From Crambe crambe (Eukaryota; Porifera; Demospongiae; Poecilosclerida; Crambeidae): 64,000 nt of DNA. Shown here in pieces: positions 1 through 64,000 of the stretch. The position numbers were made by a program, and so were the translations under genes. The notes under the pieces were generated by a model. It saw nothing but the letters and a program-made list of their open reading frames with translations. It did no database searches and was not told where the DNA came from. The stretch covers positions 2,232,001-2,296,000 of the forward strand of contig OZ004591.1 of the NCBI GenBank assembly GCA_963924555.1. The letters are read 5' to 3'. Within the stretch, counting starts at the first letter, position 1, and each line of letters starts with the position of its first letter.

Positions 1-2267
1 AGTGTGATCACTTCAGAACAATCATGTGAGGGAGCATGATCACTTTACATAGCTGTGTGACCAATGATGGAGTGACACTTGTATCTACACTCTGTGATCC
101 TCAAGTGTAGCTGACCCTGTTCCTACTTAACTTCATTATGCGAAATTTATAACAGTAGTACTAGACAACATATACTAAGAGGCCTGGGTTTTTCACTGGT
201 AAGTGAAAGAAGTAAATGAAGCTTTAACACTGCAATCAAGATGGAGTGAGAGCACATGACCCTCCCTTATCAATTATTTTCTCCGAGAATAGCACATGCT
301 CTATAGGGTCAATGGTCACTGGCAATGGATGACATTGAGCCACCACCACCCTCTCCATGAAGCCACGAAGGGGAAGGAGGAATTGGTTCAACCACCATTC
401 CTAAAGTAAACCTGTTTGTAGGCTGGGACTAACAGGTAAGGGATTTGGTGTTGGTTTGGGGAAGCAGTGGACCACTAGAAGTATTAAACAGTCTATTCAT
501 GTTTGGATGAACTATAATGAGACACACTAGGATGGATAACTCTCATGATGAACCTCATGAAACACTAGGACAACTCACCAAGAGAATACACTAAACAGTC
601 CTGAAAGATCTGTTTGCTGAGGTAGACATTGACATCTTGAGGTACAGCTACACAGTTTACATACAAAGAGAAAGACGAAAGTGATCAATCTGGTAAAGGG
701 TCACTACTCTCAAAAACAATATGTATGAACTTCCAACATTAGTAGTGGACAACACCCAATGCCCTTCCATGATACTCACTATAATGTAGTATTATACTCA
801 CACAGTGGAATTTTATTCCATGGGTGTATCTCACTGTAGGTAAAGGGTCATCACTACTACATACACACAAGAGGGGGACTCGTTACTATCATGGACCTTA
901 AATTTTATGTGACCATGTTAAGGTAATCCTTTATAGGGGGCCTGGTATATGTGATCTCACGGGAGAATAGAATTGACCCAGAACCAACCCATGAGACGTG
1001 TGCAGTATGTAAAATTATTACAACACTTAGCGAGGATGTAACAACTCATACATCATAAAGGATGTTCACTTGAGGTCAATAGGAATATTGATGTGAAAGA
1101 AAACAGCAGCAGAAGACGGTTGTATGCAATAATAGAAATGCTTTTCCACCACCAATTAGGTGGCTATACAAAGGAGCTCAAGAGTCAAAATCAATACCTC
1201 ATATCTGCAAACCCTTGGAAATAAAAAATCCCTATTATGCCAGCATTGTGCTGGAATTGAGGTTCAACCCATTATGCCCCAGCATAATTTGCATGTCCCT
1301 AATGGCTAGGCTCACTAATACCAAAAGTTCCATTATGATCACTTACTTCAAATCCCTGGAAGTTGTCTTGTGCTGTAGAGACTTCTTTGAGTGTATTCAC
1401 TACAGGACACACACACACTCACACACAACAATAGAGGAGATATAACAAGATCTCAAGATGAATTTGAATGGCATAAACTTTGACCCTATGATATTTCAAA
1501 CTAATTAGGTTGCCCAATTCTGTGAGTTGGTAAATGACTTCCTGCTCTGCACATTATGTCCATGTGTGAAGAGGTTAAACTTCTAACACATGCATATTAT
1601 TGCAGGATGGCAGCCACCACTCATTTCCCATAATCTCAATTCCAGTAGCTCTGAAAACTCAGCAGATGACAATGGACAGGATTAATCTGTTTGGACTTTA
1701 GAGCTGTCTAGAGTTTGACTAAGTTTTATTAAATGGACACCTCAACCATCCCTGGGACCCTAAAGTTGATCATGCATCTGATTGAACTCATAAATCCACA
1801 ACATATCTTTATGGTCCCTCCCCCAAACAAAACAAGTCATCTTCCTACACAACTATAAGAGTGTCACTGTGTACTCTAGGAATCTTTTACCTCAGAGCAA
1901 GCATTGCATGTTGTAGACGTAGGAACAAGAGTGAGACAAGTCCCTGATTGAGATCCAAATGGTGTGTGGTAAATGCTGCACAGTAGACATAACATTTTCT
2001 CAGTCACCACTTGAATATTCTTGTAGCATGCTCAGCTCAGGTTGACTGCCACCTCATCAACACTGTAACAGGTAGGATTGCATTCAAAGCTACCTCAAAA
2101 CAATAGAGTAACCACTATTGACTAGGAACACACTTCAATTATTATATATGAAGTCTACTGGAATCTCCTAGGCCTAGCAAGATAATCACTACACGTTTCA
2201 TTTGATGTTAGTCTCAATTTACAAACACATCAGTCTTTCTTGCAGTTCCATTTAGAGCGCAGGAGAT

Positions 2268-2298
2268 GGGCGTGGCTTGTTTTTCGATAGGGCGTGGC
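2268..2298 (+). promoter_or_regulatory. Two GGGCGTGGC boxes just upstream of the Kelch start codon
   Basis: GGGCGTGGC occurs at 2268-2276 and again at 2290-2298, each followed by TTGTTTTT or TCGTTTTT, 27-57 bases before the ATG at 2325. Such boxes are typical binding sites of Sp/KLF zinc-finger factors in animals. Copy B keeps the arrangement, but both boxes carry a substitution (GGGTGTGGC and AGGCGTGGC). Promoter function is inferred from position and conservation only. Confidence 0.35.
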
Positions 2299-2324
2299 TC
2301 GTTTTTATTTACCTAGCTATAAGT

Positions 2325-5300
2325 ATGGCATCTCCTCTCTATGAGCCTTCCCCTCGTTGGGCTCACTCTTCCTCCATCGTAGAAGGAAACCTCTTAATGT
2401 TTGGAGGAAGAACTAAAGATTTTGATAACCAAGTAGAGAACACCATCAATGTATTTAATCCCTATGACGAAAAATGGACCGCACATAAGTCTACAGGTCA
2501 TCCGATTAGAATATATGATGGTGCAAGTGCAGCACTAGGCAAAAATTTGTATCATTTCGGAGGAACTAGTGGTTATGAGTATATAGGATATCTGTATCAA
2601 TTGGATTCGACTTTGAACATTACAACCACAACAATGGACGACTTGAATGCACCAATGATAAAGAGTGGCTCTAAGATGATAAGCCACAAAGAAAATCTAA
2701 TCTGCTTTGGAGGTCGCGGAATCCCCTCCGGACCGCACCAACTTCAATCTCAATTCGTCTTGAATAACTACTATGATGATGGAAGGGGGTGGACAAATGA
2801 GTTACACAGCTTTAACCTCAAAGAAGGTGAGGTAGAATATTAGGGGTGGTTAATGAGGTGTGTACACACCACTCTACTTCCTTCACTCTTAATTGACCCT
2901 ATAAATGTGGGAGTGGTTAGCTATGTTGTACTGTGCAAAGCACAAAATAGCAGTCTGTCATTATTTTATGGCAATTCAATGATGGTCAAGTTGACTGGAC
3001 AGAAGCAACTATGTGCATATAAGTGACCTAGTAAACTGATATCATAAAAATATTCAATCTGACATGTGAATGACCATAATGTGGATGTTATTTCAGCTTT
3101 GACATGTGTAGCACACAGTTCCTCCTATATTATACCATCCTCACCATCTTTGCTGAAACTGGATCTATAGGCTGCTTTTCTTGCAGGTTTATTTGTTGCA
3201 AGTCAGAAGTAAATTAGAGCTCAATTTGGTATTTTAGTGCTAACCACTTCCCTTACAAAGCAGTAGATGTGACAATAGTGATTTAACTAGCTACTGGTAA
3301 CTGGCTAGCTAGTAGCTCTATTAATACTGAAGCTAGCTGTCATAGATAAGATGATGAAGGCACTGGCAGAGACTGACTGAAGCTTTTTAGTGGATGGATT
3401 GCATCCTCTCCAATAAATTACAAAATGGGAGTGACTTTATTTGGACGTAGTACCTATCTCAGAGGTCAACCATTATTAATTTACACCACCATTTTTTCTT
3501 AACTCATTCAGGGAAGGTGGTTAATGTCCATGTCATCAATTGTCCAGTTTCATAAATGTATTGTTGTTGTGTGCATGTGCATGACCTATAATAATTATTG
3601 GACATCATCACGTGCTTCAGTCCACCATTCTACAACTCAAAATTTATATTAGCTAGCTCATTCTGGATCCACCAGAGTGTCCGTTATCCAGAGTACAGAG
3701 GTCATCCACTCGTGGAGATCCACTTGAACTGTTCAAGGTGAAATCAATTATTGGTAACATACAATTTGTCTATTTGGAGGCATCCAGTCTTCAGAGGTCA
3801 AAGTAATCATTAAATTCACACTTTCAAATATTTGGATCTAATACTAGTAAGGTATAATGGAAACTACTTTTGAAATGTACAGTAGCAATAGCTGAGTACT
3901 AATTTATTCAACTCACTTATAATTGGGTTGATGGATGGTAAGTGAGGTAATATCTATTCATCTCTTTACTCTCACCTTTTATCCTTCTACATTTTAGAAC
4001 AAGAGCATAATTATTAATAGAGCAGGTAATATAAAATGATGTAGTTATTATTGCCATTTAATTCCAGTACAAATTGTGGCAGATACGAGGTCACTGAAGG
4101 AAATCACAGTTAGCAGGGGTGGCTGAGGACCCCAAAAAGTGGGGGGGCTCAAAATTGCGCATCGATGACTACTCCCGATGAGTTGTAATGATATTCATAA
4201 AGGTTTTGATTCTATACATGTTGTGGCCAAACAACAATGCAGTCACTAATGTGCAACATCATTTGTGACTTGAAACAATGCAGTCACTAATATGCAGTGA
4301 CTAGACAGTAGACTTTACTGCTGCAGTTAGTCAATATATAATGGGTCAAAAAAGTGGGGCCACCACCTGCTAAAAAGTGGGGGGGGGGGGGGGGGGGGGG
4401 GGCTCTAGCCCTTCTCACCCCCACCCTCAGCCGCCACTGGTTAGTATGTCTAATGTGTGACCTTGAAAATGAAAGCCAAAGTGTTCCAAAAGATATCTTT
4501 AAAGTGACACATGCAAGATCACAGGTTCTATTGTTAAGGAAGTCTCAGTTAGTATGCACTGAGTTATCTGTGGACCTTGAAAGTGCAAGCCAAAATGGGT
4601 GCATCATGTATACATAGACCATTTCTTTCCTGACCATAGCCTTATATGATGATGGCTGTAGTATCTACATTGGTTAAGTTAGCTCATATATTATGTGTTC
4701 CTACTTTAGAGCAGAAACACAAGAAAAATAGATACGGCTAAGCAAATTGCAATATTATCTACAGGCTTAGCTTGGGAACAAAAGAGAGGGGGGCCCTCAA
4801 CCCCACCCCTGGATCCAGCCCTGACAGCATTTGCAATGAAAATATAAAAACGGGAGTGGTAGTGGGACACCCACTAATAAGTACTCTTTTAGTAGAAAAT
4901 CTTGGATCCGCCACTGTATGCTACACTTTTAAATTTTCTTACCAATTTTTTTAAAGGATAATAGGCATTTTTGTTGAGCATAATAGGGCAGGGGTTCTGG
5001 CATTGGAGCATAGCATAATAGGGAAGAAAAAAAGCATAATTTGCATGTCTCTAAAGATGACACCATGTTTGTATACAGAACTTTGAGACTATACATAATT
5101 TATACAGTCACATGTAGCTACACTGACATGCAACACATAATACACATCATTATGTACAGACATTCCCATCACCTTCACAGGATTACCAATCTTTATCTTA
5201 CTTTCCCCTAACTCCCTCAGGGACATGGTCCTCTCCCACTGTCACTGGAACAAGGCCCCCTCCCTGTTCTAACTTCACACTAACGAAGATAAATGCAAAC

Positions 5301-8300
5301 ACAGCTGTGATGTTTGGAGGATTCCTAGGTGATCGACGGAGAAGAACCAATGATGTGTACATCCTTGATCTGACAAAAATGGTGAGATGTAAAGTGTGGT
5401 ATTAAAATATAGTGTCTGTTTCCATTGTACATTAATGAAGTAGATATTTCAGTATATGCTCTGACAGATGTGATGTACTGACTGGATGTTATCATTGTAG
5501 CTGGTCCATTATGTCCCCATAGGTAGAGTGCCACCACACTCAGATAAGATATTCATCTATCAAGGTGAATATCCAAGAAATGGGAGGTCAAGTATGATCA
5601 TGTGACTTGAGGACCACCAGGACCAATTATGACCATTGTTTATTTAGTAGTAAAAAATGAAACCATGAAACTTTTAGGTCATTGATTTTATGATCATATT
5701 GTATTGTGTTCAGCATGAAGTGAGTTCCATTAGGGAAATATAATAATTATGACCACTGATGAAAGAAGTTATTTAGAATTGTGAATGTAGCAATCATTTA
5801 GGTTGATAGTTCACAAACCATGTGTCTTCATTTCTCATTCATATAGTAGCTAGTAGGAAAGTATTAAATGGTCCAAATTTCATATAATTTGTACAGCAGC
5901 AGAAATGATAATTTATAGTTCGACTTATTAAGCATGTGTGCATAAGCCTAACAGCTAGCTGGCATGCTTGATTGGTAGCAGCTGCAGTATTGATTTTCAG
6001 CAAGCAAGCTTCATCTCTCCCTGACTGCAAGGTGCTAATAAAGCTGTAACAGAAGTACGGAATTCCCTGAAATGAACGAGCTACAGCAAGTTCATAACTG
6101 AACGACAACTTTTCTTTTCTTTATAGCAACCATTGTTACATCCCATGGTTTCAATAGATCTGATCTCTCCATTGCTGTGGCAGCAATTAGTCTTTTGAGT
6201 TGAGCATAAGAAATCTTAACCAACCCGCCATACAGTAAGTACCAACCTAATAATCTTTCTGTTAATTTGTAAATTGTGAAGAAGGGGCTAAGTGATAGTG
6301 TTTGTCCATGTGTACATGTGTTTATATCATTTGATTGCAATTAATTTTATAACAAATTTATACTTCTTTTTTCCGTCATATCTCTTCCCTTGTTTTAACT
6401 ACCTTAAAATCTAACCGCCATTATTGAACTCTATAGGTTGCCTAGAAATTCATTTGACAGTATTAGTCATCTGTTCTTCTACTGAGTATTATAGCTCCTT
6501 GAATATCAATGAATACCTAATTACTGATGGAGACACACTTCACAGCTTGGTAATTGTAATTGTAACCTTTTGTAGCACTGGAGAAAACTGGCCCATCAGG
6601 AGGGAGAACCCTGTCCAGTGGCTAGGGAAGGCCATGCTTCTGTCTGTCTGGGTTATGATGGAGATCACCCCCAGATTGTTGTGATTGGGGGGATTGATGA
6701 TGACTACAAGGTTCTAAGTGACATGTGGCTACTTGATGTAGTGTCTGGGATTTGGAGGGAGGTGAGTGATAAATTAGAATAAATAATAACAATGGTGGGC
6801 ACTGAATCATTTAGAATTAAAATCTCCCTTGTTGTTCTTCACCTCCCATGTGGTGTTATATTGTTACTGTTTGTGTTGAAGACACTCTCTAGTGGCATCA
6901 TATCAGAGGACTCTACCATAGAAGCATGTCATCAGTTTAATAAGTGCCATGCAGATATTGACAATGTGTGGGTTTCAGTTGAGATATAATGTTATGTCCT
7001 TACTGCATCACACTCAGTTGGTAGTGTTTCATTATAGGCAATTCTTTCACTTTTGCTGTGTGGAGTTGGAGTAAAAAGTGTGCATTGTTTTAGTTGTAGC
7101 TACAAGGAAGTGCTTTTCTACCAATTATAATGTTTATAGTTAATAGAATTTTCCTTTATCTTCATAATTGGAGTGAGCATAGCAGCACATTAAGAGTTAC
7201 AGAGGGTAATTAAATTTAGTCTGGGTATGGAGTAATCTGTCAGGTGTTTGCAAAAATGGTTGGCATTCCCTAGAATAGTTTTAAAATGACCACTGACCAA
7301 GTAGTTATTATAATTATTTTTATGATGTGTGAGTAATAACTTAGTAACATTTGTCACATAAATCATTGATAATCACTGTACACATTATCCACAACATGCT
7401 GTGTACCTCTCCATCTGCTAATAGGCAGGTGCTGCATGTATGAGTGTTTCTAATTACCCTCTTCATGTGTGCACAGCAAATGTTAATCTGGACTTAAAAT
7501 TACTTGTTCATTTCCACTTGGACAGCTATACAAACTTCTATTTCCTCTAATAGCTCAAAACTGTCAAGTATTTCTTCAGCTCTGGAGTCCTAGTCTTCAG
7601 TTAGCTATTTAATTATTCCATTCCTAATTTGCACGTGAATGTGAAATTCATTGCCATGTCCATATACATGCTTGGGGTGTGAAATGTGAGGTTACCACAT
7701 ATTAGAGTAATGTGATCCATTTTGCTATTTTAAGTATGTATGTTGCTATGTTCTGTGCTATCTTCAAAGTTCTAATGCAGTGGTACCTGATGACCTTTTT
7801 ATTAGCCAGTACTAACACCAATTATTGGCACCATGTAGTTTAGTATTAGAGGTCAAAACTAACAGTGCTGGAATTAACCATCTAGCACTTATTGGATTAT
7901 TTTTTGTAGTCTAAAGTACAAATTATCATGAAATGACCCCCTTACTCCCTCTAGTTATGTGTGATATTTGCATGACATTGTCTTGATGAGGATGTATTTC
8001 ACAATGGCATAATATGGAGGTTTTTAAGTCTTGTGGTGTGGAGACTAGTAATGATGTGTGTATTGAAATGGAGGATGATGTCATGGTAATTGTGAGAGGG
8101 ATGATCCAATGTTATGTGTCCATGTGCAGATCAAAGTTCCAAGTCTCCAGTCAAGATTAAGGCACACTGCTGATGTATTCCATTTCAATGCAAGACTGGC
8201 AGACGTCATTCTATTTGGTGGGATTCCTGAGTGGCCGAAGAATGCCAAGTCTGCTGCTGATTTTCCAATGATAGCCCAGACCACTGTACTACGATTTGGT

Positions 8301-10145
8301 GAGTGTGATTTAACTGATGCTAGTCATACTATACTTCATTCCTCCATAATATAAGTACAGTAGAAAGTCACTGGAGGTCTTTATTTCCATGTATTGTGAA
8401 TACTTACATTTTAAGTGTGCATATTTTAATGTCTCTATTATCCACTAACTTAACATCTCTGTATAGTGGGACCTCTAAATAAGCAGACATGTCTGGAAGA
8501 GCATAATAGTCTCTTTATTTGGAGACATAGTGACATTACTGTAAATCTTCTATTTAGTGTGTTACTCTAATATAGTGTCACAATCACATTTAGACCCATT
8601 CTTATAATCATGGCACTAAATGAAGTTTTAGTATGACATTGCACTAAGCACCACTCTATAATGCAGTCAATGTAGTCTAATAATAAACTCTTATTCTGTT
8701 AATGTGCCAGTCATGATTTTTTCTGGCATGTTAATTGGAAGATTTATGGTATTGGATGTTCTATAGTAACTGTTGTTGTTTGCTGCACTTGTTAGGAAGT
8801 TGTGTTTGTGGTTTGTGCATGTCTTGTGTTGTTGTGCATGACTTATGTGGTTATACAAGTACAAGCTATTCACAAGATTAAAGACAGACAAGTGTGATAG
8901 TTTGCTTTAGAATGATTATTTCATTCCAATTCCCTCATTTTTACTCATGCTTTTTAAACACCCTATCATTCTGGTGGTGAAACATACTTCACTTTCATTG
9001 TACCACCACACATCCAAACTCATTTAGACCAACCCCTCTTCCAATGTGCCATAAATTTTAAACTAAATTATGCAGAAACTGAGTTGCTTCAATCCAGTTT
9101 TCAGCATGTAGCTAACTTCTTAATGGGTGACTTCCTTTTCAAATCATTCATTATTTTCCTAACTCCATTAGCTGATGATCTAAATTGTTCATGTAATAAT
9201 TAAGGTTTCAATATGCAAGGGTCAGCACCCTCATAATCTTGTATCATTATATTTGGAGGTCAAATTGAGGAGTATTTCAGTGAGAGTTTCACTGGAGCAT
9301 GTGAAGCTAGCTTTTTACTTCTTCTGACAGTTTTGCTGCTACAAAAATATTCTGAGTTAAATGTTCTTTTAAGTATCATTCGACACTTAACATGTTTAGA
9401 TATTGAAATTGAACAGATTGCAGCTGGCAAGCTTGTAGTTCATGGTCTTCTCTTCGCAATCTGCATCAGGAGTGAAAGTACACATCCTTGTTTCTTGTCC
9501 TTGATTTACTGCTAGATAGTTATAACAGAAGATACTTTACTGTGGATGTGGTTCCATTTTATATGCTGTGTACAGCTACTCGATTACTATTTCATCAAGT
9601 GACCTCCACTTAACTTACCAACCACTCATTGATAATTGATACTTCAAATAACTACATCCATCATACTTTTCCATTTCTTCTCCACCATCTTGTGATGTGA
9701 AGAATATCACTATAACTTAATACAAAACAACGTTCATCAATTTAATGGTTAAAAAATGGATATCACTTCTATTTCTCGTCTAGTTTCTAGTTACTAGATA
9801 GTTTCCATGCAGTAACTAGTTACCATATGGTGGAAATTTTCATTTGTTTTGAAAAAATAATACACCAACATAATTTTTATGGTTCACACTTTAACTTTTG
9901 AGAAAAAACAACACATTATTACATTATTTCCCAACCAAAATCGATTCCTGTCAAAAGCTGGTCTAAACCTCCAACATAAATCTCACTATCATTTACAAAG
10001 ACACTCTTCCAGCCTGAGGTCAACTATTACTAATGCTAATTAGAATGTGTCGATAATGAGTGGAGTCTGATTGATGTGTGCAAGTTTCCTGACCTCGGGA
10101 GTCCAGAGAGAGTGAAAATGAAAGAAGAGCTGAAGAAGAATTCCA
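2325..10145 (+). CDS. Kelch-repeat part of the copy A Kelch-ROCO gene (exons 1-5)
   Basis: Five exons: 2325-2826, 5221-5381, 6576-6761, 8130-8298 and 10044-10145, all with GT-AG borders and matching phases (1,0,0,1,1). The start is the ATG shared with copy B (MASPLYEP). The protein shows Kelch blades: repeated G-G preceded by hydrophobic strands (LLMFGGR, FYHFGG-type, LICFGGRG, AVMFGG, IVVIGG, VILFGG) and W residues spaced as in Kelch strands. Kelch propellers usually bind partner proteins or act as ligand-sensing domains. Exon 5 encodes a charged linker (VDNEWSLIDVCKFPDLG) that splices directly onto Kelch exon 4 as RF-ECVDNEW. In copy B this linker joins the GTPase exon; here that junction gives stops, so this may be a truncated Kelch-only protein of about 373 residues plus a short tail. 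Confidence 0.75.
4114..4439. mobile_element. MITE with imperfect terminal repeats and a poly-G core
   Basis: The left end reads CAGGGGTGGCTGAGG and the right end is the imperfect complement of CAGTGGCGGCTGAGG. GTTAG flanks both ends (4109-4113 and 4440-4444), a likely 5-base target duplication. The interior is non-coding and holds a run of more than 20 G near 4378-4402. The same element sits at the matching place in copy B, so it inserted before the segmental duplication. Confidence 0.65.
9220..9332 (+). pseudogene. Decayed Kelch blade exon, copy A only
   Basis: After an acceptor-like CAAG the reading frame soon meets TAA, but a shifted frame reads IIIFGGQIEEYF, the signature of a Kelch strand with its double glycine. 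No AG acceptor lets this frame join exon 4 in phase. In copy B the corresponding stretch (about 53,160-53,230) has lost the IIFGGQ part. I read it as a former last Kelch blade skipped by the present splice from exon 4 to the linker exon. Confidence 0.45.
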
Positions 10146-11715
10146 GTAAGTGTGCATATGTAATTATAGAGTTAGTATCATATTAACCCTCAGTGCATGC
10201 ACGAAGGTTACAGTACTCAGTTGTGTATGTATTAATTAGTGTATCTGTTACATCCACCATGAAGCCAGTAGTGACGACCTCCAAATAATACTCTCCAGTC
10301 TGTTCAAAGTCTTTATTCCCAGAAAGATGTAGCATAGCTTCGTTACATCTTACTACATATTCTTCAGCCAGCAATAATTCAGCTTCAATATTGTCTAGAC
10401 AATACTTTCCAGCATTTCAATAGCTTAATTGCCTTACTCAGAAAACTCAGAAAGAAGACAAGATTGGTAGTATATGTTTGTCAACCATGAAAATGTACTG
10501 TGTATTTAATACCTCCAACTGATCAACGATCTCCTGCTCAGTATGTAATGCAAACATCTACATTTCAGGTGACATCATGACATGATCAAAGTAGAAAAGT
10601 AAAATTATAGTACAGAAAACTCAATAATTTATAGAGTAATTGTGGAGCAATTCCACCATATATATATTTAGAAATATTCTACGATGATGCCGTATACGAG
10701 TTCAATTTGGTGGTATATTGTTTTGTGGTCTGTGTTGGAACCACCAATAATATATAATGTCTGCCGATATTCTTTGCTCTTAGAAGAGGAAAGAGAGTAT
10801 GCTCAGTTAAAAGAATTCGGAGGCTAGCAGTGTGCGTGAGTGGTAAGTGTGTGATAACACGCACTGCCGCACCAATAATAATGTCCTTCCTTGGTACAAA
10901 TGCCACCAAAATTAACTCGTATACCATAGTTTTTATTTCCATACATGCATGAGTCTACTATACTTACCTTGTGCTGTACAGCAAAGTTTTCTTATGCGAT
11001 GACCACAAGCAACATGTACTCAGAGCATCATTAATACATCACAAATAAACATCCACACAGCACATACACCAGCTCAGTTTGCTAAGCTTAGCCAGCACTT
11101 GGCCATAGCTGTAGCTAAACTCACTTCACCTGCCATGCATGTCATTTACATTGCTGTTGCTGTAATGTTTGTCTTATATGACTCTTCAATCACCTCCGCA
11201 TGTAGCTACCTACAAAAGAAAAAGATAAGTCAACGGACATAGAGATGGCCCCACTGCCAATCTCAAACTTACTTTCAACTTCACAATAACTTTTAATAAG
11301 CTAAGGCTACATAAAAAGGATGGAAACAAGTGAGCGCAAAAAATTTCATATACAAAAAAATTTCTTCCAAATGAAAAGGTTAAGTATAGGGATGCCAAAA
11401 ATCTAACTGAGCTATTGTAGCCTTGTATGAAAGCAATCCCTGCATTTACAACTGCCATTAGCCAGTGGATGTAAATGTAGGAATTGTAGGCTCCAGCAGC
11501 CCAGCTAGATTTTAGGCAATCCCTACTTAACGGTTTTATTTGAAAGTAATTTTTTGTGCTCACTTGTACAAACAGTTGCTGAGATTCCCAATGACAGCAA
11601 GATCATCTGTAGCTTCTATGAATTGCCTTTTTTATGTTTCCACTTTGCTGTATGTAGTAGTCAATGTGTGCACTGAGGGCTAGTACTTCAGAGCTTTTAA
11701 TAGTAGCAGTAATGG

Positions 11716-13837
11716 ATGGGTGATGGAACCCTTCACTTCATGTCTGATCCATTGAATTTAGTGATAGAGCAACACTTGAAGGAAGGCATCCAACATGGCT
11801 TTATTCCATCAGAAGTCGCCAACTTCCTAGCTTATGGAGTTCCGGGATCAGGGAAGACGTCTCTCCATTATTCTCTCTATGACCTCCCTCCACCGGAACT
11901 TCGCATCAGTACTGCATGCATCGAGCAAGCACAGAGAGCAGTGCTGGTCACAAGAAGCAGTGAAGATTCTTCATCTGAAATTGTGATATGCAAACCAGTG
12001 GAAGAACAGGACCTGAAAGAAATGCTTGCGAAAGAGATGACTGAAGAAAGGATAACCGAAGAAAAGAAAGAAGTATTTTCACGAATCGAAAAGACACTGA
12101 AGGAAAATTTTCCAGTGGAAGATCACTCGTCTCGACCTGTGTCACCTTCCACTCAAGAGCCGACTCCAGTGGAAGATCATCCACCGCAACACTTACTTCA
12201 GCCTGTTTCAATTCCAGGGCCTTCCCCCACACCTGATGAAGAAGCTACTTCGCACTTAGTCATATCACCTCGAGTGAAATTGCAAGGAATGGATGAAATT
12301 CTCTATTTGATGCTCCACCCCACCCCAGCCAACCTACCACGACTGAGAAACCGCTTAGTGCAATTCATCGACAGTGGTGGACAGCCCAAGTTATTGGAGA
12401 TGTTACCTGCATATCTCCGAAATCTCTCCGGTTTGATGCTTGTGAATCGTCTCTTGGAGAGCCTCAGCACCATGCCCAAGGCAGAATACTGCGATAAAGA
12501 TGGCAAGCTGTTCGAGTTGGGTCACTTCAACCTGACCAATCTGGAAATGTTGGTGAAGTGTGCACAGCTCTCTCGTTACCACCAGTCTCATCTGGCACTT
12601 CCTCATGTAGAGTACGATGATTCTCCTCCCAACATATTAGTGGTGGGTACCTTCAAAGACCAGGAAGGCAAATGCAAGCAAACCAGGGAGGAGAAAAATG
12701 CTCAACTGGAAGTGGTATTCAAGCAGTTCGGCAAGAGCATCATCAGGCGATCGAATGGGGAGATCATCTTTGGTGTGGATGCCACCTCTCGCAGTGATCC
12801 CGTAATCTCGGAGCTAAGAGCTGCCTTGAAGCATATGAAATGCCTGCACTACAAGTGCCCAATCCTGTGGTACCTCCTTGAAGTGGAGCTGAGGAAGCTG
12901 GGGAAGAAAGTTATTCCCAAAGAGTATGTCATGTCAATTGCCAAAGAGTTGCATATCGAAATCACAGAATCGATAGAAGCTGCATTGCTGTTTTGGCATG
13001 AAATTAATCTCATCATGTATTTCCCCAACATCCTTCCTGAAGTTGTCATATTCCAGCCAGATGCCATGATTGGAATGATCAGTCAACTCTACGAGCAGCA
13101 CGTCAAGATCAGTGACACTGCTGAATGCGATATTTCCTCCTCCAAAGATTTACGTTTTCGAGACCAAGCCGTCTTTAGTGATGATTATGCTCACGACATC
13201 AAAAATGAGACCATCCTCTCTGTGGACGAGCTCCTTCTTATCCTTCAGGACAGGAAGACTGTTGCAAAATTGCCTTCTAGCTCCTCCCTGTATTTCATGC
13301 CCAGCCTTTTAGAAGAGTTGACTGAAGAAGAGCTTGCTGCTTCTCGTTCTCAACTTACTTCTCAACTTCCAGTTGCGTCATCTCTGCTGGTCTCTTTCCC
13401 CACTCCTGAGGTTCCTTCAGGTCTCTTTTGCACTTTCATATCTGATATAGTCTCTTCCAGTGAGTGCAAGATCCCTGACCTTGATAGTTCCACCAAGTTG
13501 TATAGGAACTTCATCTCCATCACTCTCAACATCAGCCCAGGTTCTTTCGGTACACTCACTCTGTACAACACGGGAAAGGTTTTCTCCATCACTCCTTACT
13601 CCCTCTCCTCTTCTTCTTTCTTGCCAAAAGTGAAAAAGCTTGTTGCTAAAGCTCTTGATGCTTCTTGTAGGGTGTTGTCTTACAGAAAGCTTCACCAGTT
13701 CTCCTTCCAGTGTGAGTGTGGCCAATCTCCACCACCTCATGTTGCTCACCTTTCACCTGACGAGAAAGTGACCATTTGCTCCTTGGACTCTGATAAAGAT
13801 GGATGTAGTCTTACAAAGAAGCAGATTCTTTGGACAG
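11716..13837 (+). CDS. Giant exon: ROC-like GTPase and COR-like region (copy A)
   Basis: The 707-codon exon opens with MGDGTLHFMSD, then the P-loop GVPGSGKTS. An acidic, Pro-rich insert (residues about 90-175, repeating PVEDH) separates this from FIDSGGQPKLLEMLP, which holds the G3 motif of Ras/ROC/G-alpha-like GTPases. GTFKD replaces the canonical NKxD or TKxD base-recognition motif, as in many ROCO proteins. Downstream, PILWYLLEVELRKLGKKV and the following helices fit the winged-helix start of COR. The exon ends at ILWT plus one base before GTAAGT. Against copy B it has nonsynonymous changes mainly in the insert and C-terminal third. Confidence 0.75.
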
Positions 13838-16800
13838 GTAAGTTCAGTAGTAACTCCTTTAAATTCAATAATGTATCTCATTATTTATTTCAGATCAGTG
13901 CAGTGATGTTGCATGTCAGACTGTTCCAGATCAGTGCAGCGATGTTGCATCTCAGACTGTTTGTAGCATGGAGACTTCAGTGAATGGTATGTGATGTTTA
14001 CATGATTTATACATTTTAATTTCTCCCCATTTAATATATACTTGCCACAAAATATTCAATGTATGGCATGATGTCCACCAGATAGCCAAGAATAATCATT
14101 TGTTATGACATAGCAGCTAGTGAGTATAGCCATGGATAAGCTTTTACTATTAATATTGAATTCACAACAGATCATCAGCGTGGGATGAATGTAGTGGGAT
14201 CTACCTCTTTCATCTACAGAGGAGAAGCTGTCAGCTTTACTTGGAATAACCATGGGGTCAATCTTCACCTCCCAGAGGATGCATTTACATCTGACATCAC
14301 TGAATGTCCTATTCATCTTGAGGCAGCAATATCTGGCCAGTTCCAGTTTCCTGATGGTACTGAGGTGGTGAGTGGTGTGTACCACATCCACAGCCCTGAG
14401 CAGTACACCAAAATGATGACCATCAAAGTCCAACACTTCTCCTCTTCTAGTTCCCAGAAAGAAGTTGATGACCTTTGCTTTGTCTCCAGTAACAGAGACC
14501 AGCTTCCCTACCTTTTCTCCTGTTGTGAAGAAGGCATATTCTCCATTGGTAGTCAGTATGGAGCCATTGAAACAAAAAGCTTTGGCAAGTTTGCAGTTGT
14601 GAGAAGAAAGAAGAAAGATCCTTTCTTTCAGAGCAGCACTACTTCTCATAACTTGTATCGAGCACATGTTTTGTATACCAAGAAAGATGACAGCAATTGG
14701 GTCATAATATATTCCATCATTCAACAGGCAGAACTATATTCCAAGGTAACCACCACAAATAAGAGTACAAGGAATTTTCATTATAACTTACTGTTATCTT
14801 CAGATACTGTTTGAGAAGTTTCCACGAGAGAGCCTATATGATGCAATTGATCAGCAAGTCACTTTCACACAAAGTGAGATCACACTCAATATCCCAGTAA
14901 CTGGTGTGGTTGTTAATAAGTGGACCATTAAACCTTTGACTGCACCAGTAGTAAGTTTGTCTTCCATGCATTTTAGATCAAAGTTACAATTATCCTCTTT
15001 TTTAGATCACAAAAAATGATGTTGATGCATTCAATACTGGCAAGCAGTTATCATTTTGTGAGCTTAATGTGTATAAAAGCCCTGAAGATGTTGGGTCTCC
15101 TTTGAAGTATCATATTGATCTCCTTGGAGCCAAGAAACCTCATGACTTCTTTGTTTTAAACTTTTCACCATCTGGTAAGCAATAATTTTAATCATAATCC
15201 TTTGAGTTCCTTAGCTTAAGATTCATAGTTGAAATCTTGCTTTGTGTTTCAGATGCTTCAGCTGGTACAATGACTCAGGATACTTTCTCTTTGAAGACTT
15301 CTGTGAATGGTGTGTATTCTCTATCATAATATCAATCAATTATAACGTTTCCTGTTTTATAACAGATTACCTTCGAGGAATGGATGTGATTGGGTCAACC
15401 TCGTTCATTTACAGAGGAGAAGCTTTCAGCTTCACCTGGAAGGACCATGGCTTCAAGCTACACTTACCTGAGAATGCCTTACCTCCCAATATTTCGGAGT
15501 GCTTTATTAAAGTCAGGGCAGCTCTTTCTGGCCAGTTCCAGTTTCCCGATGGTGCTAAGTTGGTGAGTGGAATCTACTCCATTCACAGCTCTCACTCCTT
15601 CACTCGGTCAGTGACTGTGGAAATTGAGCACTTCAGCACCACTGACACTCCAGAAGAAGCTGAAGAGCTAACTTTTGTCGTCAGCACTGGAGACAAACTG
15701 CCCTCTCAATTCCGTCCACTTAAGGATGGGATTTTTCCTGTTCACAGTCGATATGGAGCCATTGAAATGAAACATTTCTGCAAGTATGGAGCTATAAGAA
15801 CGAAAAAAGAGAAGAGGTCTGCTGATCGCAAGCAAGTGACTGAGAGACTCAGCTATAGCAAGTCTCGCAATTTGTATAAAGGTTGCTTACTGTATGATGC
15901 AACGAATCCTAGCAACAGTTGGGAAGTGTTATTCTCCATCATACCTAATTCAGAGTTACACTATGAAGTAAGACATACAATTGATACTTGACTAAGATAG
16001 CATTTGATGTTTCAAATACAGAGTCTCTTGAGGAGGTATCCCAAGGACACAGTGGTTGAACAACCTGTCATATTCAAGGAAGAGGAAATTCAACTGAGTA
16101 TTCCTGAAATTGGTCTCGTGGATGGAGATTGGATAATTCAGCCATTAGTGGCACCTTTTGTAAGTATTCAGTTTTTTAATGGAATCACATAGGACATAAT
16201 GATAGTAGTTAACTTTACAGTTTGAACACTTGAACTTAATTATTAGATTAAATTCTATTCTACTCCACAATCATTCAACAGATTCTCAAGTCTCATGTTG
16301 ATGCATACAGAGTCCACAAGCAGTTCTCAGTCTGTCAGTTGAGAGTTATCTACAGAGGTGGGGCATCAACTGGATCTGACCTCAGGCACAAGATTGACCT
16401 AGTTGGCGCTGAAAAACCATTCACATACTTTGTACTCTTTATTTCTTCATTTGGTGGTAAGCACGCAATTCTTGATTCTCTGCATGACTGTTTTGAGTGT
16501 GCATATTATGTTACACTTATAATCTCCTTGCAGTGTCTCCTTCAGTGAAATCCCAACCATCACCTAGTGATGATCATGGGATTCCCCCTGCAACATCATC
16601 TACTCATGTGAGTTCCTTCAACACCTCACGATGACATCTTACAGTTTATAATGCTTACAGATGAAGGCCAGCACTAGTCCACAAGTACCATCTCCTGAAA
16701 AAACTCGTGAGTAATGTCAAATACTGAGCTTATAGTAATTTATACTCCTAGCCTCATATCCAAGCCCTTATGTATTTCTACAAGAGCATGGATACAATAC

Positions 16801-17478
16801 ATGCAATACTCCAAGCTATTATAGATATCACTCTTGGCACTTAAAGCTCTCCATTTCATATCATGATAGTCAAACCTTAAAACATGCATCTTTCAATGTA
16901 ATGTTTGAGAAATGGCCAATTTAATTGCTGCATGGAACTGACTGAAAACTGACCCCTTATTTTTAACAACAAACAAACAAACAAAGCCAAAAAATGTTGT
17001 TGTTTGGTGCTTAGCTACATAGCTATTTTCATAGACTCTGTGAGTTGAACAGCTAACATACAACAAATGTGTGTACTTCACTTTAAAGCATTCCTCTGGG
17101 ATATCTGCTGATCACAATTATTGTTTCACATTAATAGAGTCTCAAGCTGCAATGATCACACCTCCTGGAAGGAACACCTTTCAGCCACCATCTCCTTCAC
17201 CTAAACTGCTCCTGCAAAAACCAACTCTCAAAGACCTCACGAGTGAACTCTACACTACGGTGCCCAGCGAATGGCGCTTCATTGGCATTCAACTACAGCT
17301 GAACTCAGGAGAACTGGACACGCTCAAGAGAATGGAAGACAAAGCAGCTCTCATTGAGGTTCTTGGAATGTGGCTGAAGACAGTGAACCCTCCCCCAACA
17401 TGGAGAGCCATCATAGATGTTGTGAGACTATTCAATCCAGGTCTAGCTGCTGCACTCACCACAAAATACTGCACATGA
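11716..17478 (+). CDS. ROC/COR GTPase - (ZU5-UPA)x2 - Death protein, copy A
   Basis: Twelve exons: 11716-13837, 13894-13986, 14171-14745, 14804-14950, 15006-15174, 15253-15309, 15366-15967, 16022-16159, 16282-16456, 16534-16607, 16661-16706, 17138-17478. They sum to 4,539 nt, 1,512 codons plus stop, with all phases consistent. Order: ROC-like GTPase (Walker A at residues 41-49, DSGGQ at 219, GTFKD at 311), COR-like region (about 380-500), first ZU5 (739-930), UPA (931-1036), second ZU5 (1055-1255), UPA (1256-1360), Pro/Ser-rich linker, Death (about 1415-1512). ROC-COR with Death is known from DAPK1, and ZU5-UPA-Death from UNC5 and PIDD1; this protein combines them. It starts at ATG 11716 because TAA lies in frame at 11710 and no acceptor can bypass it. 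A cytosolic signalling role in cell death or innate sensing is inferred. Confidence 0.8.
13894..13986 (+). CDS. Short linker exon with a duplicated splice acceptor (copy A)
   Basis: A 36-base unit (TTCAG/TTCCAG, then ATCAGTGCAGYGATG...) is tandemly repeated at the 5' end, giving two AG acceptors exactly 36 nt apart (exon starts 13894 and 13930). Both keep the frame and add or omit 12 residues around DQCSDVA. Copy B has a single unit (58026-58082). The exon links the COR-like region to the first ZU5. Confidence 0.7.
14171..14745 (+). CDS. First ZU5 domain exon (copy A)
   Basis: Acceptor CAACAG at 14170 and donor AAG/GTAACC after 14745 give 191 codons, phase 1 in and 0 out. The fold signature runs from VVGSTSFIYRGEA through LPEDAF, ISGQFQFPDG and VVSGVYHIHSPEQ to SIGSQYGAIETKSFGKF. 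ZU5 domains are beta-rich modules found in UNC5, ankyrins and PIDD1. At the place where PIDD-type ZU5 has the H-F-S cleavage triad, this copy has S-F-G (14578-14586), so self-cleavage here is unlikely. The exon end (NLYRAHVLYTK, IYSIIQQAELYSK) begins the UPA domain. Confidence 0.75.
14804..15174 (+). CDS. First UPA domain, two exons (copy A)
   Basis: Exons 14804-14950 and 15006-15174 are separated by a 55-nt intron. They read ILFEKFPRESLYD, EITLNIPVTGVVV, KWTIKPLTAPV and then NTGKQLSFCELNVYKSP and DLLGAKKPHDFFVLNFSPS. This is the conserved UPA module that follows ZU5 in UNC5, PIDD1 and ankyrins and packs against it. Similarity to copy B is high until the last few codons of the second exon, where it drops abruptly. 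Confidence 0.65.
15366..15967 (+). CDS. Second ZU5 domain exon with H-F-C motif (copy A)
   Basis: The exon has acceptor ATAACAG at 15365 and donor GAA/GTAAGA after 15967. It starts DYLRGMDVIGSTSF and contains ALSGQFQFPDGAKLVSG and RYGAIEMKHFCKYGAIR. H-F-C is encoded at 15773-15781 where PIDD1-like proteins carry H-F-S. By eye it is only about half identical at the amino-acid level to the second ZU5 of copy B, although the first ZU5 is far more similar between copies. A basic stretch (TKKEKRSADRKQ) follows, absent in this form from copy B. Confidence 0.75.
16022..16456 (+). CDS. Second UPA domain, two exons (copy A)
   Basis: Exons 16022-16159 and 16282-16456 read SLLRRYPKDTVVEQP, IQLSIPEIGLVDGD, WIIQPLVAPF, then VDAYRVHKQFSVCQLRV and KIDLVGAEKPFTYFVLF, aligning with the first UPA. 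Two short exons follow (16534-16607 and 16661-16706) that encode a Ser/Pro-rich linker (SPSVKSQPSPSDD; STSPQVPSPEK) leading to the Death exon. Confidence 0.65.
17138..17478 (+). CDS. C-terminal Death domain A exon (copy A)
   Basis: The exon follows TTAATAG at 17137 in phase 1 and ends at TGA. After a Pro-rich start (PPGRNTFQPPSPSPK) comes a Death-type six-helix pattern: LTSELYTTVPSEWRFIGIQL, ELDTLKRM, ALIEVLGMWLKTV, TWRAIIDVVRLF, LAAALTTKY. The W-R-F-I-G, W-L and T-W-R-A positions match the Death consensus. Death domains recruit adaptors by homotypic contacts. Copy B has no counterpart at this position and uses a different Death exon. Confidence 0.75.
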
Positions 17479-18600
17479 ATTGAACCATTTTGCAGTTCTT
17501 TTCTATTTTGTCACAACTTTCTTATAGTCATATATACACACAACACTTACATCACACTTTACACTTTATATTTGAACCATTAAATTTTGTGATTTCTTTT
17601 ATTCTTAGCAATTTTAAACTTTGGTAAAACCTTTTGATGCAATAATAATAACTAGTGACACAGAGTAGCTGTAGCTAAGTTGAGTCTCTCTACTTCTTCC
17701 ATTCTTTGATCTCTTCACAGTCACAGTGACTTCTTACACATCAGCTGGTCTTGGGATCCCATGAGTTCATTCCATGGCTACATGACCTGTGGTGGACATA
17801 GATTAGGATTGTATTATGCTAATAGACTTGCTTCACACTGGGTTTTTCACTGGTGAGTGAATGGAGTAATGAAGGCTTGACACTCCATAATTGAGGGGCT
17901 CTAAGTCTAACACACATGTTACTATATCCTACATGGTCTTGGGACCCTTGATATAGTGACCAATACTGCCAGACTGACAGTACATGGAGAATAGCACATG
18001 CTTTATAGGGACTGGGTCACACATTCACTGGGAGAGATGAAAGTTCCAGGGTCACTATCTCTCTCTGAAGCTACGAACAAAAAGGTTGGGGGAGGAAGTT
18101 ACTAGATATGTCTCAGTATGTGTACATCCTCACCTTGACGACCTAACTGAACCAAGATGAACACAACATAGATGCTTATTGTCAACCTGATGAGCTGCTG
18201 TAGTAAGTTCTTACTTATGATGGTTATGGTAAAGATCGTCAAACCTATAAATACGATCTCTAGGTAATGCGACCTTTTACCTAAGCTATAAGGCATCCTT
18301 TATTCCTAGGGCTGGGGAGAGCCTACCTTGCGGCTTACCAGCCTTGTCAGTCGGAAACGTAACCCTAAAACAGGTGGGTACTTAGAAGTCAGATCAGTTC
18401 TAGAATATGATCTACCTGTGTCCACGTGTCATGTTAGTTTACGGAGTTGGAGCTGCTTATCTGTGGAAGATTTGGAGTTTGTGTGTGTATGTGGTGACAA
18501 TCCCCGAGTTCAGGTATGCACCTCCAGTCATGTGACTCCTATGATGCCATTATTGTATAAGTAAACATTGCTAAACTCAAGAGAGTATGTAGGATCAGAG
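17479..18600. repeat. Post-gene spacer with a diverged third copy of the gene-upstream sequence
   Basis: From about 17,700 to 18,100 the DNA resembles 180-400 (GGGTTTTTCACTGGTGAGTG, then a CACTGG...CCACGAA-type stretch) and also 40,030-40,110 (GTGACTTC, CATGAGTTCATTCCA, CCTGTGGTGG). This is the start of a third, degenerate unit of the array. From 18,120 to 18,560 I see unique, somewhat GC-richer sequence with an open frame (SVEDLEFVCVCGDNPRVQ) but no recognised family. Confidence 0.5.
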
Positions 18601-18760
18601 GGTGAGAGAGGGGAAGGAAGAAGGGTATGGGAGTACGAAAGAGGTGACTGTGGAACTATGGAGAGGGTGAAGAAAGAGGAGGGTTGAAATGGAAAAGAAG
18701 TGGGATGTGGGTGTGGAGATGAGAGTGAGATGAATAAGTAGTAAGAACAGGATGACTGAG
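18595..18760 (+). repeat. Purine-rich (GA) tract, member of a repeated family
   Basis: A G/A-rich stretch (GAGAGGGGAAGGAAGAAGGG then GAGGGTGAAGA-type motifs) recurs at about 25,055-25,240, 26,420-26,600, 28,895-29,070, 62,255-62,440 and 63,645-63,830. In the later cases it directly follows a succinyl-CoA-ligase-like exon, so it is an intronic repeat carried by the same duplicated unit. Mirror-like polypurine tracts can adopt triplex DNA; that is only a possibility here. Confidence 0.6.
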
Positions 18761-19331
18761 GAAGAGAAAAGATACCCTACGGTTGGAAATTTAGTACGAA
18801 AGAGGCATAACCATAGAGATGGTGGGGGAACTGGGAAGTGTAATGTTGGGGATTTAAGTGCAGACGAGGGTGTGAAAGTACATGGGAGGAGAGGTGTGAA
18901 ACGACTCTCATCATGCATATTCTCCTTATGTCCCCAGGGTTCTCCTCAGGATTTTTTAAAGGCATAGGTGCAAGACCATAATTATCATGAAGGAGAGTTT
19001 CCCAATGATTATGTGTGTTCTGAGATGGCTCCTGGTGTAGAAGCCAGCCACCAGTGAATAAGAAGGCATAGGGGGAAGAACTGAAGGCATAATGGCCTGC
19101 TATGCCTTAAGATGCCTGGGGAGAACCCTGTATCCCTCTTGTGAAATCAACATTGCATACAATGAGGATTCTAGTGTTGCACACCTTTTTTTTTGTCTAA
19201 TCTATGTCAATGGAGTACTATAGACAAGTGTATTATGGTGCCAGTGGATGGACTGTTGTATAGTCTTTTGCACACTCAACACTGTTCTAGTCTCGTCTCC
19301 TGAAAATGCAATCTCCTCTGAATTCCTGTAG

Positions 19332-19460
19332 GGTGATTGTGTGGACAGAACCTGAACCTGGTGGTGGACTACAATCGTGTCTGTATTCCAGAGTCAGTCT
19401 CCATGGTGATGTCAATAGAAGAGGACACTCCCTCAGTGGTGTACAAGGAAGGAGTGGATG
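19332..19460 (+). pseudogene. Succinyl-CoA ligase beta-like exon fragment, unit 1
   Basis: The end of the segment reads SIEEDTPSVVYKEGVD in one frame and stops at a GTGAGTG donor. It resembles the VDIEEVAExTPExIxKEPIDI stretch of the ATP-grasp beta subunit of succinyl-CoA ligase. The 5' part is out of frame relative to better copies at 25,915 and 63,141. No EINP exon follows at the usual distance, so this is an isolated remnant. Confidence 0.4.
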
Positions 19461-20055
19461 GTGAGTGATTTTTATCATCCTGGTACTGGCACCGAAGGTC
19501 CATATACTTTATGGCTGGATATGTCCAATTTCTTGCTTCTTCTCCTACATATAGCTTCACAAATCCATCAGTTATGAATGAGCATATTCATTTCATCATG
19601 GCCATAATTATTTCAAATGGTTGTAGTGTTCCTTTGTTTGTTGTTTTGGTATCCTCCTGTCTACTTATTTGTATTCTAAACTACTGAACAATGAGCATGC
19701 ATACCACATTACGATATTTCCAGTTCATGATTTCTTACTCATTCAGGTAATATATATTGTTGATTTGGTGTAAGTTTCAATCATGAAGTGGCTAAAAAAT
19801 GATATTTGATTTCTGTCATGCATAAATGCTGTGATGGATCATAATATGTTTTATGTATCTGTATACAGTGGAATACTGACAGTGACTCCTAATAAGGTAA
19901 TTGGAATACTGACAGTGACTCCTAATAAGGTAATTGGAGATTTGTTCATTTTGAGCTCCCCACACTCCTCCTCTTCATTGTTCAGAGTCCTTATTTTTCC
20001 CCTCGATAGAAACATCTCTCCATACAGCCCTGATTATGTTTGTCTTCATGATTGC

Positions 20056-20192
20056 AGTGGAGTGTATGGATGCCTGAACAGAAGTCTTTACTCCGAGGGA
20101 CTGGTCTCATGAAGATTCACACTACCACCCATGCTGCCATCAGTTACATCATAGGCTGTCTTGGTGAGCATTTCTTTATCATACATATAAAA

Positions 20193-20223
<31 letters not shown>

Positions 20224-20249
20224 CATACATACATACATACATACATACA
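20056..20249 (+). repeat. Exon-like repeat unit followed by a TACA microsatellite
   Basis: Between a TTGCAG acceptor and a GGTGAGC donor lies an open stretch reading WMPEQKSLLRGTGLMKIH and SYIIGCLG, then (TACA)n at about 20,195-20,249. The same pair recurs at 31,455-31,596 and 34,957-35,138 with small indels. Exon identity is unknown; repetition with variable frames suggests a copied fragment rather than functional exons. Confidence 0.55.
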
Positions 20250-20339
20250 CTGTACAATGGAACCTCTCAATGTGGACTCCCTGAAACACTTGTGTCATCA
20301 GAACACTTTTCTCCTTGTCCCATTACAATACACATCTCT

Positions 20340-20720
20340 ACATACGTAAGTAGCTACTAGGCCCACCAGGCACATGTCCACATGGTTTCAGTGACCCTTT
20401 ACCATATAGGTTTTTTGTTATAGGACTGTAGTTCTCAAGTATCACTTCATAAGTTATTCCTCAATCCCTTGCTAGACATGTTCATGAGCATACAATACTT
20501 TGCCAGCTGTACTCCTGGTCTCTCAATCCCCTTAATTTTGTCCCCATAGAAATTTTACAAGCGTTGATCCCCACCAGATACATAGGTATGTAGTGTGTTA
20601 TGATCCTACTCAGAAAAGTCCTGCCCTCATCTCCTTATGAATCTTCTCCTTACCAGATACATAGTAATATAGTCCTCCTACTAACTTATGACAATTCCTT
20701 TGTATGACTGCTCACATGGA
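20340..20720 (+). repeat. Member of a ~350-base interspersed repeat
   Basis: The unit runs from TAGGCCCACCAGGCACATGT through GTTTCAGTGACCCTTTACCA, CTCAATCCCTTGCTAGACRT and a CCTTACCAGATAC-type end. It recurs near 22,785-23,110, 31,760-31,810, 32,815-33,045 and 36,118-36,490. It is part of the amplified spacer between copies A and B. No coding potential is shared among the copies. Confidence 0.6.
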
Positions 20721-21639
20721 CTTGTTGACCTTTATAGCGTAGCAGATGTCTACATCTCCTGGGGGAGAACCCCCTGCATGCATAGAGTACTATGGCCACC
20801 TAATGATTTACACCTGCCTTGAACCAGTGTAGGACTCTTACATACTTAATTTTTACTGGGCCATATGAAATGCCCCTCCCCCCCCTCCCCTTTTGTCCAC
20901 TTTTAGTGTGTATGTGGCTCCTCTAGGACATAATGCTCATTCTCTGTAGAGAGAAATTTGTGCTTTTCTATGTAAGTACGAGCAATTAATTCTTTTGGTG
21001 TATAGAAATGACCCACTAATCCAGGCTACTATGTCATATTGTCCTATGAATGGCAATTTGTGTGATTATGCACCGACTGTCAAGAACTTACTGAGTGTGA
21101 TTTTTAGACCATGCTTCTAACACCATCAAGTAAGATTGTGAGAAGTGACAATGCACAAATCCTCTTCTTGTATAGTTATTCATCTTCTCTACGTAACTAT
21201 GTACTGGGGGACACTTACTCCTTGTCTTTTGACATACATAATGATGAATCCTCCCCCACCCCTTATTGTCTAGAGACCAGATTTCCCCATCCTTAGAAAT
21301 GGAACCCTGAATGAGATTCTCTGATTTCTCTTTTACTATTTTTCATGTGCATAGCTTTCAGAATGTTATGGAATGAGCATATTGGCCGTACTTCCTGTAA
21401 ATGACTTCAATGTTCCTTTGTCATCACTAAAATACTTTTGGTTTGGTATCCTGAGCATGCTCACTGCTGGACTGGGCTTTATTTGGAAGTCTGATTTATG
21501 TAAGTATCTTGCTGTTTGTGCTTCTGAAGTGACATAGTTTCATTGTATCAGTGTTTGGTCTATATTGAAGTATGGTAAAGTGTGACATGCAGTTCATCCA
21601 TACACTCTACACTGACTCACTTGATCTCCATTGTGAAAT

Positions 21640-23500
21640 CAGCATCGTGGGTTCTGTGTCACTAGTCTAATATTCTAGTACCCTCTTGTGAGACCAGCGT
21701 ATCACAAGCATTAGGCAAACTTAACTGTTATAGTCCTTGGAAAAACTTTTATGACTGACAGGGCCCAAAATGTACATGTGAAAGTACCCAGTAAAACACA
21801 TTTAATTTGTGAAGTAATAACCATTCTAATTGGGTTTTCCCCTGAAAATGTTTGTACAGTGTCAATACAGTGAAACCTGTCTATAGTTGCCACCCTGGAA
21901 CTGTCTGGCCAAAGAGAAAAAAATTGCCAACTGTTTAAATGGTCGGAAAATGGCCAGTGGCCAGTAGTAATTGGGGCAAGCCCCACATTAGTGATGATGA
22001 CCTTTCACCCTCATATAAATATGTACATATATCGTTGCACGTCTGTCCTGACATTGTAGTTTATTTCTGTGATGACCTTGGGTAAACTGAGCATGTGTGT
22101 TGACCCCACAATGCTTCGCATTTCCCTAGTATTACACACTGGATGTATTATAGTGCACACAGTGGAACTACAGGACTACTTCCAACCCTCTTCATTCAGT
22201 AGTTGTGAAAACACTGTATAGTATGTTCTTTCTCATCTCTCATCTGTGTGAGTTCTCAGGTCACCATGGGATACTTGAACTTTAAAAAATCAACAGTTGT
22301 CACAATGTCCCATGCTTGAAGTCTTATCTGCTGTGAGACACTTACATTACCCTCTTGTGAGACCTGTTATAATTATGTGTATACTCCATTATGAAACGTT
22401 TCTCTGATAGTATCACCCTCTTGTGAAACCAGTTCCATCATGTTTACCCACCAGGATTATGTGTTCTTGTATGTATAGTCCACATTTTCCAGTGTGCATA
22501 TTCCCTCTTGCCAGCTTGTGCTCAGTCTTTGTTTGTTTGCTTGTTTGTTTGTTTGTTTGGACAGCATCCATAGATATGTCATTGTGTATGTGCATAAGAG
22601 CTGGACCAGTCAAGTGTTCCTGGTCCATGAACTATATGAAGTGCTGACATTGCATGGAGACAATTGTATAAACCTACGTATGTATGTTCATGAGAATTTC
22701 AGTCCTCGTGAAAAAGGTATGGAAATGGTTGTTTAGGAACTGGACCTTGAAATGTTGCACGTATGTCCAGCATTACATCTCTACATACGTAAGTAGCCAC
22801 TAGGCCCACCAGGCACATGTCCACATGGTTTCAGTGACCCTTTACCATAAGTTTTTTATGGCATCCCAAGCATATACATGTAGTTCTCGCAGGAGTTTGA
22901 GTACCTTAATGTATGTATTCCTCAATCCCTTGCTAGACGTGTTCACAGCATACAGTGTACTTTGCCAGCTGTAATCCTAAGTCATTCCTACCAGATAGGT
23001 ATGTAGTGTGCTATGATCCTACTCAGAAGAATTCCTGGAAGTATACTTGTCCCCATCAGATATGCTGTAATCCTGCCCTCATCTCCTTATGAATCTCCTT
23101 ACCAGATTTCTGCACATTATTTGACAATGCAGTAATTGACTACAAGATTCATTAAATCAATATTCCCCACTAATCCAGGCTACTATGCACCATGTGAAAG
23201 CAAAATTGGTTAAAGAGGTATCAGGCTTGCCCCACAATGCACCGCATTCATCTAGTTATTTTGAGGATTATGCAACATAGTACACACAGTGGTTAAGTCG
23301 TTGTAAGACTTTTGTATTACTCTCTTATATACCAGTTATGTATGTATAATCTCTCTATGTACCCATTTTGTGAAACCATCATTGTGGGTTCTTCTATACT
23401 AGTGTTGTATCAGCATCCTCTCTATACCCCTATTGTGAAACCAGCATTGTGCATACTAGTAGTCTAGTGTTGTATCATCCTCTTATGAAACCAGTTATAA
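21640..23500 (+). repeat. Spacer with scattered 'CTCTTGTGAAACCAG' repeats; no gene seen
   Basis: Degenerate copies of CCTCTTGTGAAACCAGYNTT lie near 21,685, 22,345, 22,420, 23,360-23,480 and again at 27,650, 29,810, 33,260-33,770, 37,190-37,390 and 38,820-38,970. A poly(GTTT) tract sits at about 22,528-22,560. An open stretch at 22,555-22,676 (HRYVIVYVHKSW, VFLVHELYEVL) is bordered by splice-like sites and recurs in part at 37,400, but I do not recognise it. Confidence 0.5.
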
Positions 23501-23580
23501 TGAAACATTCACAATTTTTTTCTTATTTTTTTATTTTACGTTACTATTAACTATTATAGTTACTGTGTTACTCTTCCAAG

Positions 23581-23957
23581 GTATTGATGATATTGGAGAT
23601 ATCTTTGATGAAGTGGAAAAGTTGTCTCCAAAATGGAAATTGCTAACAACTAAGCTGCGTCTGAGAAATCATGTAGTTGAGAATATCCAAGAAAATTGCT
23701 TTGATGTCATGAGTCGCCTGGATGAAGCCCTGAAAGAGTGGCTGAAGTTGAACTACAATCACCAAAAATATGGAAGACCAAGCTGGCGGAGGTTAGCAGA
23801 GGCTGTACGGAGTCTTGATTATGGACTCTTTGAGGAGATAGCCAGGAATCATGCAGGTGAGATGGTACAGTTTCTCTGTGAGAATAGATTGTTTATCATT
23901 TCCTTTGATGTGCAGCTCAAGATATGTCACAGAGTTGATATACACTCACTGAATTGA
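23581..23957 (+). pseudogene. Orphan Death domain B exon in copy A
   Basis: Preceded by a CTTCCAAG acceptor, this exon is nearly identical to the last exon of copy B: GIDDIGDIFDEVEKLSPKW, LTTKLRLRNHVVENI, LKEWLKLNYNHQKYGRP, SWRRLAEAVRSLD. It is a Death domain. No upstream exon of the copy A gene reaches it, because that gene ends at Death A (17,478) and the small preceding exon of copy B (60861-60899) is missing here. The frame is still open, so use as an alternative terminal exon remains possible. A 59-nt GTGAGA...GTGCAG stretch inside could be a mini-intron. Confidence 0.65.
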
Positions 23958-24056
23958 GGCCTGCTAAGACTAAATGAACAAACACTTTACACTCACCATG
24001 CATAATACCCACACACTTTGTATCATCATGATGAAAGCACATTCCATAATGCATTT

Positions 24057-24213
24057 GTGACAGTCGAGGGTAGAAATCAAACTTTATTCACGCTTTCTAC
24101 TTTTGAAAAAAAAAGTTCGAAAGGCAGAAAATTGTATTGTAAAGCATCAGTCATGACAAAAGGAACTTTGACTAAAACGTGAATAAAGTTTGATTTCTAC
24201 CCTCGACTGTCAC
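24057..24213. mobile_element. 157-bp MITE with perfect 36-bp terminal inverted repeats
   Basis: The ends GTGACAGTCGAGGGTAGAAA... (24057-24092) and their exact complement (24178-24213) form perfect 36-base inverted repeats. Copy B at about 61,400 has the empty site GCATTTATTG, and the insertion is flanked by ATTT on both sides, a probable 4-base target duplication. It therefore arrived after the segmental duplication. It has no coding capacity. Confidence 0.85.
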
Positions 24214-24630
24214 ATTTATTTATGATACTTTATAATATGCATTTATTATTCTTTTCTATAGTTTTTATAATAGCTGTATTTTCACCAACTTCTTTATGAA
24301 AATGTCTACTGGCTTGACTTATCTGTGTGATTGCTTGAAACTGCAAAATTGTCTTTACCATATCTGATCATAATTATAGTCTATGCATGTATATTTCAGA
24401 AGACTAAGCATAGCTAGGACTATTAATGTGTTGTATTTGAACTGTGTGTGTGAACAGTACAATTATAGTCTCCCTAACCCCAGCCTTTGGGAAGATTGTT
24501 GCAGCTAGCTATGGTTAAGTATAAACTATTTAGCAGGCCAGCTTTTAACTTGGTAAAGATCGTAAAATGGATATTGCAATCTTACTCACATACTGGTGTG
24601 GTTTTCATTATAACGTCCTTTACCTATTAG

Positions 24631-24701
24631 AAGCATGCGGTGAAGACCTGTTAGCAAAGAAATGCAGAAAAGATGACATCTTTATCAGTCCAGTGAAGAT
24701 G
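24631..24701 (+). other. Conserved exon-like segment, family unknown (copy A)
   Basis: An ATTAG acceptor and GTAAGT donor frame an open segment reading ACGEDLLAKKCRKDDIFISP. Copy B has the same segment at 61832-61902 with a few substitutions. It lies upstream of the succinyl-CoA-ligase-like exons and could belong to the same broken gene, but I do not recognise it. Confidence 0.35.
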
Positions 24702-24932
24702 GTAAGTTTGCCGACAGTCCGCGTGTCTCTTTGTGGATTAGATCATAGATATAGATCGACTAGGCTGGCTCTGCAGGAGGCTGAAGATCTGTAGTTAGTA
24801 AGGTGGTGTTGTGCTAGTTCCTGAGGTCGATGAATAGGGGAAAGTTTGGACATTCTTTCTTTCCCTGTTTTGTATTTTTGTGATCATTTCTAAGTTTCAA
24901 TCATTAAAATGATATTTCAATATCTAAATTAG

Positions 24933-26355
24933 TTTGCAGAACAAATGCGAGTCCATATGGAATGTGAAATGATGTTGAAGAAGGATGCCATGATGGAGAT
25001 TAATCCCACGGTAGAGACACTGGACACCTCATGGAAGAAAAGAGGTTAGTAAGAAAAAGTTATGTAGGATGAGAGAAGAGAAGGAAGAAGGGTATGAGAG
25101 TAGGAAAGATGCGACTGTAACTATGGAGAGGGTGAAGAGGGAGGAGGGTGGGATGTGTGTGTGCAGATGAGAGTGAGGGAAAGAGGAGTGTGTGGGATGC
25201 ATGATGTGAGGTGTGCGGAAAGAAAAGAATTTTGTGACCAAAAAATGTATAGCTGTGGATAGGCTTGATTCTATTATGCTGGCATAAATGTGGCATAAGA
25301 GGTACTCCCTAGTATCAGGCTTAATGAGGTGAATATTAGGACATGACTGGCGAGGTCAAGGAAGCAAGCATGTAATGTATGCCTCCATTAAACACTTACT
25401 TCAGGTGTATAAAGAGAAAATCCAAATCTACATAATTATGAACAGTAAAATTTAAAATTCCCCACCCCACCTTAGAAAGTTTTCTAAATGGAGCCCTGAA
25501 TGGGATTCCCTCTTTTGTTCTTTTTCAACCACTTTTAGTCTGGTGTATGTATAGGGTGATTTGTGGAAGTGCCTGGGGCTGGCTGCGCCAGACTAAGTGG
25601 CTCATGAGACTAGGATTAGAAATGGAGTAACAATGGTGGCGTATCTATTCTCCCAGTCATGTGACTGATCATGTAACTCATGCCCACTGCTGGACTGGGC
25701 TTTATTTGGAAGTCTGATTTTACCTACCTATTTTATGTATCTTGCTGGTACAGTGTACCTATCTATGGTGTAACCTTGGTTATCCACACCTCCTTTATCC
25801 AGAACCTATATGTGACGATAGTTCCATGTCTTTTCAATTAGCCATATCTTAAACATGCCGATGAAATGACTTGAAATTTCTGTCATGTGTTCGATGTATT
25901 ATTTCACCCTCAAGGTGACTAGTTACGAGTCCTGGAGAGCTGAAGTGGGTACATCTTTCTCTGAGGGATTGGTCTCAGGAAGATGATCGTGTCGATATTC
26001 CAGGGTCACATTACAGTCCCCATGGTGATATTTATATAGAAGAGGACACTCCATCAGAGATGTGCAAGGAAGGAGTGGACATAGTAAATGGTGAGTGATT
26101 TTATCATCATTGTGGAGATCACTACCATACTTGTAGGCACACAGTGAACATGTCAATGGATAGACACTGAAGGTCCATTCATACTGTATACCGTATGGCT
26201 GGATATTTCCAAGGATTAATTATGATTTGGTTATATTAGGTTGCGGAACAAATGCCGAGTCTGTATTGAATATGAAATGATGTTGAAGAAGGATGCCACG
26301 ATGATGGAGATTAATCCCATGGTAGAGACACTGGACACCTCATGGAAGAAAAGAG
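24933..26355 (+). pseudogene. Succinyl-CoA ligase beta-like exon fragments, unit 2
   Basis: Three exon-like pieces: 24933-25044 (EMMLKKDAMMEINP), 25915-26090 (GDIYIEEDTPSEMCKEGVDI) and 26240-26355 (LKKDATMMEINPMVETLD). The family is the ATP-grasp beta subunit of succinyl-CoA ligase, where E-I-N-P contributes to metal and nucleotide binding. The order of the last two is that of the real gene, with a short intron between. The 26,240 copy is shifted between its AEQMPSLY half and its LKKDATMM half, so one reading frame cannot span the exon. The duplicated EINP exon and missing flanking exons mark this as pseudogene material. Confidence 0.55.
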
Positions 26356-26707
26356 GTACATACGAGGAAATTGCAATAAGCATTGCTAAACTCATAAGGA
26401 GAGAGGTATGTTTGATGATAGGATGAGAGAGGGGAAGGAAGAAGGGTATGGGAGTAGGAAAGAGGCGACTGTGTAACTATGGAGAGGGTGAAGAGGGAGG
26501 ATGGTTGGAAAAGAAGTAAGATGTGTGTGTGCAGATGAGAATGAGGGAGAGAGGAGTGTGTGGGATGGATAAGAACAGAGGATGTGAGGTGTACGGAAAG
26601 AAAAGATACCCAATGACTGGAAAAAAAATTTTGTGACCAAAAAATCACTAAAACATGATTAAGTGTATAGCTGTAGATATGCTGGCATAAATAGTGGCAT
26701 AAGAGGT

Positions 26708-27250
26708 GTGGGAGTGCGGGTCCTCATATAACTGGGCCCCACAGGCCCTTAATCACTGGGGATATATGGGGATGAGCATAGTGATTTAGGGACCCTCAGA
26801 TTTGTCAATTGTTATTATAAATAACAAGAGACAACAATACAGCTTTAATTAGTTATAATCATAGAAGAATGATAGTCAATGTCCAAATCAAATGTAGTTG
26901 GTATTAGTTCACAACTTTTTATGATACCATTAATAGGACAAAATGCCGTATCTTCTTGGCCACTCCACTCTGGCATTTTTATACATTTACAGAAGAGCTT
27001 CATCTTCATCGTTGTTGATGCAATGTGTAGCTATGGTATGTCTCTGTACTCTGATCATATCTAGTATGCATTGTAGAATAGCTAATGCATTTTCTCAATT
27101 GACTTCAGCTGTCCAGCTTCATGCTGCACCATTAGCCTTGGTTTCTTCTTTCCGATTATTATAACGAAGGTGACCAGCATCAGTACTTTATGGACCCCAC
27201 GGGGGCTCTATTTCACTAGTGATGTGGGGATGGGGTCCCTAAAAATAGGG
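26708..27250. mobile_element. ~540-bp insertion, probably a non-autonomous element
   Basis: Paralogous DNA at 25,296-25,320 reads CATAAGAGGT directly into ACTCC(C/T)TAG, while here about 540 bases intervene. Its beginning (GTGCGGGTCCTCATATAACT) is also found at the very end of the window (63,941 on). I see GGACCC-type motifs near both ends but no clean inverted repeats. Short open frames inside are not convincing genes. Confidence 0.5.
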
Positions 27251-27734
27251 GACTCCTTAGCATCAGGCTTAATGAGGTGAATATTAGGGCATGACTGGCG
27301 AGGTCAAGGAAGCAAGCATGTAATGTATGCCTCCATTTAACACTTCAAGTGTATGAAGAGAAAAATTAACTTTTTCTAAATCTACATATTTATGAACAGT
27401 AAAATTTCCCACTAATCCTCCGCCCCTTTATTGTCTAGATCACTGATTTTTCCCATCCTTATAAAGTGTTCTAAATGGAGCCCTGAATGGGATTCCCTCT
27501 TTTGTTCTTTTTCAAGTCCACTTTTAGTCTGGTGTATGTATCCTGTATGAGTGGATCAATTCCATGTGTATGATTTGTGACAAATTTAATGATGATCTGT
27601 GTACAATATCTGAACCCACTTTCTGTACTCTATGCTCCTCTTATGAGACCAGCTTTGTGGCTTCTATGACACATGCATTATATTACCCTCTATCTATTCT
27701 CCTAGTCATGTGACTGATCATGTAACTCATGCCC

Positions 27735-27836
27735 CAGAGGAGGTCCGACATCCGGGTGTCAATATGCATATCAGCAAATTAGCATCACGTGGTGAGTATT
27801 GAATTGAATTGACACCCGGGTGTCGGACCTCCTCTG
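27735..27836. mobile_element. 102-bp MITE with 9-bp target duplication
   Basis: The ends CAGAGGAGGTCCGACATCC and, on the other strand, CAGAGGAGGTCCGACACCC form inverted repeats of about 28 bases with one mismatch. CTCATGCCC flanks both sides (27726-27734, 27837-27845). The empty site (CTCATGCCCACTG) is present at about 25,677 and 62,903. A 9-base duplication with CAG...CTG ends suggests a Mutator- or hAT-related parent. Confidence 0.85.
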
Positions 27837-28089
27837 CTCATGCCCACTGCTGGACTGGGCTTTATTTGGAAGTCTGATTTTACCTATTATGTGTCTTGCT
27901 GGTACAGTGTACCATAGATGGTAGAGCACTCTACTATCTATGGTGTAACCTTGGTGATCCACACCTCCTTTATCCAGAACCTATATGTGACGATAGTTCC
28001 AGGTCTTTTCAATTAGCCATGTCTTAAACATGCTGATGAAATGACTTCAAATTTCTGTCATGTGATCTATATATTATTTCACCCTCAAG

Positions 28090-28843
28090 GCAACTAGTTA
28101 TGAGTCCTGGAGAGCTGAAGTGGGTACATCTTTTCTCTGAGGGATTGGTCTCAGGAAGATGATCGTGTCAATATTCCAGGGTCACATTACAGTCCCCATG
28201 GTGATATTTATATAGAAGAGGACACTCCATCAGAGATGTGCAAGGAAGGAGTGGACATAGTAAATGGTGAGTGATTTCATCATCCTTGTTGAGATCACTA
28301 CCATACTTGTCACAGTGTACACTGAAGGTCCATTCATACTGTTTACCATAATGGCTGGATATAATTTCCAAGGATTAAAGGTTTTATGATTTGGTTTGAT
28401 TTCTTATTCACCATCAGTTATGGATGAGTACATCCCTTTAATTATGGCTGTACTTCTTGTAAATAGTTGTAGTGTTCCGGCCATTGTTGGTTTGGTATCT
28501 CCTACCTACTCTGTTTATCTACTGAGCAATGAGCATGCCCACTGCTGGACTGGGCTTTATTTGGAAGTCTGATTTTATGTAAGTATGTGCTTCTGGAGTC
28601 ATCTTTCGTAAGGTTGTGTTGTGTTAGTTCCTGATGTTACTTTCTTTTTCCTGTTTGTGTTTTTGTGATCACAACATCCGTTTCAGTCATGAAGTGGCAA
28701 AAAATGATAATTTAATTTCTAAATTAGTGTGCAGAGCAAATGCCAAGTCTGTATGAAATATGAAATGAAATTGAAGAAGGATGCCACGATGATGGAGATT
28801 AATCCCATGGTAGAGACACTGGACACCTCATGGAAGAAAAGAG
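28090..28843 (+). pseudogene. Succinyl-CoA ligase beta-like exon pair, unit 3
   Basis: An IEEDTPSEMCKEGVD-type exon (28090-28266, donor GTGAGTG) is followed by an EINP exon (28728-28843). The second is frame-broken: AEQMPSLYE and MKLKKDATMMEINPMVET lie in different frames. A purine tract follows as in the other units. Derived by local duplication of the unit at 25.9-26.6 kb. Confidence 0.55.
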
Positions 28844-29479
28844 GTACATACGAGGAAATTGCAGTAAATATTGCTAAACTCGTAAGGAAAGAGTTATGAA
28901 GGATGAGAGGGTGAGAGAGGGGAAGAAAGAAGGGTATGGGAGTGAGAAAGAGGTGACTGTGACTGTGTAGCTATGAAGAGGGAAGAGGGTTGGAATAGAA
29001 GTGGGATGTGGATATGCAGATGAGATTGAGGTGTGTGGGATGGATAAGAACAGAGGATGTGAGGTAGAAAAGATCCCCTATGGCTATCTCTAAAAGTGAC
29101 AATGCATAGACACTTACTCCTATCCCCTGCAGGAAATTTTTACTTGGAATGTACATAATAATGAATCCTCCTCCACCCCTTTATTGTCTAGAGCCCTGAT
29201 TTTCCCATCCTTAGAAAGTGTTCTAAATGGAGCCCTGAATGGGATTCCCCACTTTTAGTCTGGTGTATGTATCTGTTTCATGTATATGATGTGTTCAGTG
29301 CTCTTATTAGAATATCTGAACCCCATTTCTCTCTTGCTTGACCACTGTGTTTCCATGGAGCTTTGAAGGAATCAACTATTCTTTCACATAGTCTTGTGTG
29401 AAATCCCATGGTAACATATCTTCTTATGAATCCAGTTCTATCATACAGGTCTACCAGTACCCAATTGAGAAGCTTTCCA

Positions 29480-29768
29480 GACATTATCGTGTTTTCATTC
29501 ATCTCCCTCTCTCGGTCATTGGCACATTCTTCAGCTTTGTGGTCATGAATCTGTGCCTGGAAGGCCAGCTGTAAGTTAGCTGTTTTTGCATCATTCATAG
29601 TGTCTCTGTAGACATCATAATTGAGATGACTACATTTCAGCCCAAGCAAAATACCTAAAAGAGATGAGCATGCAATTAACCTCAGTAGTTCATGATAAGG
29701 AGAAAGCAATAGACTTGCTCAGTAAGCAAGAGAAAACTTTGACTGCTAAGCAACAGAATGTTGGAAAT
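29480..29768. other. Two coding-like helical segments on opposite strands
   Basis: On the plus strand 29641-29768 follows a TTTCAG acceptor and reads YLKEMSMQLTSVVHDKEKAI and LLSKQEKTLTAKQQN, a coiled-coil-like pattern. On the minus strand, roughly 29,580 to 29,480, after a TTACAG acceptor, the text reads LAFQAQIHDHKAEECANDRE, also helical. Neither belongs to a recognised family and both lack neighbours to splice to. They could be fragments of a captured gene. Confidence 0.25.
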
Positions 29769-30087
29769 GTAGTACAAAGTGGCTGCTGGGTTACACTAAT
29801 GTGGTATCACCATCTTGTGAAACCAGTTTCTTGGTGCAAGCTCTGCCACTGGAGTACTGTACTCGTGTGTGCAATGGTGCCAGTGGAAAGACTGTTATCA
29901 GGGGGTGTGTAATCTTTTAAGAATGTGTGTGATAGGGTTACACACTCAACACTCTATTCTAGTCTACTCTCCTGAAATGCAATCTCCTCTGAATCCTTGG
30001 AAATATCCAGCCCTACTGCGTACAGTATGAATGGACCTTCAGTGCCTGTCCATTGACATGCTCACTGTGTGCCAAACATCTACTTAC

Positions 30088-30179
30088 CATTTACTATGTC
30101 AACTCCTTCTGAGAGAGTGTTTCTAACATCTTCTTCTATAAAACATCACCATGGTGACTGGCATGTGACCCTGGAATAA
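30088..30179 (-). pseudogene. Inverted succinyl-CoA ligase-like exon fragment
   Basis: Read on the minus strand, the segment gives the end of the IEE...KEGVD exon and a GTAAGTA donor, and its flanks (29,990-30,245) are the complement of intron sequence seen at 26,100-26,210 and 19,320-19,370. A small local inversion inside the array therefore took place. Several substitutions break the frame. Confidence 0.5.
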
Positions 30180-30935
30180 TATTAATGACAACATCAAGTG
30201 CACGTATGTAGTCCACTACCAGGTCCACACAATCACCCTACAGGAGTAACTTGCTTATTCATGTGCATAGCTTATGGAATGATCTGTACTTCCTGTAAAT
30301 GACTGTAGTGTTCCTTTGTCACTAATATATTTGGTATTCTTACTGAGCAATGAGCATGGACTGGGCTTTATTTGGAGGTCTGATTTAACCTATATCTTGC
30401 TGCTAGATTCTGGCTGTGCTTTCTGGAATTGTATCAGTGTGCTGGGTCTATATTGAAAGTGATACTTGTATGGTAAGGTGTGGCAGTTCATGCAAGTGTA
30501 TATGCCACTGTACACTGAGTCCACGTTCATGTTTTCTCGCTGGACATTCACATCCACACAAATAAATCAAGGCATAGTCACTGGATTGTCAGGTTTATTC
30601 CAAGGAATTTACGTTTCGATGATGCATCATAAGTCAATGCTAACACTTATGGACCAGAAAATGTGCCCCAGGGGTGAGGGAGATATTAGGGGAGATGTTT
30701 GTACAAGTAGTGAATGGATATTCTACTGATTCAGTCCCTGATCAATTTTAATCAGCTTAATAAATTAGTCACATCTCCAAATATGTTGATAAAATAATTA
30801 TTACTTCAAACTCCTTTCACGTGTTGTATGTATAATGGTTGGACTATCTCCTCACCAACTTCCAGTCTCAAGGCTACTAGTAATCATGAGTTAAAGTGGT
30901 CATATTTGATTCCTGTCATATTTATTGTCTTTCAG

Positions 30936-31010
30936 GTTGTAGAACAATCCCGAGTCTGTATGAAATGGAGAAGTATGCCATGATGATGGAGATTAATCCC
31001 ATGAAAAGAG
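30936..31010 (+). pseudogene. Shortened EINP exon fragment, unit 4
   Basis: After TTTCAG the sequence matches the EINP exon (SLYEME, then AMMMEINPM), but the front is frame-shifted and the VETLDTSW part is deleted before AAAAGAG/GTACG. It is a remnant of the same ATP-grasp exon as at 34,549. Confidence 0.45.
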
Positions 31011-31558
31011 GTACGCATGTAGCTAACATGACATCACATGTACTTGGACAACTGATGGGAACAAGATAAGAGGTGTGGCAGGGGGCGGGGATGATGTCAT
31101 GTGATAGGTACATGTATACAGTGGAATCCAGTTACCCTTGGGACTGAACAAAATGGTTGCTCTACAGAGGTGGTCCTTTCACACTGTATGTCTGTCTTTG
31201 AGACTATTCATTTGGACATCAAATACTAACTCATGAGTGACCTGCTAAGTTGGGTTCCACTGTACTGAGGGTTTTTACTACACCCTTACTCCCCTATGAA
31301 GTGCAACTTTTGCAAGCTTAATCATTGTCACATTTAATCACATGCAAAATGCTCCCCACACTCCCCCTTCATTGTTCAGAGTCCTGATTTTGCCCCCTCC
31401 TTAGAAACATCTCTCCATACGTACATCCCTGATTATGTTTGTCTTCATGATTGCAGTGGTGTTCTTTTCTCCGATGGACTGGTCTCATGAAGATTCACAC
31501 TGGCATCAGGTACATCATAGGCTGTCTTTGTGAGCATTTCTTTATCGTACATATAAAA

Positions 31559-31589
<31 letters not shown>

Positions 31590-32482
31590 CATACACTGTA
31601 CAATGGAACCTCTCACACTTTTCTCCTTGTCCCATTACAATACACATCTCTATATATGTCACTGTGTGTCCACCCTTAAGTAAGGACACCTCTCTAATCT
31701 GTATGCTCCCAAAGGTGTCTACATTGAGAATGTGATGCAAGTGTGTTATGTAACATTAGGCCCACCAGGCACATGTCCATGTGGTCATGATTCAGTGACC
31801 CTTTACCATATATGCCATTTCTGGCTAGCTGCCCAATGAGTATTAACCTAACACTGGAAGATAATGTAAACCTCTGAAGTCCTAACCCTCAGCAAACAGC
31901 TTAGTATCAATAAAATTGTGTATCAGATGCGTAATATGGAGCAGATCACCAGCAGGAGGTAGTCAGCCTAAAGCCTTATAGATGAGTAGTAGGTAATGGT
32001 TGGCATCACAGTGTGCATTGTATGGAGTGTTATGGTGTTGGAAATCTTGTCCTTCTTTCTGGAATAAAACCTTTTCCAAAATTGGCTAATGTAACAGATA
32101 CACTGAGGGTTAATGAGTCTGGACATTGTCTGTTGCACTGACTATCACAAGGTGCTATATCACTGCCCATAACTTAAGTTGACTGCACAAGCTTCAGCTT
32201 TCACATAGAAACATGTAACTGCACTGTTACTCCTTGTGAACTAACAATACAGTGGAACCTGACTTAGTGTCCACACAGAGTCAACAAGTCATCTACGTTC
32301 ACCTCATACCGGTCAAGATGAAAAGTCCAACCTAATATAAATCTGGTGACTTTGTAAAGGGACACCTCTGTATAGCAACCACTTTATTGAGTCCCATTAT
32401 AACCAGGTTCTGCTCTATGTGAATGTACATAAAATGCTTATCTATTTCTACACTTCCAATATGTCAATGCTGTATTTATTAG

Positions 32483-32548
32483 GGGAAGGGATCATTGCAG
32501 CTGCTCAGGAGAGGAACCTCAGAATACCCATAGTAGTCGGACTCCAAG
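32483..32548 (+). pseudogene. Succinyl-CoA ligase C-terminal exon fragment
   Basis: Between TTATTAG and GGTAAGG an open exon reads GEGIIAAAQERNLRIPIVVG then LQ. This matches the conserved stretch near the end of succinyl-CoA ligase beta chains (GIxxAxxxLxxxIPxVVRLxGT). It is in frame with phase 1 at both ends and has glycine where the family has arginine in VVRL. No other exon of this part of the gene was found in the window. Confidence 0.55.
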
Positions 32549-33259
32549 GTAAGGAAATCACTCTACCAGTCACGAAAGTTCCCCTCTGCATGCTTATGAT
32601 AAGAAATTGATATTGACCGAACTCCCAGTTTGTCCTAACATTTAACTGGACATTGCATCAGTGTGCATTTGACTTACTCTTGACAAGCCCTTTTGTCCTG
32701 ATAAACAAATAATGACCAGGCATATGCCAATATTGGCCAGAAAGTGTCAGGTATCAGGTTGTTATCATAAGCTGTGCTCTGAAGTATCCTGTGTGTATCA
32801 CTTGAGGAGTTTGTACATATTCCTCAATCCCTTACTAGACATGTTCATAACACTATGCCAGCTGTAATCCTGGTCTCTTGATCCAACTGAACCCCTTGAT
32901 CCCCACCAAAATTTACAAGCGGTTATCCCCACCAGATAGGTATGTAGTCCTACTCAGAAGAATTCCTGGAAGTCTACTTGTCCCCATTGTAATCCTGCCC
33001 TCATATGATCATCTCCTTTTGAATCTTCTCCTTACCAGATACGGAATCCCTTCTCCACATCGTTTGACATTGTTTTTGTTGACTACAAAATTCATTAAAT
33101 GTCCCTCACCAATATCCCCACTAATCCAGCACCATGTGAAAGCAGAATTGGTTAAAGAGCAGGCTTACCCCACAATGCACTGCATTTGTCTAGTTATTTT
33201 GAGGATTGTGCAACATAGCACACACAGTGGTTAAGTCCTTCTGTTGTGAGACTTTTGTA

Positions 33260-33770
33260 TTACTCTCTTATATACCAGTTATGTATGTATAATCTCTCTA
33301 TGTACCCCTCTTGTGAAACCATCATTGTGGGTTCTTCTATACTAGTGTTATATCAGCATCCTCTGTATACCCCTATTGTGAAACCAGCATTGTGAATTCT
33401 CTCACTAGTCTAGTGTTGTATCATCCTCTTGTGAAACCAGTTATAATGCATAAATATTCTTTCTAGACTCCTCTTGTGAGACCACCATTGTGGGTTCACT
33501 AATTATGTCATCCTCTGTGAAGCAAGTTTCATTAAATATCTATATCCTCTTGTGTTATGACACTAACATTGTATCACCCTCTAGTATCACCCTCCAGTTA
33601 TATGAATTCTTTCTATGCTCCTTTTGTTAGACTAACGTTGTGGGTTACATTCTGTGATGTTACCCTCTTGTGGGTCCAGTTTCATTAATCATCATTTATT
33701 CTATACCCCTCTTGTGAAACCACCAATGTTATTTGGTTAGCATTGTAATGAAATCAGCATTCACTCTATA
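33260..33770 (+). repeat. Densest cluster of the CTCTTGTGAAACCAG minisatellite
   Basis: About ten degenerate copies alternate between a CCAGCATTGTGGGTTC form and a CCAGTTNCATTAAT form, so the higher-order unit is a dimer of roughly 75-90 bases. Spacing and sequence vary, indicating age. The same motif is spread across 21.6-39 kb. No coding frame is shared between units. Confidence 0.6.
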
Positions 33771-34027
33771 TGAACCAGCAGTGTGAGTTTAATAAACCAT
33801 ACAAGCTCTGCCAATGCAGTACTGTAGGCAAGTGTAGAATGGTTCTAGTGGAAAGACTGTTATCAGGGGGTGTGTAATCTTTTGAAGTGTGCGTGTGATA
33901 GGGTTACACACTCAACACTCTCGTCTCCTGAAAATGCAATCTCCTCTGAATTCCTGTAGGATGATTGTGTGGACAGAACCTGAACCTGGTGGTGGACTAC
34001 ATTCACTTGATTGTGTCATTATTTCAG

Positions 34028-34651
34028 AGACACTCTCTCAGAGATGAACAAGGAAGGAGTGGACACAGTAATTGGTGAGTGATTTTCATCATCTCACTGC
34101 CATGCTTGTTGGCACACAGTGAACATGTCAATGGACAGACACTGAAGGTCCATTCATACTGTATACCATAGTCAATGTCTTACTTATTCATGTGCATAGC
34201 TTTCAAAATGTGCATATTGGCCTGTAAACGACTGCAATGTTCCTTTGTCATCACTAATAATATTACTTTTGGTTTGATATCCTTTTATTTTTACTGAGCA
34301 TGCCCACTGCTAGACTGGGCTTTATTTAGAAGTCTGCTTGTGACACTTGTATGGTAAGGTGTGGTAGTTCATGCAAGTGTATAATGTACAACAAGTTCCA
34401 CTGTACACTGACTCACTTCATCACTATATTCTCCAGTTTGGTGATCATGTTCAGTGCTTGCTTGCTGGACATTCACATCCACACAAACAACATAGTCACT
34501 AGATTGTCAATGCTGTCACCAAACTTCAGCCAAGTATTTGATTTCTAGGGTGCAGAACAAATGCTGGGTCTGTATGAAATGGAGAAGGATGCTACGATGA
34601 TGGAGATTAATCCCATGGTGGAGACACTGGACTCCTCAGGGAAGAAAAGAG
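34028..34651 (+). pseudogene. Succinyl-CoA ligase beta-like exon pair with an intact EINP exon, unit 5
   Basis: 34028-34074 is a shortened KEGVD exon. 34549-34651 is the best-preserved EINP exon of the window: it is open throughout and reads AEQMLGLYEMEKDATMMEIN then PMVETLDSSGKK, phase 1 at its end. The family normally has about two more residues (LF or FL) between LYE and KDATM. The lack of N-terminal and C-terminal exons nearby still argues for a gene fragment. Confidence 0.55.
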
Positions 34652-34956
34652 GTATGCATGTAGCTAGCATGACATCACATGTACTTGGACAACTGATGGG
34701 AAAGAGATAAGAGATGGGGCAGGGGGTAGACTGCTTAAACACAATACATGCTTACAGCTTCTCAAGCTGTTAAGAAGTGCTATTAACAGGACTTTGAGTG
34801 AACCTACAAAACCAACACAAGTGCGAATAGGGTAGAACCTGTAAGTGGTGAGAATTTTTAGTGGCACGCATCATTAAGAGTGTTTATTCCATTCACGCAT
34901 GTGCATAGAGTTTAGATGAACATCTCTCCATACATCTCTGATTATGTTTGCCTTCA

Positions 34957-35097
34957 TGATTGCAGTGGTGTGTATGGATGCCTGAACAAAAGTCTTTACT
35001 CCGAGGGACTGGTCTCATGAAGATTCACACTACCCATGCTGCAATCAATTACATCATAGGCTGTCTTGGTGAGCATTTCTTTATTGTACATATAAAA

Positions 35098-35128
<31 letters not shown>

Positions 35129-35138
35129 CATACATACA
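34957..35138 (+). repeat. Exon-like unit plus TACA microsatellite, third copy
   Basis: Same WMPEQKSLLRGTGLMKIH segment and (TACA)n as at 20,056, with a 3-nt difference in the THAA region. A transposon is inserted just downstream at 35,237, which separates this copy from its usual 3' repeat (continued at 36,112). Confidence 0.6.
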
Positions 35139-35236
35139 CTGTACAATGGAACCTCTCAATGTGGACTCCCTGAAACACTTGTGTCATCAGGACACTTTTC
35201 TCCTTGTCCCACATCTCTACATACGTAAGTAGCTAC

Positions 35237-36111
35237 ATAGATAGTAGACACGGAACAGGATTGGAAACTTAATACTACCATGCGCGTGCTATCCGTGTTT
35301 GCCGGGAAATTTTGGCGCGAGATATGAATGCATAGTTATTAGTTACCACATAGTTAAGGATGAGTTCTGCAAAAGATATCAAGAGTAGATATCAGTCTAG
35401 TAGCTTAATATTAGCTGGGCTAGAGTGTTTCCATGTTGTGTTTCTATAAAAATAATAAAATTTAATATCTAGCTAGACAGTACAAATCTATGAGATTCAG
35501 TATCTCAAGGATTTTGAAAGATGAAGAGTTTAGTCTTCCTCTCCAGCCATCTATAGATACCCATTCTTGTGCAGAGAGCTTTATGGAGTGGATAATAAAA
35601 CATGATAATGCAAATAAATAATAGAAATGTAATAATAATAACTATTTAACCCATAGTTTAACACTGCAATCAAAAAAAAACTAACAGCTATGAATCAATA
35701 TAACATATATCATCCGATAGACAAACTATTATACTACTAAAAGATACCAAATACTTGACTTCTAAATTTATGCGAGTCCTGTTTTAGTCCCACAAATTGG
35801 TAGGCCTATAAAATCTTTAGCAACATATCCTACACCAAGAACAATTACTACACTCTTTATTTCAGTCTATTCCAGTAAGAAACTTTACCTTCCAAACTTC
35901 TATAGGATAAAATTGCTAGAAAAGTACTTGCACTCGTAGCTCTAGTCCCACAAAGTCTGTACCTCTCTTCCTCAGAAAATGTATTGCGACAATAGGGCTA
36001 AATTTTCTATGGTTACAACGCGGATAGCATGCGCGAAATGTATTAGCTTAATGGGCGTGACGTCACATGACGTAGGCAGTTTCCAATCCTGTTCCGTGTC
36101 TAATATCTATG
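35237..36111. mobile_element. ~875-bp non-autonomous DNA transposon
   Basis: The left end ATAGATAGTAGACACGGAAC and the complement of the right end (CATAGATATTAGACACGGAA) continue as matched inverted repeats of about 34 bases. GTAGCTAC flanks both sides (35229-35236, 36112-36119), a 7-8 base target duplication typical of hAT-like elements. Empty sites exist in paralogous repeats at about 20,350 and 22,790. The interior has no transposase frame. Secondary inverted motifs occur inside each end (GCGCGTGCTATCCG and CGGATAGCATGCGC). Confidence 0.8.
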
Positions 36112-36499
36112 GTAGCTACTAGGCCACCAGACACATGTCCACATGGTTTCAGTGACCCTTTACCATAAATTCTTTATGGCTCCCCAAGCATATACATTTA
36201 GTTTTCTCAGGATTTTGAGTATGTATTCCTCAATCCCTTGCTAGACATGTTAATAACATACAGTGTACGTACTTTGCCAGCTGTAATCCTGGTCTCTTGA
36301 TCCAACTGAACCCCTTGACTTTTTTTTGTCCCCACTAAAACTTTATAAGCAGTCATCCCCACCAGATAGGTATGTCGTGTGCTATGATCCTACTCAGAAG
36401 AATTCCTGGAAGTATACTTGTCCCCATCAGATACGTGCTGTAATCCTGCCCTCATCTCCTTATGAATCTTCTCCTTACCAGATACAGAATCCCTTGACT

Positions 36500-39200
36500 A
36501 CACTTCTCCACATTGTCTGACATTGTAGTAGGTAATATTTGTAGACTCATTGAGATTTCCCCACCAATATTCCCCATAATCCGAGCTACTATGAATACCA
36601 TGTGAAAGCATTGCACTTTTCCTTTTGATTAGTGCATGCCTTGAACCATTGTAGGACTCTTACTCTTATCTTGCCATTGTTAATTTTTTTTCCTTGGCTG
36701 TCATTTTTGTTACCTTATTATTTGTGGATACTAAGACTTAGTGGTTTGGTGGGTGCTTATATTTAGTTTTAGAAGATACAGCCACCAATTCTTCATAATA
36801 AGAGTTCTACTGATTTGTATGGCTGTCCTGATTGTGGTTTTTTGTTGTCGTTGGTGTTGCAATAATTCTCCATCTTCTTCGTAACTTTAATTGAATGACT
36901 TCATAATTACCTTCTTGTAAAATGTTAAATTTAGTACCCCCACCCCCCCCCCCCCCCCCCCCCCCCAAGACTGAATCTTCCCCCACCCCCTTATTGTCTA
37001 GAACTCATCCTTTGAAGCATTTCTGAATACAACCCCGAGGGAGATCCCCTCTACAGTATGTATACTTGTTAGTAAAACTCTCAAATCTGATAGAACTGCC
37101 AAATCTAATGCAGAATCACATCAATTCTCTATCAGTTATGTCCTGACATGTACATATGTGCATCTTGGTTCTTGTTTTAAATCACCTTCTTGTGAACCAG
37201 TTGCATATTCTCTCTACACTCTGTTTTGATACCAGCATTGTGGTTCACTGACAGTTATCACCTCAGTTCCATCATGCAATCTCTCTATGCCCCCTAGTGA
37301 AACCAGCATTAGACTAGTGCTGTACCACCCTCTTGTGAAACCAGTTCCAGCAATCGTAATCTTCTTTACTCCCCTCTTGTGAACCAATTTTCCTTGAAAA
37401 TGTTTTGATGATGGCAATAGATATGTCATTGTTTGTGTGCATAAGAGCTGGTCTTAGAGATGTTTGAGGAGACACTGTTTACTGTGACCACCCATGGGAC
37501 AGGAAGGTGATCTTGGCTGGTATAGGTGCTGTTAGGACATGCAGAATGGCCTTAATTGTGAGGTGGTCTCATTACAGGGTGGTCTAATTAGACTGTAAAA
37601 GTTCCCTGTTTTCATCTCGTAGTAGATTCATCTGAAACATGCCACTCAGATATTATCGTCTCATATGCACAAAGATAAAAGAGAAACAGAAAACACTACT
37701 AGTTTGGAACCCATGAAAACTCCATTACATTTTTGCCTCAGCACCGGAGTGCTGAGGCACAGTGCCGAAGGTGACTATTGTACATACGTCTTATTACCAT
37801 GCATGATGATGCACATGCTGCTTTGCACGTGCATTAGTTGCTTTGGCTACACAAGCTCTACTACAGTACTAAGGACAAACGAACAGATTCAGGCTCAGGC
37901 TCACAGTCACTATGCAGTAACTCTACATTGTGAAGAGAGTCTTGGCCATTGCTGCTTTCCTTAAAACTCAGTGAAGGAGTGACTTGCTTCTCACTAGCTG
38001 TCTCTATAAGCTCTATAATGTCCAAATGTTCTTCTGCCTCTAAGAAGATCTGTTACTGGACAGCTCAAGACTCGGCCATTATAATAATAATTTCTTTTGC
38101 GTGCTCTTTAGCAAGTAATCTGTGGGTGTGGCAAGTCCGTTACTAGACTTTGCATGTGTTGTACCCCATACATTTCATAGCACAAAAAAAAAAAAAAATA
38201 ATAATAATAATGAAAGGCAATTACTTACCAATGAAAAAATATTTTCATGTAATTGATGTCCTTCTCATGACCACCATTGTATTTTCATGCTATTTTCATG
38301 AGAAAAAATTTCACATGGTTTCACTGCATAAGTCCGTTTCATGTCTTTTTACATATGGTATTTTTATCACTTACCAGCTAATCTCACTTCCAAATAGAGC
38401 ACAAGCTTCACAATAAGCTCAATCTTCAGCTGGTGGACAAACAAGCCAGTCAATGTGTAAGAATACTTTTTCCATACTCAGTATGGATATGTAGACATGT
38501 GGTTGATACATGTGGTTATAACTGACTCTTATCAACTCTAAGTCCAGCCATGGTATACTTCAGCTCTATTAATTTTAGTATTTAGATTGGAAGTCTTAGT
38601 GAGGATTAGAACTCTCTTGAAATATCTGACCATGGCCTTTACATTTTTGAGTGGAATAAAGAATATTTCAATAGAATATCCAGTACAATGTAAACTGTGA
38701 AGGAGTCAATAGCATTAGGGCTAATATACTAATATTTGATGTCAAATTTGACACTTGACCTTTTGACCCGTTTAATAGTCTATGGTAGACTGTTATAATC
38801 CTCACTGTATCTGCTGTGAGTATTCTTGTGAAACCATTCTATATTTTCCTAAGTACCCCTCTTGGGTTCCTCTTAGGTTGTACTGGAAGTCAATCTCTCT
38901 CTAACTGACCACCTGACCCTAGTATCAGTTGATTGGGAAACACTGGTATCACCCTCTTGTGAAACCAACAGTGTGGGTTCTGTTGTATCACCCTCAACAG
39001 TGTGTTGTATCACTCTATTATCCATTCTCTGTCTTCTTGGGTATACCTCTATCCTTTATGCAGTAGTTATGTTATGTGTATACCTTTATGCAGTACCAGT
39101 GTTATCAAGTGCATTGAAGTCAACCTCTGGACAACTAGCAAGTTCTATATACAGAATCTCCATGTACGTAAGTATGTAGGTCCTAAACCATCTTCATTGT
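36500..39200. other. Spacer without a supported gene
   Basis: It contains a poly-C run (about 36,939-36,966), more CTCTTGTGAAACCAG copies (37,190-37,390; 38,820-38,970), a perfect small hairpin GCCTCAGCACCGGAGTGCTG... near 37,735-37,760, and an A-rich (A)n(TAA)n tract at about 38,187-38,210. On the minus strand, 37861-38049 is open for 63 codons, begins after a CAG and reads FLEAEEHLDIIELIETASEK. It has gene-like composition but no recognised family. Confidence 0.4.
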
Positions 39201-39201
39201 G

Positions 39202-39663
39202 TACCGTACAGCGGGAAACTTTCGAGGGAGAATACTTTCGCGAATTTCGTTGCTTTGTTGCAATCAGCGAAAGTTTTTTCCGTGAAATACAATATATTTG
39301 GTCAAGCGCAAGCGCTCCATGCATGTGCCATGCTCGATTGGTGTATGCAGCTGTTCGTTCTTTGTTGCCATGTCTCTGCTCAAGTACTTCCAGAAAAATC
39401 CAATTCTTCCAAAGCCTGATGGACCACTGTCATCAGTAGCTCCTTCTTCTAGTATGGCAGCCACTAACAAGGAGGTGAAACAGGTATTAGACTACCCTGA
39501 CTGAGAACGGGAAGAACAACACCAAGTCCAATATCAAAGCCCAGCGTGGAACGTACATAAGGCTGTGATCGATTGATCGATCGTGAAAGATTTCTCCGCG
39601 AATATTTCTATCCATGCTATTCGCAAAAGTATTCTCCCTCAAAAGTTTCCCGCTATACAGTAT
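39202..39663. mobile_element. ~460-bp inverted-repeat element carrying a captured coding fragment
   Basis: The left end (TACCGTACAGCGGGAAACTT) and the complement of the right end (TACTGTATAGCGGGAAACTT) pair over about 42 bases. TA at both termini fits a Tc1/mariner-type target. Inside, 39,370-39,500 reads SLLKYFQKNPILPKPDGPLS and ANKEVKQ-like text, then frame-shifts to KAQRGTY. This resembles the N-terminal part of a DNA-binding or transposase-like family common in marine invertebrate genomes, so a host or TE gene piece was captured and has decayed. Confidence 0.65.
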
Positions 39664-39708
39664 ATCAAAGAATGAAGCTTTAGAAGGAGTTCTCTCCTCT
39701 CTGTAAAG

Positions 39709-39845
39709 GTTGATCGTGATTCACTGTCTGAGAAGCCGAGAAACTATGTAGGCACATTCAGGAAGGATTTTATGAGGTAAAAGTTTAAGTTGAGTATTTG
39801 CAGCATTACATTGAATATCATCCAACTTTCAGGTATGATGAATGA
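39709..39845 (+). CDS. Possible last two exons of an unidentified gene
   Basis: Exon 39709-39776 (after TGTAAAG, before GTAAAAG) reads VDRDSLSEKPRNYVGTFRKD then FM. It splices in phase 2 to 39833-39845, giving RYDE and a stop. The text looks coding, but I do not recognise the protein, and its upstream exons are not visible past the transposon at 39,202-39,663. It may be the tail of a gene broken by rearrangement. Confidence 0.35.
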
Positions 39846-41157
39846 AGATGTAACCTCAACAATATACTTTCACCAAGAAGCCAACAAGAATGACAGTGAC
39901 TATTAAAATTTTGTATTAATCCACACAATAATATTATTGTGCAGAATTAAAGCAAACATTATATCACCAGTGAAATGAGTCAAGATTGATAACTACATCT
40001 ACATTAATTTTGGTTTCTTGTCAGTCAGTGACTTCCCTGGCACAACATATCAGCTTGTAATAGGATGAGTTCACTCCACAATTATAACCTGTGGTGGATA
40101 GAGATGTAAAAGGAGAGGGAAGAAAAGATGATCTTGTTTTCCTATGGTAGGTAAAGTGTAACCACTATAAAAAAAACCATTATACACCAAGTATCCAATA
40201 TTACACTCACATAGTGAGAATGTATTTCATGGTAGGTAAAGGGTTCTCACTATAACACACACACAAAGGGCCAACTACACACAATAGCTAGTGAACAAGT
40301 GATCACTTCACAACAGAATCATGTAAGGGAGGGGCGAGTATTGGTGTTCCATTATTCGACTTGTGCCCTATTCGATCCACTTCCAAAACGTACATCTGTT
40401 TGTAGGCTGGGACTAACTGCAAGGGATTTGGTGCTGGTTTGGGGAAGCAGTGGACCACTAGAAGTAACAGTCCATTCATGTTTGGATGAACTATAATGAG
40501 ACACACTAGGATGGATAACTCTCTCATGATGAACCTCATGAAACACTAGGACAACTCACCAAGACAATACACTAAACAGTCCTGAAAGATCTGTTTGCTG
40601 AGGTAGACATTGACATCTTGAGGTATAGCTACACAGTTCACATACAAAGAGAAACACGAAAGTGATCAATCTGGTAAAGGGTCATTACTCTCAAAAACAA
40701 TATGCATGAACTTCCAACATTAGTAGTGGATAACACCCAGTACCCTTCCATGATACTCACTATAACATACACATAGTAGTAGCACACTGGATGGTACTAT
40801 AATGGTGTATCTCATGATAGGTAAAGGGTTATCACTATAACATACACACAAGAGGGGACTCGTTACTATCATGGACCTTAAATTTTATGTGACCATATTA
40901 AAGTGGTCCTTTATAGAGGGCCTGGTATGTGATCTCATGGGAGCATAGAATTGACCCAGAATCAACCCATGAGCATGAAACGTGGGCAGTATGTAAAATT
41001 ATCACAACACTTAGTGAGGATGTAATATTCCGCAACAACTCATACATCACAAAGGATGTCCACTTGAGGTCAATAGGAATATTGATGTGAATAGTTAGTC
41101 ATGTGACCATGTACTGTTTATTGGAGCTTTTGGAGGTTAATTATTTATCTCACTCAC

Positions 41158-41232
41158 ATCAGTTCATCCAGTGTAGGATCATATGCACTTCTTCTCCTGT
41201 TCCTGCCGAGTATGCAAAGGTACACTGGGCAT
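41158..41232 (-). pseudogene. Duplicated partial ITPA exon
   Basis: Downstream of the ITPA terminal exon lies a second copy of part of its penultimate exon. It reads TFAYSAGTGEEVHMIL on the minus strand, ends at the same GTGAGTG donor, and has lost two bases near its end relative to the copy at 41,708-41,820, which shifts the frame. It lacks the upstream half. Confidence 0.6.
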
Positions 41233-41272
41233 GTTGTATGTTAACAATGCAAGAAGTCTGGATACACAATTC

Positions 41273-42647
41273 CTACAATTCTCCCTTTAGTTTCTTAGTG
41301 TCTGGTGGTTTGTGTTCAGTGTTCTCCTTCAAGTACTCACTGAGAGCGTTCACTGCCTTGAAACGATGGGATATTGTGTTCTTGACTTCAGAGTCCAATT
41401 CTGCATAGGTCTTATCAAACCCCTTGGGTTGGAATATGGGGTCCCAGCCAAAGTCAGGAGGTCCCCGAGCTTGAACTATTTGTCCCTGTATCACAAAAAC
41501 AAACAAAACAAGCAAATAAAAGATAAAACAAAAATCAAACAATCACTTCCATTTTGACATGAATGTGTTCTTTTGGGGTCATAGGCATGTTATACTTAGC
41601 AACAGAGTCTCGATACTAGTGGAGACTAGAATGTTCGTGACAAATGGAGTAGATAGTGTAAGGGGATATCCTTATAAGGACACCATTAGCGAATCTCCAG
41701 CACTCACATCAGTTCTTCCAGTAAATAAGATCACTTCTCATCCAATTCATGCGGAGTATGCAAAGGTACACTGGGCATATGCAGACTTGTCTGGGTAGGC
41801 TGCTAACAGGTTATTCAGACCTACCAATTAACAATACAAAAATATTTGGTAAAGGGTTAACAATGTCGAGTTTTTAAGTCACTCTTTGAGTACTCACCTT
41901 GATGACCAGTTAAAAAAAAAAATTAAAAAAAGATTCTGAATGATAATGATACAGATAATCATTACGAAAAGATGACCTGGAATAGGACATGATGCTCTAC
42001 AAAGGGCAACCCAAATGTTCACTTCCAATAGTGCTAACACATTTTTAGAGGACAACTTCTTTAAAATGGCTGTCCCCAGTGAGTGTGTCTTTATTCAGAG
42101 GATCCCACTGTATACAAATGTGGGAGGTTCCACTGTAATCCTTGCATAGAGTTACGTCATAGAGTTAGAGGTACGTGGCCCCATTTCAGTGGTCCCAGTA
42201 CATACAATACATACATATACACATGTATGGACCAGGGAGACCATTCAGAGCATTGAAACACAAACAGGTGTCTTCTGTGATGACAGGACCCTCTATCTGC
42301 CATTGTAACACAATAATCAAAATCAATATGCAAATGACATGATGGAATGATTACCGAGCAGCTATTTTGCACTTTTCTTTGGCAATGTCCTCTGGCTCAC
42401 CTTGGAGCTCAGGTACTGCAATCAAGTTGAGCTCAATGAACATAGCACAAGCATTAATAGCTACTTACAGTCCACATCTTTACTGATGAGTTGCCAAGGG
42501 AACTTCTCACCTAGAATGGCTTTGACCTACAGAAGGATAGTTGCATGACTTCAAATATTACACACCATATTTACTCACTTCTTCAAGCTTTTTAGGGTTA
42601 CCTGTGACAAATGTCAACCTCTTTGCTACACTCACGATTTTTGACAT
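41273..42647 (-). pseudogene. ITPA: Inosine triphosphate pyrophosphatase (ITPA), disabled
   Basis: Minus-strand exons: 42579-42647 (start ATG; RLTFVTGNPKKLEE), 42469-42526 (VKAILGEKFPWQL), 42355-42415 (PELQGEPEDIAKEKCK), 42225-42296 ([17 protein letters not shown]), 41708-41820 (LLAAYPDKSAYAQCTFAYS), 41273-41485 ([28 protein letters not shown], stop). ITPA hydrolyses ITP, dITP and XTP to clean the nucleotide pool in the cytosol. TGN...K at the N-terminus and the SHR motif are the family's substrate-binding signatures. Disablements: the 3-4 splice gives a stop, exon 4 lacks two bases after ALNG, the KWFL-type exon is missing, and exon 5 has two in-frame TGA codons. Sequencing error could explain one of these but hardly all. 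Confidence 0.8.
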
Positions 42648-42709
42648 GAGTAACCCCTTTACCAATGCAGATCAAGGAATATGGAAAAGGTCGTCTAGCT
42701 AGCCAGTAC

Positions 42710-43260
42710 TTGCGCGCGCGCATGCAGCATGCAGCGCGCGCGCAGAGCATGTAATTGTGATGTGGTTTTAATTATAGCGAGCTTTACCTAAGAGTTGGCC
42801 ATGAGTACCCTCAGGGGGAGGTCACTCCCATTCAATCTGTACATACGTTCGCGACCGGGGTCAAGGTTTTTGACCACCCAAAAATCTATGTTGACCTCTT
42901 GACCGTGCACAGAAATGTTCCTTGACCTGTTGACTTTTTTTTTTTTAATTTATCAAAGTCAAAATGAAATGTTTGAAGGGGGAAGCAAAGGATACATGTA
43001 AGAGTGAAATAGTCAGTTATTCAGCAAAGGGTCCCTCTTCTGTATGAGGGGACAGTTGTGATTCTCGGTCGAACTGTACCTGTTGACTACCTTTTCTTGA
43101 CCGGTACCTTACGTATTACGCATGCGCAGTTATTGGGAATAAGATTTTATTCGGGATTTCCGGAAACTGCAAGCATGCATAAGAAAGGGGCCAGTTTTGT
43201 AGCCATTTTGTAGAATGGTCTTCTCCTCTTATCATGGGAGGTTCCTGAGGGTGAGGTGTA
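42710..43260. other. Alternating CG tract and TTGACC-rich spacer
   Basis: Bases 42,712-42,745 form a near-palindrome of alternating purine-pyrimidine (GCGCGCGCGCATGC ... GCGCGCGCGC), a Z-DNA or cruciform candidate and the most GC-rich spot of the window. From 42,840 to 43,110 the words TTGACC and GGTCAA recur at least seven times, some as closely spaced direct repeats. A GAGTACCCTCAGG / CCTGAGGGTGAGG pair at about 42,803 and 43,243 may be the ends of an element. No gene is seen. Confidence 0.35.
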
Positions 43261-43391
43261 GCTAGCTAATCACCAAATTCAATTTGCTCTTGCAATTATT
43301 TAACAGACCATCATTCAAGTGAGTAGCATCATAATTCAACAGGATATGAATCTTTTGTAAGACTACCAAGATGTAGCTAGCTACACAATAC

Positions 43392-43589
43392 CAAGGGCGT
43401 ATCGAGCCGCGAAGCGGCGAGAGGGCATGCAACTAGCAAAATGTAAATTGTTACTATATTTATGCAGTATCTGGACATATGTGGTCATGTGCTAAGCTAT
43501 TTATAGTAATATTTTACATTACGCCGTCTATATACAGAGCATTGGAAGTTGCATGCCCTTTCGTCGCTTCGCGACTCGATAAGCCCTTG
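43392..43589. mobile_element. 198-bp MITE with long inverted repeats
   Basis: CAAGGGCGTATCGAGCCGCG at the left and the complement of the right end (CAAGGGCTTATCGAGTCGCG) pair over about 42 bases. ACAATAC flanks both sides (43385-43391 and 43590-43596), a 7-base target duplication. The interior is AT-rich and non-coding. Confidence 0.8.
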
Positions 43590-45356
43590 ACAATACATAT
43601 AGCAGCATATCCACCCACGTATGTGTAAGTGCAAACATGGACCTGCAAATAGGTCCCCACACTATTATAACAATTATGCAGTGAGACCTGTAGGGGTGGT
43701 TATGCCATGGTGGTATTGAGACTGGTGGTAAGGGTGGTAATATAATGGCACATTGGGACTGGCAGACTTTCTAGCACATTGAAAGGTGTCCCTTGGAAGT
43801 TCTTTGTCTTGTATCCGGATCCATAATCACACTAGCCATGAAATGGAATGTCTTGGAAACTACATAGTTCTCCATGATCTGTGTCTTGGTCTGTGGGACT
43901 GCTTGAGACTGCAAGAATATCTTCACCACACTACGCACCTGAATAGCACCTGACACCTGCAATGTACTGATGACACCTGCAATGTACAATATTTGCTTGA
44001 TGACACATTAAGAATAGCATATGCATGCTAGATTCACCCTTTGTTTTATTTTAATTAAATGATTGATTTTTGACCAGTTGTGGTTGGGATGTCCAGGTGA
44101 TAGTGACACATCAATAAAGATTAGCAGATTATTCTAGTAAAGACACTACAGTTAATAGTCTCTCCTTTGATGACATTCTGTTTCAGAGGTAAAAAATAGC
44201 CAGTAATTAACAGTCCAGCTATTGAGCACATTCTTATTACTTCAGCTTTCCAGGATGTCTTCCCATTATGCTCATGATTATGAATGCACAATATCAAACT
44301 AGTCTGTGTGCTGGTTGAAGCGTTATGCTTCAAAATTATGAAGTCATAATACTACTGTGCTGGTTATTGAGCACTATATCTCCCCATACACAAAACATAA
44401 AATACCACATAACATAAATCATTGTCATGTGTCACAGTAAACAACACCAAATAAGGGCATATGGCATGTAGACACAAGTGTATTCATATACTACATAAGA
44501 GGTTTGTGGTATTGTGTGCTGTAAAGTGCAGGACACACACACAACAATAGAGGAGATATAACAAGACTTCAATATATATTTGAATGGCATAAATATATTT
44601 CAAACTAATTAGGTTGCCCAATTCTGTGAGTTGTTCCTGCTCTGCATATTATGTCCATGTGTGAAGAGGTTAAACTTCTCACACATGCAAACTATTAGAG
44701 AATGGCAGCCACCACATATCTAGTAGCTCTGAAAAGCCAGCAAATAACAATGGACAGGCAGTTTGTCAGGATTAATCTGTTAGGACTTTAGAGCTGATGT
44801 CTAAAATTTGACAGATTAATGGACACCTCAACCATCCCTTGGACCCTAAATTTCATTGAGTTGACCATGTACATCTATCATAAATTTATGGCCCCTCCCC
44901 CAAACAAGGCAAGTCATCTTCCTACACCACTATAAGAGTGTCACTGTGTACTCTACCTCAGAGCAAGCATTATGTAGAAGTAGAGATGATATACAACAAG
45001 AGCGAGACAAGGTCCCTGATTGAGATCCAGTTGTACAAATGGTGTGTGGTAAATGCTGCACAGCAGACATGTTTTTTTCAGTCACCACTTGAATATTCTT
45101 GCAGCATGCTTAGCTCAGCTTTACAGGATTTTCTTTACTCTATTGGTTGACTGCCACCTCATCAACACTGCAACAGGTAGGACTCTACCTCAAAACAATA
45201 CAGTAACCACTATTAACTAGGAACACAATTCAACAGCTGATTACATGAAGTCTACTGGAATCTTAGGTCTAGCAAGACTTTCACTACATTATTTTTTGAG
45301 TTTAAACGCACATTTCATTAGTCTTCCTTGCTGTTCCATTTAGAACGCAGGGGATG

Positions 45357-45386
45357 GGTGTGGCTCGTTTTTGCGGTGAGGCGTGG
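45357..45386 (+). promoter_or_regulatory. Altered GC boxes upstream of the copy B start codon
   Basis: GGGTGTGGC (from 45,357) and AGGCGTGGC (ending near 45,386) occupy the positions of the two GGGCGTGGC boxes of copy A, each with one substitution. They end about 27 bases before the ATG at 45,413. If Sp/KLF factors use these sites, promoter strength may differ between copies (inference). Confidence 0.3.
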
Positions 45387-45412
45387 CTTGTTTTATTTAC
45401 CTTTCTACAAGT

Positions 45413-48400
45413 ATGGCATCTCCTCTCTATGAGCCTCCCCCTCGCTGGGGTCACTCTTCCTCCATCGTAGAAGGAAACCTCTTAATGTATGGAGGAAGAA
45501 CTAAAGATTTCTACAACCAAGTAGAGAACACCATCAACTTGTTTAATCCCTACGAGGAAAAATGGACCATACATATGTCTACAGGTCGTCCGATTAGAAT
45601 ATATGATGCTGCAAGTGCAGTACTAGGCAAAAATTTCTATCATTTCGGAGGAAATAGTGGTTCAAGGTATATAGGATATTTGTATCAATTGGATTCGACT
45701 TGGAACATCACAACAATGGACGACTTGGAACATCACAATAATGCTCCAATGAGAAAGCATGGCTCCAAGATGATAAGCCACAAAGAAAATCTAATCTGCT
45801 TTGGAGGTCGCGGAATCCCCTCCGCACCGCACCAACTTCAATCTCAATTCATCTTGGAGAACTACTATGATGATGGAAGTGGGTGGACAAATGAGTTACA
45901 CAGCTTTAACCTCAAAGAAGGTGAGGTAGAATATTAGGGGTGGTTAATGAGGTGTGTACACACCACTCTACTTCCTTCACTCTAAATTGACCCTATAAAT
46001 GTGGGAGTGGTTAGCTATGTTGTACTGTGCAAAGCACAAAATAGCAGTCTGTCATTATTTTATGGCAATTCAATGATGGTCAAGTTGACTGGACAGAAGC
46101 AACTATGTGCATATAAGTGACCTAGTAAACTGATATCATAAAAATATTCTGTGAATGACCATAATGTGGATGTTATTTCAGCTTTGACATGTGTAGCACA
46201 CAGTTCCTCCTATATTATACCATCCTCACCATCTTTGCTGAAACTGGATCTATAGGCTGCCTTTCTTGCAGGTTTATTTGTGTTGCAAGTCAGAAGTAAA
46301 TTAGAGCTCAATTTGGTATTTTAGTGCTAACCACTTCCCTCACAAAGCAGTAGATGTGACAATAGTGATTTAACTAGCTACTGGTAACTGGCTAGGTAGT
46401 AGCTCTATTAATACTGAAGCTAGCTGTCATAGATAAGATGATGAAGGCACTGGCAGAGACTGACTGAAGCTTTTTAGTGGGTGGATTGCATCCTCTCCAA
46501 TAAATTAAAAAATGGGAGTGACTTTATTTGGACCTAGTACCTATCTCAGAGGTCAACTATTATTAATTTTACACCACCATTTTTTCTTAACTCATTCAGG
46601 GAAGGTGGTTAATGTCCATGTCATCAATTGTCCAGTTTCATATATAAATGTATTGTTGTGTGCATGTGCATGACCTATAATAATTATTGGACATCATCAC
46701 GTGCTTCAGTCCACCATTCTACAAATCAAAATTTATATTAGCTAGCTCATTCTGGAGTGTCAGAGTACAGAGGTCATCCACTCATGGAGATCCACTTGAA
46801 CTGTTCAAGGTGAAATCAATTATCGGTAACATACAATTTGTCTATTTGGAGGCATCCAGTCTTCAGAGGTCAAAGTAATCATTAAATTCACACTTTCAAA
46901 TATTTGGATCTAATACTAGTAAGGTATAATGGAAACTACTTTTGAAATGTACAGTAGCAATAGCTGAGTACTAATTTATTCAACTCACTTATAATTGGGT
47001 TGATGGATGGTAAGTGAGGTAATATCTATTCATCTCTTTACTCTCACCTTTTATCCTTCTACATTTTAGAATAAGAGCATAATTATTAATAGAGCAGGTA
47101 ATATAAAATGATGTAGTTATTATTGCCATTTAATTCCAGTACAAATTGTGGCAGATAATCAAGGACTAGCTACTTAGACCTACTTATGTGTAACACCCAA
47201 CAAAGTTGTTCCTATCCTTATGCTTGAGATTAAGCAATGATGTTCCAGGCTCTGGGAAATGATGTCTGTGCTTTCTGTTGAAACACAACTATAAAAGGTT
47301 TATGGTCCTACTGGACCTCATCTCTTATAAATGTCATTCCTGAAAGATTTGACTCTTAACTAACCTCTGAGGATGTCAATAATATTTACTTCCAGATTTG
47401 TTTGTGACTCAGTGTTAAGTGCGACAACTATACAGTATTTGTGTGGGTGTCTATGGTATCAAAATGGACCCCTTTCCCATAAAAACTATAATTACTATTA
47501 ATCAAAACACAGACATAATAAAGATTCATAGAGTCCACTGAAGATGACTAGGGGCATGGAAATTATGCCAGCATAGTTTTGGGCATAATGGGTTGAACTT
47601 TAATGCCAGCACAATGCTGGCATAATATGGGATTTTTACTTCCAGGGGTTGGCAGATATGGAGGTATCGATGTCGACTCTTGAGTTCCTTTGTATAAACT
47701 GCTGAATTAGATAGTAACAAAAACAACAACAACAACAACAAAAAACTGTCTTCTGCTGTTTTTGATGATTAAAAGAGGCTACAATTATGGCTAGTGGCGG
47801 AGTTAGAAGTACCTATCCTAATTCACATCTTAAAATTTAGCACAGCCAGGGCCGGATCCAGGATTTTTAGATAGCTAGGTGGACTACACACTAGGCCATG
47901 GGGAAGGCTGCAAGAAAGAGCAAGTTATTTGGAGGATCCATTTTGGCTTGCAGGCTGCCACTTTTTGAGCATTTAGCATTTTTGCTTCATAATGCACAAA
48001 TTGGATCCAAGAAGTCCAAAATTTTCCCCAAATCTCCCTAGCACATATTTGTGTGCATTATATGACAGCATGAGTATAGGCAAAGGTGTGAACCATCTCG
48101 AAAATTGCTAGCTAGCTATTACACTCAAACTCTGAAGTGACACATACGAGGTCACTGAAGGAAATCACAGTTAGCAGGGGTGGCTGAGGACCCCAAAAAG
48201 TGGGGGGGGGGGGGGGGGGGGGTGCATCGATGACTACTCCCGATGAGCTGTAATGATATTCATAAAGGTTTTGATTCTATACATGTTGTGGCCAAACAAC
48301 AATGCAGTCACTAATGTGCAACATCATTTGTGACTTGAAATAATCCAGTCACTAATATGCAGTAACTAGACAGTAGATAATGGATCAAAAAAGTGGGGGG

Positions 48401-51400
48401 GGGGGGGGGGGGGGGCTCTAGCCCCTGTCGCCCCCACCCTCAGCCGCCACTGGTTAGTATGTCTAATGTGTGACCTTGAAAATGAAAGCCAAAGTCTTCC
48501 AAAAGATATCTTTAAAGTGACACATGCAAGATCACAGGTGTAATTGTTAAGGAAGTCTCAGTTAGTATGCACTGAGTTATCTAATGTGTGACCTTGAAAG
48601 TGCAAGCCAAAATGGATGCATCATGTATACATAGACCATTTCTTTCCTGACCATAGCCTTATATGATGATGGCTGTAGTATCTACATTGGTTAAGTTAGC
48701 TCATATATTATGTGTTCCTACTTTAGAGCAGAAACACAAGAAAAATAGATACGGCTAAGCAAATTGCAATATTATCTACAGGCTTAGCTTGGGAACAAAA
48801 GAGAGGGGGGGCCCTCAACCCCACCCCTGGATCCAGCCCTGACAGCATTTGCAATGAAAATATAAAAACGGGAGTGGTAGTGGGACACCCACTAATAAGT
48901 ACTCTTTTAGTAGAAAATCTTGGATCCGCCACTGTATGCTACACTTTTAAATTTTCTTACCAATTTTTTAAAGCATAATAGGCATTTTTGTTGAGCATAA
49001 TAGGGCAGGGGTTCTGGCATTGGAGCATAGCATAATAGGGAAGAAAAAAAGCATAATTTGCATGTCTCTAAAGATGACACCATGTTTGTATACAGAACTT
49101 TGAGACTATACATACTTTATACAGTCACATGTAGCTACACTGACATGCAACACATAATACACATCATTATGTACAGACATTCCCATCACCTTCACAGGAT
49201 TACCAATCTTTATCTTACTTTCCCCTAACTCCCTCAGGGACATGGTCCTCTCCCACTGTCACTGGAACAAGGCCCCCTCCCTGTGCTCACTTCACACTAA
49301 CGAAGATAAATGCAAACACAGCTGTGATGTTTGGAGGTGACCTACCTGGTGATAAGACAACCAATGATGTGTACATCCTTGATCTGACAAAAATGGTGAG
49401 ATGTAAAGTGTGGTATTAAAATATAGTGTCTGTTTCCATTGTACATTAATGAAGTAGATATTTCAGTATATGCTCTGACAGATGTGATGTACTGACTGGA
49501 TGTTATCATTGTAGCTGGTCCATTATGTCCCCATAGGTAGAGTGCCACCACACTCAGATAAGATATTCATCTATCAAGGTGAATATCCAAGAAATGGGAG
49601 GTCAAGTATGATCATGTGACTTGAGGACCACCAGGACCAATTATGACCATTGTTTATTTAGTAGTAAAAAATGAAACCATGAAACTTTTAGGCCATTGAT
49701 TTTATGATCATATTATATTGTGTTCAGCATGAAGTGAGTTCCATTAGGGAAATATAATAATTATGACCACTGATGAAAGAAGTTATTTAGAATTGTGAAT
49801 GTAGCAATCATTTAGGTTGATAGTTCACAAACCATGTGTCTTCATTTCTCATTCATATAGTAGCTAGTAGGAAAGTATTAAATGGTCCAAATTTCATATA
49901 ATTTTGTACAGCAGCAGAAATGATAATTTATAGTTCGACTTATTAACCATGTGTGCATAAGCCTAACAGCTAGCTGGCATGCTTGATTGGTAGCAGCTGC
50001 AGTATTGATTTTCAGCAAGCAAGCTTCATCTCTCCCTGACTACAAGGTGCTAATAAAGCTGTAACAGAAGTACGGAATTCCCTGAAATGAACGAGCTACA
50101 GCAAGTTCATAACTGAACCACAACTTTTCTTTATAGCAACCATTGTTACATCCCATGGTTTCAATAGATCTGATCTCTCCATTGCTGTGGCAGCAATTAG
50201 TCTTTTGAGTTGAGCATAAGAAATTTTAACCAACCCGTAAGTACCAACCTAATAATCTTTCTGTTAATTTGTAAATTGTGAAGAAGGGGCTAAGTGATAG
50301 TGTTTGTCCATGTGTACATGTGTTTATATCATTTGATTGCAATTAATTTTATAACAAATTTATACTTCTTTTTTCCGTCATATCTCTTCCCTTATTTTAA
50401 CTACCTTAAAATCTAACCCCCGTTATTGAACTCTATAGGTTGCCTAGAAATTCATTTGACAGTATTAGTCATCTGTTCTTCTACTGAGTATTATAGCTCC
50501 TTGAATATCAATGAATACCTAATTACTGATGGAGACACACTTAACAGCTTGGTAATTGTAATTGTAACCTTTTGTAGCACTGGAGAAAACTGGCCCATCA
50601 GGAGGGAGAACCCTGTCCAGTGGCTAGAAGTGACCATGCTTCTGTTTGTCTGGGTTATGATGGAGATCACCCCCAGATTGTTGTGATTGGGGGACTTGGT
50701 GGTGGCAACAAGGTTCTAAGTGACATGTGGCTACTTGATGTAGTGTCTGGGAGGTGGAGGGAGGTGAGTGATAAATTAGAATAAATAATAACATTGGTGG
50801 GCACTGAATCATTTAGAATTAAAATCTCCCTTGTTGTTCTTCACCTCCCATGTGGTGTTATTGTTACTGTTTGTGTTGAAGACACTCTCTAGTGGCATCA
50901 TATCAGAGCACTCTACAACAGTAGCATATCATCAGTTTAATAAGTGTCATGCAGATATTGACAATGTGTGGGTTTCAGTTGAGATATAATGTTATGTCCT
51001 TACTGCATCACACTCAATTGGTAGTGTTTCATTATAGGCAATTCTTTCACTTTTGCTGTGTGGAGTTGGAGTAAAAAGTGTGCATTGTTTTAGTTGTAGC
51101 TACGAGGAAGTGCTTTTCTACCAATTATAATGTTTATAGTTAATAGAATTTTCCTTTATCTTCATAATTGGAGTGAGCATAGCAGCACATTAAGAGTTAC
51201 AGAGGGTAATTAAATTTAGTCTGGGTATGGAGTAATCTGTCAGGTGTTTGGAAAAATGGTTGGCATTCCCTAGAATAGTTTTAAAATGACCACTGACCAA
51301 GTAGTTATTATAATTATTTTTATGATGTGTGAGTAATAACAGTAACATTTGTCACATAAATCATTGATAATCACTGTACACATTATCCACAACATGCTGT

Positions 51401-52288
51401 GTACCTCTCCATCTGCTAATAGGCAGGTGCTGCATGTATGAGTGTTTCTAATTACCCTCTTCATGTGTGCACAGCAAGTGTTAATCTGGACTTAAAATTA
51501 CTTGTTCATTTCCACTTGGACAGCTATACAAACTTCTATTTCCTCTAATAGCTCAAAACTGTCAAGTATTTCTTCAGCTCTGGAGTCCTAGTCTTCAGTT
51601 AGCTATCTAATTATTCCATTCCTAATTTGCACGTGAATGTGAAATTCATTGCCATGTCCATATACATGCTTGGGGTGTGAAATGTGAGGTTACCACATAT
51701 TAGAGTAATGTGATCCATTTTGCTATTTTAAGTATGTATGTTGCTATGTTCTGTGCTATCTTCAAAGTTCTAATGCAGTGGTACCTGATGACCTTTTTAT
51801 TAGCCAGTACTAACACCAATTATTGGCACCATGTAGTTTAGTATTAGAGGTCAAAACTAACAGTGCTGGAATTAACCATCTAGCACTTATTGGATTATTA
51901 TTTGTAGTCTAAAGTACAAATTATCATGAAATGACCTCCTTACTCCCTCTAGTTATGTGTGATATTTGCATGACATTGTCTTGATGAGGATGTATTTCAC
52001 AATGGCATAATATGGAGGTTTTTAAGTCTTGTGGTGTGGAGACTAGTGATGATGTGTGTATTGAAATGGAGGATGATGTCATGGTAATTGTGAGAGGGAT
52101 GATCCGTGTCCATGTGCAGATCAAAGTTCCAAGTTTCCAGTCAAGATGTGACCACACTGCTGATGTGTTCCATTTCAATGCAAGACTGGCGGATGTCATT
52201 CTATTTGGTGGGGTTCCTGAGTGGCCAAAGATTTGGAAGTCTGCTGCTGATTTTCCAATGATAGCCCAGACCACTGTACTACGATTTG
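45413..52288 (+). CDS. Kelch propeller exons 1-4 (copy B)
   Basis: Exon 1 (45413-45920) has LLMYGGRTKDF, FYHFGGNSGS and LICFGGRGIPS. Exon 2 (49238-49395) has NANTAVMFGGDLPGD and NDVYILDLTKM. Exon 3 (50578-50763) has HWRKLAHQEGE, QIVVIGGLGGGN and SDMWLLDVVSGRW. Exon 4 (52120-52288) has DVFHFNARLADVILFGGVPE. Each blade has the double glycine and following aromatic/hydrophobic strand of Kelch motifs. The count is about six blades when the circular closure by exon 1 is allowed. Exon phases are the same as in copy A. Confidence 0.75.
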
Positions 52289-55200
52289 GTGAGTGTGATT
52301 TAACTGATGCTAGTCATACTATACTTCATTCCTCCATAATATAAGTACAGTAGAAAGTCACTGGAGGTCTTTATTTCCATGTATTGTGAATACTTACATT
52401 TTAAGTGTGCATATTTTAATGTCTCTATTACCCACTGACTTAACATCTCTGTACAGTGGGACCTCTAAATAAGCAGACATGTCTGGAAGAGCATAATAGT
52501 CTCTTTATTTGGAGACATAGTGACATTACTGTAAATCTTCTATTTAGTGTGTTACTCTAATATAGTGTCACAATCACATTTAGACCCATTCTTATAATCA
52601 TGGCACTAAATGAAGTTTTAGTATGACATTGCACTAAGCACCACTCTATAATGCAGTCAATCTAGTCTAATAATAAACTCTCATTCTGTTGATGTGCCTG
52701 TCATGATTTTTTCTGGCATGTTAATTGGACAATTTATGGTATTGGATGTTCTATAGTAACTGTTGTTGTTTGTTGCACTTGTTAGGAAGTTGTGTTCGTG
52801 GTTTGTGCATGTCTTGTGTTGTGTGTGGTTACAAGCTATTCACAAGATTAGAGACAGGCAAGTCTGATGGTTTGCTTTAGAATGATTATTTCATGCTTTC
52901 TAAACACCCTATTCTTCTGGAGGTGAAACATACTTCACTTTCATTGGACCACCACACATCCAAACTCATTTAGACCAACTCCTTTAAATTTGGGATAATT
53001 GATTTGACATAAATCTACATAGAAATTGAGTTGGTTTAATCCAGTTTTCAATATTTAGCAAACTTCTTAACTTCTTAATTCCTTTTCAAATCATTCATTA
53101 TTTTCCTAACTCCTTTATCTGATGATAAATTTGTTCATGTAATAAGGTTTCAATATGCAAGGGTCAGCACCCTCGTAATCTTAGAGGTCGTATTTCTTGA
53201 AAAGAATTTCATGATTTTCCCCTTGCAATTTGCATATGCTGTATATAGCTACTTAATTACTATTTTATCAAGTGATCTCCACTTACCAACCACTCATTGA
53301 TAATTAATATTTCAAAATTAATAACTACCATCCATCATACTTTTTCATTTCTTCTCCACCACCTTGTGATATGAAGAATATCACTATAACTTAATACTAT
53401 CAACAGAAAACAATGTTCATCAATTTAATGGATATCACTTCTATTTCTCGTCTAGTTTCTAGTTACTAGATAGTTTCCATGCAGTAACTAGTTACCATAT
53501 GGTGGAAAATTTTCATTGAGTAAAACTTTCATGGATTCAGTTATTTTGAAAAAAATAATACACCAACATAATTTTTATGGTTCACATTGAGAAACAACAA
53601 CAGTATTTCCCAACCAATTAGCTAAGATTGATTCCTGTCAAAAGCTGGTCTAAACCTCCACCATAAATCTCACTATCATTTAATGACATACAAAGACACT
53701 CTTCAAACCTGAGGTCAACCATAACATAATTATTACTAATGCTAATTAGAATGTGTTGATAATGAGTGGAGTCTGATTGATGTGTGCAAGTTTCCTGACC
53801 TTGGGAGTCCAGAGAGAGTGAAAATGAAAGAAGAACTGAAGAAGAATTCCAGTAAGTGTGCATATGTAATTATAGAGTTAGTATCATATCAACCCTCAGT
53901 GCATGCACGAAGGTTACAGTACTCAATTGTGTATGTATTAATTAGTGTATCTGTTACATCCACCATGAAGCCGACCTCAACTACCGTATAGTGGGTATAT
54001 TTCAAGGGATAAAAGTTTTGCGATTAAACCTTTTTGTCTTATTTCACGGGGAAATCATTTGCAGTTTTGATTTTGAAAAAATAACCAAAAAACCTGACCA
54101 GCAGCCATGTGCACACGTGCATGCACACTGAGCTAGATTTATATCTAGCTAGCTGAAGCTTCGATGGCATGCAAATCTAGGCCATCTTTCGTTTGAGACT
54201 ATGTTCTAGACGGGTTAAGTTTAAGACGATATCTGGAGTGCAGCAGTTAGCAAAGTGTTATAATTATTGTGCAGTTATCCTTTTGCCATGGCATATCAAA
54301 GCCAGATCATGTGGCTCTATTTTACTTCAGTGAGGTGAGTCTATCCATTGTAGAGTCACAGACACATGAACTAGATGTAACGTGATTAGTCTGAGAGTCT
54401 GGGCCGAGTGAGACTATCTAGTGATTTGCCAAAGTGATTTGCGTGGTTAAATATTCGCAAACAGAAGAGAAATTGTGACATCTACGAAATTTTCACCTCT
54501 TGAAATATACCCGCTATACGATATACCCAAGTGATACTCTCCAGTGTATTCATAGTCTTTATTCCTAGAAAGATGGCAAGTGAGCTTCCTTACATATTCT
54601 TCAGCCAGCAATAATTTAAATTCAGCTTCAACATTGTCTAGACGATACTTTCCAGCATTTCAATAGCTTGCCTTACTCAGAAAACTCAGAAAGAAGACAA
54701 GATTGGTAGTAAATCATGAAAATGTAGACTGTGTACTTAATACCTTCAACTGATCAACGATCTCCTGCTCAATATCTGAAATGTAATGCAAATATCTACT
54801 TCAACACACACAGTACAGATAACTCAACAATTTATAGAGTAATTATGGTGAGTCTGAGCAATTCCACCATACATATATAATAATATAGAAACATTCTATG
54901 ATCATTCAGTATACGAGTTTAATTTGGCGGTGTATTAAATTTAATGGTTTGGCTGTCTGTCTTGGAACCACCAATAATAATGTCTGCCATTCAGAAACTA
55001 GCAGCATGCATTAGTGGCAAGTGCATGATAACGCGCACCGCCATGCCACCACACTTGGTAAATACCAAATAAAAGAGTTTTATTTGTCATTTGTATCAAA
55101 AGTAACACATATACCATAATTTTTATTTCCATACATGAATGTGTCTACTATACTTACCTTGTGCTGTACAGCAAAGTTTTCTTATGACAACGACCACAAG

Positions 55201-58200
55201 TATAACATGCACTCAGAGCATCATTAATACAAAATCACAAATAAACATCCACACAGAGCACAGACATTTTCCCCTCACAGTTTGAATACAATTATATACA
55301 CAGCACCCATGCTGACCTTATAACATGGAACCATCACCTTCAATGACAAACAACTCAAAGTGAGAGCTTTTCATTGAATGTAGCAATAATGGATGGGTGA
55401 TGGAACCCTTCATTCATGTCTGATCCACTTGAAGGATGGCATCCAGCATGGCTTCTTCAGGGAAGACTCTCTATTACCTCAAACTATGCATAAGTACTGC
55501 ATGCATCGAGCAAGCACAGAGAGCAGTGCACAGTTTATTGAATAATTATAACGAATACAATACACAACACCCAAACCTTATAACTTAGTTGGAACCATCA
55601 CCTTCAATAACAAACAACTCAAATGACAGTTAATTTCAGCTCTCAACAATCTATAACACATACAAACAAGCAATCCACCAAATATCTAATTTGATCATCA
55701 GGCTTGCACCACAATGCCCTGCATTTCTCTAGTAGAAAAAAATTTGTGAGTTGCTGAGATTCCCAATGATTGCAAGATACTATGAATTGCACTTTGCTGT
55801 ATGTAGTAGTCAATGTGTGCGCTGAGGGCTAATACTTCAGAGTGGATGGGTGATGGAACCCTTCACTTTATGTCTGATCCATTGAATTTAGTGATCGAGC
55901 AATACTTGAAGGAAGGCATCCAGCATGGCTTCATTCCATCAGAAGTTGCCAACTTCCTAGCTTATGGAGTTCCGGGATCAGGGAAGACGTCTCTCCACTA
56001 TTCTCTCTACGACCTCCCTGCACCGGAACTACGCATAAGTACTGCATGTATCGAGCAAGCACAGAGAGCAGTGCTAGTCACAAGAAGCAGTGAAGATTCT
56101 TCATCTGAAATCGTGATATGCAAACCAGTGGAAGAGCAAGATCTTAAAGAAATGCTTGCGAAAGAGATGACAGAAGAAAGGATAACCGAGGAAAAGAAAG
56201 AAGCATTTTCACGAATCGAAAAGATGCTGAAGAAAAATCCTCCAGTGGAAGATCGCTCGACTCGACCCGTGTCACCTCCCACTCAAGAGCCGACTCCAGT
56301 GCCACTGCAGCACTTACTTCAGCCTGTTTCAATTCCAGGGCCTTCCCCCACACCTGATGAAGAAGCTACTTCGCACTTAGTCATATCACCTCGAGTGAAA
56401 TTGCAAGGGATGGATGAAATCCTGTATTTGATGCTCCACCCCACCCCAGCCAACCTACCACGACTGAGAAATCGCTTGGTGCAATTCATCGACAGTGGTG
56501 GACAGCCCAAGTTATTGGAGATGTTACCTGCATATCTCCGAAATCTCTCCGGTTTGATGCTTGTGCATCGTCTCTTGGAGAGCCTCAGCACCATGCCCAA
56601 AGCCGAATACTGCGATAAAGATGGTAAGCTGTTCGAATTGGGTCACTTCAACCTGACCAATTTGGAAATGTTGGTGAAGTGTGCACAGCTCTCTCGTTAC
56701 CACCAGTCTCATCTGGCACTTCCTCACGTGGAATACGATGATTCACCTCCTGACATAGTAGTGGTGGGCACCTTCAAAGATCAGGAAGGCAAATGCAAGC
56801 AAACCAGGGAGGAGAAAAATGCTCAACTGGAAGTGGCATTTGAGCAGTTTGGCAAGAGCATCATCAGGCGATCAAATGGGGAGATCATCTTTGGTGTGGA
56901 TGCCACCTCTCGCAGCGATCCTGTAATCTTGGAGCTAAGAGCTGCCTTGAAGCATATGAAATGCCTGCACTACAAGTGCCCAATCCTGTGGTACCTCCTT
57001 GAGGTGGAGCTGAGGAAGCTGGGGAAGAAAGTTATTCCCAAAGAGTATGTCATGTCAATAGCCAAAGAGTTGCATATCGAAATCACAGAATCGATAGAAG
57101 CTGCATTGCTGTTTTGGCATGAAATTAATCTCATCATGTATTTTCCCAACATTCTTCCTGAAGTTGTCATATTCCAGCCAGATGCCATGATTGGAATGAT
57201 CAGTCAACTCTATGAGCAGCATGTCAAGATCAGTGACACTGCTGAATGCGATATTTCCTCTGAAGAAGATTTACGTTTTCGAGACCAAGCTGTCTTTAAT
57301 GATGATTATGCCCACCACATCAAAAATGAGACCATCTTGTCAGTGGATGAGCTCCTCCTTATCCTTCAGGACAGGAAGACCATTGCAAGATTGCCTTACA
57401 ATGATGACGGCTCCTCTCTATATTTCATGCCCAGCCTTTTAGAAGAGTTGACTGAAGATGGGTTTGCTGCTTCTCATTCTCAACTTGCTTCTCAACTTTC
57501 ACTCACTTCACCTCTGCTGGTCTCCTTCCCCACTCCTGAGGTTCCTTCAGGTCTCTTTTGCACTTTTATATCTGATATAGTCTCTTCCAGCGAGTGCAAG
57601 GTTCCTGACCTGGATAGTTCCACCAAGTTGTATAGGAACTTCATCTCCATCACTCTCAGCATCAGCCCAGTCTCTTTTGGTACTCTCACTCTGTACAACA
57701 CAGGAAAGATTTTCTCCATCACTCCTGATTCCATCTCCTCTTATTTGTTCTTGCCAAAAGTGAAGAAGCTTGTAGCTAAAGCTCTTGATGCTTCTTGTAG
57801 GGTGTTGTGTTACAGAAAGCTTCACCAGTTCTCCTTCCAGTGTGAGTGTGGCCAATCTCCTCCTCATGTTGCTCACCTTTCACCTGATGAGAAAGTGACC
57901 ATTTGCTCTTTGGATACTGCTAAAGGTGGAAATGATCTTACAAAGAAGCAAATTCTGTGGACAGGTAGGTTCAGTGATAACTGTTTTTTTATTCCTCTCT
58001 AATAATATTTTGTTACTTGTTCCAGATCAGTGCAGTGATGTTGCATCTCAGACTGTGTGTAGCATGGAGACTTCAGTGAATGGTAAATAATGTACCTTTT
58101 ACAAAGAATTATTGCCCCATTCTCCTGTATTCCTATTATGTCTCTTATTGCAATTTTATAATGTCATGTTTCCATTCATGTATATCTAGTCAGCAGGTAC

Positions 58201-61200
58201 AAAAGTGAATTCTACAGCAACCAAAGATGAGCATTTACTTTATGTATTTATCATACTATAGATAACCATCGAGGAATGGATGTAGTGGGATCATCCTCTT
58301 TCATCTATAGAGGAGAAGCTTCCACCTTTACTTGGAATAACCATGGCTTCAAGCTTCACCTTCAAGAAGGTGCATTGAGGTCTGACATCATGGAATGTCC
58401 TATTCATCTCAAGGCAGCAATATCTGGCCAGTTCCAGTTTCCTGATGGTGCTGAGCTGGTGAGTGGTGTGTACCACATCCACAGTCCTGAGCAGTTCACC
58501 AAAACAACGACACTTGAAATCCAGCACTTCTCGTCTTCTGATTCTCAGAAAGAAATTGATGACCTTTGCTTTGTCTCCAGTAACAAAGACCAGCTTCCCT
58601 ACCTCTTCTCCTTTTGTAAAGAAGGCATATTCTCCATTGGTAGTCAGTTTGGAGCCATTGAAACAAAAAGCTTTGGCAAGTTTGCAATTGTGAGAAGAAA
58701 GAAGAAAGGTTATTTTCCTCTCTTTCAGAGCAGCATTACTTCTCATAACTTGTATCAATCACATGTTTTGTATACAAAGAAAAATGACAGCAATTGGGTC
58801 ATAACATATTCCATCATTCAACAGGCTGAACTATATTCCAAGGTAACCACCACAAATATGAGCACAAGGAATTTTTATCATAACTTACTGTCATCCATCA
58901 GATACTGTTTGAGAAGTTTCCACAAGAGAGCCTATATGATTCAAGCAATCAGCAAGTCACTTTCACACAAAGTGAGATCACACTCAATATCCCAGTAACT
59001 GGTGTAGCTGTTAATATGTGGACCATTCAACCTTTGACTGCACCAGTAGTAAGTTTGTCTCCCATGCATTTTAGATCAAAGTTACAATCATCCTCTTTTT
59101 TAGATCACAAAAAATGATGTTGATGCATTCAATACTGGCAAGCAGTTACCATTTTGTGAGCTGAATGTGTACAAAAATCCAAAAGATGTTGGGTCTCCTT
59201 TAAAGTATCGTATTGATCTCCTTGGAGTAAAGAAGCCTCACGACTTCTTTCTTCTGAATATATCACCTCATTATGGTAGGCTTCATGCACCTTCCTTTGT
59301 ATTTTTAAACTATATTATGTTGTTGTTGTTGTTGTTTTTTGTTAATAGATATCCATGTGAACAACTTGAAAACTCAGACTGTAGTCCCCACTAATACTTC
59401 AGTGAAAGGTGTGTGTCATTATTATTGCTAGAAACTATTTGTAATAATTATTATTACAGAGTACAAACGTGGAGTGGATGTTGTAGGAACCACATCCTTC
59501 ATTTACAGAGGAAAGGCTACTAGCTTTGTTTGGAAAAATCATGGCTTTAGGCTCCACTTTCCAGAAAGTGCTTTGCCTCCTGGGATCACTGAGTGTGCCA
59601 TTCAAGTTAATGCAGCTCTCTGTGGTCATTTTGAATTCTCCAGCGATACTGAGTTGGTTAGCGGAGTTTACTACATTCGTTGCCATCACTCATTCACTAA
59701 GCCAGTGACTATGGAGATACAGCACTATTCTGCTATCAACTCCAAAGAAGATATCGAAGAACTCAGTTTTGCCATCAGCATTGGAGACGAGTTACCCTGT
59801 CAGTTCAACTTGCGTGAGAATGGAGTATTTGCTGCTCATTCTCAATTTGGGGCTATGGAACTTAAGCATTTCTGCAAGTATGCTATTGTGAGAAAAAGGA
59901 AAGAGAAGAGAAATGCTTCACATGTTCTCTACCGAGCATATTTACTCAATATTCTGAAGGATACTGGCAATGAGTGGGATGTAATATTCAGCATTATTCA
60001 AGATTCTGAACTCCATGCTAAGGTATAGTTGATTATAGTTTGAATTCCTCTATGATACTGGCTATTTTTCATAGGTATTGTTTGAGCACTATCAAATCGT
60101 TAGTACTCAGAATGTACTTGATCAGGAAATTATCTTCCTGGAAGGAGAGATTAAACTCAGCATTCCAATATCTGGTGTGACTGTGGATGATTCTTGGAGA
60201 ATACAACCTTTAACAGCACCTGTGGTCAGTTCTACAACAATTTCATTGCTGTTAATAATATTAATAACTTGCTATCTGCATGAGTATTTGTATCATTCCA
60301 GCTAGCAATTGGTACCATATGTTAGGTCCTTACATAGAATACTTACATTCTAGATCCAAAAGGAGATTGTGGATGCATTTCAGAAGAACAGGCAGCTGTC
60401 ATGTCGTAAACTGCGTGTGTATAGGACCTCTGAAAAAGCAGACCCTCGTCTAACTCATCAAATCACACTTCTTGGTGCCAAAGAGCCCAATAATGTTTTT
60501 GTTCTCTGTCTATTGTATCCTGGTATGTTAATTCATAATACTAACATTAAGTAGGTAGTATACATGTTAACATGTACAATAGCTATGAAAATGAATGAGA
60601 GTTATTATTATTTTTTTTGCAGTACCTTCTCCAGTGCAATCTCCGCCGTCATCTGGAAATGAACCAGGGATTTCCCCAGTAGCATCAGCTACCAATGTAA
60701 GTCACTTTAAGACCTCATGATCTCACCTAACTCATAACTGACAATAATAGGTGAGAGCCAGCACTAGTCCACAAGTCGTATCTCCAGAAAAATCTTGTAA
60801 GTACATAATGGTCCTTATATAATTTTATCACTGACTGTGACTGAGTAAATCCATTTACAGACCAGAACATACTGGCAACAGTAGATGACACAGACCTTGG
60901 TAAGCAAGCTATACACATACTTGTAGTTTGCAGTTACTGTTCATTCTTCCTTCTTTCTAAGGTATTGATGATATTGGAGATGTCTTTGATGAAGTGGAGA
61001 AGTTATCTCCAAAATGGGACTTGTTAGCTATGAAGCTACGTCTGAGAAATCATGCAGTTGAAAACATCCAGGAAAATTGCAGTGATGTCATGAGTAGCCT
61101 TAGTAAAGCCTTAAAAGAGTGGCTGAAGTTGAACTACAATCACCAAAAATATGGAAGACCAAGCTGGCAGAGGCTAGCAGAGGCAGTGCGGAGTCTCGAT

Positions 61201-61335
61201 TATGGACTCTTTGAGGAGATAGCCAGGAATCATGCAGGTGAGATGGTACAGTTTCTCCGTGAGAATAGACTGTTTATCATTTCCTTTGATGTGCAGTTCA
61301 AGATACATCACAGAGTTGATATAGCTACTCAGTGA
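45413..61335 (+). CDS. Kelch - ROC/COR GTPase - (ZU5-UPA)x2 - Death protein, copy B, 18 exons
   Basis: Exons: 45413-45920, 49238-49395, 50578-50763, 52120-52288, 53750-53851, 55841-57964, 58026-58082, 58262-58842, 58902-59048, 59104-59275, 59349-59408, 59460-60022, 60075-60224, 60354-60522, 60623-60696, 60751-60796, 60861-60899, 60962-61335. Total 5,679 nt, 1,892 codons plus stop, every junction GT-AG and in phase. Layout: Kelch propeller (1-340), charged linker (341-374), ROC-like GTPase with Walker A at 417-425 and DSGGQ at 592, COR-like region, first ZU5 (1102-1295), UPA (1296-1402), second ZU5 (1422-1609, HFC at 1558-1560), UPA (1610-1716), Ser/Pro linker, Death (1769-1892). No signal peptide or membrane segment is seen, so it is probably cytosolic. 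A sensor (Kelch), nucleotide switch (ROC) and adaptor-recruiting tail (Death) suggest a cell-death or immune signalling scaffold; the function is inferred. Prediction tools might split it at the 2-kb intron before exon 6. Confidence 0.8.
47157..48145. mobile_element. ~990-bp insertion specific to copy B
   Basis: Copy A runs directly from GTGGCAGATA to CGAGGTCACTGAAGG (about 4,080), while copy B has about 990 extra bases. The insert contains, in reverse orientation (47,530-47,770), a segment also present at 1,110-1,310 of copy A (AATGCCAGCACAATGCTGGC and neighbours). It also holds a (CAA)n tract at about 47,720 and a GGGCCGGATCCAGGATTTTT end motif at about 47,849. It seems composite, with nested elements; no gene is supported. 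Confidence 0.55.
48175..48452. mobile_element. MITE with poly-G core, copy B counterpart
   Basis: Same ends and GTTAG flanks as the element at 4114-4439. It has two long G runs (near 48,201-48,222 and 48,397-48,414) and internal deletions. Shared position shows insertion before the duplication; run-length differences arose later or reflect sequencing uncertainty in homopolymers. Confidence 0.65.
53750..53851 (+). CDS. Linker exon 5 between Kelch and GTPase (copy B)
   Basis: Acceptor AATTAG and donor CCA/GTAAGT define 102 nt, phase 1 at both ends. It reads ECVDNEWSLIDVCKFPDLG and PERVKMKEELKKNS. In copy B the next acceptor (ACTTCAG at 55,840) continues it as KWMGDGTLHFMSD, linking Kelch to GTPase in one frame. 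Copy A's exon (10044-10145) is nearly identical but has no in-frame partner. Confidence 0.65.
53982..54523. mobile_element. ~540-bp inverted-repeat element inserted only in copy B
   Basis: The left end TACCGTATAGTGGGTATATT and the complement of the right end (TATCGTATAGCGGGTATATT) pair over about 25-35 bases. Copy A lacks it between GAAGCC...GACCTC and TGATACTCTCCAG (about 10,270-10,300). The terminal TACCGTATAGCGGG is shared with the element at 39,202, so both are one family, probably Tc1/mariner-type with TA targets. It lies in the intron between linker exon 5 and the GTPase exon. Confidence 0.75.
55389..55530 (+). pseudogene. Deleted duplicate of the GTPase exon start
   Basis: ATGGATGGGTGATGGAACCC begins a second, shortened copy of the start of the giant exon. 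Internal deletions remove most of the P-loop region. It continues with TACTGCATGCATCGAGCAAG and ends at GAGAGCAGTG. Its flank (55,285-55,365; CTTATAACATGGAACCATCA) is repeated at 55,550-55,627 (TTGGAACCATCACCTTCAAT), showing a local tandem duplication whose first copy decayed. The sequence just before its ATG resembles copy A's junction rather than copy B's functional one. Confidence 0.7.
55841..57964 (+). CDS. Giant exon: ROC-like GTPase and COR-like region (copy B)
   Basis: 2,124 nt, phase 1 in and out. Key motifs equal those of copy A: GVPGSGKTS, FIDSGGQPKLLEMLP, GTFKDQEGK. The Pro/Glu insert is shorter than in copy A (one PVEDH repeat less), and SYNDDGS-type residues are added near RLPYNDDGSSLYF. 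The acceptor ACTTCAG is immediately followed by AGTGGATGGGT; in copy A about 14-16 extra bases with stop codons separate the two. Confidence 0.75.
58262..58842 (+). CDS. First ZU5 domain exon (copy B)
   Basis: 193 codons between CTATAG and AAG/GTAACC. It reads DVVGSSSFIYRGEA, ISGQFQFPDGAELVSGVYHI and SIGSQFGAIETKSFGKFAIV. S-F-G at 58669-58677 replaces the possible H-F-S/C cleavage triad, as in copy A. Intron 7 before it (about 180 nt) differs from copy A's, with an insertion of AGCAGGTACAAAAGTG-type sequence. Confidence 0.75.
58902..59275 (+). CDS. First UPA domain, two exons (copy B)
   Basis: 58902-59048 and 59104-59275 read ILFEKFPQESLYDSSNQQ, ITLNIPVTGVAVN, MWTIQPLTAPV and VDAFNTGKQLPFCELNVYKN, DLLGVKKPHDFFLLNISPHY. 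Similarity to copy A collapses in the last codons (NISPHY against NFSPS) and in the following intron, marking a recombination boundary. Confidence 0.65.
59460..60022 (+). CDS. Second ZU5 domain exon with H-F-C motif (copy B)
   Basis: 187 codons; starts EYKRGVDVVGTTSFIYRGKA and contains NAALCGHFEFSSDTELVSGV and QFGAMELKHFCKYAIVRKRK. H-F-C lies at 59867-59875. PIDD1 and NUP98 self-cleave at H-F-S by a nucleophile attack on the preceding peptide bond; cysteine could serve the same role (inference). It is much less similar to the copy A exon than the first ZU5 is. Confidence 0.75.
60075..60522 (+). CDS. Second UPA domain, two exons (copy B)
   Basis: 60075-60224 and 60354-60522 read VLFEHYQIVSTQNV, EIKLSIPISGVTVDDSW, IQPLTAPV, then VDAFQKNRQLSCRKLRVYRT and ITLLGAKEPNNVFVLCLLYP. 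Three short exons (60623-60696, 60751-60796, 60861-60899) then carry a Pro/Ser linker (VPSPVQSPPSSGNEPG; STSPQVVSPEKS) and YQNILATVDDTDL into the Death exon. Confidence 0.65.
60962..61335 (+). CDS. C-terminal Death domain B exon (copy B)
   Basis: It begins after CTAAG in phase 1. Death pattern: DIGDVFDEVEKLSPKWDLLA, KLRLRNHAVENI, LSKALKEWLKLNYN, RPSWQRLAEAVRSLDYG, LFEEIARNHA. Unspliced, it ends at the TGA at 61333-61335 after an FIISFDVQFK tail. Alternatively a 59-nt GTGAGA...TGTGCAG mini-intron from 61,238 would give the short end VQDTSQS, and copy A's orphan would give AQDMSQS. Conservation of both ends leaves the choice open. Confidence 0.7.
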
Positions 61336-61831
61336 ATACGCATGAACAAACACTTGACACTCACCATGCATAGTACCCACACACTTTGTAGCACACTCCA
61401 TTATGCATTTATTGTATTCTATAATGCACTTTTCTATAGTTTCTATAATAACTGTATTAATTTTTTCACTAACTTCCTTATGAAAATATCCTTGATTTTT
61501 CTGTGCAACTGCATGAAATTGTCTTTACCATATCAGATCATAATTGGTAGACCTTTTCATATTTCAGCTGTGACTCTGAGAATCTTTTATTGTAGGACTA
61601 AACAGTAGCTAGGACTATCATAATGTATTGTTTAAACTGTGTGTGTGTGAACAGTACAATTATAGTCTCCCTAACCCCAGCCCTTGGGAAGATTGTTGCA
61701 TCTAGCTATAAACAGAATGTAGGTATATATTTAGCAGGCCAGCTTTTAACTTGGTAAAGATCGTGAAATGGATATTGCAATCTTGCTCATTTACTGGTGT
61801 GGTTTTCATTATAACGTCCTTTACCTATTAG

Positions 61832-61902
61832 AAGCATGCGGTGAAGACCTGTTGGCAAATAAATGCAGAAAGGATGACATCTTTACCAGTCCAGTGAAGA
61901 TG
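61832..61902 (+). other. Conserved exon-like segment, family unknown (copy B)
   Basis: Counterpart of 24631-24701 with the same splice-like borders (ATTAG, GTAAGT), reading ACGEDLLANKCRKDDIFTSP. Substitutions are few. The sequence upstream (GATATTGCAATCTTGCTC) and downstream (CGACAGTCCGCGTGTCTC) is also conserved, so exon status is not proven. Confidence 0.35.
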
Positions 61903-62125
61903 GTAAGTTTGCCGACAGTCCGCGTGTCTCTTTGTGGATTAGATCATAGATATAGATCGACTAGGCTGGCTCTGCAGGAGGCTGAAGATCTGTAGTTAGT
62001 AAGGTGGTGTTGTGCTAGTTCCTGAGGTCGATGAAGTTTGGACATTCTTTCTTTCCCTGTTTTGTGATCATTTCTAAGTTTCAATCATTAAGTGGCTAAA
62101 AATGATATTTCAATATCTAAATTAG

Positions 62126-63584
62126 TTTGCAGAACAAATGCCGAGTCCATATGGAATGTGAAATGATGTTGAAGAAGGATGCCATGATGATGGAGATTAA
62201 TCCCATGGTAGAGACACTGGACACCTCATGGAAGAAAAGAGGTTAGTAAGAAAAAGTCATGTAGGATGAGAGGATGAGAGAAGAGAAGGAAGAAGGGTAT
62301 GAGAGTAGGAAAGAGGCGACTGTGTAACTATGGAGAGGGTGAAGAGGGAGGAGGGTGGGAAAAGAACTGGGATGTGTGTGTGCAGATGAGAGTGAGGGAA
62401 AGAGGAGTGTGTGGGATGGATAAGAACATGATGTGAGGTGTGCGGAAAGAAAAGAATTTTGTGACCAAAAAATGTATAGCTGTGGATAGGCTTGATTCTA
62501 TTATGCTGGCATAAATGTGGCATAAGAGGTACTTCCTAGCATCAGGCTTAATGAGGTGAATATTAGGACATGACTGGCGAGGTCAAGGAAGCAAGCATGT
62601 AATGTATGCCTCCATTAAACACTTACTTCAGGTGTACAAAGAGAAAATCCAAATCTACATAATTATGAACAGCAAAATTTAAAATTTCCCACCCCACCTT
62701 AGAAAGTGTTCTAAATGGAGCCCTGAATGGGATTCCCTCTTTTGTTCTTTTTCAACCACTTTTAGTCTGGTGTATGTATAGGGTGATTTGTGGAAGTGCC
62801 TGGGGCTGGCTGCGCCAGACTAAGTGGCTCATGAGACTAGGATTAGAAATGGAGTAACAATGGTGGCGTATCTATTCTCCCAGTCATGTACTGATCATGT
62901 AACTCATGCCCACTGCTGGACTGGGCCTTATTTGGAAGTCTGATTTTACCTACCTATTTTATGTATCTTGCTGGTACAGTGTACCTATCTATGGTGTAAC
63001 CTTGGTTATCCACACCTCCTTTATCCAGAACCTATATGTGACGATAGTTCCAGGTCTTTTCAATTAGCCATATCTTAAACATGCCGATGAAATGACTTGA
63101 AATTTCTGTCATGTGTTCGATGTATTATTTCACCCTCAAGGTGACTACGTAGTTACGAGTCCTGGAGAGCTGAAGTGGGTACATCTTTCTCTGAGGGATT
63201 GGTCTCAGGAAGATGATCGTGTCAATATTCCAGGGTCACATTACAGTCCCCATGGTGATATTTATATAGAAGAGGACACTCCATCAGAGATGTGCAAGGA
63301 AGGAGTGGACATAGTAAATGGTGAGTGATTTATCATCCTTGTGGAGATCACTACCATACTTGTAGGCACACAGTGAACATGTCAATGGATAGACACTGAA
63401 GGTCCATTCATACTGTATACCGTATGGCTGGATATTTCCAAGGATTAATTATGATTTGGTTATATTAGGTTGCGGAACAAATGCCGAGTCTGTATTGAAT
63501 GTGAAATGATGTTGAAGAAGGATGCCACGATGATGGAGATTAATCCCATGGTAGAGACACTGGACACCTCATGGAAGAAAAGAG
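62126..63584 (+). pseudogene. Succinyl-CoA ligase beta-like exon fragments, copy B unit
   Basis: Counterpart of unit 2: 62126-62241 (EINP exon), 63141-63320 (LRDWSQEDDRVNIPGSHYSP then HGDIYIEEDTPSEMCKEGVD, open throughout) and 63469-63584 (LKKDATMMEINPMVETLD). In both EINP exons the AEQMPS half and the LKKDA half are in different frames. Purine tracts follow each EINP exon. The order matches the ATP-grasp beta subunit, but the N-terminal exons and the rest of the gene are absent. Confidence 0.55.
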
Positions 63585-64000
63585 GTACATACGAGGAAAT
63601 TGAAATAAGCATTGCTAAACTCATAAGGAGAGAGGTATGTTTGATGATAGGATGAGAGAGGGGAAGGAAGAAGGGTATGGGAGTAGGAAAGAGGCGACTG
63701 TAACTATGGAGAAGGTGAAGAGGGAGGATGGTTGGAAAAGAAGTAAGATGTGTGTGTGCAGATGAGAATGAGGGAGAGAGGAGTGTGTGGGATGGATAAG
63801 AACAGAGGATGTGAGGTGTGCGGAAAGAAAAGATACCCAATGACTGGAAAAAAAAGTTTGTGACCAAAAAATCACTAAAACATGATTAAGTGTATAGCTG
63901 TAGATATGCTGGCATAAATAGTGGCATAAGAGGTGTAGGAGTGCGGGTCCTCATATAACTGGGCCCCACAGGCCCTTAATCACTGGGGATATATGGGGAT

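What the first reader, a model, noticed from the sequence alone, without database searches (positions are those of the whole stretch)
45413..61335. Unusual architecture: Kelch + ROC/COR GTPase + two ZU5-UPA modules + Death in one protein
All 18 exons join in phase to 1,892 codons. ROC-COR-Death (DAPK1-like) and ZU5-UPA-Death (UNC5/PIDD-like) are known separately. Here they are combined behind a Kelch propeller, with ZU5-UPA doubled. It reads as a sensor, a GTPase switch and a death-fold output in one chain, in a tandemly duplicated family, which is typical of innate immune receptors.
Basis: partly seen in the sequence, partly recalled or inferred. Interest (0 to 1): 0.92.

Follow-up and report, generated by a model that had tools for sequence, protein, structure and literature searches.

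The report
Kelch–Roco GTPase–Death receptor-like gene array
A sponge-like animal genome holds a tandem array of genes that each seem to join a fast-evolving Kelch propeller, an LRRK2-type Roco GTPase switch and a cell-death output domain in one cytosolic protein, within a set of Roco loci larger than any count I found in print, which points to a little-studied kind of candidate immune receptor.

The parts
45413..45920 (+). Exon 1: start codon, Kelch propeller (first blades)
   Evidence: 15 copies in array 1
49238..49395 (+). Exon 2: Kelch
50578..50763 (+). Exon 3: Kelch
52120..52288 (+). Exon 4: Kelch
53750..53851 (+). Exon 5: linker after the propeller, phase-1 donor; identical protein in paralogue A
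55841..55891 (+).
   Evidence: stops in or just before it in the other copies; conserved acceptor follows it
55892..57964 (+). Exon 6 as corrected: whole ROC GTPase, COR-A and COR-B in one exon; P-loop codons from 55,966, G3 DSGGQP from 56,491, G4 GTFKD from 56,767
58026..58082 (+). Exon 7: short linker
58262..58842 (+). Exon 8: ZU5-1 (SFG at the cleavage position) and start of the next module
58902..59275 (+). Exons 9 and 10 (58,902-59,048 and 59,104-59,275): UPA-1 by position
   Evidence: UPA label not confirmed
59349..59408 (+). Exon 11: short linker
59460..60022 (+). Exon 12: ZU5-2, with HFC at 59,867-59,875, and start of the next module
60075..60522 (+). Exons 13 and 14 (60,075-60,224 and 60,354-60,522): UPA-2 by position
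   Evidence: UPA label not confirmed
60623..60899 (+). Exons 15-17 (60,623-60,696; 60,751-60,796; 60,861-60,899): Pro/Ser-rich linker
60962..61335 (+). Exon 18: Death domain and stop
   Evidence: Pfam Death 25.0 bits, cut-off 22.6
2325..17478 (+). Paralogue A of the same gene, with a different Death-like last exon (17,140-17,475)
   Evidence: no Pfam match for that last exon
23580..23954 (+). Second, B-like Death exon downstream of paralogue A
   Evidence: Death 23.7 bits, cut-off 22.6; 89% identical to exon 18

Best explanation
The locus encodes one cytosolic multidomain protein of 1,875 residues: Kelch propeller - ROC - COR-A - COR-B - ZU5-1 - (UPA-1) - ZU5-2 - (UPA-2) - Death. It belongs to a tandemly duplicated family of Roco GTPases. 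Shown: exon phases, a conserved splice acceptor, the ROC-COR fold, Kelch and Death matches, the arrays, and fast Kelch beside constrained ROC-COR evolution. Inferred: the Kelch propeller binds a ligand (microbial or altered self); binding changes the GTP state and dimerisation of ROC-COR, as in LRRK2 and bacterial Roco; this frees or clusters the C-terminal Death domain, which recruits Death-domain adaptors and starts cell death or an NF-kappaB-like response. The invariant HF-C at the end of ZU5-2 is possibly a self-cleavage site, as HF/S is in PIDD, so that a UPA-Death fragment (residues 1543-1875) stays bound until the receptor is activated. ZU5-1 (SFG) cannot cleave in this way.
Against: No transcript was available, so no splice is proved. 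UPA was found by no test. The ZU5 AlphaFold model failed (pLDDT 37.4). ZU5-2 and Death straddle their Pfam cut-offs depending on the length given, and the window's own COR-A is under the cut-off. A Kelch dN/dS of 0.72 is under 1: relaxed constraint explains it as well as selection for diversity. HF-C has Cys where the studied proteins have Ser, and another ZU5 ORF (L001) has HFC too, so the motif may be structural. Reading past the exon 5 donor runs on for 46 codons to a stop at 53,991, so a short Kelch-only product is not excluded. No ligand, adaptor or immune function was tested.
Confidence: 0.6

Rival explanations
1. Two neighbouring genes: a Kelch gene (exons 1-5) and a ROC-COR-ZU5-Death gene that starts at the ATG of WMGDG just before the conserved acceptor.
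For: In most copies an in-frame stop lies just before WMGDG or WMSDG and the frame from that ATG is open; reading past the exon 5 donor gives a stop at 53,991; in a third array one member has Kelch without ROC-COR.
Against: L016 and L033 have stops between that ATG and the acceptor; apart from that one TGA, L016 is open over the searched 707 codons. Kelch precedes ROC in 24 of 24. Exon 5 has a phase-1 donor that fits the acceptor, about 330 bases away in L016.
Confidence: 0.12
2. A housekeeping Roco scaffold or cytoskeletal regulator that happened to be duplicated, not a receptor. Death and ZU5 modules serve as plain docking sites.
For: Human Roco proteins and UNC5/ankyrin ZU5 proteins are mostly not pathogen sensors (established knowledge, recalled). 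No part is clearly above dN/dS 1: exons 2, 3 and 9 reach 1.03-1.07 on 8 to 14 changes each, the longer parts are below.
Against: 15 + 9 tandem copies; cassette exchange (dS 1.3-1.6 in exons 12-13 against 0.05-0.46 in the other exons); two kinds of last exon in the family; Kelch exon 1 with about three times the dN/dS of ROC-COR.
Confidence: 0.2
3. Allorecognition or damage-sensing: the array senses self/non-self tissue or cell damage, with the same sensor-switch-Death layout. This overlaps with the best explanation and differs in the ligand.
For: PMC8195603 (passages) names self/non-self recognition in sponges among the uses of cell death, and reports TRADD-N expansions in sessile marine animals.
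Against: Nothing in the sequence points to self ligands; not separable from pathogen sensing with these data.
Confidence: 0.2
4. Many copies are pseudogenes and the array is a decaying satellite of a few working genes.
For: L016 and L023 hold a stop in the searched frame, L033 and the C6 copy are broken, and some ZU5-2 copies are split.
Against: 22 of the 24 full-length C14 copies have no stop inside their exon-6 match, and L016's only stop lies before the conserved acceptor. ROC-COR dN/dS is 0.22 in five genes.
Confidence: 0.05

Closest known systems
Roco proteins (LRRK1/2, MFHAS1, DAPK1, bacterial LRR-Roc-COR)
   Same: ROC GTPase followed directly by COR-A and COR-B. A review already lists WD40 and Kelch propellers among the parts that flank Roc-COR in the Dictyostelium/metazoan group (PMC6320773, passages), so Kelch beside ROC-COR is not new in itself.
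   Different: No LRR, kinase or ankyrin match; ZU5 modules and Death behind; a long low-confidence insertion (132-184 of the model) between P-loop and G3
DAPK1
   Same: ROC-COR followed by a C-terminal Death domain
   Different: DAPK1 has a kinase and ankyrin repeats in front (PMC6320773, passages); none found here
PIDD1 / NLRP1 / CARD8 (ZU5-UPA/FIIND with death fold)
   Same: ZU5 before a C-terminal death-fold domain; HF-x at the end of ZU5, at the self-cleavage position
   Different: Cys instead of Ser after HF; two ZU5 modules each followed by a UPA-like stretch; Kelch and ROC-COR instead of LRR or NACHT
Brown-algal Roco genes (PMC11378527: abstract and two sections read)
   Same: Expanded, exon-shuffled Roco family put forward as candidate immune receptors; diversifying N-terminal repeats
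   Different: 9-47 genes per species, described as LRR-ROC-COR only
Placozoan and cnidarian Roco proteins (PMC4104024 and PMC5094078, passages)
   Same: ROC-COR joined to Death, CARD or TIR
   Different: At least 17 genes in Trichoplax; the passages seen name no Kelch or ZU5 partner
Sponge NLRs (NACHT-LRR; PMC12909245, passages)
   Same: Expanded nucleotide-switch receptors, some with Death; NACHT-ZU5 combinations are listed
   Different: No NACHT or LRR match here; the switch is a Ras-like GTPase

Membership tests
Roco (ROC-COR) proteins | ROC GTPase with P-loop, DxGGQ and TxxD motifs | tested here: met
   GVPGSGKT, DSGGQP, GTFKD; G42, G45, G47, K48, G219, G220, Q221, T310, D313 of P0001 invariant or nearly so in 51 sequences; Pfam Roc at E up to 0.1 in 22 of 51 members, not in the window's own
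Roco (ROC-COR) proteins | COR domain directly after ROC | tested here: met
DAPK family | protein kinase and ankyrin repeats before ROC-COR | tested here: not met
   no such Pfam match at E up to 1
Kelch propeller | repeated Kelch motifs forming a propeller | tested here: met
   PF24681 140.1 bits (cut-off 50), PF24981 96.9 (50) and five Kelch repeat models over their cut-offs
ZU5 | Pfam ZU5 over cut-off | tested here: met
   ZU5-2 23.6 bits, cut-off 21, in the 810-residue half but 20.2 alone; ZU5-1 by 48% identity to ZU5-2
UPA | UPA domain after each ZU5 | tested here: inconclusive
   no Pfam hit in window or genome (no control rang in 68); profile against UNC5B no better than shuffles, but the same test also missed ZU5
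Death domain | Pfam Death over cut-off | tested here: met
   25.0 bits for exon 18, cut-off 22.6; 20.5 in the longer chain
PIDD/FIIND self-cleaving ZU5-UPA | HF/S or SF/S at the end of ZU5, self-cleavage | tested here: inconclusive
   HFC at the aligned place in 28 of 28 ZU5-2 sequences; Cys not Ser; cleavage not testable here
NLR | NACHT with LRR | tested here: not met
   no such Pfam match at E up to 1
Innate immune receptor | binds a microbial or danger ligand and signals | not testable with these tools
   no expression or binding data

The most novel reading that the evidence does not exclude
This animal runs a Roco-based receptor system beside its NLRs: some 239 or more ROC-COR loci with interchangeable sensor parts (Kelch here, others elsewhere), ZU5 modules placed before or after the switch, and exchangeable Death outputs. 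The Kelch branch couples a GTPase switch to a PIDD/NLRP1-like self-cleaving ZU5 that uses Cys (HF|C). LRRK2 and DAPK1 would then be the few human survivors of an old sensor family.
Probability: 0.4. Interest if true: 0.88.

Novelty: new variant of a known kind. Interest (0 to 1): 0.73.

Why it matters
What Roco GTPases were for before LRRK2 became a Parkinson's gene is open. An animal with a large, tandem, part-swapping Roco family fused to death folds would make an immune origin directly testable. It also gives a natural protein in which a Roco switch and a ZU5–Death output sit in one chain, so coupling between GTP state and death-fold assembly can be measured. If HF|C cleaves, self-cleavage before a death fold is older and chemically broader than PIDD and NLRP1.

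Tried and rejected
HFS in 'IQHFSSS' of ZU5-1 looked at first like the PIDD site. The alignment puts it at the 'PHCA' strand of UNC5B, so it was dropped for the later HFC.

The search with the whole chain found nothing (7,992 candidates scored over residues 375–1892, none at E 0.001); exon 6 alone found 54 relatives, the window's own included. ZU5 AlphaFold with 8 sequences failed and was not used further. The PDB profile search with 12 ZU5-UPA sequences found no ZU5 structure. hhalign and HMM tests against UNC5B had no power. Pfam UPA gave no match in the genome, and none in its controls. The VIA table covers only chains on Foldseek's own list.

In one search exon 5 was out of frame; the right value is (33 codons, no protein change). 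Copy A's exon 6 core there had a length of remainder 2 and was cut to whole codons. The dN/dS uses five of the 15 array-1 genes, because only 3 of the 13 further Kelch exons asked for could be fetched. In one search, 72 modules were assembled; rows with stops and identical rows were dropped, leaving 48. L020 and L044 cover the same gene, so the 48 sequences are not 48 genes. The acceptor count (25) uses L009–L033; L034–L038 overlap L033 or are C6 fragments and were left out. The count of 239 merges 282 rows of three searches that score only part of their candidates (150 of 339, 63 of 487, 62 of 476), and includes fragments.

Whether the architecture is in print: the listings (up to 20 papers each) and the passages read showed none; most subscription journals are not in that library.
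Full report
What is there. The window lies at C14:2,232,001–2,296,000 of a 143 Mb, 119-contig genome. A tandem paralogue (A, from 2,325) has the same order of exons: exons 1–10, 12–14 and 16 match clearly, exon 11 only as an exon-7-like piece, exon 15 weakly (E 0.23), exon 17 (13 residues) was not found, and the B-like Death exon lies far downstream at 23,580. So the gene model is not chance.

The exon 5–6 join. I compared exon 6 and its 5' flank in 25 copies of the genome. The acceptor at 55,841 occurs as such only in this gene and in L010, where TAG follows at once. The other 23 have an in-frame stop at or just before WMGDG/WMSDG; L016 also has a TGA inside that stretch and L033 is broken there. 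All 25 share [CT]TGAATTTAG|T at 55,892, in the right phase for exon 5, 51 bases further on. The protein is then 1,875 residues. Between that acceptor and the P-loop there is no in-frame ATG, so exon 6 needs an exon before it. In L016 exon 5 ends about 330 bases before the acceptor; exon 5 was not looked for further upstream in the other loci, which end 1.5 kb before exon 6. All 24 full-length ROC exons of this family on C14 have a Kelch first exon 6.5–12.8 kb upstream on the same strand; two further Kelch first exons in the second array (5,334,534 and 5,506,860) have no ROC exon in the list. I take it as one gene, but no transcript was seen, and a short Kelch-only product ending at 53,991 is not excluded.

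The HF-C site. In all 28 distinct ZU5-2 sequences HFC stands at the end of ZU5; in all 20 distinct ZU5-1 sequences SFG (18) or SFR (2) (some genes are there twice). In the alignment it falls on L|G of UNC5B 3g5b. PMC3210808 (passages) equates that Leu with Phe-296 of CARD8, which cleaves itself at SF/S, and reports HF/S in PIDD. It also says that Ser, Thr or Cys can start such reactions. Cleavage at HF|C is therefore a fair prediction and no more. Another ZU5 ORF of the genome (L001) has HFC too, and L004 has HFS. In 8 of 24 copies (L019–L023, L028, L030, L031) the HFC type directly follows exon 6, and 16 have the SFG/SFR type there.

Evolution. Over five of the 15 array-1 genes, pooled dN/dS is 0.72 for Kelch exon 1 and 0.22 for ROC–COR; for the A–B pair, Kelch exons 1–4 against ROC–COR gives Fisher P 1e-5. 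Between A and B silent divergence is 0.05–0.46 in the other exons measured but 1.3–1.6 in exons 12–13 and saturated in exon 14. The gene's ZU5-2 is 80–82% identical to genes elsewhere on C14 (5,712,232; 5,075,154; 5,047,048) but only 55% to A's. So this cassette was exchanged between lineages. Two kinds of last exon occur: the exon-18 kind, and the kind at 17,140–17,475, which is also in L050, L054, L062, L066 and L067 but has no Pfam match.

The wider family. Pfam COR-A has 150 scored matches in the genome, 149 over the cut-off, out of 339 candidates. Joined with the searches by P0001 and P0048 this gives 239 separate places after merging. The searches are capped, so more may exist; fragments and pseudogenes are included. 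NACHT gives 103 scored matches of 232 candidates. In 24 of 63 ZU5 places a ROC–COR lies 2.6–3.3 kb downstream on the same strand, on C3, C12 and C5: the same two modules in another order. One member on C11 seems to be ROC–COR followed by a Death-like exon (19.5 bits, under the cut-off); the ZU5 search, which scored all its 108 candidates, has no match on C11. In a third Kelch array (24 first exons at C14 4.12–4.45 Mb) the one member read has a stretch that looks like a coiled coil where ROC–COR stands here (by eye). PMC11378527 calls its 9–47 genes per brown alga more than in other species, with 4 in human, 11 in Dictyostelium and at least 17 in Trichoplax.

Against novelty. A review already lists Kelch propellers among the parts flanking Roc–COR (PMC6320773, passages), and ROC–COR with Death, CARD or TIR is known in placozoans and sea anemones. 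What I did not find in print is the whole order, the ZU5 link, or a count of this size in one animal.

Mechanism. Shown: the parts and their constraint. Inferred: Kelch senses, ROC–COR switches and dimerises, ZU5-2 holds or releases UPA–Death, Death recruits adaptors. Confidence 0.6 for the sensor–switch–Death layout as an immune or self/non-self receptor, about 0.35 for self-cleavage.

Membership. It is a Roco protein by tested features. It is not a DAPK or an NLR. It works like PIDD/NLRP1 at its C-terminus if HF|C cleaves; it is not filed as one.

Noticed in passing
G000, 18 contigs: 239 ROC-COR places after merging three capped searches, fragments included, far above the numbers per species in PMC11378527.
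   Followed up: partly
C3 7.48-7.83 Mb, C12, C5: 24 ZU5 places with a ROC-COR 2.6-3.3 kb downstream: ZU5 before the GTPase, the reverse of the order here.
   Followed up: partly
L071 (C14:4,236,400-4,241,000, minus strand): Kelch exons followed by a stretch that looks like a coiled coil instead of ROC-COR, in a third Kelch array of 24 first exons.
   Followed up: partly
17140-17475 and 23580-23954: Paralogue A is followed by two different Death-type exons about 6 kb apart; may be alternative last exons or a remnant.
   Followed up: partly
55390-55529: Broken partial copy of the start of exon 6 inside intron 5 (93-97% identical pieces).
   Followed up: no
24567, 24951, 25919, 26265, 28131, 28753, 34579, 61768, 62145, 63140, 63494: Repeated exon-like pieces (78-98% identical protein) downstream of both genes; the ORF at 61,750-61,992 has no Pfam match.
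   Followed up: no
L001 (C15:2,654,425-2,657,691): 580-residue ORF with a ZU5 of 45.5 bits that also ends in HFC; looks UNC5-like by eye.
   Followed up: no
L055, L059, L063 (C14 2.50, 2.03, 2.17 Mb): Downstream of single-ZU5 copies lies a further, partly broken ZU5-2 to Death unit of the kind used by this gene; a possible donor of the exchanged cassette.
   Followed up: partly
48202-48222 and 48395-48415: Two runs of 21 G in intron 1.
   Followed up: no
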